Shown: in pieces, positions 1 through 41,043 of the stretch | How the letters are laid out: every line of letters starts with the position of its first letter | How positions within the stretch are numbered: the stretch's first letter is position 1 | NCBI GenBank assembly: GCA_945878865.1 | Contig: CAMCUD010000037.1 | Location: forward strand, 1-41,043 | DNA from: Bifidobacterium breve | Lineage (GTDB): Bacteria; Actinomycetota; Thermoleophilia; Solirubrobacterales; Solirubrobacteraceae | Length of the DNA stretch: 41,043 bases | Reading direction: 5' to 3' | The notes under the pieces: model-generated | The model's database searches: none | Seen by the model: the letters and a program-made list of their open reading frames with translations, nothing else | What the model was told of the DNA's origin: nothing | Position numbers and translations under genes: made by a program

Positions 1-2
1 CC

Positions 3-1235
3 GCCCGCCTGCCGTACGCCATCGCCATCCTCGCGATCACCACGCTCGTGATCCTCTTCCTCATGACCGGGTCGGTGGTGCTGCCGATCAAGGCGCTGAT
101 CATGAACCTGCTGGGGCTGAGCGCCGCGTTCGGCCTGCTCGTCCTGATCTTCCAGGACGGCCGGCTCGAAGGCCTCTTGGCCTACGACTCGCAGGGCGCG
201 CTGGAGAGCACCCAGCCGCTGCTGCTGCTCGCGCTCGCGTTCGGCCTGTCCACCGACTACGGCGTGTTCCTGCTCACCCGCATCAAGGAGGCGCGCGACG
301 GCGGACTGCCCAACGACGAGGCCGTCGCCGTCGGCCTGGAGCGGACCGGGCGCATCATCACCGCCGCCGCGCTGCTGTTCTGCGTGGCGATCGGCGCGTT
401 CGCCACCTCGAAGATCGTGTTCATCAAGGAGGTCGGGGTGGGTACGGCCCTGGCGGTCCTCATCGACGCCACGATCATCCGCGCCCTGTTGGTCCCCGCG
501 CTCATGGAACTCCTGGGAGACTGGAACTGGTGGGCGCCCGGCCCGCTGCGCCGGCTGCACGACCGCATCGGCGTCTCCGAGACCGACGCTGGAGCACCCG
601 ACACCATGCCCTCCACCAACGGCCAGCTCGTCACCACCACCGGATTCCGCGGAGACGGCCTGCCGACCCGCACCGAGGACCGCGCGATGCGCCTGCAGCG
701 CGCGCTGGCCCGGGCCGCCGAGCACCTCGACGACGGCAACGCCGCCCGCGCGGCGACCGCGCTCGACGCGGTCCAGGCGAACCTGCGCGCCGCGCTGCGC
801 GCGACCCGCGGCGCGGCGCTGGCCGATCCGGAAGACGGCGCGCACGCCGCGGCGCACACCGCGGCCGCCCAGCACGCGACGATCGTCGGCGCGGCCCGGA
901 TGCTCGACGGCGCCCCGTCAGGCGTGGCGATCGAGCTCGGCCGCACGCTGCACACCGCGCTGGACGGCCGTGACGAGCTCGGCGGCGCCGTGCTCGTGCG
1001 CCCGGACGGCCGGGAGTTCTACGAGCCGGTCATCGCGACGCTCGCGCGCGACGTCGAACTCGAGCTCTCCGAGATCGCCGAGACCCTGCGCGACGGCGAG
1101 CTCGCAGGCTCCGCGCGCACGTCGCTGAGCACCGCCCGGCGGCGCATCGAGCAGGTGCGCGGCGGAGTCGCCGTGCTCCTGCGCCTCGAGGACGACGGCG
1201 GCACGTCCGCGGTCGGCGAGCTGCCGCCCGGCTGA
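3..1235 (+). CDS. MMPL/RND-family transporter, C-terminal part (5' truncated)
   Basis: The reading frame is open to the left edge, so this is the C-terminal part of a larger integral membrane exporter; the true start lies outside. The visible protein has about five hydrophobic segments in its first 180 residues and the stretch GLSTDYGVFLLTRIKEARDG. That resembles the Asp-Tyr proton-relay segment in the second membrane half of actinobacterial MmpL/RND transporters, which export lipids or drugs using the proton gradient. A charged, Ala/Arg/Glu-rich helical tail of about 200 residues follows and is probably cytosolic. The family is clear; the substrate cannot be read from the sequence. Two small membrane-protein genes follow on the same strand. 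Confidence 0.85.
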   Translation, partial: ARLPYAIAILAITTLVILFLMTGSVVLPIKALIMNLLGLSAAFGLLVLIFQDGRLEGLLAYDSQGALESTQPLLLLALAFGLSTDYGVFLLTRIKEARDGGLPNDEAVAVGLERTGRIITAAALLFCVAIGAFATSKIVFIKEVGVGTALAVLIDATIIRALLVPALMELLGDWNWWAPGPLRRLHDRIGVSETDAGAPDTMPSTNGQLVTTTGFRGDGLPTRTEDRAMRLQRALARAAEHLDDGNAARAATALDAVQANLRAALRATRGAALADPEDGAHAAAHTAAAQHATIVGAARMLDGAPSGVAIELGRTLHTALDGRDELGGAVLVRPDGREFYEPVIATLARDVELELSEIAETLRDGELAGSARTSLSTARRRIEQVRGGVAVLLRLEDDGGTSAVGELPPG

Positions 1236-1336
1236 GCCCGCCGGAGGCTTGTCCGAAGCTTTACCGAGACCAGGGCTGCGCCTTCCCGGGCCGAGCCGAT
1301 ACTCGCTCCACGACCATCCCGAACGTGGAGCATCTG

Positions 1337-1786
1337 ATGTCACACGACCTCAATCCCGTGGCCTTCGGCCGCCAACTCGTCGCCCGCTCGGCCGCCGTCG
1401 TCGGCCTGGCCGGCGTGGCGCTCATCCACCTCCTGGACATCCAGGGCAAGTTCGAGGAGACGCCGTACATGGCGTGGATGTACCTCGGGCTCATCGGCGC
1501 GTGCATCGTCGGCGCGGCCGCGCTGCTGATCAGTCACACCCGTGAGGCCTGGCTGGCCGCCCTCGTCCTCCCGGCCTCAGCGATGGTCGGCTACACGCTG
1601 ACCCGGACCACCGGCCTGCCGCAGGCCCACGGCGACGTGGGCAACTGGATGGAGCCGCTCGGCCTGGCCTCGCTCTTCGTCGAGGGCGCGCTGATCGCGA
1701 CCGCCGGCTACGCCCTGGCCGCCCTCTCCCCCGTGCGCACGATGACCTCGCGGGCCACCGCGCAGGCCACGCCTTCGGCCGCCTGA
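1337..1786 (+). CDS. Small four-helix membrane protein of unknown function
   Basis: A 149-residue protein with about four hydrophobic segments, connected by short charged loops. The motifs GVALIHLLDIQGKFEE and NWMEPLGLASLFVEGAL place His, Asp and Glu inside or next to membrane helices. I do not recognise a characterised family. The ATG at 1337 is preferred over the in-frame GTG at 1325, because GGAG at 1327-1330 sits six bases upstream as a ribosome binding site and is part of that GTG region. A 47-residue membrane peptide gene follows 30 bases downstream, and an MMPL transporter precedes it by about 100 bases. The three may be co-transcribed, but the 1236-1336 gap could also hold a separate promoter. 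Confidence 0.75.
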   Translation: MSHDLNPVAFGRQLVARSAAVVGLAGVALIHLLDIQGKFEETPYMAWMYLGLIGACIVGAAALLISHTREAWLAALVLPASAMVGYTLTRTTGLPQAHGDVGNWMEPLGLASLFVEGALIATAGYALAALSPVRTMTSRATAQATPSAA

Positions 1787-1816
1787 CGACCAGCCACAAC
1801 CCAAGGAGCGTCTCCC

Positions 1817-1960
1817 ATGGACGACCTCGGAGCAGCCATGCTCATCGCCGTGAGCGCCATCGCCGTCCTCGTGTCCTTCGCCGCCCTGCTGTGGGCGGCG
1901 GTGGCCGACGGCAGGGACGAACGCGACTTCCGCGCGCATCACCCGGACCTCCCGCGCTGA
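1817..1960 (+). CDS. 47-residue single-span membrane peptide
   Basis: A short ORF encoding MDDLGAAMLIAVSAIAVLVS and onward to a charged tail ending HHPDLPR. It has one central hydrophobic span (about residues 7-31) flanked by acidic and then mixed charged residues. A strong Shine-Dalgarno AAGGAG at 1803-1808 stands eight bases before the ATG, which is the main support for its being real. It follows the four-helix protein closely and is probably in the same transcript; it could be an accessory subunit of that protein. The function is unknown. A perfect-looking palindrome starts nine bases after the stop codon. Confidence 0.6.
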   Translation: MDDLGAAMLIAVSAIAVLVSFAALLWAAVADGRDERDFRAHHPDLPR

Positions 1961-1968
1961 GCTCCACC

Positions 1969-2003
1969 GTGACGTTCGTCCCGCCCAGCGGGACAAACGT
2001 CAC
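1969..2003. repeat. 35-nt palindrome, copy A (candidate bidirectional terminator)
   Basis: Two 15-base arms, GTGACGTTCGTCCCG and CGGGACAAACGTCAC, flank a five-base loop. The single mismatched pair (1977/1995) becomes a G-U wobble in the minus-strand transcript, so RNA from the ATP synthase side can pair along the full stem. It lies between the convergent ends of the 47-residue peptide gene and the HD gene. There is no T-tract. Read on the minus strand it matches copy B (36392-36426) at 31 of 35 positions, so it belongs to a dispersed repeat family. Confidence 0.8.
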
Positions 2004-2015
2004 CATCGACGCGGC

Positions 2016-2594
2016 TCAGGCGGCCAGGTAGCCGCGCGCGACCGCCTCGTCGAGCACGTCCTGGGCGTACGCCCAGAGCTCGGGCGACCCCCGCTCGATG
2101 ACGGCGACGCGGTCGCGCACCGCGTCCACGGTCAGCCCGGGGGTCCGCAGCCACGACCCGCCGCCCGTCCGGATGTCGTGCAGCAGGGGCAGGAAGCGAT
2201 CGAGCGCCCGGGCGAACCGTGCGTCGGCGCTCTCCCCCGCCTCGAACTCGTCCCACAGCGCCCGCAGCTCCGCGCCTCGGGCTCCCGGCAGCAGGCCGAA
2301 CAGCCGGTCCGCCGCCCGCTGCTCACGCGCCTCCTGATCGCCGTGATGGTCGTAGAGCGGGGTGTCGCCCGCGTCGATCTCGACGATGTCGTGGACAAGC
2401 AGCATCGACACGACGCGTGGCAGCGACGCGTCGGCAGGTGCGTAGTCGGCTAGCGCAAGCGCGGCCGTGGCGACGTGCCACGAGTGCTCGGCGTCGTTCT
2501 CGCAGCGCGAGCCGTCCAGCAGCGGCGTGCGGCGCTCGACCGACTTCAGCCGGTCGAGCTCCAGCACGAAGGTGAGCGTCTCGTCGAGGCTCAC
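2016..2594 (-). CDS. HD-domain phosphohydrolase, YfbR/HDDC2-like 5'-nucleotidase
   Basis: A 192-residue soluble protein with the HD metal-binding pattern of the YfbR/HDDC2 group: H37 in ENDAEHSWH, the H68-D69 pair in MLLVHDIVEIDAGD, and an Asp in LDRFLPLLHD. Members of this group remove the 5'-phosphate from (deoxy)nucleoside monophosphates. The GTG at 2594 gives the expected N-terminus. The gap to atpC is only eight bases, so the gene is almost certainly transcribed as the last gene of the ATP synthase operon. That pairing is unusual and could link nucleotide monophosphate turnover to energy metabolism, although simple read-through is equally possible. Substrate specificity is inferred from family only. 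Confidence 0.8.
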   Translation of the reverse strand: MSLDETLTFVLELDRLKSVERRTPLLDGSRCENDAEHSWHVATAALALADYAPADASLPRVVSMLLVHDIVEIDAGDTPLYDHHGDQEAREQRAADRLFGLLPGARGAELRALWDEFEAGESADARFARALDRFLPLLHDIRTGGGSWLRTPGLTVDAVRDRVAVIERGSPELWAYAQDVLDEAVARGYLAA

Positions 2595-2602
2595 CCGCAG
2601 GA

Positions 2603-3025
2603 TCAGTGGGTCGCGGTCCCCTCGGCCACCGCGAGGAACGCCTCCCAGCGGCGCTTGTCGCGGGCGGCGCGATCGAACTCCGCGGTGCCGGCCTCGGCGC
2701 CGCTGAGCGCCGACTCGGCCTTGGAGAGCTTCTCGCGCAGCTCGGCGACATCCAGGTCGTCAGGCGTGTGCGCCTCCTCGACGAGGAGCAGCACCCGGCC
2801 CTCGGCGACCTGCACGTACCCCTCGCCCTGGGCGAAGCGCGCGTAGTCGTTCTCGCCGCGATACAGCCGCAGCTCGGTCGGCGCGAGCAGACCGAGGAGC
2901 GGCTGGTGGTGGGCCAGGATGCCGATCGAGCCGGTCTCCGTCCGCGTGGAGACCATCTCCACGGTGTCGGAGAAGACCGACCCCTCGGGGGTGAGGACCT
3001 CGACGTCGAACGTCGTACGGGCCAT
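2603..3025 (-). CDS. atpC: ATP synthase epsilon subunit
   Basis: A 140-residue protein starting MARTTFDVEVLTPEGSVFSD, the usual opening of the F1 epsilon beta-sandwich. GSIGILAHHQPLLGLL matches the conserved 'GILPGHAPL' region. The C-terminal helical part (about residues 92-140) is the regulatory domain that can inhibit ATP hydrolysis. It sits on the central stalk with gamma. The gap to atpD is three bases, which implies translational coupling in the F1Fo operon. Confidence 0.95.
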   Translation of the reverse strand: MARTTFDVEVLTPEGSVFSDTVEMVSTRTETGSIGILAHHQPLLGLLAPTELRLYRGENDYARFAQGEGYVQVAEGRVLLLVEEAHTPDDLDVAELREKLSKAESALSGAEAGTAEFDRAARDKRRWEAFLAVAEGTATH

Positions 3026-3028
3026 CGG

Positions 3029-5375
<2,347 letters not shown>

Positions 5376-5379
<4 letters not shown>

Positions 5380-7004
5380 GCCGGCGCGGCCTCCTTCTCG
5401 GCCTCCTCGACCTCGGCGGACGCCGGGGCCGTGGCGTCGATCGCGCCCTTGGTGACCTCGTTCGGATCCTCGACCGGCACGCCGTCCTCGTCGAGGTCGT
5501 AGCCGAAGTCGTCGGCGAACTCCTTCACCGCAGCGTCGACCGCGGCCACCGTCTCGTCGCTCCAGTCGCCACCGGCGATCTTCGCGAGGAGGTCGGCCTT
5601 CTCGGCCCGCAGGCGGGCGATGAGGTCGTTGAGGAACTCCGACACGCGGTCGACGTTGATGCGGTCGACGTAGCCGTTGGACGACGCGTAGATCTGGACG
5701 ACCTGCTCCTCGACCGGCAGCGGCGAGCGCTCGTTCTGCTTCAGCGTCTCGACGAGGCGCTCACCGCGGGCGAGCGTGGCCTGCGTGGCGGCGTCGAGGT
5801 CCGAGCCGAACTGCGCGAACGCCTCGAGCTCGCGGTACTGCGAGAGGTCGAGCTTCAGGCGGCCGGCCACCTTCTTCATCGGCTTGATCTGGGCGTCACC
5901 GCCGACGCGGGACACCGAGATGCCGACGTTGATCGCCGGGCGGACGCCGGAGAAGAACAGGTTCGGCTCGAGGAAGATCTGGCCGTCGGTGATCGAGATG
6001 ACGTTCGTCGGGATGTACGCGGACACGTCCGACGCCTGCGTCTCGATGATCGGCAGCGCCGTCATCGAGCCGGACCCGAGGTCCTCGCTGAGCTTCACCG
6101 CGCGCTCGAGCAGGCGGCTGTGCAGGTAGAAGACGTCGCCCGGGTACGCCTCGCGGCCCGGCGGGCGGCGCAGCAGCAGGGACATCTGGCGGTACGCGTA
6201 CGCGTGCTTGGTGAGGTCGTCGTACACGACCAGCGTGTGGCCGCCCTTGTAGAGGAAGTACTCGGCCATCGCGGCACCCGCATACGGCGCCATGAACTTG
6301 ATCGGCGCGGCCTCCTCGGCGCCCGCGGCCACGATGATCGTGTTCTCGAGCGCGCCGGCCTCCGCGAGGGTCTGGGCGAGCTGCACGACCGTCGCCAGGC
6401 GCTGGCCGATCGCGACGTACACCGAGATAACCCCGGTGTCCTTGTTGTTGATGATCGTGTCGATCGCGATCGCCGTCTTGCCGGTCTGGCGGTCGCCGAT
6501 GATGAGCTCGCGCTGACCGCGGCCGATCGGGATCATCGCGTCGATCGCCTTGATGCCGGTCTGCATCGGCTCGTGGACCGGCGTACGGCTGATGACGCCC
6601 GGCGCCTTGAACTCGGCGGGGCGGTACTCGGACGCCTCGATGTCGCCCTTGCCGTCCAGCGGGTTGCCGAGCGGGTCGACGATGCGGCCCAGCAGGGCAT
6701 CGCCGACGGGGATTTCGAGGAGCTTGCCGGTGCGCTTGACCGTGTCGCCCTCGACGACCTTGTCCCACTCGCCGAACAGCACGGCGCCGACGTTGTCGGA
6801 CTCGAGGTTGAGCGCGAGGCCGGTCACGCCGTGGGGCAGCTCGAGCATCTCGAACGACATGGCGTTCTCGAGGCCGTGGATGCGCGCGATGCCGTCGGCC
6901 ACCGACAGGACCGTGCCCACCTCGGTGAGCTCGGCCGAGCCGGCGTCCAGGCCCTCGATGCGGCTCTTGAGGATGGAAGTGATCTCGTCGGGCTTGATCT
7001 GCAT
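5376..7004 (-). CDS. atpA: ATP synthase alpha subunit
   Basis: A 542-residue non-catalytic F1 subunit starting [17 protein letters not shown]. It carries the P-loop [27 protein letters not shown], and the [18 protein letters not shown] segment whose Arg acts as the arginine finger for the neighbouring beta site. The ATG at 7004 is chosen from family alignment, because the upstream in-frame extension has no similarity and enters atpH. The C-terminus is extended by about 30 acidic residues beyond the E. coli form. Only a weak GGAG lies twelve bases upstream. The gap to atpH is 34 bases. Confidence 0.98.
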
Positions 7005-7038
7005 GGGGTTTCGTGACTCCGTGAAGGAAGAACTGGTG

Positions 7039-7575
7039 TCAGGCGGCGCCCTTGGCCACCTGGCGGCGCAGGTGCTCGAGGCGGTTGCGGATGGAGGCGT
7101 CGAGGATCTGGTTCCCGACGCGCAGGACGATGCCGCCGAGGATCTCGGGCTGGACCTCGGATGTGAGCTCGACGCGCTGGCCCGTCTGCTGGCCGATCCG
7201 CTCACCGAGCTGCTGGACCACCTGGGGGTCGAGCGACACGGCGGACGTGATCTGGACGGGGAGCACCTTGTTCTCGCGCTCCCACATCCGGTCGAAGACG
7301 CGGCGGATGCGCATGATCGCCGGCATGCGGTGCTTCTCGACGAGCAGCTCGAGGAAGTTCAGCACCGTCTCGTCGACATCGACGAGCGCCTTCTTCAGCC
7401 CCTCCTCCTTCTCCTTGGTGGAGAAGTAGGGCGAGAAGAAGAAGGTCTGCAGGTCTCGGTCGTCCGCGACGGCGTCGGCCACCTGGCCGAGCTGGTCGCG
7501 GACGACGTCGAGCTTGCCGCGGTCCTTGGCGACCTCGAAGAGCGAGCGGGCGTAGACGTCGGCGATCTCCTCCAC
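7039..7575 (-). CDS. atpH: ATP synthase delta subunit (OSCP)
   Basis: A 178-residue peripheral-stalk subunit. The N-terminal [20 protein letters not shown] is the typical delta/OSCP helix bundle, and the C-terminal part [20 protein letters not shown] is the conserved closing motif. It starts at GTG 7575, four bases after the atpF stop. It is a stand-alone delta and is not fused to a b subunit as in Mycobacterium. It joins the top of F1 to subunit b. Confidence 0.95.
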
Positions 7576-7579
7576 CGGT

Positions 7580-8170
7580 CTAGTTCCCCTCTCCCGCGCC
7601 CGCCAGCGCCGAGAAGTCCAGCTCGGCGAGGGCTTCCTCGACGAGCTTCTGCTGGTCCTCGGCGGACAGCGTCTTGCGGGTGATCTTCTCGGTCGCGAGG
7701 ATCGTCAGGTCCGCCACCTCGCGGCGGATGTCCTGGATCGCGCGCCGGGTCTCGGCGTCGATGTCGCGCTTGGTCTGATCGAGCAGCTCCTCGCGCTGCT
7801 CGCGCGCCTTGGTCAGCGAGTCGGCCTCGGCCTGCTCGCCGGCCTTGCGGGCACGGGCGATGATGTCCTCGGCCTGGACGCGGGCGTCGGCGAGCCGCTG
7901 GCGGTACTCCGCCAGGATCTCGTCCGCCTCCGCCTTCGTCTTCTCGGCGTAGTCGATCGACTCCTCGATCGCCTTCTGGCGCTTGTCGAGCGCCTCGGCG
8001 ATCCGCGGGAAGGCGAGCTTCCAGAGCAGGAACAGCGTCAGCCCGAAGACGAGCAGCGTCCAGAGCATCAGCCCCAGCGAGGGGGTGACGAGGAAGCTGC
8101 CGCCCTCGTCCTCGCCACCTTCGGCGGCGGCGAGGATGAAGGCCGAGGCCTTGGGAAGGACTTCGAGCAT
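7580..8170 (-). CDS. atpF: ATP synthase subunit b
   Basis: A 196-residue protein with a short N-terminal tail, one membrane helix at about residues 30-50 (LGLMLWTLLVFGLTLFLLWK) and a long charged coiled coil to the C-terminus, the layout of the stator b subunit. The segment FPRIAEALDKRQKAIEE just after the membrane is conserved in the family. ATG at 8170, four bases after the atpE stop. Confidence 0.95.
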   Translation of the reverse strand: MLEVLPKASAFILAAAEGGEDEGGSFLVTPSLGLMLWTLLVFGLTLFLLWKLAFPRIAEALDKRQKAIEESIDYAEKTKAEADEILAEYRQRLADARVQAEDIIARARKAGEQAEADSLTKAREQREELLDQTKRDIDAETRRAIQDIRREVADLTILATEKITRKTLSAEDQQKLVEEALAELDFSALAGAGEGN

Positions 8171-8174
8171 CGGC

Positions 8175-8462
8175 CTAGAGGAAGAAGGCGATCAGGCCGA
8201 AGATGAAGGCGTAGAACACGATCGCCTCGGTGAGCGCGAAGCCCAGCCACTGGATCGACGTGATCTCGTCCTTCATCTCGGGCTGGCGGGTGACCGACTC
8301 GATCACCTTGCCGAAGATGAAGCCGACGCCGACGCCCGGGCCGATGGTGCCCAGGCCAGCGCCGACGCCCAGCGCGATCGCCTTGCCGGCGTTCTCGCCG
8401 TAGGCGGCGGCGGTCTCGGCGTCAACCTGCGCCAGGACGCTGGTCAGTTCGGTGATGGCCAC
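8175..8462 (-). CDS. atpE: ATP synthase subunit c
   Basis: A 95-residue two-helix proteolipid of the rotor ring. Helix 1 has the Gly-rich GVGAGLGTIGPGVGVGF, the polar loop is TRQPEMKDE, and helix 2 contains the ion-binding Glu in FALTEAIVFYAFIFGLI. The pattern fits a proton ring; I see no clear sodium-type ligand set. It starts at GTG 8462, with a good AAGGAG about ten bases upstream. The N-terminus is about 20 residues longer than in E. coli. The gap to atpB is 43 bases. Confidence 0.97.
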   Translation of the reverse strand: MAITELTSVLAQVDAETAAAYGENAGKAIALGVGAGLGTIGPGVGVGFIFGKVIESVTRQPEMKDEITSIQWLGFALTEAIVFYAFIFGLIAFFL

Positions 8463-8505
8463 TTGGGGGTGTCTCCTTGATGCGTTGGGAACTCGTGGGA
8501 AAGGA

Positions 8506-9408
8506 CTAGTGATCCTCGGCGACGGCGCCGCCGAGGTAGATCGCGGTCAGCGTGGCGAAGATGAACGCCTGCAGCGTGGCCACCAGGCCGACCTCGAAGA
8601 GGAAGAACGCGATGGCGACCGGCGCGGTGATGACACCGAGCGCCGCGACGCCGAGCAGCACCGCCAGTCCACCGCCCATGAAGAGGATCAGGAGGTGGCC
8701 GGCGAGGATGTTCGCGAACAGTCGTACGGAGAGGGAGATGATGCGCACGAAGTGCGAGATCACCTCGATGAAGAAGATCGGGATGACGAGCGGGCCCGGC
8801 GAACCGGCGGGGACCCAGCCCTTCACGTACTTGATGAGCCCCTTCGCCTTGACGCCCTGGATGTGGTAGGCGAACCAGACGACGAGGGTCAGGACGAGGC
8901 AGACGGAGATGTTGGCCGTCGCCGCGTAGAGGGCGAACGTCGGGAACTCGATGCCGAGGAAGTCGACCTTGTGCGCCGTGTTCGTCGGCAGCGGGATGTA
9001 CCCGATGAGGTTCGAGAACCAGATGAAGAGGAAGATCGCCCCGATGAACGGGAACCACTTCCGCGCCATCTGGTCGTCCATGTTCCCCTTCGTGATGTTG
9101 TCGCGCATCATCGTGAAGAGCGACTCGACCGCGGTCTGCACGCGGTTGGGGCGCGCCTCCATGCGGTTGGCGACGAAGAGCATCGTCCCGACCGTCAGGA
9201 CCGCGGCGATGACGAGGTAGAGCACCGCCTTGGTGATCGAGAGGTCGACGGCGCCGTCCTCGTTGATCGGGATCCAGGCGTTGAGGCGGAACTCGTCCAC
9301 CGGGGCGAACTCTTCGTTCTTGCCGGCACTGCCCGTGATCGCGAACAGGATCAGGGTCAGTGCGAAGAGCACCATGATGGACGTGAAGACCTTGAGGCGT
9401 GTGGTCAT
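8506..9408 (-). CDS. atpB: ATP synthase subunit a
   Basis: A 300-residue integral membrane subunit that forms the proton half-channels. ISLSVRLFANILAGHLLI holds the essential Arg of helix 4, and LQAFIFATLTAIYLGGAV is the conserved last helix. The N-terminus MTTRLKVFTSIMVLFALTLI is an extra hydrophobic segment, possibly a signal-like or additional span. ATG at 9408 overlaps the stop of the preceding gene as ATGA. Confidence 0.96.
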   Translation of the reverse strand: MTTRLKVFTSIMVLFALTLILFAITGSAGKNEEFAPVDEFRLNAWIPINEDGAVDLSITKAVLYLVIAAVLTVGTMLFVANRMEARPNRVQTAVESLFTMMRDNITKGNMDDQMARKWFPFIGAIFLFIWFSNLIGYIPLPTNTAHKVDFLGIEFPTFALYAATANISVCLVLTLVVWFAYHIQGVKAKGLIKYVKGWVPAGSPGPLVIPIFFIEVISHFVRIISLSVRLFANILAGHLLILFMGGGLAVLLGVAALGVITAPVAIAFFLFEVGLVATLQAFIFATLTAIYLGGAVAEDH

Positions 9409-9788
9409 GAGGAGGGGGTCGGGGACTGCCCGGCGCCGTTGACCTCGAAGGGCCGCAGGAGCATCCGGACGGTGAAGGACACGGTGAACAGCACGACGCA
9501 CATGACGGCCGCGGAGAGGCCGATGTCGTCGTTCGTCGCCAGGCCCACGCCCAGGAGCGTGAGACCCATGAGCCAGCCGCGGCCGATCATCGACCCGGTG
9601 GCGATGCCGACGACCTTCTTGGGATCGTCGGCCTCGGCGGCCTTGCGGTCGGTGACCGCGCCGATGCCGCGCCACATGGCCCAGATGACCGCGGCCGTGA
9701 CCCATCCGCCGAGCGGCAGGTCCGCCACGACGAAGACGGGCAGGGCGAGGGCGAGGACCAGGAGGTCGAGATTGCGCAGGAGCGTCAT
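9405..9788 (-). CDS. AtpI-like membrane protein at head of ATP synthase operon
   Basis: A 127-residue protein with about four hydrophobic segments (for example NLDLLVLALALPVFVVADLP and SAAVMCVVLFTVSFTVRMLL). Its place just before atpB, with a 4-base ATGA overlap, is where AtpI/subunit-I proteins sit; these help c-ring assembly or magnesium handling. I see no diagnostic AtpI motif, so the name rests mostly on position, size and topology. The loop DRKAAEADDPKKVVG is presumably cytosolic. Confidence 0.7.
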   Translation of the reverse strand: MTLLRNLDLLVLALALPVFVVADLPLGGWVTAAVIWAMWRGIGAVTDRKAAEADDPKKVVGIATGSMIGRGWLMGLTLLGVGLATNDDIGLSAAVMCVVLFTVSFTVRMLLRPFEVNGAGQSPTPSS

Positions 9789-9794
9789 GACGGC

Positions 9795-10028
9795 CTACCG
9801 GTCGAGCTGCGGCCGGTGCGAGGGACGGGTCCGGCGGCGAGACCGGCGCACGAGCCCGCTGGGCCCGGCGAAGCACCGGCGGCGCCGACCGACCCGCGAA
9901 CGGGGCCGCGTCGCCTGACCGCTGCCACGTCGACACGGCGACGTCGGGCGACGCCGCTCGGGGCGGGTGGCGTCGGCGTCGGACGCAGGGTCCTCGGCCG
10001 AACGGTCATGTTCGTGGAAATCGGGCAT
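9795..10028 (-). CDS. Doubtful Arg-rich 77-residue ORF upstream of atpI-like gene
   Basis: An ORF starting MPDFHEHDRSAEDPASDADA and becoming very rich in Arg, Pro and Ser. It ends six bases before the atpI-like start and begins downstream of the proposed promoter, so it is placed like a first operon gene, where AtpZ-type small proteins can occur. However, it has no hydrophobic segment, and its second half looks like an out-of-frame reading of GC-rich DNA. A TAGGGT hexamer 12 bases upstream (10040-10045, minus strand) could serve as a -10. It may equally be untranslated leader. Confidence 0.3.
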   Translation of the reverse strand: MPDFHEHDRSAEDPASDADATRPERRRPTSPCRRGSGQATRPRSRVGRRRRCFAGPSGLVRRSRRRTRPSHRPQLDR

Positions 10029-10114
10029 GGCGGGCGGGCACCCTACCGATGCGCACGCGCCCCGGCGTTGCGGGGGGAGGGGCGGTACATCGCATCGGGG
10101 GTGTCTCGTTATGG

Positions 10115-10144
10115 ATCCTACTGGATCCGCGGACTTTGTAACAA
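10115..10144 (-). promoter_or_regulatory. Candidate sigma70 promoter of the ATP synthase operon
   Basis: On the minus strand TTGTTA (10144-10139) and TAGGAT (10120-10115) are separated by 18 bases and lie in one of the few AT-richer spots of the window. The transcript would begin near 10108 and run into the F1Fo operon, with a leader of roughly 80 bases to the first possible ORF or about 320 to the atpI-like gene. The -35 lies inside a tandem 11-base repeat. Confidence 0.5.
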
Positions 10145-10154
10145 CTTTGTGACA
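10133..10154. repeat. Tandem 11-base direct repeat in the ATP operon promoter
   Basis: ACTTTGTAACA is followed directly by ACTTTGTGACA (10 of 11 bases identical). The period is one helical turn and the unit overlaps the proposed -35, so it could be a tandem activator or repressor site. It could also be a chance duplication. Confidence 0.55.
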
Positions 10155-10307
10155 GGGGGCACGCGGTCCTCGTGGCACTCGTCGCATGCGGGTGCCAAGC
10201 GGAGCGCGCGCTCCGGTGGACGCAGCGTCAACATCACGACGGCTTCACACCCGACTCTCAGGCATCCGGGAGCATGTTCTGCCGGTTGGCGGGTACCTGT
10301 GTCGTCG
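10155..10307. other. Intergenic, no gene seen
   Basis: This stretch lies between the ATP operon promoter region and the acyltransferase start. No convincing ORF, RNA gene or strong hairpin was seen. GGTTGGCGGGTACCTG near 10284-10299 could hold a weak -10 (TACCTG) for the acyltransferase. Confidence 0.4.
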
Positions 10308-11426
10308 ATGCAACGAGCCCAAGGACTGGATGGTCTCCGCGGGGTGGCGGCGCTGGCCGTCGTGCTCGTCCACGCGTGGATGTACGGCGGAGCGAACGAC
10401 CCCGGGATGGACGAGACGGCGCTCGATGCGGTCATCGGCGAGCTTCGTGTCGCCCTCATGTCGTTCTTCGTCCTGTCCGGATACCTCGTGGTGCAGCCGT
10501 GGCTCCGCGCCGCGGTCGACGGCGGCCCGGCGCCATCGGTGCGCCGCTACCTCGGCAAGCGCGCCGCGCGCATCCTTCCCGCGTACTGGCTGGCCCTCGT
10601 CGGGGCGTACGTCCTGCTGCACGGCACCGGTCACCGGCGCGAAGCGGCGCTCGGCGACCTGCCGTACTTCGCGGTGTTCGCGCAGAACCAGTTCGAGCAC
10701 ACCCGCACGCTGCTCAACCCGCCGACCTGGTCGCTCGCCGTCGAGGTGAGCTTCTACGCGCTGGTCCCGCTCATCGGATGGGTCCTCATCGTCGCGATCC
10801 GCCGGTGGGGCCGCGCAGGCGCCCTCGCCGTCGCCGCCGCGCTGACGGCCGCGGGGCTGGCGTTCACCTGGGCGGCGTACTCCGGCGGCTGGCCGCCGAC
10901 GGCCACCGCGTCGCTGCCGACCTACCTGCCCGTGTTCGCCTGCGGCATTGCGGCCGCCGCCCTCTCCCACCGGCGGCCGGCGGGCCGTGCGGCGCGGGGC
11001 GCCCTTCTCGTCGCCGGATGCGCGCTGGTCGCCGCCAACGGCTGGTGGCACCACGACGGCACCGGCGCGGCGGGCAAGGTCCTCCTCGACCTCCCCGCGG
11101 CGGCCGGCTTCGCCCTGATCGTCACGGCGCTCGCCGTGCGGGCGCCCCGCGCACTGGCCGCCGGGCCGCTGCGCTGGATCGGGATCGTCAGCTACGGCTT
11201 CTACCTCTGGCACATGCCAGTCCTCTACGTCCTGCGGCTGCAGGGCTGGTGGGCGGAGAGCCCTTGGATGGCCTACGGCACCGTCGTGGCCGTCTCGCTG
11301 GCCCTGGCCGCGATCAGCTGGTTCGGCGTCGAGCGCTGGGTCGTCGGCGAGACGCGCCAGCACCGCAAGCAGATGCGACGGCCTCGGGCCACGGCCGACC
11401 CGGCGGCGTCGCGCGGGCTGGCCTGA
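10308..11426 (+). CDS. Membrane acyltransferase, acyltransferase-3/OafA family
   Basis: A 372-residue multi-span protein of the OafA/NodX-like acyltransferase-3 family, which transfers acetyl or other acyl groups to cell-surface sugars or lipids. The N-terminal RAQGLDGLRGVAALAVVLVH carries the family's R-x(10)-H pattern. NPPTWSLAVEVSFYALVPLI and YGFYLWHMPVLYVL are the other two signature segments. About ten hydrophobic helices are visible. There is no C-terminal SGNH domain. ATG at 10308; a GTG at 10299 is also in frame. Its stop is back to back with the stop of the convergent metalloprotease-like gene (TGATCA). The acceptor is unknown. Confidence 0.88.
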   Translation: MQRAQGLDGLRGVAALAVVLVHAWMYGGANDPGMDETALDAVIGELRVALMSFFVLSGYLVVQPWLRAAVDGGPAPSVRRYLGKRAARILPAYWLALVGAYVLLHGTGHRREAALGDLPYFAVFAQNQFEHTRTLLNPPTWSLAVEVSFYALVPLIGWVLIVAIRRWGRAGALAVAAALTAAGLAFTWAAYSGGWPPTATASLPTYLPVFACGIAAAALSHRRPAGRAARGALLVAGCALVAANGWWHHDGTGAAGKVLLDLPAAAGFALIVTALAVRAPRALAAGPLRWIGIVSYGFYLWHMPVLYVLRLQGWWAESPWMAYGTVVAVSLALAAISWFGVERWVVGETRQHRKQMRRPRATADPAASRGLA

Positions 11427-14135
11427 TCAGCGCGCCCGTACGGTGACCGCGGTCGTCGCGGTGCGCACCGAGCCGTCGGCCTGACGCGCGCCGAGCGTGA
11501 GCTTCGCGGCGACGCGCCGGGCCACCCGCACGTAGCGGCGAGCGGTGCGGCCGGGCTTCAACACGACGGTCGCCATCGCGCCGTTGCGCACCGACGCCGA
11601 GCCGGTGGCGAGCGTGAGGATCCGGGAGCGCGAGCCGACGCGCACCTTGCGCGCCGTCTTCAGCGTGAGCGTCGCGCGACACGGCTGGGCGTCCGTCGCG
11701 GTGCAGCGCAGCGTGACGGAGATCCGCCCGCGGCGGTCGAGGGTCAGACGTCGCGTCACGAGCGTGACCGTCCGGACCGGCGTGATCGCCGGGGTGGTCG
11801 TCGTCCCGGTCCCCGGGACGGGCACGAGGCTCGGCGTCGTCGGGGTCGGGGGCGGTGTCGGCGGGGGCGTCCCGCCGTCAGGCGTCGTGAGCGCCGTCAC
11901 GGCGGCCGTCATCGCGCTCGCCGCCGACACCGAGCCGCCCGCGTTCGACGCGGTCACCACCGCGCGCAGCGGGTGGCCGACGTCGTCGGCGCTCGCCGTG
12001 TACGTGCCGGTCACCGCGCCGGGGATCGCCGTGCACGTGGCGCCGGTGCAGCGCTCCCAGCGGTGGGCGTACGTGATGGTGGGCGTCCCGGTCCAGGTGC
12101 CGTTGGTCATCGCCAGCGTCTGCCCCTGCTTGGCGGTGCCCACGACGGCGGGCGCGACGGTGTTCACGGGGGCTGCGGCGGTGACGGATGCCGTGGCGGC
12201 GGAATCACCGGTGCCGGTGCCGTTGGCGTTCGTCGCGCTGACCTGCAGGCGGATCGTCTTACCGACGTCCGAGGAGGTCAGCGTGTAGCTCGTCCCGGTC
12301 GCAGAGGGAATGTTCACGCAGCTCGCGCCGGCGCTGTCGCACCGCCGCCACTGACGGGTGGTCGACGTCGGCGATCCCGTCCACGTGCCGTCGCTCGTCC
12401 GCGTCAGCGTCTGGCCGTCGCGGGCGGTGCCCGTCACGACCGGCGCCACGGTGTTCGACGGCGGGCCGGTGATGAGCAGGCGCGCGAGCGTGTTGTCGCT
12501 CGTGTCCGACGCCTGGCGGCCGACGTAGATGTCCCGCGCGTCGCCCTTGTTCAGCGTCGTCGAGAACTTGCCGTTGAACGCCGAGCATCCGCGGAACGTC
12601 GTGGTGCCATGGTCGGTGAGGACGATGACCGGGGTCAGCGTGCTCGTCGTCGTGTCGAAGGTGTAGCTGCCGGTGTTCGGCGCGGTGAAGCGGTACCAGA
12701 CGCCGTTGAACACGCCGGTCAGGTCGTACCCGCCGCAGCCCGGGGTCTCGGTGCTGGCGCGCCCACCCGCGTAGACCGTGTCGGTCTGGACAGGCACGTC
12801 GAGCGTCGCGGCGGCCGCGCCGGCCTGCGTGTCATTGGCAGGCGGCGTCGGGGTGCCACGCGTCACCGACACCCCATAGGAGAACGCCTGGGCGTCGGCG
12901 TAGCTCGTGTTGGTCAGCGGGAACATCACCTCGCGCGTCGCCGCCGGGTCGATCACGATGTCGCCGGTCGCCGCGGTGACGTTGTGGAACGCCCACGAGG
13001 TCGAGCCCTTGGCGCGCGTGAGGTAGACCCACGACCCCAGCTGTCCGCTCGCCGGGCGCGTCACGCGGTAGTGCAGGACGTCGTTCGGCCCGCTGGCGGC
13101 CGGATCGCCGAAGTTCTCCAGCAGCACGTAGCGCGTGGCGAGGTGATCGATCGTGTACGCCGCGCCGCTCTCGCTCGTGGTCAGCAGGGACCGGTCCCAC
13201 CGGGCCGCGGGCGGACGGCCGACGTCCGCGTGGAGCTGTGCCAGCCCTCCGGTCGACCACGCCGTCGGATCCCAGACCTGCCACGCGTACCGCCCGTACT
13301 TCTGGCTCAGCGTCGCGATGCCGCTGCTCTGGGCCGAGATCTCGGCGTTGAGGAAGGTCCGGTCCGACGTGTCGGTCGTGCAGTCCGTGACGCACGCCTT
13401 CACGCGCTCGAGCAGGCCGCCGATGAAGTCGACGCCGTAGTCCTCGACCTGGCGCTCCATGAACAGCCACTGCCAGTAGCCGTTGCCACACGGGCGCCCG
13501 CCGACGGTCGGCCACGTCCCGTACGAGCAGTCGAGCGGCAGCCACGGCGCGGGCGCGGTGGCCACGTCGTAGAAGTTCGAATCGCCCGGGGTCATGTCCA
13601 CCGGCAGCGACCACGACACCGCCCAGTTCGCGGTGCTCTCCGTCCACATGCCCCCGATCGGCGCGCCCGGGTCGGGCTGGTAGGCCGCCTGGATCACGTG
13701 CATGAACTCGTGGACGGCGCGGAAACGCATGCCCTCCAGCGTGAGGTCTGGCGTGAGGATGAACCAGTTCGCGTACGGCGGCGTCGTGTCGCGGATCGTG
13801 ATGCCGCCCGAGTAGCTCGGGTCCCCGGACCACGTCGTCAGGTAGATGTCAGTCTTGCCGTCACCGTCGTTGATCGGGACGCGCAGCCCGGCGTTGTGCG
13901 GATCGCCGCCCCCTGTGACGAGGTGCGAGTAGCCCTCCTCGGCGTACGCCGCGACGGACTGCGCCGTGCTCAGCGGCGTCGTCGAGGACTGGGTGTAGTG
14001 CACGACGAAGTGCGTGCTTCCCCAGGAGTTCGGCAGGGACGGGCGGGCGGCGTCCGCGGCGGCGGGCGCGCCGAGCGCCAGGAGCAGCGCGGCGGCGGCG
14101 ACGACGAGATGGCGGTGGCGGACGTGCGGACCCAT
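11427..14135 (-). CDS. Large secreted metalloprotease-like protein with Ig-like repeats
   Basis: A 902-residue predicted exported protein. Residues 1-30 are an Arg/His-bearing signal peptide with an Ala/Leu core and an AADAA cleavage region. The catalytic candidate is HEFMH at 142-146, with Glu166 in MWTESTANW about 20 residues later, which is a gluzincin zinc-site layout resembling the MXAN_6640-type putative metalloproteases. A beta-rich part follows, including a PPC-like segment (GVWYRFTAPNTGSYTFDTTT). Two Ig-like repeats come next, each with a GQTL...GTWTG...RW.RC pattern, at roughly residues 565-740. The tail has a Pro/Thr linker and a basic beta domain. Cysteine pairs suggest extracytoplasmic disulphides. 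Start at ATG 14135, because upstream codons lack a signal sequence. Proteolytic activity is inferred. Confidence 0.75.
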   Translation of the reverse strand: MGPHVRHRHLVVAAAALLLALGAPAAADAARPSLPNSWGSTHFVVHYTQSSTTPLSTAQSVAAYAEEGYSHLVTGGGDPHNAGLRVPINDGDGKTDIYLTTWSGDPSYSGGITIRDTTPPYANWFILTPDLTLEGMRFRAVHEFMHVIQAAYQPDPGAPIGGMWTESTANWAVSWSLPVDMTPGDSNFYDVATAPAPWLPLDCSYGTWPTVGGRPCGNGYWQWLFMERQVEDYGVDFIGGLLERVKACVTDCTTDTSDRTFLNAEISAQSSGIATLSQKYGRYAWQVWDPTAWSTGGLAQLHADVGRPPAARWDRSLLTTSESGAAYTIDHLATRYVLLENFGDPAASGPNDVLHYRVTRPASGQLGSWVYLTRAKGSTSWAFHNVTAATGDIVIDPAATREVMFPLTNTSYADAQAFSYGVSVTRGTPTPPANDTQAGAAAATLDVPVQTDTVYAGGRASTETPGCGGYDLTGVFNGVWYRFTAPNTGSYTFDTTTSTLTPVIVLTDHGTTTFRGCSAFNGKFSTTLNKGDARDIYVGRQASDTSDNTLARLLITGPPSNTVAPVVTGTARDGQTLTRTSDGTWTGSPTSTTRQWRRCDSAGASCVNIPSATGTSYTLTSSDVGKTIRLQVSATNANGTGTGDSAATASVTAAAPVNTVAPAVVGTAKQGQTLAMTNGTWTGTPTITYAHRWERCTGATCTAIPGAVTGTYTASADDVGHPLRAVVTASNAGGSVSAASAMTAAVTALTTPDGGTPPPTPPPTPTTPSLVPVPGTGTTTTPAITPVRTVTLVTRRLTLDRRGRISVTLRCTATDAQPCRATLTLKTARKVRVGSRSRILTLATGSASVRNGAMATVVLKPGRTARRYVRVARRVAAKLTLGARQADGSVRTATTAVTVRAR

Positions 14136-14190
14136 ACCACCAGTCGACCACCATGCGGCGCTGGCCGCGACCGCTCGGACCACCCGTTCA

Positions 14191-14213
14191 CGACCGGGTT
14201 TTCGTGCCGGTCG
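14191..14213. terminator. Hairpin between antiporter and metalloprotease-like genes
   Basis: Perfect 7-base arms, CGACCGG and CCGGTCG, surround a nine-base T/C-containing loop. It lies in the 99-base gap after the antiporter stop on the minus strand and has no T-tract. It may be a weak terminator or an operator for the downstream secreted protein. Confidence 0.35.
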
Positions 14214-14234
14214 ATCCGTGGTTTGGCGCAGGCC

Positions 14235-16022
14235 CTACAGCGCGGCCTCGGAGAGGACCTCGCGCCACCAGGCGCGTTCGTCGTCGCGCTCCTCGTCGGT
14301 CTGGCGCAGCATCCTGCGGGCATAGTCCTGCACCTGGTCGCGCGAGCCGACCACCAGCCGCGGCCCCGTGATCGCCAGCCGCCCGTCCTGGAGGACGAGC
14401 ACGGCCCCGGGGACGTCCCAGCGGCGGCGCAGCCGATCGATGACCGGCAGCCCGAGCAGCTCGCTGCAGTCGATCGGGTCGCCGTCGGCGTCCCGCCACG
14501 GACGCGACGTGAAGATCGGCGCGGTGCCGGGCAGGATGCGCTCGGGCCGCGCGCTCGGACCGACGGGGCCGGAGCGCCAGCGGCGGATCAGCGGCTGGAC
14601 CTCCGGGAGCAGCTCGTGGCGGACGACCATGTGCAGCCGGTCGCCTGCCTCCAGCCGGGTCGACCCGCGCGGCGGCAGCGCCTGCTCGCCGCGGACGAGG
14701 ACGTTGACGAGCGCATCGCGCGGGAGCCCGAGGTCACGGACGCGCTGGCCGACCACCGCGTCGCCCTCGCGGACGCGCACCTCGATCATGTCGGCGCCCA
14801 GCCGACGGATCGAGCCGATCTCGGTGACAGGACGCGAGAGCGGATCCTCGTCGGCCGTCGCGCCCAGGCGCGCGGCGAGCGGCAGGAACGTCGTGCCTTG
14901 CAGGATCGTGCTGAACAGGACGACGAAGAACACGATGTTGAAGTAGTCCGCGCCCTGTGGGACGCCCTCGATGACCGGGAACGTCGCCAGCACGACGGGC
15001 ACCGCCCCACGCAGGCCGGCCCAGCCGAGGACGACCGTCTCCCCCACCTTCAGGCCGGAGAACGCCGTCGAGACGAACACCGCGACGGGGCGCGCGACGA
15101 AGCAGAGGAACAGCGCCAGTGCGGTGCCCTGCAGCGCGTAGTCACCGAGCTGGCTCGGGAACACGAGGAGACCCAGGACGAGGAAGACGCCCAGCTGGGC
15201 GACCCACGCCAGGCCGTCGTGGAACGTCGTGATCGTCTGGCGCCCGGGGATGTTGCCCGAGCCGAGCGCGAGGCCCACGAGGTAGACCGACAGAAATCCG
15301 GAGCCGTGGAGCACGTCGGCGAGCCCGAAGGAGATCGCGACGGTCGCGAGGCTCGCGACCGGGTAGAGCCCACTCGTGCCGACCTGGGCGCGACGGAAGA
15401 GGAACACCGCGATCGCGCCGACTGCCGCGCCGACCAGCCCCCCGATCACGAGCTCCTCGGCGAAGAGCTTCGCGAACTCGCCGATCGTGTACGACGGGTC
15501 CTTGATCCACTCGATGAAGCCCAGGACGAGGACGACCGCAACCGGGTCGTTCGTGCCCGACTCTCCCTCGAGGATCCGGGCGAGGCGGCGCTTGAGGGTC
15601 GACCCGCGCAGCAGGGAGAAGATCGCCGCGCTGTCGGTCGCGGCGACGATCGACCCGATCAGCATCCCCTCGAGGAGGTCGAGGTCGAAGATGACGACGG
15701 CGGCGAAGCCGGTGAGGATCGCCGTGAGCAGCGTGCCGATCGTCGCGAGGCTCGCCGCGCTGCCGAGCACGGGCCGGATCTCGTCGATGCCGGCGGACAG
15801 GCCGCCCTCGAAGAGGATGAGCGCCAGCGCGATGATGCCGAGGTTGCGCGCGAGCTCGTAGTCGCTGAAGTCGACCCAGCCCAGCCCGTCCGATCCGACC
15901 GCCATGCCGATGGCCAGGAACAGCACGAGGCCGGGCACCCGCAGGCGGTTGGCGACGAGCGAGGCCAGGATCCCGACCGCCAGCAGCAGTCCCCCGACGA
16001 GCAGCAGGCGGCTTTCTTCCAT
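14235..16022 (-). CDS. CPA1-type cation/H+ antiporter with TrkA-C and CorC-like C-terminus
   Basis: A 595-residue protein. Residues 1-390 hold about 12 hydrophobic helices of the NhaP/CvrA type, with ATDSAAIFSLL and GESGTNDPVAVVL carrying the Asp residues of the ion site and GWAGLRGAVPVVLA a conserved re-entrant segment. A RCK/TrkA-C domain follows at about 400-475 (IEVRVREGDAVVGQRVRDLG...GDRLHMVV). A CorC/HlyC-like domain makes up the last third (LPVIDRLRRRWDVPGAVLVLQDG). This layout matches the K+/H+ antiporter NhaP2/CvrA, which exports potassium and is gated by a ligand at the cytosolic domains. ATG at 16022. GACAAT lies eight bases upstream on the minus strand and could be a -10 for a leaderless message. 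Confidence 0.88.
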   Translation of the reverse strand: MEESRLLLVGGLLLAVGILASLVANRLRVPGLVLFLAIGMAVGSDGLGWVDFSDYELARNLGIIALALILFEGGLSAGIDEIRPVLGSAASLATIGTLLTAILTGFAAVVIFDLDLLEGMLIGSIVAATDSAAIFSLLRGSTLKRRLARILEGESGTNDPVAVVLVLGFIEWIKDPSYTIGEFAKLFAEELVIGGLVGAAVGAIAVFLFRRAQVGTSGLYPVASLATVAISFGLADVLHGSGFLSVYLVGLALGSGNIPGRQTITTFHDGLAWVAQLGVFLVLGLLVFPSQLGDYALQGTALALFLCFVARPVAVFVSTAFSGLKVGETVVLGWAGLRGAVPVVLATFPVIEGVPQGADYFNIVFFVVLFSTILQGTTFLPLAARLGATADEDPLSRPVTEIGSIRRLGADMIEVRVREGDAVVGQRVRDLGLPRDALVNVLVRGEQALPPRGSTRLEAGDRLHMVVRHELLPEVQPLIRRWRSGPVGPSARPERILPGTAPIFTSRPWRDADGDPIDCSELLGLPVIDRLRRRWDVPGAVLVLQDGRLAITGPRLVVGSRDQVQDYARRMLRQTDEERDDERAWWREVLSEAAL

Positions 16023-16153
16023 CCGCGGTCATTGTCGCGGTTCGGCGGCGACTGTGCGCATCGACCGAAGGGCGAACACGGATGCGTGCCAGTTGTGCGG
16101 AGGGATAGCGCACGTGCGGTGGCGCGGCGGTACCGCGGTGGGACGCTCGGCGC

Positions 16154-17116
16154 ATGGACCCGAACGAACTTCCCGCAGAGCGGGAAGAACGTCGCCTTCG
16201 AGGCGTCGACGCGCGCCTGGCGCGGCTGGCCGCGCGGCGCGGTGCCGTCATGACGGCGCCGCAGCTGCGTGCCGCCGGGTTCTCGTCGAGTGCGATCTCC
16301 CGCCGCATCGACGTCACCCTCACGCGGCTGTTCCGCGGCGTGCTGCTCTACGGCCTGCGCGAACCGACCGACGAGGAGCTGCAGCGAGCCGCGCTCCTGG
16401 CCGCAGGCACCGGCGCGGTTCTGGGGGCACGGAGCGCGCGAGCGTGGTGGCGTCTCGGCGACGACGGAGCCGCCATCGAGGTCATCGTCCCCCGGCGGCG
16501 GCGCGACCAACCGGGCCTCGTCACGATCGAGCGGCGCCTCTCACGCGCCGACTGGACCCACCGGCGCGGCCTGCCGGTGACGAGCGTGGCCCGTACCGCG
16601 GTCGACCTCGCCGGCGCTGCGTCCCTCGACGAGCTCAAGCGCTACGTTCATGAAGCGGAGTGCAGCAAGCGCTTCCGCCTGCGCGCGTTCGAGGAGACGA
16701 TCGCCCGCGCCGGCGCATTTCGCGGCAAGCCACGGCTCCTCGACGCGCTGGCCGTCCATCGCCCCCTGAAGGGCAAGGTCGTCTCCGGCAAGGAACGGCT
16801 CTTCCATGCCTTTCTCGCCGACCGCGGGTATCCACCGACCGAGCACAACGCGCTCATCCACCTCGGCGGCGACGCGTGGGTGAGCCTTGACGTCTACTTC
16901 CCCGAATATCGGCTGGCCGTCGAGATCGACAGCGCGGTGCACGACAGTGCGGAGGCGCGGATCCGCGATGCGGCTCGCGACCGGGAGGTCGCCGCGGTCC
17001 TCGGCGTCATGACGCTGCGGGTCCGTGACACGGAGATCGTCACACGGCCGGACGAGACCGATCGCCAGCTGCGCGCGGCGCTGGCTCAGCGAGCGGGCAT
17101 CACGGCTCGACCGTGA
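16154..17116 (+). CDS. AbiEi-like wHTH plus DUF559 nuclease-fold protein, copy 1
   Basis: A 320-residue protein. Residues about 20-70 (RRGAVMTAPQLRAAGFSSSA, then a Leu-Phe-Arg-Gly-Val-Leu stretch) look like the winged-helix N-terminus found in AbiEi-type antitoxin proteins. The C-terminal third resembles DUF559/Vsr-type folds: ERLFHAFLADRGYPP, then SLDVYFPEYRLAVEIDSAVH with the Asp, Glu-x-Asp and His expected in the metal site. Gene 35454-36395 is a clear paralogue with the same layout. Such proteins are often annotated as antitoxin-domain or endonuclease-domain proteins; no AbiEii-like toxin lies nearby, and activity is not established. A palindrome falls within its first codons and a related one covers its stop codon. 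It overlaps the convergent ureD by 31 bases. Confidence 0.7.
   Translation: MDPNELPAEREERRLRGVDARLARLAARRGAVMTAPQLRAAGFSSSAISRRIDVTLTRLFRGVLLYGLREPTDEELQRAALLAAGTGAVLGARSARAWWRLGDDGAAIEVIVPRRRRDQPGLVTIERRLSRADWTHRRGLPVTSVARTAVDLAGAASLDELKRYVHEAECSKRFRLRAFEETIARAGAFRGKPRLLDALAVHRPLKGKVVSGKERLFHAFLADRGYPPTEHNALIHLGGDAWVSLDVYFPEYRLAVEIDSAVHDSAEARIRDAARDREVAAVLGVMTLRVRDTEIVTRPDETDRQLRAALAQRAGITARP
16164..16192. repeat. Palindrome copy D, inside first codons of DUF559 copy 1
   Basis: ACGAACTTCCCG, a five-base loop, then CGGGAAGAACGT. The inner 7 pairs and outer 3 pairs match, with a 2-base mismatch between. It is identical to copy C (17116-17144) at 23 of 29 positions in the same orientation, so the two bracket the gene. 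It encodes residues 4-13 of the protein. Confidence 0.6.
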
Positions 17117-17850
17117 CGAACTTCCCGGGCAGCGGGAACTTCGTGCGGTTTGAGGAGAGCGGCCCGCCAGGCCTGCGGCGCGGCGCCCATCCGCCGGGCC
17201 GCCTGCGCCAGCGAGACCGCCGGCTCCTGGCGCAGCGTGCCGAGCCCGGCGAGCTGGAACGCCGCCTCGTCCTCGGCCCGCGCGCCGTAGAGCGCCAGCG
17301 CGTCGAGCACCTTCGCCCGACCGAGCACGACGGGGGAGCGCAGCAGCCCGACGTCGCCCGTGTCCAGGCATTCGGCGTGCAGCGGGCGCCCCTCGAGCCG
17401 GACGTCGGAGGTGGTCACGAGGTGCCCGGCCAGCTCGCCTGCGCGGCCGAGCACGAGCGTGTCGCGCAGGAGCGCGGCGCCGCCGTGGCGCAGCGTCACC
17501 TGCGTCGCGCGGTGCACGACGCTGCCGGCGGCGAGCACCAGCGGCTGTGCCTCCCACTCCAGCCGCGCGTGGGCGCCGACGTCCAGGCGCACGTCGAGTT
17601 CCGCGGCCTCGCCGCCGCGCCCGTCGTGGGCGATGAGCGCGGCCACGTCGACGAGCCGCAGCCGCGCGCCCGGTCCGCAGCGGACGTCGAGCTCCACGCG
17701 GTCGCCCGCCAGCAGCGAGGCCGCGGTCTGCACGAGCGCCACGCGCGCGACGTCGCCGGCCCGCGACAGGACGCGCGGGCGCAGCAGGCCGCGGCCCGCC
17801 AGCCGGGTGAGCCGCGTCGCGGCGCCGTCGCGCTCGGCGACGATCTCAAT
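17086..17850 (-). CDS. ureD: Urease accessory protein UreD (UreH), no standard start codon
   Basis: A 254-residue urease maturation scaffold. It works with UreF and UreG to deliver nickel to apo-urease. [21 protein letters not shown] and [20 protein letters not shown] fit the beta-rich UreD fold. It is last in the operon. The family-consistent N-terminus ([21 protein letters not shown]) is preceded in frame by no ATG, GTG, TTG or CTG. The only plausible start is the ATT at 17850, overlapping the ureG stop (CATTGAG); the next GTG is about 37 codons inside the conserved part. The last ~20 residues ([13 protein letters not shown]...) are encoded by the palindrome region shared with the DUF559 gene. 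Confidence 0.85.
17113..17147. repeat. Palindrome copy C over the stop of DUF559 copy 1
   Basis: The core arms ACGAACTTCCCG and CGGGAACTTCGT (17116-17127 and 17133-17144) pair at 11 of 12 positions around a GGCAG loop. The flanking GTGACG supplies the TGA stop (17114-17116) of the DUF559 gene. The element also lies within the 3' end of ureD on the other strand. Confidence 0.65.
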
Positions 17851-18565
17851 GCGTGTGAGCGTGCGCGTGGTCGTGGTCGTGGTCGTCGTGGGCGTGGACG
17901 TGGGGCGCCATCGGCCCCGGATCGGCCGGGACGAGGTCGCCGGCCTGGTGGCGGGCCAGCTCGCTGCGGACCCAGTCGGCGACGCGGGCGACGTCCTCCG
18001 AGGCGCGCAGCGACGTCGGCAGCGTGGGCCGGTCTCCGCGGCGGTCCCCCGCATCGGCGAGCATCCGCTCGACGCTCGCGCCGACGAGCGGGGCGATGTC
18101 GACCTTGTTGATCACGAGCAGGTCGGCGCGCTCGACGCCGGGGCCGCCCTTGCGGGGCACGTCGTCGCCCCCCGCGCAGTCCAGGACGAAGATCTGCGTG
18201 TCGGCGAGCGCCGGGGAGAACGTCGCGGTGAGGTTGTCCCCGCCGGACTCGACGAAGACGACGTCGAGCGGGCCTTCGGCGGCCTCGAGCGTCTCGACCG
18301 CGAGGAGGTTCTCGCTGACGTCGTCGCGGATCGCGGTGTGCGGACAGCAGCCCGTCTGGACCGCGACGATCCGCTCGGGCGGCAGGACGCCCTGGCTGCG
18401 CAGGAAGCGCGCGTCCTCGTCGGTGTAGATGTCGTTCGTCACGACGCCGAGCCGCAGCTCGTCGGCCAGGGCGCCGCACAGCGCGGCGGCGAGCGAGCTC
18501 TTCCCGGTGCCGACAGGGCCGGCGATGCCGACGCGCAGCGCGCGCGGGGTGAAGTCAGCTGACAA
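17846..18565 (-). CDS. ureG: Urease accessory GTPase UreG with C-terminal His tail
   Basis: A 239-residue SIMIBI-class GTPase that drives nickel insertion into urease. [12 protein letters not shown] is the P-loop, [11 protein letters not shown] holds the Cys-Pro-His nickel motif, [12 protein letters not shown] and [10 protein letters not shown] are the switch and guanine-specificity segments. The start is TTG 18565, which overlaps the ureF end by 11 bases; no ATG or GTG fits the conserved N-terminus. The C-terminus ends in a metal-binding run ([18 protein letters not shown], nine His in 18). In many actinobacterial and plant UreG proteins a His-rich stretch is N-terminal, so its place here is unusual. 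No ureE is present, so the tail may store or buffer nickel. Confidence 0.92.
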
Positions 18566-19196
18566 AGAGCCTCCGATCCTCGGTGTGGTGCAGATGGGCG
18601 CGCCGGTCCAGCAGCGGCGTGGCGGGCGCGGGCAGCGGGTCGGTCGGGCCGACGGCGGCCGCGCGAGCGGCGAGCGCGTCGATGAGCGGCGCGACGTCGG
18701 CCAGCCACGCTGCGGCGTCGAGCGCGTCGACGGCGAGCAGCTTCGGCGCCGCGGACGTGACCGTCGCGGCGTCGTCGTAGAGCGAAAGCCGGGCGACGGC
18801 GAGCGGTTCCATCCCCGCGGCGGCGCCGGCCAGGCCGAGGACCACCGGACGCGGGGTGAGCGACGACGCGGCGGCGTAGGGTTCGAGCGGCGAGTCGGGC
18901 CACAGCCGAAGCGCCAGGCGCAGCAGCGCACGGCCGAGCCGCCGCCCGGTGTCGCGCCAGGCCGGGACCGGCGTGCGCGCCGCCCACGCGTCGTCGAGGT
19001 CGAGGGGATCGTCGCCGGCGGCGGCTCGCGCGGCGACGGCCGCTTCGGCCAGCCCGACGGTGCGCAGCCGCGCACGCAGGAAATGCGCGACCTCCGGGGC
19101 GGTCAGCGCCGCGGCTTCCAGACCGCCTGAGTGCGCGAAGCCGCCGGTGGGCGTGCGGCCGTCGGCCAGGAGCAGTTCGAGCGCGGAGGACGCCAT
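18555..19196 (-). CDS. ureF: Urease accessory protein UreF
   Basis: A 213-residue all-helical urease accessory protein that binds UreD and activates UreG in the maturation complex. The opening [20 protein letters not shown] with HSGGLEAA is the characteristic UreF N-terminus. ATG 19196 lies two bases after the ureC stop. The protein is Ala-rich and somewhat shorter than the E. coli-type form, but no motif appears missing. Confidence 0.88.
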
Positions 19197-19198
19197 CG

Positions 19199-20902
19199 TC
19201 AGAACAGCGAGTAGCGCTGCGCGAGCGGCAGCTCGGTGGCGGGCATCGGCTCGATCGCCTCGCCGTCGACGGTGACGACGAACGTCTCCGGGTCGACGGC
19301 GATCTCCGGCAGCGCGGTGTTGTTCGGCATGTCGGCCTTCGTCACCGACCGGGTGTCGGTGAGCGCGACGAGCTCGCGGTCGAGGCCGAGCCGGTCGGCC
19401 AGGCCCGCCTCGATGGCCTCGGGCGCGACGAACGCGACGCTGCACTGGGGCGCGACCTTCGGCGCGGCGCCGAACATCGGGCGCGGCAGCACCGGCTGCG
19501 GCGTCGGGATCGACGCGTTCGCGTCGCCGATCGGCGCGTACGCGATGACGCCGCCCTTCAGCACCGCCTTCGGGCGGATGCCGAAGAACGCCGGCTCCCA
19601 CAGGACGAGGTCGGCGAGCTTCCCAGGCTCGACCGAGCCGATGACCCCATCCATCCCGTGCGCGACGGCCACGGCGATCGTGTACTTCGCGACGTAGCGC
19701 TTCGCCCGCTCGTTGTCCGCGCGCTCGGTCGCGCTCAGCGCGCCGTTGCGCCGCTTCATCACGTGCGCCGTCTGCCACGTGCGGATGATCGTCTCCCCCA
19801 CGCGCCCCATCGCCTGGCTGTCCGAGCCGATCATCGAGATGGCCCCGAGGTCGTGCAGGACGTCTTCGGCGGCCATCGTCGTCTCCCGGATCCGCGACTC
19901 GGCGAAGGCCAGGTCCTCAGGCACCTTCGGATTGAGGTGGTGGCAGACGATGAGCATGTCCTGGTGCTCGGCCAGGGTGTTGATCGTGTGCGGCCGGGTC
20001 GGGTTCGTCGACGACGGCAGGACGTTGGCGTGCGAGGCGATGGCGATGATGTCCGGCGCATGGCCGCCGCCGGCCCCCTCGGTGTGGAACGTGTGGATCG
20101 TCCGCCCCGCGATCGCGGCGAGCGTCGACTCGAGGTAGCCGGCCTCGTTGAGCGTGTCCGTGTGGATCGCCGTCTGCACGCCCCACCGGTCGCTGGCCGT
20201 CAGGCACGCGTCGATCGCCGCCGGGGTCGAGCCCCAGTCCTCGTGGAGCTTGAACCCGCCCGCCCCGGCGAGCACCTGCTCGGCGAGCGCATCGGCGCTC
20301 ACGGTGTTGCCCTTGCCCAGCAGGACGATGTTCATCGGCGCGGTGTCGAGCGCCCGGTGCATCATCCGCATGGCGTCCGCTGTGGTGCACGTCGTCGCCA
20401 GCGTGCCGTGGGTCGGGCCGGCGCCACCGCCAATCATGGTCGTGACCCCGCTGGCCAGCGCCTCGTCGACGAGCGTCGGGGTGATGAAGTGCACGTGGCA
20501 GTCGATCGCGCCGGCCGTGAGGATCTTGCCCTCGCCGGCCACGATGTCGGTGTTCGGCCCGAGGTGCAGCCCGGGCGTCACGCCGTCCATGATGTCCGGG
20601 TTGCCAGCCTTCCCCAGGGCGACGATGCGCCCGTCGCGGATGCCGACGTCGGCCTTGACGATCCCCCAGTGGTCGAGGACCACGACGTTCGTGATGACGA
20701 CGTCCGGCGCGCCCTGGGCGCGCGTGGTCGTGCCCTGGAGCATCGATTCGCGGATCGTCTTGCCGCCGCCGAAGACCGCCTCGTCGCCGCCGATGCAGCG
20801 GTCCTCCTCGACCTCGATCCAGAGGTCGGTGTCGGCGAGGCGAACGCGGTCGCCGACTGTCGGGCCGAGCAGCTCGGCGTAGCGGACACGGTCGAAGCTC
20901 AT
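19199..20902 (-). CDS. ureC: Urease alpha subunit (catalytic)
   Basis: A 567-residue urease catalytic subunit, complete for the family. The dinickel ligands are visible: CHVHFI, the carbamylated Lys in [32 protein letters not shown], and the Asp in [11 protein letters not shown]. The mobile-flap segment with the catalytic His is [15 protein letters not shown]. It hydrolyses urea to ammonia and carbamate in the cytosol. ATG 20902 overlaps the ureB stop as ATGA. All active-site residues I can check are intact. Confidence 0.98.
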
Positions 20903-21195
20903 GGCTTCACCTGCAGGCCCGGCACCTTCTTCTCGCCGCCGAGCGCGACGAGCGTGACGTCCCGCGACGCCCCCGGCTCGAAGCGCACCGACGTCCCCGC
21001 GTAGACGTCGAGGCGAAACCCGACGGCCGCCTCGCGGTCGAACTCCAGCGCGCTGTTGACGTCGGCGAAGTGAAAGTGCGAGCCGACCTGGATCGGCCGG
21101 TCGCCGGTGTTCAGCACCTCGATGATGCGCCGCTCGCGCGCGGGCGCCAGCTCGAGCGCGCCCTCGGCGGCGACGATCTCTCCGGGAACGAGCAT
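20899..21195 (-). CDS. ureB: Urease beta subunit
   Basis: A 98-residue structural subunit of urease, starting [40 protein letters not shown] is the family hallmark. The start is ATG 21195, sharing a base with the ureA stop (TGATG); a GTG one codon upstream is also possible. It is kept separate from ureA, as in most bacteria. Confidence 0.96.
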
Positions 21196-21500
21196 CACGC
21201 GATGGGCTGGTGGAGGGTCACGAGCTTGCGCCCGTCCGGGAACGTCGCCTCGACCTGCACCTCGTCGAGCATCTCGGGCACGCCCTCCATGACGTCGGCG
21301 CGGGAGAGCACCTCGCGGCCGTCGGCCATGAGCTGCTCGACGGTCGCGTCGCCGTCGCGGGCACGCTCCATCACCCAGCAGCAGAGCAGCGCCACCGACT
21401 CGGGATGGTTGAGCTTCACCCCCCGCGCGCGACGGTCGCGGGCGACCATCCCCGCGACGGACAACAACAGCTTCTCCTGGTCGGACGGGGTCAGGCGCAC
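21195..21500 (-). CDS. ureA: Urease gamma subunit
   Basis: A 101-residue subunit, [20 protein letters not shown] to [20 protein letters not shown], the usual UreA length and ends. GTG 21500 is chosen because it gives the family N-terminus and has GGAG five to six bases upstream. It is the first gene of the leftward urease operon, divergent from urtA. TTGACT at 21545-21540 could be a -35, but the matching -10 is poor. Confidence 0.95.
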
Positions 21501-21640
21501 GGCGTCTCCGGCGTCGTACAACGGGCGTGGACGGCGCCGAGTCAAGCAGACGGAATCCCCGCTGGGAAGGGGCATCACCCTGGGTGAGTACGCGCGGTCG
21601 AAGCGCACCGGCGCGGGATTCGACACTCGGTCGGGTTCGG

Positions 21641-21660
21641 GGTGAGCGGCGCCGGTCACC
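21641..21660. promoter_or_regulatory. Near-palindrome in the ureA-urtA intergenic region
   Basis: GGTGAGCGGCGCCGGTCACC is a 20-base dyad with one mismatched pair, centred between the divergent urease and urea-transport operons. It is well placed to be an operator for shared nitrogen or urea control. The regulator is unknown, and I do not see a convincing GlnR box. The remainder of 21501-21795 holds no gene that I can support. Confidence 0.35.
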
Positions 21661-21795
21661 CCGGGGCGAGACGACCGGTCCCCGCGTTCACCCCACCCCC
21701 TGTACATCCGGTCGAAGGCGCGTTCGCCGCCCGGTCCGCAAGCTGGTCAGGCGAGCACGCGGCGATCACTGAGTGCCGAGTGTTCAAGACCAGCA

Positions 21796-23076
21796 ATGCA
21801 AACCCTAGGGGGGTTCGTGTCAACGCGTGAGAAGGGCGGCCGGTTCTGGCTGCTCGCCATCCTCGCCCTGTGCCTGTCGGCGTTCGTCGCCGTCGGCTGC
21901 GGCTCTGACAGCAAGGACGAGGCAAGCTCGACCTCGGCCAGCGCCTCGTCGGATTCGGGCGACACCATCAAGGTCGGCATCCTGCACTCGCTCAGCGGGA
22001 CGATGGCGATCTCCGAGGTCTCGGTGCGGGACTCCGAGCTGCTCGCCATCGAGGAGATCAACAAGAACGGCGGCGTCCTGGGCAAGCAGATCGAGCCCGT
22101 GATCGAGGACGGCGCGTCCGACTGGCCGACCTTCGCCGAGAAGGCGCAGAAGCTCATCTCGCAGGACCAGGTCGCCGCGACGTTCGGCGGCTGGACCTCG
22201 GCGTCGCGCAAGGCGATGCTGCCGGTCTTCGAGAAGAACAAGGCGCTCCTGTACTACCCCGTGCAGTACGAGGGCCTCGAGTCGTCGCCGTACATCTTCT
22301 ACACCGGCGCGACGACCAACCAGCAGATCATCCCCGCCCTCGAGTACCTCCAGAAGGAGAAAGGCGTCAAGAAGCTCTTCCTCGTCGGCAGCGACTACGT
22401 CTTCCCGCGCACGGCGAACAAGGAGATCAAGGCGTGGGCGAAGGCCAACGGCATGGAGGTCACCGGTGAGGAGTACGCGCCGCTGGGCTCGACCGAGTTC
22501 TCGACCATCGTCAACAAGGTCAAGGCGTCGAACTCCGATGCGGTCTTCAACACGCTGAACGGCGACTCGAACGTCGCGTTCTTCAAGCAGCTCGACGGCG
22601 CGGGCCTGCCCTCGGACAAGCTGCCGGTCGTGTCCGTCTCGATCGCCGAGGACGAGGTCCGCGGCATCGGCGCCGACAAGGTCAAGGGCCAGATCGTCGC
22701 GTGGAACTACTACCAGACCACGCCGGGCGCGGAGAACGAGAAGTTCGTCAAGGCCTACAAGGCGAAGTACGGCAAGAACCGCGTCACCGACGACCCGATC
22801 GAGGCCGGCTACGTCGGCGTCAAGCTCTGGGCCGCGGCGGTCGAGAAGGCCGGCTCCACGGACCCCGAGAAGGTCAAGGCGGCGTCGAAGGGCCTCACGC
22901 TCGACGCGCCTGAGGGCAAGGTCACGGTCAACGGTGAGAACCAGCACATCACCAAGACCTCGCGTATCGGCGTGATCAACGAGAACGGCCTGATCGACAC
23001 CGTCTGGGAGTCCGACGGCCCGATCGAGCCGGACCCGTACCTGAAGACCTACGACTGGGCGAAGGGCCTCTCCTAG
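21796..23076 (+). CDS. urtA: Urea ABC transporter substrate-binding lipoprotein
   Basis: A family 1-type periplasmic binding protein of about 420 residues. The signal peptide ends in AVGC, a lipobox, followed by a Ser/Ala/Asp linker, so it is tethered as a lipoprotein. [20 protein letters not shown] and [14 protein letters not shown] are signatures of UrtA rather than of branched-chain amino-acid binding proteins. It faces the urease operon across the intergenic region. The start is uncertain: ATG 21796 has no ribosome site, while GTG 21817 has AGGGGGG directly upstream and gives a cleaner signal peptide. Confidence 0.93.
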
Positions 23077-23086
23077 CGAGAGACCA

Positions 23087-23136
23087 CGGCGGGCGGGGCA
23101 CGCGATCCCTCCTCAGCATCCGCGCCCCGCCCGCCG
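23087..23136 (+). terminator. Strong stem-loop between urtA and urtB
   Basis: Perfect 13-base arms, CGGCGGGCGGGGC and GCCCCGCCCGCCG, surround a 24-base loop, starting ten bases after the urtA stop. No T-tract follows. Such hairpins after a binding-protein gene commonly stabilise the upstream message or partly stop transcription, so that binding protein exceeds permease. That role is inferred here. Confidence 0.6.
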
Positions 23137-23152
23137 CTCCCACACCGCTCCC

Positions 23153-24043
23153 ATGGAAGCTCTCCTCGAACAGCTCGTCGTCGGCCTGAGCATCGGCTCG
23201 ATCCTGCTGCTGGTCGCCCTCGGCCTGACCTTCACGTTCGGTCAGATGGGCGTCATCAACATGGCCCACGGCGAGTTCATCATGGCCGGCGCGTACACGA
23301 CCTACGTGCTCCAGGAACTGCTCGGCGCGGAGAACATCACCGCCGCGTTCCTGCTCTCGCTGCCCATCGCCCTCGTCGTCGCGGGCCTGATGGGACTTCT
23401 GCTCGAAGCCACCCTCATCAAACGGCTCTACGGCAGACCGCTCGACACGCTCCTCGTCACGTGGGGCGTCGCGCTCATCCTCCAGCAGGTCGCACGCGAC
23501 GTCTTCGGCGCGCAGAACGTCGCAGTCGCCAGCCCGGCGTGGCTGGACGGCGGCACGGAGCTCTTCGGCATCGACCTGCCGTACAACCGCCTCTTCATCT
23601 TCGCCCTGGCGATGGCCGTCACGGTGGCCGCCTGGGTCGTCGTCGGCAAGCTCAAGCAGGGCCGCCGGATGCGCGCAGTCATGCAGAACCGCCAGCTGGC
23701 CGCCGCGAGCGGCATCGGCACGGCGAGCGTCGATCGCCGCACGTTCTTCCTGGGCTCCGGCCTGGCCGGCATCGCGGGCGTCGCGCTGACCCAGCTGGGA
23801 TCGGTCGGGCCGGCGCTGGGCACCTACTACATCATCGACGCGTTCCTCGTGGTCATCGTCGGCGGGCTCGGACAGCTGCGCGGCGCGGTGATCGCGGCGT
23901 TCAGCCTCGGGATCATCAACTCGCTGTCGGAGTACTGGACCCAGGCGTCGCTGGCGAAGGTCATCGTCTTCGTCTGCATCATCGTGTTCCTGCAGTTCCG
24001 GCCGCAGGGCATCTTCGCGACCGAGTCGAGGGGGCTGGCGTAA
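23153..24043 (+). CDS. urtB: Urea ABC transporter permease UrtB
   Basis: A 296-residue LivH-type permease with about eight membrane spans. SIGSILLLVALGLTFTFGQM, GVINMAHGEFIMAGAYTTY and VVIVGGLGQLRGAVIAA are typical of the family. It pairs with UrtC to form the channel. It is shorter than the ~500-residue proteobacterial UrtB, which has an N-terminal extension. No clear Shine-Dalgarno precedes ATG 23153. Its TAA overlaps the urtC ATG by one base. Confidence 0.94.
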   Translation: MEALLEQLVVGLSIGSILLLVALGLTFTFGQMGVINMAHGEFIMAGAYTTYVLQELLGAENITAAFLLSLPIALVVAGLMGLLLEATLIKRLYGRPLDTLLVTWGVALILQQVARDVFGAQNVAVASPAWLDGGTELFGIDLPYNRLFIFALAMAVTVAAWVVVGKLKQGRRMRAVMQNRQLAAASGIGTASVDRRTFFLGSGLAGIAGVALTQLGSVGPALGTYYIIDAFLVVIVGGLGQLRGAVIAAFSLGIINSLSEYWTQASLAKVIVFVCIIVFLQFRPQGIFATESRGLA

Positions 24044-25161
24044 TGGCCACGGCAATGAAGGCCCTCGGCCCGACGCGCGAGCAGCTGCTCGCGCGGGTGG
24101 GCTTCGCGGTGAGCGCGCTGCTCCTGCTCGTCGTCGCGCCGGCGTTCCTCTCGGACTTCCGGCTCGGCCTGCTGGCGAAGTTCCTCTGCTTCGCGATCAT
24201 CGCCGTCGGCATCGCGATCGCATGGGGCAACGGCGGCATGCTCGTCCTCGGCCAGGGGCTGTTCTTCGGCCTGGGCGGCTACTGCATGGCGATGTACCTC
24301 AAGCTCGCCGAGGCCGGCAGCGTCGGTCTGCCGGACTTCATGGTCTGGTCGGGCCGCGAGACGCTCCCCGCCTTCTGGAAGCCGTTCGAGCACGCGTGGT
24401 TCGCGGTGGGGGCGGCGGTGATCGTCCCGGTGATCTTCGCGGCGCTGCTCGGCACGCTGATCTTCCGCAGCCGCGTACGTGGGCCGTACTTCGCGATCCT
24501 CACGCAGGCGCTGGCGGCGGCGTTCGTGATCCTGCTCGTCGGCCAGCAGGCCATCACGGGCGGCACGAACGGCCTGACGAACATCACGACGTTCTTCGGG
24601 CTCGACCTCGCCGACCCGGGCGACCAGCGGGTCCTGTACTTCCTCGCGGCGATCTCGCTCGGGGTGGTCTACCTCATCGCCCGCCAGCTGCTGAACAGCC
24701 GGTACGGCAAGCTGCTCATCGCGGTGCGCGACGCGGAGGACCGCGTGCGGTTCCTCGGCTACAGCGCCACGCGCGTGAAGGTCATCGCGTTCGCCACCGC
24801 CGCCGGCATGGCCGGCCTGGCGGGGGCGCTGTTCGTGCCGATCGTGGGGATCATCTCCCCGGCGATGCTCGGCATCGTGCCGTCGATCGAGATGGTCGTC
24901 TGGGTGGCCGTCGGGGGGCGCGCCTCCCTGGCGGGGGCGATCGCGGGGGCGATCGCGGTGAACTGGGCGAAGTCCTCGCTCAGCGAGGAGTTCCCGTCGG
25001 GGTGGCTCTACTTCCAGGGCGCCCTGTTCATCGCGGTCGTCGCCTTCGCCCCGATGGGGATCGCCGGCGCCGTCGCGTGGGCGCGTGACCGGATCCTCGA
25101 GCGCACCGGCCGCAAGCAGCCCGGCCCGACGACGACCGCCACCGCGGAGGGAACCTCATGA
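24043..25161 (+). CDS. urtC: Urea ABC transporter permease UrtC
   Basis: A 372-residue LivM-type permease. GNGGMLVLGQGLFFGLGGYC, the Ala/Leu-rich segment after RGPYFAILTQ, QQAITGGTNGLTNI and AVRDAEDRVRFLGYSATRVK are characteristic of UrtC. The ATG at 24043 overlaps the urtB stop (TAATG). The C-terminal tail is hydrophilic and Thr-rich. It partners UrtB in the membrane. Confidence 0.95.
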   Translation: MATAMKALGPTREQLLARVGFAVSALLLLVVAPAFLSDFRLGLLAKFLCFAIIAVGIAIAWGNGGMLVLGQGLFFGLGGYCMAMYLKLAEAGSVGLPDFMVWSGRETLPAFWKPFEHAWFAVGAAVIVPVIFAALLGTLIFRSRVRGPYFAILTQALAAAFVILLVGQQAITGGTNGLTNITTFFGLDLADPGDQRVLYFLAAISLGVVYLIARQLLNSRYGKLLIAVRDAEDRVRFLGYSATRVKVIAFATAAGMAGLAGALFVPIVGIISPAMLGIVPSIEMVVWVAVGGRASLAGAIAGAIAVNWAKSSLSEEFPSGWLYFQGALFIAVVAFAPMGIAGAVAWARDRILERTGRKQPGPTTTATAEGTS

Positions 25162-25937
25162 CGACCGAGCCCTGGCTCATCGACGAGCTGCTGAAGATCC
25201 GTGGCCTGGAAGTCGACTTCGACGGCTTCAAGGCCGTCGACGGCGTCGACGTCGACGTCAAGGTCGGCGAGGTGCACTTCCTCATCGGCCCCAACGGCGC
25301 CGGCAAGACGACGGTGATCGACTGCATCACCGGCATGACGAAACCGACGGGCGGCTCGGTCCTGTTCGACGAGACCGAGCTGCGCGGCAAAAAGGAGAAC
25401 GAGATCGTCAAGCTCGGCGTCGGGCGGACCTTTCAGACGGCGAGCGTCTTCGAGGCGCTCACCGTCGAGGACAACCTCGACCTCGCCGCCTCGTTCCGGA
25501 TGTCCACGCTGAAGCTCCTGCGCCGGCGCAGGGGCACGTCGGAGACGGTGACGAAGGCCCTCGAGTCGACCGGCCTGGAGGACGTCCGCGCCAAGCCGGC
25601 GGGCACGCTGTCGCACGGGCAGAAGCAGTGGCTGGAGATCGGGATGCTGCTCTGCCAGGACCCCAAGCTCCTGTTGCTCGACGAGCCCGTGGCCGGCATG
25701 AGCCCGGAGGAGCGAACCCGCACGGGCGAGCTCATCCGGCTCGTCGCCGAGTCCTGCACCGTGCTGTGCGTCGAGCACGACATGGACTTCCTGCGGCGCT
25801 TCGCCGACCGGGTGACCGTGATGGACGAGGGCAAGGTCATCAAGGCCAACGCCACCGTCGCCGAGGTCCAGGCCGACGAGCGCATCCAGGAGATCTACAT
25901 CGGCAAGGGCCGGGGCATCGAGGAGGTTTCCGCATGA
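25158..25937 (+). CDS. urtD: Urea ABC transporter ATPase UrtD
   Basis: A 259-residue LivG-type ATPase. Walker A GPNGAGKTT, the Q-loop in GRTFQTASVFEALTV, signature LSHGQKQWLEI, Walker B LLLLDEPVAGMS and the switch His in VEHDMDF are all intact. ATG 25158 overlaps the urtC stop as ATGA. It energises urea import together with UrtE. Confidence 0.96.
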   Translation: MTTEPWLIDELLKIRGLEVDFDGFKAVDGVDVDVKVGEVHFLIGPNGAGKTTVIDCITGMTKPTGGSVLFDETELRGKKENEIVKLGVGRTFQTASVFEALTVEDNLDLAASFRMSTLKLLRRRRGTSETVTKALESTGLEDVRAKPAGTLSHGQKQWLEIGMLLCQDPKLLLLDEPVAGMSPEERTRTGELIRLVAESCTVLCVEHDMDFLRRFADRVTVMDEGKVIKANATVAEVQADERIQEIYIGKGRGIEEVSA

Positions 25938-26632
25938 AGCTCGAAGCCAGCGACCTGCGGGTCAGCCACGGCCGCACCCCGGCGCTGTTCGGCGTCTCGC
26001 TGTCCATCGACGCGGGCGGGCGCACGTGTGTGCTCGGCCGCAACGGGGTCGGCAAGACGTCGCTGATGAACGCGCTCATGGGCGTCCTGCCCGCGAAGAC
26101 CGGCACGGTGACCCTCGACGGCGAGGACATCACGAAGCTGCCGCCGTGGGAGCGCGTCAAGCGCGGCCTGGGCTACATCCCCCAGGAGCGCTCCGGGTTC
26201 CCGCAGCTGTCGGTCGGCGAGAACCTGCGGGTGGTCAACGAGTCGCGCAAGGGGGCCAAACCCTCCGACATCGACGAGGTGCTCGACCTCTTCCCGCGGC
26301 TCACACCGTTGCTCAAGCGCCCCGCCGTGTACCTCTCGGGCGGTCAGCGCCAGCAGCTGGCGATCGCCCGGGCGCTGCTGACCAAGCCGAAGCTCCTGCT
26401 GCTCGACGAGCCGACGGAGGGCATTCAGCCGTCGATCGTCGCGGAGATCGAGGAGTCGATCCTGGCGTTCCATTCCCGGGACGGACTCGGGCTCGTCGTC
26501 GCCGAGCAGTACGTCGAGATGGCGTTGCGGATGTCCGACGAGTACCTCGTGCTCGAAGCGGGCGTCGTGGTGCACCAGGGGCACACCGCCGACCTCACCC
26601 CCGAGGAGGCGGGCAAGCTGCTCGCGATCTAG
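25934..26632 (+). CDS. urtE: Urea ABC transporter ATPase UrtE
   Basis: A 232-residue LivF-type ATPase with Walker A GRNGVGKTS, signature LSGGQRQQLAIAR, Walker B LLLLDEPTEGIQPS and VVAEQYVEMA in place of the switch region, as expected for UrtE. A strong AGGAGG at 25921-25926 precedes ATG 25934, which overlaps the urtD stop. Its TAG shares the palindromic CTAG with the stop of the convergent GGDEF gene. Confidence 0.95.
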   Translation: MKLEASDLRVSHGRTPALFGVSLSIDAGGRTCVLGRNGVGKTSLMNALMGVLPAKTGTVTLDGEDITKLPPWERVKRGLGYIPQERSGFPQLSVGENLRVVNESRKGAKPSDIDEVLDLFPRLTPLLKRPAVYLSGGQRQQLAIARALLTKPKLLLLDEPTEGIQPSIVAEIEESILAFHSRDGLGLVVAEQYVEMALRMSDEYLVLEAGVVVHQGHTADLTPEEAGKLLAI

Positions 26633-28845
26633 CGAGCCTCGTCGTGGCCGCCGGGCGCGGCGGTTCGCGGGGGTTCCGGCGGGATGCGGGAAGGAGCGGT
26701 CCGCATCCCGCCGGGCTCCGGGGCGACGCTCGTCGTCCCCGCCAGCACGACACGGTTGCGGCCCTCGCGCTTGGCCGCCAGCAGCGCGGCGTCCGCCATG
26801 GCGAACGTCGCGTCGTAGTCGAGTGCCACGCCCGCTGGTGAGCTCGCGACGCCGAGGGAGATCGTCATCGGCAGCCCCGCGGCAGGCGTGCGCGCCACAC
26901 GCTCACGGATGCGCTGGGCGATCTGCGCCGCCGTCGCGGTGCTCGCGCCGGGCAGCAGGATCACGAACTCCTCGCCGCCGATGCGGTACACCGCGTCGAA
27001 CGCGCGCAGCTCGCCGCGGATACGGACCCCGATCTCGGCCAGGACCCGGTCGCCGGCCGCATGGCCGTGGACGTCGTTGACGGTCTTGAAGTGGTCGAGG
27101 TCGGCGACCACGACGGCGATCGGCTGGCGCCCGGCCGGAAGATGCGCGAGCTCGGCGATCCGCGCCTCGAGCGCGACGCGGTTCAGCGCGCCCGTCAGCT
27201 CGTCGCTGATGGCCGCGACCCGCAACTCGGCGACGCGGCCGCCCATGGCGCTGCCGACGATCGCCAGCGCCGCCTGCAGGGCGAGCGGGAGCGCGAGGAT
27301 CAGCGGGTTGGCCGCGACCTCAGACGCTCCGACCGCCAGCGCCGCGGCGGCCATCGAGACGGAGCCGGTCACCACGAGCACGCCGGCGCCGCGGCCCGGC
27401 AGCGACGTGCCGCAGCCGAACATCGCGATCGCGAAGATCGGCAACGCGAAGAGGATGTCGGGGCCTGCGATCAGCACCGTCAGCGCCGCCCCGAGCTGCA
27501 TGAGGATGAAGCTCGGCAGGAAGATGAGCTCGGGACGGCGCGTCCGCAGCGCACCCCGGACACCGACCTCCACGATCGCGCCGCTGACGAAGACCGGGAT
27601 GAGCATCTGCCAGCCCAGCCACGGCACCATCGAGACGATCGCGAGCGTCACGAGCGAGCTCGTCACCTTGGTCCCGGATCGCGTCCGCTCCACGATGTCG
27701 ACGAGGTGGGCGCGCGCGATCGCATCGCGCACGAGCCAGTTGCCCTCCGGCGCGCGTGGCGCCTCAGGCGCGACCGCCTGGGGTGCGGTATCGGGTTCGG
27801 CCTCCGCTGCGCCGGGCAGCTCGACGTCGCCCGCGACCCGCACCTGGTCGCGACCGAAGGCCTTCGCCGCGTACATCGCGGCGTCGGCCTGGCGGAACAC
27901 CGCGCGGTAGTCGAAGCCGTCATCAGGCGCCGTCACCGCGACGCCGACGGACGTCGTGACGCGACGCCCGTCGATGGGCGACGCCGCCACCGCGATGCGC
28001 ATCCGGTCGGCCAACGCCCGCGCGCTCTTCTCGTTCGCGCCGGCGAGCAGCACGACGAACTCCTCGCCGCCGAAGCGGTAGACCTGGGTGCCGTCCGCCG
28101 CGTCGACGAGCCGCCGGGCGACCTCTGCCAGGACCCGATCGCCGGCGGCGTGACCGTGCGTGTCGTTGATGTGCTTGAAGTGGTCGAGGTCGGCGACGAG
28201 GACCGCGACCCGCTCGTGGCTGTCGCGCACCTGGTGCGTGAGCTCGGCGACGCGCGCCATCAGCGCGGTCCGGTTGAAGAGCCCGGTCAGCTCATCGACG
28301 ACGGCGTCGTCGCGCGTGACCATGTCGGCGTCGCGCACGGCCATGGCGGCGAACACGATCACGACGAGCAGGAGCACCGGGACCCACAACGCCGGAGGCA
28401 TCGCCTCGATCTGGTCCGGCGCCGTCGTGAGCGTCACCGCGACGAGGCCGACGATGCTGAGGACCGACGCGACGGCGACCGTGGCGCGCCGGAACCCGAT
28501 CGCGGCGAGCAGCACCGGGAAGATCGGCGCGCACATGAGGTAGATGACGGGGCCTTCGGCCACTGCGACGGTGAGCAGGACCATGGCCTGGGCGAAGACG
28601 AACGAGCCGAAGCTCGCCCAGTCGCCGCACCGGTCGTGGATCGCCGGCAGACGCGTCCCGGCGAAGACCAGCCCGGCGGCGATGATCGGCAGCACCGCCT
28701 GCAGGCCGTAGACCGGGAGGGCGAGCGCGACGGGGACGAGCAGCGTGCTCATGGCAAGCAGCTGGGCACCCGCGAGCCTCCCGCCCATGTCGAGCAGGCG
28801 CTCACGTTCCTCCTGGTCGCGATAGAGCAGGCGGCTCAGGTCCAT
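26629..28845 (-). CDS. Membrane protein with two tandem membrane-GGDEF halves
   Basis: A 738-residue predicted diguanylate cyclase, which makes c-di-GMP from two GTP. It is an internal duplication. Each half has about six hydrophobic helices (roughly 25-170 and 395-535) followed by a GGDEF domain with an intact GGEEF (259-263 and 623-627) and matching DELTG, ADLDHFK and HGHAAGDRVLAE segments. The second domain has the RxxD inhibitory site (RAFD, 614-617); the first does not (ADGT). The ATG at 28845 is preferred because codons between it and the upstream ATG at 28899 (MRRQNSVGRV...) look non-coding; 28899 would put it 24 bases after the histidine kinase. It is last in the signalling operon. 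Confidence 0.85.
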   Translation of the reverse strand: MDLSRLLYRDQEERERLLDMGGRLAGAQLLAMSTLLVPVALALPVYGLQAVLPIIAAGLVFAGTRLPAIHDRCGDWASFGSFVFAQAMVLLTVAVAEGPVIYLMCAPIFPVLLAAIGFRRATVAVASVLSIVGLVAVTLTTAPDQIEAMPPALWVPVLLLVVIVFAAMAVRDADMVTRDDAVVDELTGLFNRTALMARVAELTHQVRDSHERVAVLVADLDHFKHINDTHGHAAGDRVLAEVARRLVDAADGTQVYRFGGEEFVVLLAGANEKSARALADRMRIAVAASPIDGRRVTTSVGVAVTAPDDGFDYRAVFRQADAAMYAAKAFGRDQVRVAGDVELPGAAEAEPDTAPQAVAPEAPRAPEGNWLVRDAIARAHLVDIVERTRSGTKVTSSLVTLAIVSMVPWLGWQMLIPVFVSGAIVEVGVRGALRTRRPELIFLPSFILMQLGAALTVLIAGPDILFALPIFAIAMFGCGTSLPGRGAGVLVVTGSVSMAAAALAVGASEVAANPLILALPLALQAALAIVGSAMGGRVAELRVAAISDELTGALNRVALEARIAELAHLPAGRQPIAVVVADLDHFKTVNDVHGHAAGDRVLAEIGVRIRGELRAFDAVYRIGGEEFVILLPGASTATAAQIAQRIRERVARTPAAGLPMTISLGVASSPAGVALDYDATFAMADAALLAAKREGRNRVVLAGTTSVAPEPGGMRTAPSRIPPEPPRTAAPGGHDEAR
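26676..26714. terminator. 14-bp perfect inverted repeat near the urtE / GGDEF convergent end
   Basis: The arms CCGGCGGGATGCGG and CCGCATCCCGCCGG pair fully around an 11-base loop. The repeat starts 44 bases past the urtE stop and lies within the 3' coding end of the GGDEF gene. It lacks a T-tract but is the obvious candidate to end the urt transcript. Confidence 0.5.
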
Positions 28846-28923
28846 ACGTTCGTGGCGTATCGGCGTCAGCACTCGGCCTACCGAGTTCTGACGTCTCATT
28901 CTGGCCGATCGGCGCGCCCGGCC

Positions 28924-31827
28924 TCAGCGACCGGCGGGCATGACGGCGACGAGCGCGTTGCGCAGCTCGTGCAGCAACGCCTCGAGCTCCCCCGCGTCCT
29001 CGTCGCCGACCGCCGCGTGCTCAAGCCGCTCGGCGGTCTCGGCGACCGCCCACGCCCCGACGACGCGGCTCGCGCCGAGGATCTGGTGCGCGCGCCGGCG
29101 CACCGCCGGCCGGTCGCCGAGCTCCAGCGCCTCGGTGAGACCCTGGAGGTCGTCGCGAACGGCCTCGGCGTAGGACTGCAGGATCTGGGCGCCGAGCTCC
29201 TCGTCACCGGCGGCGACCTCGTCGAGCGCGCTCCCGTCGACGGCCGGCGGGATCGCCCGGGGCGCGTCCGCCTCCTCGGCCTGCGGCCAGGCGACATCGG
29301 GCAGCCACGTCCGCAGCGTGCCCGCGAGGATGTCCATCGTGGTCGGCTTCGTGACGACGTCGTCCATGCCGGCCGCGCGGCAGCGCTCGCGCTCACCCTG
29401 CAGCGCGCTCGCCGTGAGGGCCAGCAGCGGCACGCGCGGACGGCCGGTGTCCTGCTCGGCGGCCCGCAGCCGCCGGGCGAGCTCGTAGCCGTCGACATGG
29501 GGCAGCTGGATGTCGGTGAATACCAGGCCGTACCGGCCCTGTCCGAAGCGCGAGAGCGCCTGCTCGGCGTCGGCGGCGACGTCGACGCGGAAGCCGATGG
29601 CCTCCAGCTGCCCGGCCAGAACCTCGCGGTTGACCGGATTGTCCTCGACGAGGAGCAGCAGGCTGCCCTCGCGCTCAGCCGCGGCCCGGCTGGGCAGCCG
29701 TCGCCGGCCGGAGAACGCCAGGCGACGGTCGGCCGGACCGGGCTCGGCCTCGTCAGGCGCGCCCAGCGCCAGCGGCAGCTCGACGCGCACCGTCGTCCCC
29801 TGTCCCACGGTGCTGCGCAACGTGACGTCCCCGCCCATCGCATCGGCGAGCTGGCGCACGATGACCAGGCCGAGACCGGTGCCCTCGCTGCTGCGCGCGT
29901 TGTCCGTGCTCGCCTGCGTGAACGGCTTGAACAGCCGGGCCTGGTCGGCCTCCGAGATGCCGATGCCGGTGTCGCGCACCTCGAAGCGCACGCGCTGCGC
30001 GGTGTCATCCTGGTCGACGACCTCCACGGCGAGCTCCACCCCACCTTGCCGCGTGAACTTCAGCGCGTTGGAGATGAGGTTGCCGAGGATCTGCCGCAGT
30101 CGCGCGCCGTCCACCTCGTGCGCCGGCGCGAGGCGCTGGTCCACGGCGGCGCTGAGAGCGAGCCCCCGCACCGCCGCAGCGTGGCGGTACTGCGCGGCGA
30201 CGTCCTCGACGAGCGGACCGACCGCGATCGTCGCCGGCGCCAGATCGAGGAACCCGGCTTCGATCTTCGAGAAGTCCAGCACGTCGCCGATCACCGACAG
30301 CAGCGCGCGGGCGGAGCCCATCGCGACGTCGACGAGCTCGCGCTGGCGCTGGTCGAGATCGCCGATGCTCAGGATCTCCAGCGTGCCCGTCACCGCGACG
30401 AGCGGCGTGCGCAGCTCGTGGCTCATCATCGCCAGGAACGCGGACTTCGCCCGGTCGGCCGCCTCGGCGTCCTCGCGCGCCCGGCGCAGGTCGGACTCGA
30501 GCATCTTGCGATCGGTCACGTCGGCGACGTAGCCGTACAGCTCGGCCGAGCCGTCGAGGTTCCGCAGCGCCAGCGCCTGGCCCTGCATCCAGCGCACCCC
30601 GCCGTCCGGGCCGACGATCCGGTACTCGCGCTGCCACGTGCCGCCGGTCCGCGCCGCCTCGAGCATCGAGTCCAGCCAGCCGCCGCGGTCCTCGGGCAGG
30701 ACCGCGCGCGCCATCCCGGGGAAGTCGACGTCCTGGTTGCCGTCGACCCGGTGGATACTTCCGTGGCGGCTGGCGAACCGCACGCTGAACGCCCCGTCGA
30801 CGTCGACGTGGAACTGGAACACGGCGCCCGGCACGCGGTCGGCGATCGTCTGCAGGCGGTTCTCCGCCTCGCGGGCCTCGCGCTCGGCGCGCCGCCGCGC
30901 GCCGAGGTCGCGCTGCACCGCGTCGGCCATCTCGTTGAAGTCCCCCGCCAGCTGCGCGAGCTCCTGGACCCCGGCGGGCGTGGGGCGCTGCGACCAGTCG
31001 CCGCGCGTGATGCGCTGCGTCACCTCGGCCAGGCGCGAGAGCGGGCGGACGATCGCGCGCCGGGCCACGACGAGCGTCGCGACGAGGGTGGCGATGAGCA
31101 GCGCGAGGATGGCGGTCTGCGCCGCGAGCAGCCGGTTCGTCTTGGCCTGCAGCTGGGCGGCACGCCGCTCGGTGCGCGCGTCGACGAGCGCGGTGAACCG
31201 GTCGATGGCCGTCATGATCACCCGCTTCTGGCGGTGATACTCGGCGTCCTGGAGCAGGCGGTTCTCGCGCGCGATGTCCCGCGGGTACTCGGAGTCGACC
31301 CCGGCGGCGATGCGCGGCGCGACGCGCTCCATGACCTCCTTCTCCAGGACGGCCAGGCCGTTGGAGGCGCGCAGCGACGCGTTGAGTGCCGCGAACTCGT
31401 CGGGGGCGAAGTGCGCGCGGCGCATGAGCTCGACGAGCGACGCCGGCGGCCCGGTCCGGATCCGGCCCGCCGGGTTGGCCAGGACGCGGTCCCAGAACGA
31501 GCTGTCGTAGTTGACCGGCCGTGGCGCCTCGCCCGAGCGGATCTGGAGGATCTCGTCGTAGTACTGACGGAAGCGCGAGTCGCCGGTCGTCACGTACAGG
31601 CGGACCATGCGCGTGAGGTCGTTCGAGCTCTGGCGCATCTGGTCGGACAGGCGGAAGGACGTCACGCGCTGACGCTCGGCGTCCGTGCGGTCCGTCGCGG
31701 TGCGGACCTGCAGCACGGTGACGACCGAGAGCAGCGCCGACAGCAGCAGGACGAGGACGAGCAGGCCGGTCAGCAGCTGGCGGATCGACAGCGCGCGACG
31801 GGGGTGAGCCGGCGCGTCGGCCGTCAT
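28924..31827 (-). CDS. Hybrid sensor histidine kinase (TM-HAMP-PAS-HisKA-HATPase-REC-Hpt)
   Basis: A 967-residue membrane sensor. Helix 1 is at about 18-40, an extracytoplasmic helical sensor of about 190 residues follows, then helix 2 at about 237-255 and HAMP at 256-310. A PAS domain (about 320-440), HisKA with H470 in MMSHELRTPL, HATPase (NLISNALKF, DTGIGIS, GTGLGL), REC with D772 in VFTDIQLPHVDG, and a C-terminal Hpt with H914 in AHQILGAS complete it. Phosphate can therefore pass His-Asp-His to a separate receiver, most simply the REC domain of the neighbouring gene. ATG 31827 overlaps that gene's stop as ATGA. Confidence 0.92.
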   Translation of the reverse strand: MTADAPAHPRRALSIRQLLTGLLVLVLLLSALLSVVTVLQVRTATDRTDAERQRVTSFRLSDQMRQSSNDLTRMVRLYVTTGDSRFRQYYDEILQIRSGEAPRPVNYDSSFWDRVLANPAGRIRTGPPASLVELMRRAHFAPDEFAALNASLRASNGLAVLEKEVMERVAPRIAAGVDSEYPRDIARENRLLQDAEYHRQKRVIMTAIDRFTALVDARTERRAAQLQAKTNRLLAAQTAILALLIATLVATLVVARRAIVRPLSRLAEVTQRITRGDWSQRPTPAGVQELAQLAGDFNEMADAVQRDLGARRRAEREAREAENRLQTIADRVPGAVFQFHVDVDGAFSVRFASRHGSIHRVDGNQDVDFPGMARAVLPEDRGGWLDSMLEAARTGGTWQREYRIVGPDGGVRWMQGQALALRNLDGSAELYGYVADVTDRKMLESDLRRAREDAEAADRAKSAFLAMMSHELRTPLVAVTGTLEILSIGDLDQRQRELVDVAMGSARALLSVIGDVLDFSKIEAGFLDLAPATIAVGPLVEDVAAQYRHAAAVRGLALSAAVDQRLAPAHEVDGARLRQILGNLISNALKFTRQGGVELAVEVVDQDDTAQRVRFEVRDTGIGISEADQARLFKPFTQASTDNARSSEGTGLGLVIVRQLADAMGGDVTLRSTVGQGTTVRVELPLALGAPDEAEPGPADRRLAFSGRRRLPSRAAAEREGSLLLLVEDNPVNREVLAGQLEAIGFRVDVAADAEQALSRFGQGRYGLVFTDIQLPHVDGYELARRLRAAEQDTGRPRVPLLALTASALQGERERCRAAGMDDVVTKPTTMDILAGTLRTWLPDVAWPQAEEADAPRAIPPAVDGSALDEVAAGDEELGAQILQSYAEAVRDDLQGLTEALELGDRPAVRRRAHQILGASRVVGAWAVAETAERLEHAAVGDEDAGELEALLHELRNALVAVMPAGR

Positions 31828-33011
31828 CCCGGGGCGGCCCCCGCCCAGCCGGCGATCCGGTCGATCGACAGCGGCGCGCCGACCGACCGGCCCTGCGCGC
31901 GATCGGCGCCGAGCTGGGCGACGAGATCGCGCTCGGCGGCGGTGTCGCAGCCATCGGCGACGACGCGCACGCCCCGTTCCCGCAGGGCGCGGATGGTCGC
32001 TTCGAGCGCCTCGGTGCGCTGCGCGCCATCCGGGCCCGCCACGCCCGCGATCGCGTCGCGGGCGAGGACGACCTCGGTCAGCGGCAGGCCGTCGGGGCCG
32101 CCGATCGTCGCGTCGCCCGTGGTGAAGCCGTCGAGGCCGAGACCGAACCCGCGGACCCGCAGCCGGGTCAGCACGTCGAGCTCCGCGGCGGCCACCGGCA
32201 GCTCGGGGCGACGCGGAAGGGCGACGCAGAACCGGCGCGGATCGATCCCCCCGGCGCGGGCGCGCGCCGTCAGGCGGTCGGCCAGCGCGAGGTCCGAGCA
32301 CGCGGCGGGCGGCACGATGACCGTCGCGTCGATTCCCAGCGCCGGGCCGTCGACCTCGAGCAGCGCCTCGCACGCGACGTCGACGACGTGCTCGGCGACG
32401 TCGATCGCCGCCGGCCGCGCCCACGCCTCAGCGAGCTCCGTCGCGGCGTCGATCGGGCCGAGGTCGTCGTCGACACGCCACGCGCGCGCCTGCAGACCGG
32501 CCGGCCGGCCCGAGAGGAGGTCCACCCGGGGCGTGAGCGCGACCGTGACGCGGCCGTCGCGCAGCGCGTCTGCCCACGTCTGCGCGGGCGTCTCGGACGG
32601 CTGCTGGATCCCACGCGGGCTCAGCGGCCGGTGCAGGCCCACGACCTCCAGCAGCCGGCGGGCCGTCAGCGGCTTGCGCACCGCGCCCAGCACCTCGAGG
32701 CCGTACGCGCGAGCGGTCGTCTCCGCCGCCCGGAGCACGTCGTCGTCCAGGCCGCTGGCGATCACGATCGCCGTGTCGATGCTGCGCTCGGAGACGTGGC
32801 GCAGGAACTCGACGCCGTCCATCCCCGGCATGTCGAGGTCGACGACGACGACGTCGGGCTTCGGCTCGCCCGAGAGCAGCGCGAGGGCGACGTCACCGTC
32901 CTCGGCCTCCAGCAGACGGCCGGCGCCGAGGTTGGCGAGGATCTGCAGCATCGTGCGCCGCTGGAACTCATGGTCCTCCACGACCATGACCGTGCAGTCC
33001 GCCAGGGTCAC
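31824..33011 (-). CDS. Response regulator: REC plus degenerate EAL domain
   Basis: A 395-residue protein. REC (about 1-125) has the phosphoacceptor D58 in VVVVDLDMPGMDG and K113. The C-terminal part aligns with EAL c-di-GMP phosphodiesterases but has lost the catalytic signatures: the EAL triplet reads QAR (174-176), the DDFGTG-like loop reads LDGFTTGDATIG, and AEGVET reads ADGCDT. It is therefore probably a c-di-GMP binder or a protein-interaction output, not an enzyme. GTG 33011 overlaps the LuxR gene stop (GTGA). It is the likely phosphorelay partner of the adjacent hybrid kinase. Confidence 0.8.
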   Translation of the reverse strand: MTLADCTVMVVEDHEFQRRTMLQILANLGAGRLLEAEDGDVALALLSGEPKPDVVVVDLDMPGMDGVEFLRHVSERSIDTAIVIASGLDDDVLRAAETTARAYGLEVLGAVRKPLTARRLLEVVGLHRPLSPRGIQQPSETPAQTWADALRDGRVTVALTPRVDLLSGRPAGLQARAWRVDDDLGPIDAATELAEAWARPAAIDVAEHVVDVACEALLEVDGPALGIDATVIVPPAACSDLALADRLTARARAGGIDPRRFCVALPRRPELPVAAAELDVLTRLRVRGFGLGLDGFTTGDATIGGPDGLPLTEVVLARDAIAGVAGPDGAQRTEALEATIRALRERGVRVVADGCDTAAERDLVAQLGADRAQGRSVGAPLSIDRIAGWAGAAPG

Positions 33012-35281
33012 CGCAGTTCCTCCGCGTAGGTCATCTGAAGCCCTCCGAGCAGGCCGAGCTCTCGCCCGCGCCGCACCGCCTCCTCCCGCGACGCGACCCC
33101 GAGCTTGGCGTAGAGCGCGCGGGTGTGCGTCTTGATCGTGTTGCGGCTGATGAACAGCTCGTCGGCGACCTGGCGCAGGCTGCCCGGCCCGGCGAGCGCG
33201 GCGAGCACCTCCAGCTCGCGGACGCTGAGGTCCTCCGGCGCGGCGCTCTCCTGGGCGGCCCGCGGGACGGGCGCGCCGGCGACGTCCCGGAGCCAGCCCG
33301 GCAGCGCGCCGGCGTCGCGCGCGCCCGCGAGCGCGGCCATCGCCTGCTCCGCGGCGTCGCGCGCGGGGCCGGGCTCATCCAGCGCGCGGTGCGCCCTCGC
33401 CAGCTCGAGGAGCACGGCGGGGACCATGAGCGACGAGTCCCGCCAGCCGCGCGCGAGGTCGAGGCCGGCGCGACACGCGAGGACGGCCTCGGCCGGCCGG
33501 CCGGCCTCCGTGAGCAGCCGCGCGCGGGCATAGGTCACGGGCAGCGTGTGGGGCGAGGCGCGCAGCGGGCCGTTGTCGCGTTCGGCCACGGCGGTGCCCA
33601 CCATCGCGCGCGCCTCGATCTGGTCGCCGCGGCGCAGCGCCGCGACGCCGAGCACCGCACGCGGCAGGTACGCCACGAGCGGCAGGCCGGCGGACGGGAG
33701 GTGGACCTGCTCGGCCAGCGCATGCTGCGCCAGCCGCTCGGCGTCCGCGTCGTCACCGAGCAGGTGCAGGTGCCAGGAGGTCAGCGCCTCGACCGCGGCC
33801 CGCGCCGGAGCGCCGCGCGGCAGGACCGACAGCGCCTGCCGCGCCGCCGCCACGGCGCGGCCCAGATCGTCGAAGCAGATCATGGCCTCCAGGCACTGGG
33901 CGGCCAGGCCGTAGCTCGCGGTGCCGTCGGGCATGGGCCCCGCCCACCCTGCGGTCTCCCCCGTCGCCAGCCACCCGTCGCGGCGCTCACGGTCGCCGTC
34001 CAGGGCGGCCAGCAGCGCGCTGACGTAACACAGCCGCGCGTCCGCCCCGACGACCTCCGCCGGGAACTGCGCGAGCCACTCGCGCGCCCGGCCGCCGAGC
34101 GCGCCGGACTGCACGAAGCGGATGCTGTGGCAGGCCAGCAGCTCCGCCGCGAGGTCCCAGTCGCGCGCGGCGAGGTAGTGGTGCATCGCCTCGACGAGCT
34201 CGCCCTCCCCGCCCTCGGTCTCGAACCAGCCGCCCGCGCGCACGTGCAGCTCCCGCGCGCGCTGCGGGTCGGTCGCCAGCAGGCGGTTGCGCAGGACGTC
34301 ACGCAGCAGGTGATGGCAGCGAAACCACGTTCTCGAGCGATCCAGCGGGCTGAGCAGCAACGACGAGCGCGTCAGGCTCCCGAACGCCTCACGGGTGTCC
34401 GCCGTGTCGCCGAGCAGGCGGACGCAGAGGTCGAGATTGAACCGGTCGAGCACCGACGTCTCGAGGATGAACCGGCGCTCGTGGTCGGGCGAGCTGCGCA
34501 GCACCTCGTCGGTGAGGTCGCCGATGAGGTCCTCGTCGGAGGACCGCAGCTGCTCCACGACCTCCTCGGGCGCGTCACCGAGGCGCAGCCGCAGCGCGGC
34601 GAGATACAGGGCGGCCGGCCAGCCCTCGGTGCGGCGCTCCAGCGCGACCACCTCGTCCGGCCCGATCGCCAGGCCGAGGGCGTCGCGCAGGAACCGCGTC
34701 GTCTCGTCGGGGTCGAAGCGCAGGTCGTCGGCGCGGACGTCGAGCGCCTCGCCGTGCCCGCGCAGGCGCCGCAGCGCGTCCAGCCCGGGGTCGCGGCGCG
34801 CGGCGATCATCACGCGGTGCCCGCGCGGCAGGCGGGCGAGGAACCAGTCGACGCTCTCGCGCGTGCCGGGATCATCGAGCGCGAGGTGCAGGTCGTCGAG
34901 GACGACCGTCACGGGCGCGTCGGTCTCGGCGAGCGCGTCGAGCAGCGCGATGAGGACCCCCGCGCGCAGATCGGCGTCAGGTGCCTCCGCGGCGTCGAGC
35001 GCCGGGCCCAGCGCGTCGCCGAGGATCGGCTGCAGGGCGGTCAGCACCGCAAGCCAGAGCCGCGCGCCCTCGTCGTCGTCGTCGATCGAGACCCACGCCA
35101 CGCGGTCGCCGTCGGGCACCCGCGCCGCCCACTGCGCGAGCAGCGTGCTCTTGCCGAAGCCGGCGGGCGCGCTCACCACCACCGCGCGCGCGGCGCTGCG
35201 CGCGATGGCGTCGAGCAGCACCGAACGCTCGACATGCTCGGCCCGCGCGGGCGGGCGATGGAACTTCGTCTGCGGAAACAC
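33008..35281 (-). CDS. MalT/LAL-family LuxR-type transcription regulator
   Basis: A 757-residue ATP-dependent regulator. The N-terminus is FPQTKFHRPPARAEHVERSV, then the P-loop SAPAGFGKST and Walker B VTVVLDDLHLAL of the STAND ATPase. TPR-like helical repeats fill the middle. The LuxR helix-turn-helix is C-terminal (LSVRELEVLAALAGPGSLRQ and FISRNTIKTHTRALYAKLGV). GTG 35281 is chosen because MalT relatives begin right at this 'K.HRP' motif and because the upstream in-frame codons (from ATG 35326) run through two dyad sequences. It heads the c-di-GMP operon and may respond to a small ligand plus ATP; its targets are unknown. Confidence 0.88.
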   Translation of the reverse strand: MFPQTKFHRPPARAEHVERSVLLDAIARSAARAVVVSAPAGFGKSTLLAQWAARVPDGDRVAWVSIDDDDEGARLWLAVLTALQPILGDALGPALDAAEAPDADLRAGVLIALLDALAETDAPVTVVLDDLHLALDDPGTRESVDWFLARLPRGHRVMIAARRDPGLDALRRLRGHGEALDVRADDLRFDPDETTRFLRDALGLAIGPDEVVALERRTEGWPAALYLAALRLRLGDAPEEVVEQLRSSDEDLIGDLTDEVLRSSPDHERRFILETSVLDRFNLDLCVRLLGDTADTREAFGSLTRSSLLLSPLDRSRTWFRCHHLLRDVLRNRLLATDPQRARELHVRAGGWFETEGGEGELVEAMHHYLAARDWDLAAELLACHSIRFVQSGALGGRAREWLAQFPAEVVGADARLCYVSALLAALDGDRERRDGWLATGETAGWAGPMPDGTASYGLAAQCLEAMICFDDLGRAVAAARQALSVLPRGAPARAAVEALTSWHLHLLGDDADAERLAQHALAEQVHLPSAGLPLVAYLPRAVLGVAALRRGDQIEARAMVGTAVAERDNGPLRASPHTLPVTYARARLLTEAGRPAEAVLACRAGLDLARGWRDSSLMVPAVLLELARAHRALDEPGPARDAAEQAMAALAGARDAGALPGWLRDVAGAPVPRAAQESAAPEDLSVRELEVLAALAGPGSLRQVADELFISRNTIKTHTRALYAKLGVASREEAVRRGRELGLLGGLQMTYAEELR

Positions 35282-35303
35282 GCATCCCCAATGGTGGGGA
35301 TGC
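35282..35303. promoter_or_regulatory. 22-bp palindrome abutting the LAL regulator start
   Basis: GCATCCCCA and TGGGGATGC, nine-base perfect arms, surround a four-base centre. It ends at the base next to the proposed GTG, so its GGGG also serves as the ribosome site. It could be an autoregulatory operator or an RNA hairpin that hides the ribosome site. Confidence 0.55.
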
Positions 35304-35328
35304 GTCGCAGCCCGCACAACCGCCATCA

Positions 35329-35359
35329 GGGCGAATCACCCCGGGTGACTGTTTCGCCC
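35329..35359. promoter_or_regulatory. Composite dyad in the LAL / DUF559 divergent region
   Basis: Outer arms GGGCGAA and TTCGCCC enclose inner arms TCACC and GGTGA, with a four-base asymmetric bulge. It lies in the divergent region between the LAL regulator and DUF559 copy 2 and could control either. Confidence 0.4.
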
Positions 35360-35453
35360 GGATGGCACGTTGATCGCCGCGCCTGAGCGCAGACATGGTG
35401 CCGATTCTGCGCAGATCGCCGGTCGGGCGAGCAGCAGCCCTGAGGATCGTCGC

Positions 35454-36395
35454 ATGCACGGTGACGAAGGTTCCGATGAGCGCAATCAACGTGACGCTCT
35501 GCCATCGATCCGGGAGATCGCACGCCGGGAACGCTGGGTGGTCACGACCTCGGGACTGGCCGATGAGGGCGTCTCGCGTGCCCGCCAAAGTCGCGCGAAC
35601 GCCCCTGGGTATCTGACGACGATGTACCGCGGCGTTCACCTCTACGGCCGCACCGACCCGACGCGCGACGAACGCGACCGCGCAGCATTGCTGGCCGCCG
35701 GGCCGGACGCCGTGCTCAGCCACCGCAGCGCCGCGGCACGATGGGGACTGCGTCGCTGGCGCGGAGACGTCGAGGTCATCGTCCCCACCCGCCGCCGGCG
35801 GCGTCGGGGGCTCCACCCGCGCACCCGGTTGCTACATCCGCGGGACATCACCATGAAGGACGGTCTGCCGATCACCACCCTCGCGCGCACCCTCGTCGAC
35901 CTTGCCTCGCTGCTCGACGAGGCGGCGCTCGACCACGCGGTGCAGGAGGCCGATGTCCTCGGCAAGCTACGCGTGGAAGCGGTCGACGCGGCCATGGCCC
36001 GCGCGCCGGGAGCGCGAGGCCTCCCGAGGCTCCGCGCCGCCCTGGTGCGCCGCCGCCCCGTCGACGGGCCGCTCCGAGACGTCTTCGAGCGGCGCTTCCA
36101 CGGCTTCCTGCGCGACCGCGACTACCCGCCTTCGCGACACAACGTGCCGTTCGACCTCGGCCGCGGCGTCTGGGCGACGGTCGACGTGGTCTTCGAGGAG
36201 GCGTGGCTCGCGATCGAGCTCGACGGCGGGTCCCACCTCACCCCGGCGAAGTACGCCGCCGACCGGCGCCGCGATCGCCGGCTGATGTCCGTGCACCGGT
36301 TGCCCGTCAGTCGCGTGACCTGGTTCGAGCTCACCGAGGAGCCGGACGCCCTGGACGAGGACCTCAAGGCGCAGCTCGCGTCGCGCAACCGGTGA
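35454..36395 (+). CDS. AbiEi-like wHTH plus DUF559 nuclease-fold protein, copy 2
   Basis: A 313-residue paralogue of gene 16154-17116, alike in every domain. There is a wHTH-like N-terminus (about 15-65), a shared middle (RAALLAAGPDAVLSHRSAAA, VEVIVPTRRRRRRG, LPITTLARTLVDLA), and the DUF559 core FERRFHGFLRDRDYPPSRHN then TVDVVFEEAWLAIELDGGSH with Asp, Glu-x-Asp and His. ATG 35454 has GAGG about eight bases upstream and aligns with the start of copy 1. The upstream TTG frame extension is not supported. A degenerate palindrome lies in codons 3-14 and an intact one covers the stop. Nuclease or antitoxin activity is inferred only. Confidence 0.72.
   Translation: MHGDEGSDERNQRDALPSIREIARRERWVVTTSGLADEGVSRARQSRANAPGYLTTMYRGVHLYGRTDPTRDERDRAALLAAGPDAVLSHRSAAARWGLRRWRGDVEVIVPTRRRRRRGLHPRTRLLHPRDITMKDGLPITTLARTLVDLASLLDEAALDHAVQEADVLGKLRVEAVDAAMARAPGARGLPRLRAALVRRRPVDGPLRDVFERRFHGFLRDRDYPPSRHNVPFDLGRGVWATVDVVFEEAWLAIELDGGSHLTPAKYAADRRRDRRLMSVHRLPVSRVTWFELTEEPDALDEDLKAQLASRNR
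35461..35495. repeat. Degenerate palindrome copy E in first codons of DUF559 copy 2
   Basis: This stretch aligns without gaps to copy B (36392-36426), matching at 25 of 35 positions including GTGACG at the left, TGAGCG in the centre and AACGT near the right. Pairing within it is mostly lost. Part of the match may come from codon homology to copy 1. Confidence 0.4.
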
Positions 36396-36427
36396 CGTTT
36401 GTCGCGCTGAGCGAGACAAACGTCACC
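36391..36427. repeat. 35-nt palindrome, copy B, over the stop of DUF559 copy 2
   Basis: Perfect 13-base arms GGTGACGTTTGTC and GACAAACGTCACC, then one mismatch and three more pairs (CGC/GCG) around a TGA loop. The left arm provides the TGA stop at 36393-36395. It lies between convergent genes, 17 bases before the phosphodiesterase stop, and has no T-tract. Confidence 0.85.
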
Positions 36428-36443
36428 GTCCGCTGCGCGCCCA

Positions 36444-36956
36444 TCAGTCCAGCTCCACATGCCGGAACGCCATCGCCGCCTCGGTGATCACGGCCTCCCC
36501 CATCGTGTGCCGGGGCTCCCGCCGCCGGTCCGCCGCGCTGCCGGGATTGAAGATCTGAAACGCCCCGTCCTCGGAGACCTCGTGGAGCGGGATGTGCGAA
36601 TGGCCGAACACCAGCGCGTCGGCGTCGGGGAACTTCTTGCGCATGCGGGCCAGGCGCCCGTCCGCCGGCCCGCCGTTGTGCGTCATGGCGAGCTTCACCG
36701 CGCCGAGCTCGAGCTCGAGCACCGCGGGCAGCCGCGCGCGCACGGCAGCGTCGTCGGCGTTGCCGTGCACCGCGTGGACGGGCGGCCCGAGCGCGAGCAG
36801 GTCGTCGAGGACCGCGGCGGTCATGAGGTCGCCCGCGTGCAGGATCGCGTCGGCGTCGCGCAGCCGGTCGAGCGTCCCGTCGGGCAGCCGGCGGCGCCCC
36901 TCCTGGGCGGCGAGGCCGGCCGACAGGTGCGTGTCGGAGATGATCGCGAGCCTCAT
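36444..36956 (-). CDS. YfcE/MJ0936-like metallophosphoesterase
   Basis: A 170-residue calcineurin-fold phosphodiesterase. The metal-site motifs appear in order: ISDTHLS (residues 6-12), HAGDLM, HGNADD, THNGG and FGHSHIP. Members cleave phosphodiesters, often with loose specificity, and need Mn or Ni; the physiological substrate is unknown. ATG 36956 overlaps the upstream gene stop as ATGA. It is last of a three-gene coupled operon. Confidence 0.9.
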   Translation of the reverse strand: MRLAIISDTHLSAGLAAQEGRRRLPDGTLDRLRDADAILHAGDLMTAAVLDDLLALGPPVHAVHGNADDAAVRARLPAVLELELGAVKLAMTHNGGPADGRLARMRKKFPDADALVFGHSHIPLHEVSEDGAFQIFNPGSAADRRREPRHTMGEAVITEAAMAFRHVELD

Positions 36957-37861
36957 GGCCGACGGCGCTGCAGGACCTCGCGCTGGAAGATCCGGAACGA
37001 CCCGCGCGGCCGGCCGCCGGGGGTGAACAGCGCGGAGTCCCAGGTGTCGCGCGGCCCGCTCGCACGCCAGTGGTAGACGAAGACGTGGGTGATCCGCGGA
37101 TCCATGGGGACGATCTCGCGGAACAGCCAGCGCATCGCCCGGATCGCGTGAGCCGGCGACTCGTGCAGCGGAACCCGCACCCGGGTACGGCGGCGGACGA
37201 GGCCGCCGACCTCCGTGAGCCACACGTCCCCCTTCACCGTGTCCAGCAGCGCACGCGTGCTCGTCGTCCGGAAGCGGTTCGCGTCGATGTAGTTGTGCAG
37301 GCCCCAATACGGCGGCTCCTGCTTGGCGGCCTTCCGGAAGCTGCGAGCCCACGCGACCATGTTCGGCATGTCGAGCAGCTCGGCGGCGAGGATCGTGCAG
37401 CCGCGGCACTCGCGGCGCATCGCCTTGTAGTAGGCGGCGACGAGCGCAGGCCGGTGGCAGGTGGGCTCGCCGCAGTGGTTGGCCTCGTTCCAGGTGGCGT
37501 ACGTCTCGACCCACGGGTAGCGCGCGCGGAAGCGCCGGAACTCGTACTTGAAGCGTGATGGGCTGGGCAGCGAGCGCCGCACCGTGCGGGAATGCCCGAA
37601 CGTCACGAGCGGCTCGACACCGGCGCGCCGCGCGCCCGCCATCCAGTCGTCGATCTCCTGGACCTGCCACGGGTACGCCATCGCGTCCCACGCGACGCTG
37701 AGTCGCGCGTGCCGGATGCCCAGCTCGCGGAACCGCGGGTCGTCGAACATCGACGCCTTCTGGTCGCCGACCCCGATCACCGCCCGCGCGTGCGCAGGCG
37801 TCGACGCGGCCGCCGCGGCGCAGACGAGCACCGCGGTGACCGTGGCGAGCAGGCGGGTCAC
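36953..37861 (-). CDS. Secreted TIM-barrel glycosidase-like protein
   Basis: A 302-residue protein with an N-terminal signal peptide (residues 1-26, LLATVTAVLVCAAAAASTPA). The rest resembles clan GH-A barrels: YATWNEANH gives a candidate acid/base Glu126 and DVWLTEVGG a candidate nucleophile Glu217. Cys130/135 and Cys152/155 may form disulphides outside the membrane. GTG 37861 overlaps the cupin stop as GTGA and places the signal peptide at the N-terminus. I cannot assign a GH family or substrate; a non-catalytic role is possible. Confidence 0.7.
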   Translation of the reverse strand: MTRLLATVTAVLVCAAAAASTPAHARAVIGVGDQKASMFDDPRFRELGIRHARLSVAWDAMAYPWQVQEIDDWMAGARRAGVEPLVTFGHSRTVRRSLPSPSRFKYEFRRFRARYPWVETYATWNEANHCGEPTCHRPALVAAYYKAMRRECRGCTILAAELLDMPNMVAWARSFRKAAKQEPPYWGLHNYIDANRFRTTSTRALLDTVKGDVWLTEVGGLVRRRTRVRVPLHESPAHAIRAMRWLFREIVPMDPRITHVFVYHWRASGPRDTWDSALFTPGGRPRGSFRIFQREVLQRRRP

Positions 37862-38235
37862 CCGGCGGGTCCCTCCTCGGTGAGGACCGTGTCCTCGTGC
37901 GTGTAGGCGGGGGCGCAGCAGCACAGCAGCTTCAGCGGCTCGTCACCGGTGTTCCAGAGCTTGTGCACCATGCCCGGCGCGATGACGACGCAATCGCCGG
38001 GGCGCACCTCGCGCTCCTCGCCGTCCAGGCGAAGGCGTCCGGTTCCCGCGGTGACGTAGTACAGCTCCTCGGTGACGCGGTGGTAGTGCTCGGTCGTGGC
38101 GCCGCCCGCCGGAACCGTCGCCTCAGCGAGGGACTGGTTGACCGCGGGCAGGGACACCCGCCCCGCGAGTTCACGGATCTCCGAGCCGTCGAGCGTGATG
38201 AACGGTTCGACCTCATCGAGGTTGCTAACGCGCAT
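37858..38235 (-). CDS. Small single-domain cupin
   Basis: A 125-residue cupin with the metal-binding pattern in TTEHYHRVTEELYYVTAGTG and the second motif PGDCVVIAPGMVHKLWNTGD, giving His/His/Glu/His ligands. Such proteins can be isomerases, dioxygenases or sugar-binding sensors; nothing here decides. The tail carries an unusual CCC stretch (LLCCCAPAY). First gene of the leftward operon and divergent from a TetR regulator that may control it. Confidence 0.85.
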   Translation of the reverse strand: MRVSNLDEVEPFITLDGSEIRELAGRVSLPAVNQSLAEATVPAGGATTEHYHRVTEELYYVTAGTGRLRLDGEEREVRPGDCVVIAPGMVHKLWNTGDEPLKLLCCCAPAYTHEDTVLTEEGPAG

Positions 38236-38243
38236 GGCCGGTC

Positions 38244-38249
38244 AATGTA
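38244..38249 (-). promoter_or_regulatory. Candidate -10 (TACATT) for the cupin operon
   Basis: TACATT on the minus strand is eight bases before the cupin ATG, so transcription would start at or next to the start codon (leaderless message). No clear -35 is visible. Confidence 0.35.
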
Positions 38250-38268
38250 TCGGCGTCTCGGGATGCCG

Positions 38269-38274
38269 TAGGGT
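38269..38274 (+). promoter_or_regulatory. Candidate -10 (TAGGGT) for the TetR gene
   Basis: TAGGGT is twelve bases before the TetR ATG, again predicting a very short or absent leader. It lies in the 51-base divergent region, where TetR-type autoregulation would be expected. Confidence 0.35.
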
Positions 38275-38286
38275 TGGCGCGTTCTC

Positions 38287-38922
38287 ATGGATCTGCGCCT
38301 CCCGACCGATCTCCTGCCCCGCACCGACGCCGAACCGGCGAGTGCGAAGCGCGCGCAGATCGAGCGTGACGTCCTGCAGGCCGTCGACGACCTCCTGCGC
38401 GGCGGGGCCCGCTGGAACGACCTGTCGATCGAGCGGATCGCAACCGCCGCGGGTATCTCGCGCACCGCGTTCTACTTCTACTTCCGCGACAAGCGGGAGC
38501 TGCTCATGCGCCTGGTCGTGGGGGTCAGCGACGAGGTCATGAAGGCGAGTGTCTGGTTCTCTCAGCCGCCGGACACCGACGATCCGGATCTCCTGCGCCA
38601 GGCGCTGCTGTTCGTCCGCGACGTGTTCACCGCGCACGGCGAGCTGCTCCGCGCCGTCGTCGAGGTCTCCGCGGTCGACGAGCAGGTGGCGACGTTCTTC
38701 CGCGATCTCCAGGCCACGTTCGCGCAGCTGACCGCCGAGCGGGCCCTGGCCCTGCGCGACGCCAAACGGGCCCGTCCGATCGAGCCCGCCGACGTGACCG
38801 GAAGCGCCCTCATGGCGATGACCGAGAAGACGTTCTACGAGTGGCAGGTGCGCGGCACGGAAGTCAGCGACGCGCACATCGACGCGCTCGCCGAGGTGTG
38901 GCGGCGCGCGATCTACGGCTGA
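38287..38922 (+). CDS. TetR/AcrR-family transcription regulator
   Basis: A 211-residue regulator. The N-terminal helix-turn-helix is LSIERIATAAGISRTAFYFY followed by FRDKRELLMRLV, typical of TetR. The C-terminal helices form a ligand-binding and dimer domain (FFRDLQATFAQLTAERALAL). It diverges from the cupin operon with 51 bases between starts, which makes that operon and itself the likely targets. Its end overlaps the convergent WecA-like gene by 10 bases. The ligand is unknown. Confidence 0.88.
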   Translation: MDLRLPTDLLPRTDAEPASAKRAQIERDVLQAVDDLLRGGARWNDLSIERIATAAGISRTAFYFYFRDKRELLMRLVVGVSDEVMKASVWFSQPPDTDDPDLLRQALLFVRDVFTAHGELLRAVVEVSAVDEQVATFFRDLQATFAQLTAERALALRDAKRARPIEPADVTGSALMAMTEKTFYEWQVRGTEVSDAHIDALAEVWRRAIYG

Positions 38923-40085
38923 CGGATCGCTTCGAACTCGCCGGTCTCCAGGTCGCGGAGCACCGCCTCGTCGATGTCGTGCTCCTCGGTCCGCGGGTCC
39001 GCCCGGCGCAGCTGCCACGCGCGCAGCCGGCGGAACTTCACGATCTCCAGCACGTAGACGAGGTAGACCGACCACAGCAGCGCCAGCACGATGAGCGCGC
39101 CCATGACGATCGCCCAACCCGTGTGCAGGTTGCCGCTCGAGTCGCTGTACGGCACGAACCGCAGGGCGACGGCGAGCCCGGCCATGCTGAACATCCACGC
39201 GTAGAGGTAGAGCATCGTCCGCCGTGCCGAGAACCCGATCCGATCGAGCCGGTGGTGGAAATGCTCGCGGTCGGCCTCGTAGACCGGGCGGTGGTACTTC
39301 AAGCGCTTGAGGACGACGAACGTCGTGTCGAGGAACGGCACCGCGAGCACGAGCAGCGGCAGGATCAGCGCGAGCACGGCGTTCGTCTTGACCGACGCCA
39401 GCACCGCGATGCACGCCAGCAGCAGGCCGAGGAGATTCGCGCCGCAGTCGCCCATGTACGACGACGCCGGCGGGAAGTTGAACACCAGGAACCCGAGCGC
39501 GGCGCCGCAGACGACGGCGGAGAACACGCCGGCCTCGTGGCGCCCGAGGTCGAACGCGATGATCGCGAACGCGGCTGCGCTGATCATCGCCACGCCGGCA
39601 GCGAGACCGTCGACTCCGTCGGAGAAGTTGACGATGTTCATCACGGCAACCATGCCGAGCACCGTCAGCGGCGCGCCGAGCCAACCGAAGTCGACGGGGC
39701 CGATGAACGGGACGGTGACGTTGTCGACGACCACGCCGTAGTGCACGGGGATGACCGCGGCCAGGATCTGACCGCCGAGCTTGACGCCCGGCATGAGGTC
39801 GAAGCGGTCGTCGAGCGCGCCGATGAACGTGATGACCGTGGCGCCCATGAGAACCCCGACGTATTCGCCGTCGACGTCGAGCATGAGCAGCGCACCGACG
39901 ACGACGCCCATGTAGATCGCCAGCCCGCCCAGGAGCGGCGTGCCGCCGGGGCCGAGCCCGCGCTCGCGCGGCGTGTCGACTGCGCCGACGCGGCGCGCGA
40001 AGATCCCCGTGAGCGGGGTCAGCGCCGCCGTCACGCCCGCAGCGATGAGCAGACCGGCGAGCGCGTCGAAAGCGTCGGGGCGCAT
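38913..40085 (-). CDS. WecA/TagO-family polyprenyl-phosphate sugar-1-phosphate transferase
   Basis: A 390-residue membrane enzyme with about 11 helices that moves a sugar-1-phosphate (usually GlcNAc-1-P) from UDP to undecaprenyl or decaprenyl phosphate, the first step in cell-wall or surface polysaccharide assembly. GALDDRFDL is the Asp-rich motif, NIVNFSDGVDGLAAG and YMGDCGANLLG are the Mg-binding cytosolic loops, and REHFHHRLDRIG is the HxHHR-type loop. This matches WecA/TagO more than MraY. ATG 40085. The divergent glycosyltransferase fits a surface-glycan setting. Confidence 0.92.
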   Translation of the reverse strand: MRPDAFDALAGLLIAAGVTAALTPLTGIFARRVGAVDTPRERGLGPGGTPLLGGLAIYMGVVVGALLMLDVDGEYVGVLMGATVITFIGALDDRFDLMPGVKLGGQILAAVIPVHYGVVVDNVTVPFIGPVDFGWLGAPLTVLGMVAVMNIVNFSDGVDGLAAGVAMISAAAFAIIAFDLGRHEAGVFSAVVCGAALGFLVFNFPPASSYMGDCGANLLGLLLACIAVLASVKTNAVLALILPLLVLAVPFLDTTFVVLKRLKYHRPVYEADREHFHHRLDRIGFSARRTMLYLYAWMFSMAGLAVALRFVPYSDSSGNLHTGWAIVMGALIVLALLWSVYLVYVLEIVKFRRLRAWQLRRADPRTEEHDIDEAVLRDLETGEFEAIRQP

Positions 40086-40149
40086 ACGACGGAAAGTGTC
40101 CCACCGCGGGTGGGCGGCAGGCGCCCTGCCGTCCGCAGTCGCGCTTCTC

Positions 40150-40155
40150 TAGGCT
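40150..40155 (+). promoter_or_regulatory. Candidate -10 (TAGGCT) for the glycosyltransferase gene
   Basis: TAGGCT ends ten bases before the GTG start, predicting a leaderless or nearly leaderless message. It lies in the 80-base divergent gap next to the WecA-like gene. No clear -35 was found. Confidence 0.35.
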
Positions 40156-40165
40156 GGCGCGACCT

Positions 40166-41043
40166 GTGCGGATCCTGCTCGTCTCACAGATGTACCCCTC
40201 GCCCACCGACCCGGATCTTGGCGCGTTCGTGGCCCTCATCGAACAGGAGCTGCTGGCCCAGGGGCACGAGATCCGTCGCGCCGTCATCGACCATCGCGGC
40301 GGGCCGCCGACGAAGCACGCGGCGCTGGCGCGTGACGCGATCCTCGGCGCGCGGCGCTTTGGTCCCGACGTCGTCTACGCGCACTTCCTCGCGCCCGCGG
40401 GGACGGCCGGCGTGCTCGCGGGGATGGCCGGGGACGCGCCGGTCGTCGTGACCGCCCACGGGACGGATGTCGAGAACGCCGAGAAGCACGCGGCGCTGCG
40501 GGCGGTCACCCGGGCGACGATCGCGCGCTGCGCCGCGGTGATCGCGGTGTCCCAGCATCTCGCCGACCGCCTGGCGGCGGTCATCCCCGCGGCGCGCGCG
40601 AAGACATCCGTCATCGACTGCGGCGTCGATCTCGGCGTCTTCTCCCCGCGCGACGGCGCGCAGGCGCGCGCGGCGCTGGGCTGGGAGGGCGAGGGCCCGT
40701 TCGTCGTGTGCGCGGGCTCGCTGGTGGAGCGCAAGAACGTGCTGCGGCTCGCCGACGCCTTCTTCCGGCTGGGACATGGCCAGCTGGCCTATGTCGGCGA
40801 TGGGCCGCTCCGCGGCGCGCTGGCGGGTCGCAGCTCGATCCACGTCACGGGCCGTATCCCGCACGACGAGGTGCCGACGTGGCTGGCGGCGGCCAACGTC
40901 GTGGCGCAGCCCTCGCTGAAGGAGCCGTTCGGGCAGGTCACGCTGGAGGGGATGGCGATGGCGCGACCGGTGCTCGCCACGCGCGTCGGCGGCCCGCCGG
41001 AGTTCGTCCCCGAAGGCGCTGGCGTGCTCGTCGACCCGACGAG
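40166..41043 (+). CDS. GT4-type glycosyltransferase, 3' truncated by window edge
   Basis: 292 codons are visible of a GT-B glycosyltransferase. VRILLVSQMYPSPTDPDLGA opens the first Rossmann domain, VVVTAHGTDVENAEKH and VSQHLADRLAAVIP continue it. The nucleotide-sugar half shows CAGSLVERKNVLRLADAF, AYVGDGPLRGALAG, and the EX7E-like KEPFGQVTLEGMAMARPVLA. The GTG start at 40166 gives the expected N-terminus and has no Shine-Dalgarno. It is predicted to add a hexose to a lipid carrier or glycan; donor and acceptor are unknown. Confidence 0.9.
   Translation, partial: MRILLVSQMYPSPTDPDLGAFVALIEQELLAQGHEIRRAVIDHRGGPPTKHAALARDAILGARRFGPDVVYAHFLAPAGTAGVLAGMAGDAPVVVTAHGTDVENAEKHAALRAVTRATIARCAAVIAVSQHLADRLAAVIPAARAKTSVIDCGVDLGVFSPRDGAQARAALGWEGEGPFVVCAGSLVERKNVLRLADAFFRLGHGQLAYVGDGPLRGALAGRSSIHVTGRIPHDEVPTWLAAANVVAQPSLKEPFGQVTLEGMAMARPVLATRVGGPPEFVPEGAGVLVDPT

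What the first reader, a model, noticed from the sequence alone, without database searches (positions are those of the whole stretch)
26629..35281. Four-gene c-di-GMP signalling operon headed by a MalT-type regulator
LAL LuxR regulator, REC-degenerate EAL, hybrid kinase with Hpt, and double GGDEF enzyme run in one direction; the first three genes are linked by 4-base stop/start overlaps. The kinase Hpt can phosphorylate the REC of the EAL-like protein, which could read c-di-GMP made by the GGDEF protein, while the LAL protein sets transcription. I know of no described system with this exact set.
Basis: inference. Interest (0 to 1): 0.58.

Follow-up and report, generated by a model that had tools for sequence, protein, structure and literature searches.

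The report
Urea-linked kinase and MalT-type regulator
The four genes are real, but their conserved core looks like a dedicated switch for urea uptake and urease in a group of soil bacteria, with the c-di-GMP parts either dead or a late local addition.

Summary
In detail: a LAL (MalT-type) regulator, REC plus degenerate EAL, hybrid kinase with Hpt, and a two-GGDEF protein lie in one direction, the first three joined by 4-base overlaps. The c-di-GMP reading mostly fails. The four-gene set occurs only in the window's genus (3 of 3 genomes). The core LAL-REC-kinase occurs in 9 of 146 family genomes; in Patulibacter the EAL domain is absent. What travels with the core is urea metabolism. In the window it abuts urtABCDE (urea transporter), beside ureABC (urease). 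Eight of nine core genomes have urease (17 of 137 others), and LAL is divergent from ureABC in two. A palindrome, TCACCC[C/G]GGGTGA, resembling published MalT sites, precedes LAL and urtA: 9 of 10 exact copies in the nine core genomes lie before LAL, urtA or an orphan kinase paralogue. It, or a one-mismatch form, precedes urtA in 7 of 7 core genomes with urtA and 0 of 6 genomes without LAL. Best explanation: a phosphorelay acting through a stand-alone receiver and the LAL protein controls its own operon and urease/urea uptake. Binding, phosphotransfer and the signal are untested.

The parts
33008..35281 (-). LAL (MalT-type, STAND) LuxR transcription regulator
   Evidence: Pfam AAA_16 and GerE above cut-off; Walker A APAGFGKST and HTH SRNTIKTHTR
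31824..33011 (-). Receiver with degenerate EAL domain (REC-EAL)
28924..31827 (-). Membrane hybrid histidine kinase: helical sensor, HAMP, PAS, HisKA, HATPase, REC, Hpt
26629..28899 (-). Protein with two GGDEF (GGEEF) domains; genus-specific addition
35335..35349 (.). Palindromic operator candidate before LAL (TCACCC[C/G]GGGTGA core)
21574..21588 (.). Same palindrome (centre base differs) between ureA and urtA, with further GGGTGA half-sites to 21688
19199..20902 (-). ureC, urease alpha subunit (proposed target operon)
   Evidence: NCBIfam above cut-off
20899..21195 (-). ureB, urease beta subunit
   Evidence: NCBIfam above cut-off
21195..21500 (-). ureA, urease gamma subunit
   Evidence: NCBIfam above cut-off
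21796..23076 (+). urtA, urea ABC transporter binding protein (proposed target operon)
   Evidence: TIGR03407 above cut-off
23153..24043 (+). urtB, permease
   Evidence: TIGR03409 above cut-off
24043..25161 (+). urtC, permease
   Evidence: TIGR03408 above cut-off
25158..25937 (+). urtD, ATPase
   Evidence: TIGR03411 above cut-off
25934..26632 (+). urtE, ATPase; stop overlaps the stop of the convergent GGDEF gene
   Evidence: TIGR03410 266.2 bits, just under the cut-off of 285.8

Best explanation
LAL-REC(-EAL)-kinase is a dedicated regulatory cassette for urea use. Proposed working: the membrane kinase senses an unknown signal through its helical extracytoplasmic domain and passes phosphate His-Asp-His through its own REC and Hpt to the stand-alone receiver made from the neighbouring gene. 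The phosphorylated receiver, made in step with the LAL protein by translational coupling, changes the ATP-dependent assembly of the LAL protein, which binds palindromic and clustered GGGTGA half-sites before its own operon and between ureA and urtA, and so sets urease and urea-transporter expression with autoregulation. The EAL domain is a dead, eroding remnant, at most a protein-contact surface. The GGDEF protein is a genus-specific addition that may add a c-di-GMP output. Shown here: gene order, residue conservation, linkage and co-occurrence with urease/urt, placement of the palindrome. Inferred: phosphotransfer, receiver-LAL contact, LAL-palindrome binding, activation or repression, the signal.
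For: Core conserved as a unit: LAL orthologues in 9 of 146 family genomes, 10 copies, all with REC and kinase in the same order; in G125, G131 and G141 a contig break splits LAL and the two pieces were read separately. Urease: UreC of 55% identity or more in 8 of 9 LAL genomes and 17 of 137 others (p 2e-6); UrtA in 7 of 9 and 8 of 137 (p 9e-7); genus level 4 of 4 against 5 of 21 (p 0.01). Counting all 36 genomes with any UreC hit, 8 of 9 and 28 of 137, p 5e-5. Linkage in 7 of 9 genomes: urt abuts the cassette in G000, G001, G010 and (contig break) G002; LAL is divergent from ureA in G125 and G130; urtA lies 6 kb past the kinase in G126. Palindrome: exact TCACCC[C/G]GGGTGA occurs 10 times in the nine LAL genomes, 9 of them before LAL (3), urtA (5) or an orphan kinase paralogue (1); 2 copies in nine chosen genomes without LAL, neither near urea genes. 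Exact or one-mismatch core before urtA in 7 of 7 LAL genomes with urtA, 0 of 6 others (p 6e-4). GGGTGA clusters likewise. The half-site is one base from MalT's GGA(T/G)GA and the palindrome resembles the Actinoplanes MalT-like site TCATCC-5nt-GGATGA (PMC7567727, passages). In the SARP-type relatives (G053, G054, Acidimicrobiia L043) a SARP-like region is fused to the REC-EAL, an independent link of this receiver to transcription (SARP named by eye).
Against: G131 has the cassette but no urease or UrtA hit; G141 has urease but no UrtA hit and no palindrome found before ureA. LAL promoters of G010, G125, G126 copy a and G130 lack the palindrome. G130's LAL has a different recognition helix (SHNTVKTHAR), yet an exact palindrome precedes its urtA, so helix and palindrome do not co-vary cleanly (6 of 7 against 0 of 2 at LAL promoters, p 0.08, computed without the G125 LAL promoter; with it 6 of 8). 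The palindrome also fits the published BldD box (PMC4151990). One G126 copy lies by a dnaA-like gene, and a near copy precedes a FliS-like gene in G030, which has no cassette. The genomes are related, so the p-values are optimistic. There is no direct evidence that the receiver touches the LAL protein.
Confidence: 0.63

Rival explanations
1. The palindrome is read by another, unidentified regulator (a BldD-like or nitrogen regulator), and the LAL cassette is only one more target of it beside ure/urt. The cassette then need not control urea genes.
For: The core fits the BldD box. Four LAL promoters lack the palindrome, and it occurs near a dnaA-like gene in G126 and a FliS-like gene in G030.
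Against: BldD C-terminal domain in 0 of 146 family genomes against 79 of 246 in the phylum. Six genomes with urtA but no LAL lack the palindrome before urtA. The half-site resembles MalT sites.
Confidence: 0.15
2. The LAL protein answers to its own small ligand, as MalT does to maltotriose, and controls ure/urt alone, while the kinase and receiver are a co-transcribed but separate output, for instance on protein partners through the EAL remnant.
For: MalT is activated by ligand binding to its sensor (PMC4381067, passages). No evidence of receiver-LAL contact was obtained.
Against: Five Patulibacter copies keep only a bare receiver between LAL and kinase. The 4-base overlaps are kept, and a SARP-like region is fused to the same receiver in relatives.
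Confidence: 0.17
3. One reading: a c-di-GMP circuit in which the EAL-like domain reads c-di-GMP made by the GGDEF protein.
For: Both GGDEF domains look active and are encoded next to the REC-EAL gene. The EAL fold is predicted intact, and EAL dN/dS of 0.13-0.36 shows some constraint.
Against: Catalytic and signature residues lost; EAL shortened or absent in relatives; GGDEF gene only in the genus.
Confidence: 0.05

Closest known systems
VieSAB of Vibrio cholerae (PMC4352251, abstract and passages read)
   Same: Hybrid kinase with REC and Hpt passing phosphate to a REC-EAL protein tied to DNA binding; one operon.
   Different: VieA carries a c-di-GMP phosphodiesterase between REC and HTH. Here the EAL is degenerate or missing and the DNA-binding protein is a separate LAL regulator. 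No VieB counterpart was seen.
Roc system (RocS1, RocR, RocA1) of Pseudomonas aeruginosa (PMC12051241, abstract and passages read)
   Same: REC-EAL protein encoded next to an unorthodox kinase and a LuxR-HTH regulator; RocR (3sy8) is the best full-length match.
   Different: RocR is a phosphodiesterase; RocA1 is itself a response regulator whereas LAL has no receiver; the kinase sensor differs; the target here appears to be urea genes.
MalT and the Actinoplanes MalT-like activator (PMC7567727 and PMC4381067, abstracts and passages read)
   Same: LAL/STAND regulator; palindrome of TCA(T/C)CC and GG(A/G)TGA halves before targets.
   Different: Spacer of 1 nt instead of 5; A to G in the half-site; encoded with a phosphorelay; below the MalT family cut-off.
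Urease control by GlnR or AmtR in actinobacteria (recalled; related papers seen only in the listing)
   Same: Transcriptional control of urease and urea transport.
   Different: Global regulators, not a locus-specific kinase-LAL cassette.

Membership tests
EAL phosphodiesterase (RocR/PvrR) | Catalytic and metal-binding residues of EAL | tested here: not met
   Of ten RocR positions mapped only D295 and Q372 kept (positions recalled); NF052596 131.4 bits against a cut-off of 580
EAL phosphodiesterase (RocR/PvrR) | REC-EAL architecture and fold | tested here: met
Degenerate-EAL c-di-GMP receptor (FimX, LapD) | Retained ExLxR ligand signature (recalled) | tested here: not met
   RocR E175 and R179 align with Q and W here
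Degenerate-EAL c-di-GMP receptor (FimX, LapD) | c-di-GMP binding | not testable with these tools
   Needs a binding assay
VieSAB/Roc phosphorelay | Hybrid kinase with HisKA, REC and Hpt phospho-sites | tested here: met
   13 of 13 rows with data, 14 rows in all
VieSAB/Roc phosphorelay | DNA-binding response regulator (REC-HTH or REC-EAL-HTH) | tested here: not met
   LAL has no receiver domain and the REC-EAL protein no HTH; a SARP-like fusion exists only in a sister clade
LAL (large ATP-binding LuxR) regulators | N-terminal NTPase with Walker A and C-terminal LuxR HTH | tested here: met
   AAA_16 and GerE; APAGFGKST
MalT proper | NCBIfam MalT equivalog cut-off | tested here: not met
   252.6 bits against 537
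MalT-type DNA site | GGA(T/G)GA half-sites before targets | tested here: inconclusive
   GGGTGA half-sites, one base different, at LAL and ure/urt; binding untested
BldD regulon | BldD box TNAC(N)5GTNA | tested here: met
BldD regulon | A BldD protein in the genome | tested here: not met
   PF21179 in 0 of 146 family genomes; 79 of 246 in the phylum
Diguanylate cyclase | GGDEF/GGEEF active site | tested here: met
   Two GGEEF motifs; activity untested
Urea transporter and urease operons | NCBIfam cut-offs of UreABC and UrtABCDE | tested here: met
   Seven of eight genes above cut-off; UrtE 266.2 of 285.8

The most novel reading that the evidence does not exclude
A three-protein relay in which a phosphorylated stand-alone receiver switches a separate STAND-type LAL transcription factor that controls, through a near-unique palindrome, just two places in the genome: its own operon and urease/urea transport. 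The EAL on the receiver is a former c-di-GMP enzyme kept, eroded or discarded by lineage, with a new cyclase recently attached in one genus.
Probability: 0.42. Interest if true: 0.7.

Novelty: new variant of a known kind. Interest (0 to 1): 0.56.

Why it matters
Urease and urea transport decide which bacteria can use urea nitrogen. I found no description of a kinase-LAL cassette controlling them in the listings. If right, this gives a named target set, a 13-base candidate operator and a way to test how phosphate signalling can drive a LAL/STAND regulator, a class whose best-known member, MalT, is driven by a ligand. It also shows a c-di-GMP domain being worn away inside a working signalling operon.

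Tried and rejected
c-di-GMP receptor model: rejected as the main function because of lost residues, faster evolution and absence in relatives. BldD reading the palindrome: considered because the core fits the BldD box, set aside because PF21179 is in 0 of 146 family genomes; the first search was uninformative alone (its control genomes were silent), so it was repeated across the phylum, 79 of 246. A sigma-70 promoter scan found no site. Structural search of the kinase sensor gave no significant match (best NarQ, E 0.018), so the signal stays unknown. The palindrome was not found (3 mismatches or fewer) in the separate ureA upstream stretches of G018, G054, G125, G126 and G141. Helix-palindrome co-variation was not significant and G130 speaks against it. 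The UreC threshold of 55% identity was set after seeing the hits, which fall into 56-100% (25 genomes) and 42-47% (11 genomes); both countings are given. The 18 genomes were chosen, not drawn at random.
Full report
WHAT IS THERE. The four genes are as described: LAL regulator 33008-35281, REC-EAL 31824-33011, hybrid kinase 28924-31827, two-GGDEF protein 26629-28899, all on the minus strand. The two 4-base overlaps are real. The GGDEF gene starts 24 nt after the kinase stop and its stop overlaps the stop of the convergent urtE by 4 nt.

CONSERVATION. The window belongs to a small genus (3 genomes held); the nearest named relative is Svornostia abyssi. All four genes stand together in 3 of 3 genomes of the genus; the GGDEF gene was not found at the cassette in any other family genome. 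LAL orthologues of about 58% identity or more occur in 9 of 146 family genomes, 10 copies; the next best LAL proteins reach only 38%. Each copy is followed by the receiver and the kinase; in G125, G131 and G141 the LAL gene is split by a contig end and the two pieces lie on two contigs. In G130 the contig ends inside the kinase. The 4-base LAL/REC overlap is kept in 9 of 9 testable copies. In a sister clade (G053, G054, an Acidimicrobiia MAG) there is no LAL gene beside the kinase and the receiver is fused instead to a SARP-like DNA-binding region (named by eye from the sequences). A kinase tree of 14 rows separates the two clades (100/100) and groups the window's genus with G010 (98/96); G141 groups with Patulibacter only weakly (83/94).

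THE EAL DOMAIN. The protein aligns end to end with RocR and its model matches RocR best, but of ten mapped RocR positions only D295 and Q372 remain (positions recalled). Within the genus dN/dS is 0.01-0.06 for the receiver and 0.13-0.36 for the EAL part, so the EAL part is still constrained, but less. In G141 the protein is shortened and in all five Patulibacter copies only the receiver is left. Since both clades contain REC-EAL proteins, the EAL domain was most likely ancestral and lost in Patulibacter (inference, whose root is a midpoint).

THE UREA LINK. The genes next door are ureABC (minus) and urtABCDE (plus): NCBIfam models for ureA, ureB, ureC, UrtA, UrtB, UrtC and UrtD pass their cut-offs; UrtE falls just short, 266.2 of 285.8. 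The same layout, with the cassette converging on urtE, is in G001 and G010; in G002 the contig ends in urtE and ure/urt sit on another contig. In G125 and G130 the LAL gene is divergent from ureA, starts about 285 and 195 nt apart. In G126 urtA lies 6 kb downstream of one cassette copy. UreC of 55% identity or more is present in 8 of 9 LAL genomes and 17 of 137 others; UrtA in 7 of 9 and 8 of 137. With every UreC hit counted the figures are 8 of 9 and 28 of 137, p 5e-5. Shared ancestry inflates these values; at genus level p is 0.01. G131 has the cassette with neither UreC nor UrtA.

THE PALINDROME. ATCACCC[C/G]GGGTGAT or a close form lies 53-108 nt before LAL in G000, G001, G002, G126 copy b, G131 and G141; it is not there (3 mismatches or fewer) in G010, G125, G126 copy a and G130. 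For G131 and G141 the sites were first seen as unexplained pattern matches; the missing LAL halves were then looked for and found beside them. The same palindrome lies between ureA and urtA in G000, G001, G002 and G010, 40-74 nt from the ureA start, and before urtA in G125, G126 and G130. G000's copy there differs from the core only in the centre base and G126's at one arm base. That is 7 of 7 LAL genomes with urtA. In six genomes with urtA but no LAL orthologue (G016, G018, G019, G032, G034, G054) none was found. The exact core was then counted in 18 chosen genomes: 10 sites in the nine LAL genomes (none exact in G131 and G141), 9 of them before LAL, urtA or the orphan kinase of G126 and one near a dnaA-like gene; 2 sites, both in G137, in nine genomes without LAL. 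In G001 and G002 the only two exact copies in the genome are at LAL and at ure/urt. GGGTGA half-sites cluster there too: 4-5 in the 300 nt before urtA in G000, G001, G002, G010 and G125, and five within about 100 nt further upstream in G126; none in the 300 nt before urtA of the six genomes without LAL.

WHO READS IT. The half-site GGGTGA is one base from the E. coli MalT core GGA(T/G)GA, and the Actinoplanes MalT-like activator uses TCATCC-5nt-GGATGA (PMC7567727, passages). The core also fits the Streptomyces BldD box TNAC(N)5GTNA (PMC4151990, passages), but the BldD C-terminal domain is in 0 of 146 family genomes and in 79 of 246 genomes of the phylum. LAL is therefore the leading candidate. 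Two LAL copies with a different recognition helix (SHNTVKTHAR, G126 copy a and G130) lack the site at LAL, but G130 has it before urtA, so this correlation is weak.

MECHANISM. Kinase, receiver and Hpt phospho-sites are intact. The most economical wiring is kinase to receiver to LAL to ure/urt and its own operon. The step from receiver to LAL is inference from translational coupling, from the lack of any other output domain in Patulibacter, and from the SARP-like fusion in the sister clade. Direction of control and the signal are unknown; the sensor model is largely helical without a significant structural match.

KNOWN AND NEW. It works like VieSA or the Roc system in its relay (PMC4352251, PMC12051241, passages) and like MalT in its DNA-binding protein, but fails membership of both where tested. 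Literature listings showed no description of this cassette or of a LAL-linked phosphorelay for urease; only openly licensed papers were searched.

Noticed in passing
window 35370-36395 (+), repeats 35458-35495 and 36392-36429: A DUF559/AbiEi-like ORF (weak Pfam hits below cut-off) is flanked by 38-nt inverted repeats, 71% complementary. In G001 and G002 a different gene stands upstream of LAL, so it may be a mobile insertion.
   Followed up: partly
window 35280-35305: Perfect 11-nt inverted repeat ACGCATCCCCA/TGGGGATGCGT abutting the LAL start codon, in the window and not in G001 or G002; its arms contain GGGGATG as in MalT boxes.
   Followed up: no
L052 and L053; kinase residues about 36-250: The kinase sensor domain drew no Pfam name and related sequence also heads GGDEF-EAL proteins in Zoogloea and another betaproteobacterium.
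   Followed up: partly
L047 9863-12451: Orphan kinase paralogue in Patulibacter minatonensis without LAL or receiver beside it but with the same palindrome about 50 nt upstream.
   Followed up: partly
L059 around 2419: The palindrome lies before a FliS-like ORF in G030, which has no LAL cassette.
   Followed up: no
G001 C1 2446769-2448045: urtA of G001 matches in two overlapping pieces reported separately, a possible frameshift or sequencing error.
   Followed up: no
G000 C7 109184-113408: Two further tandem two-GGDEF genes of the same type side by side elsewhere in the genome.
   Followed up: no
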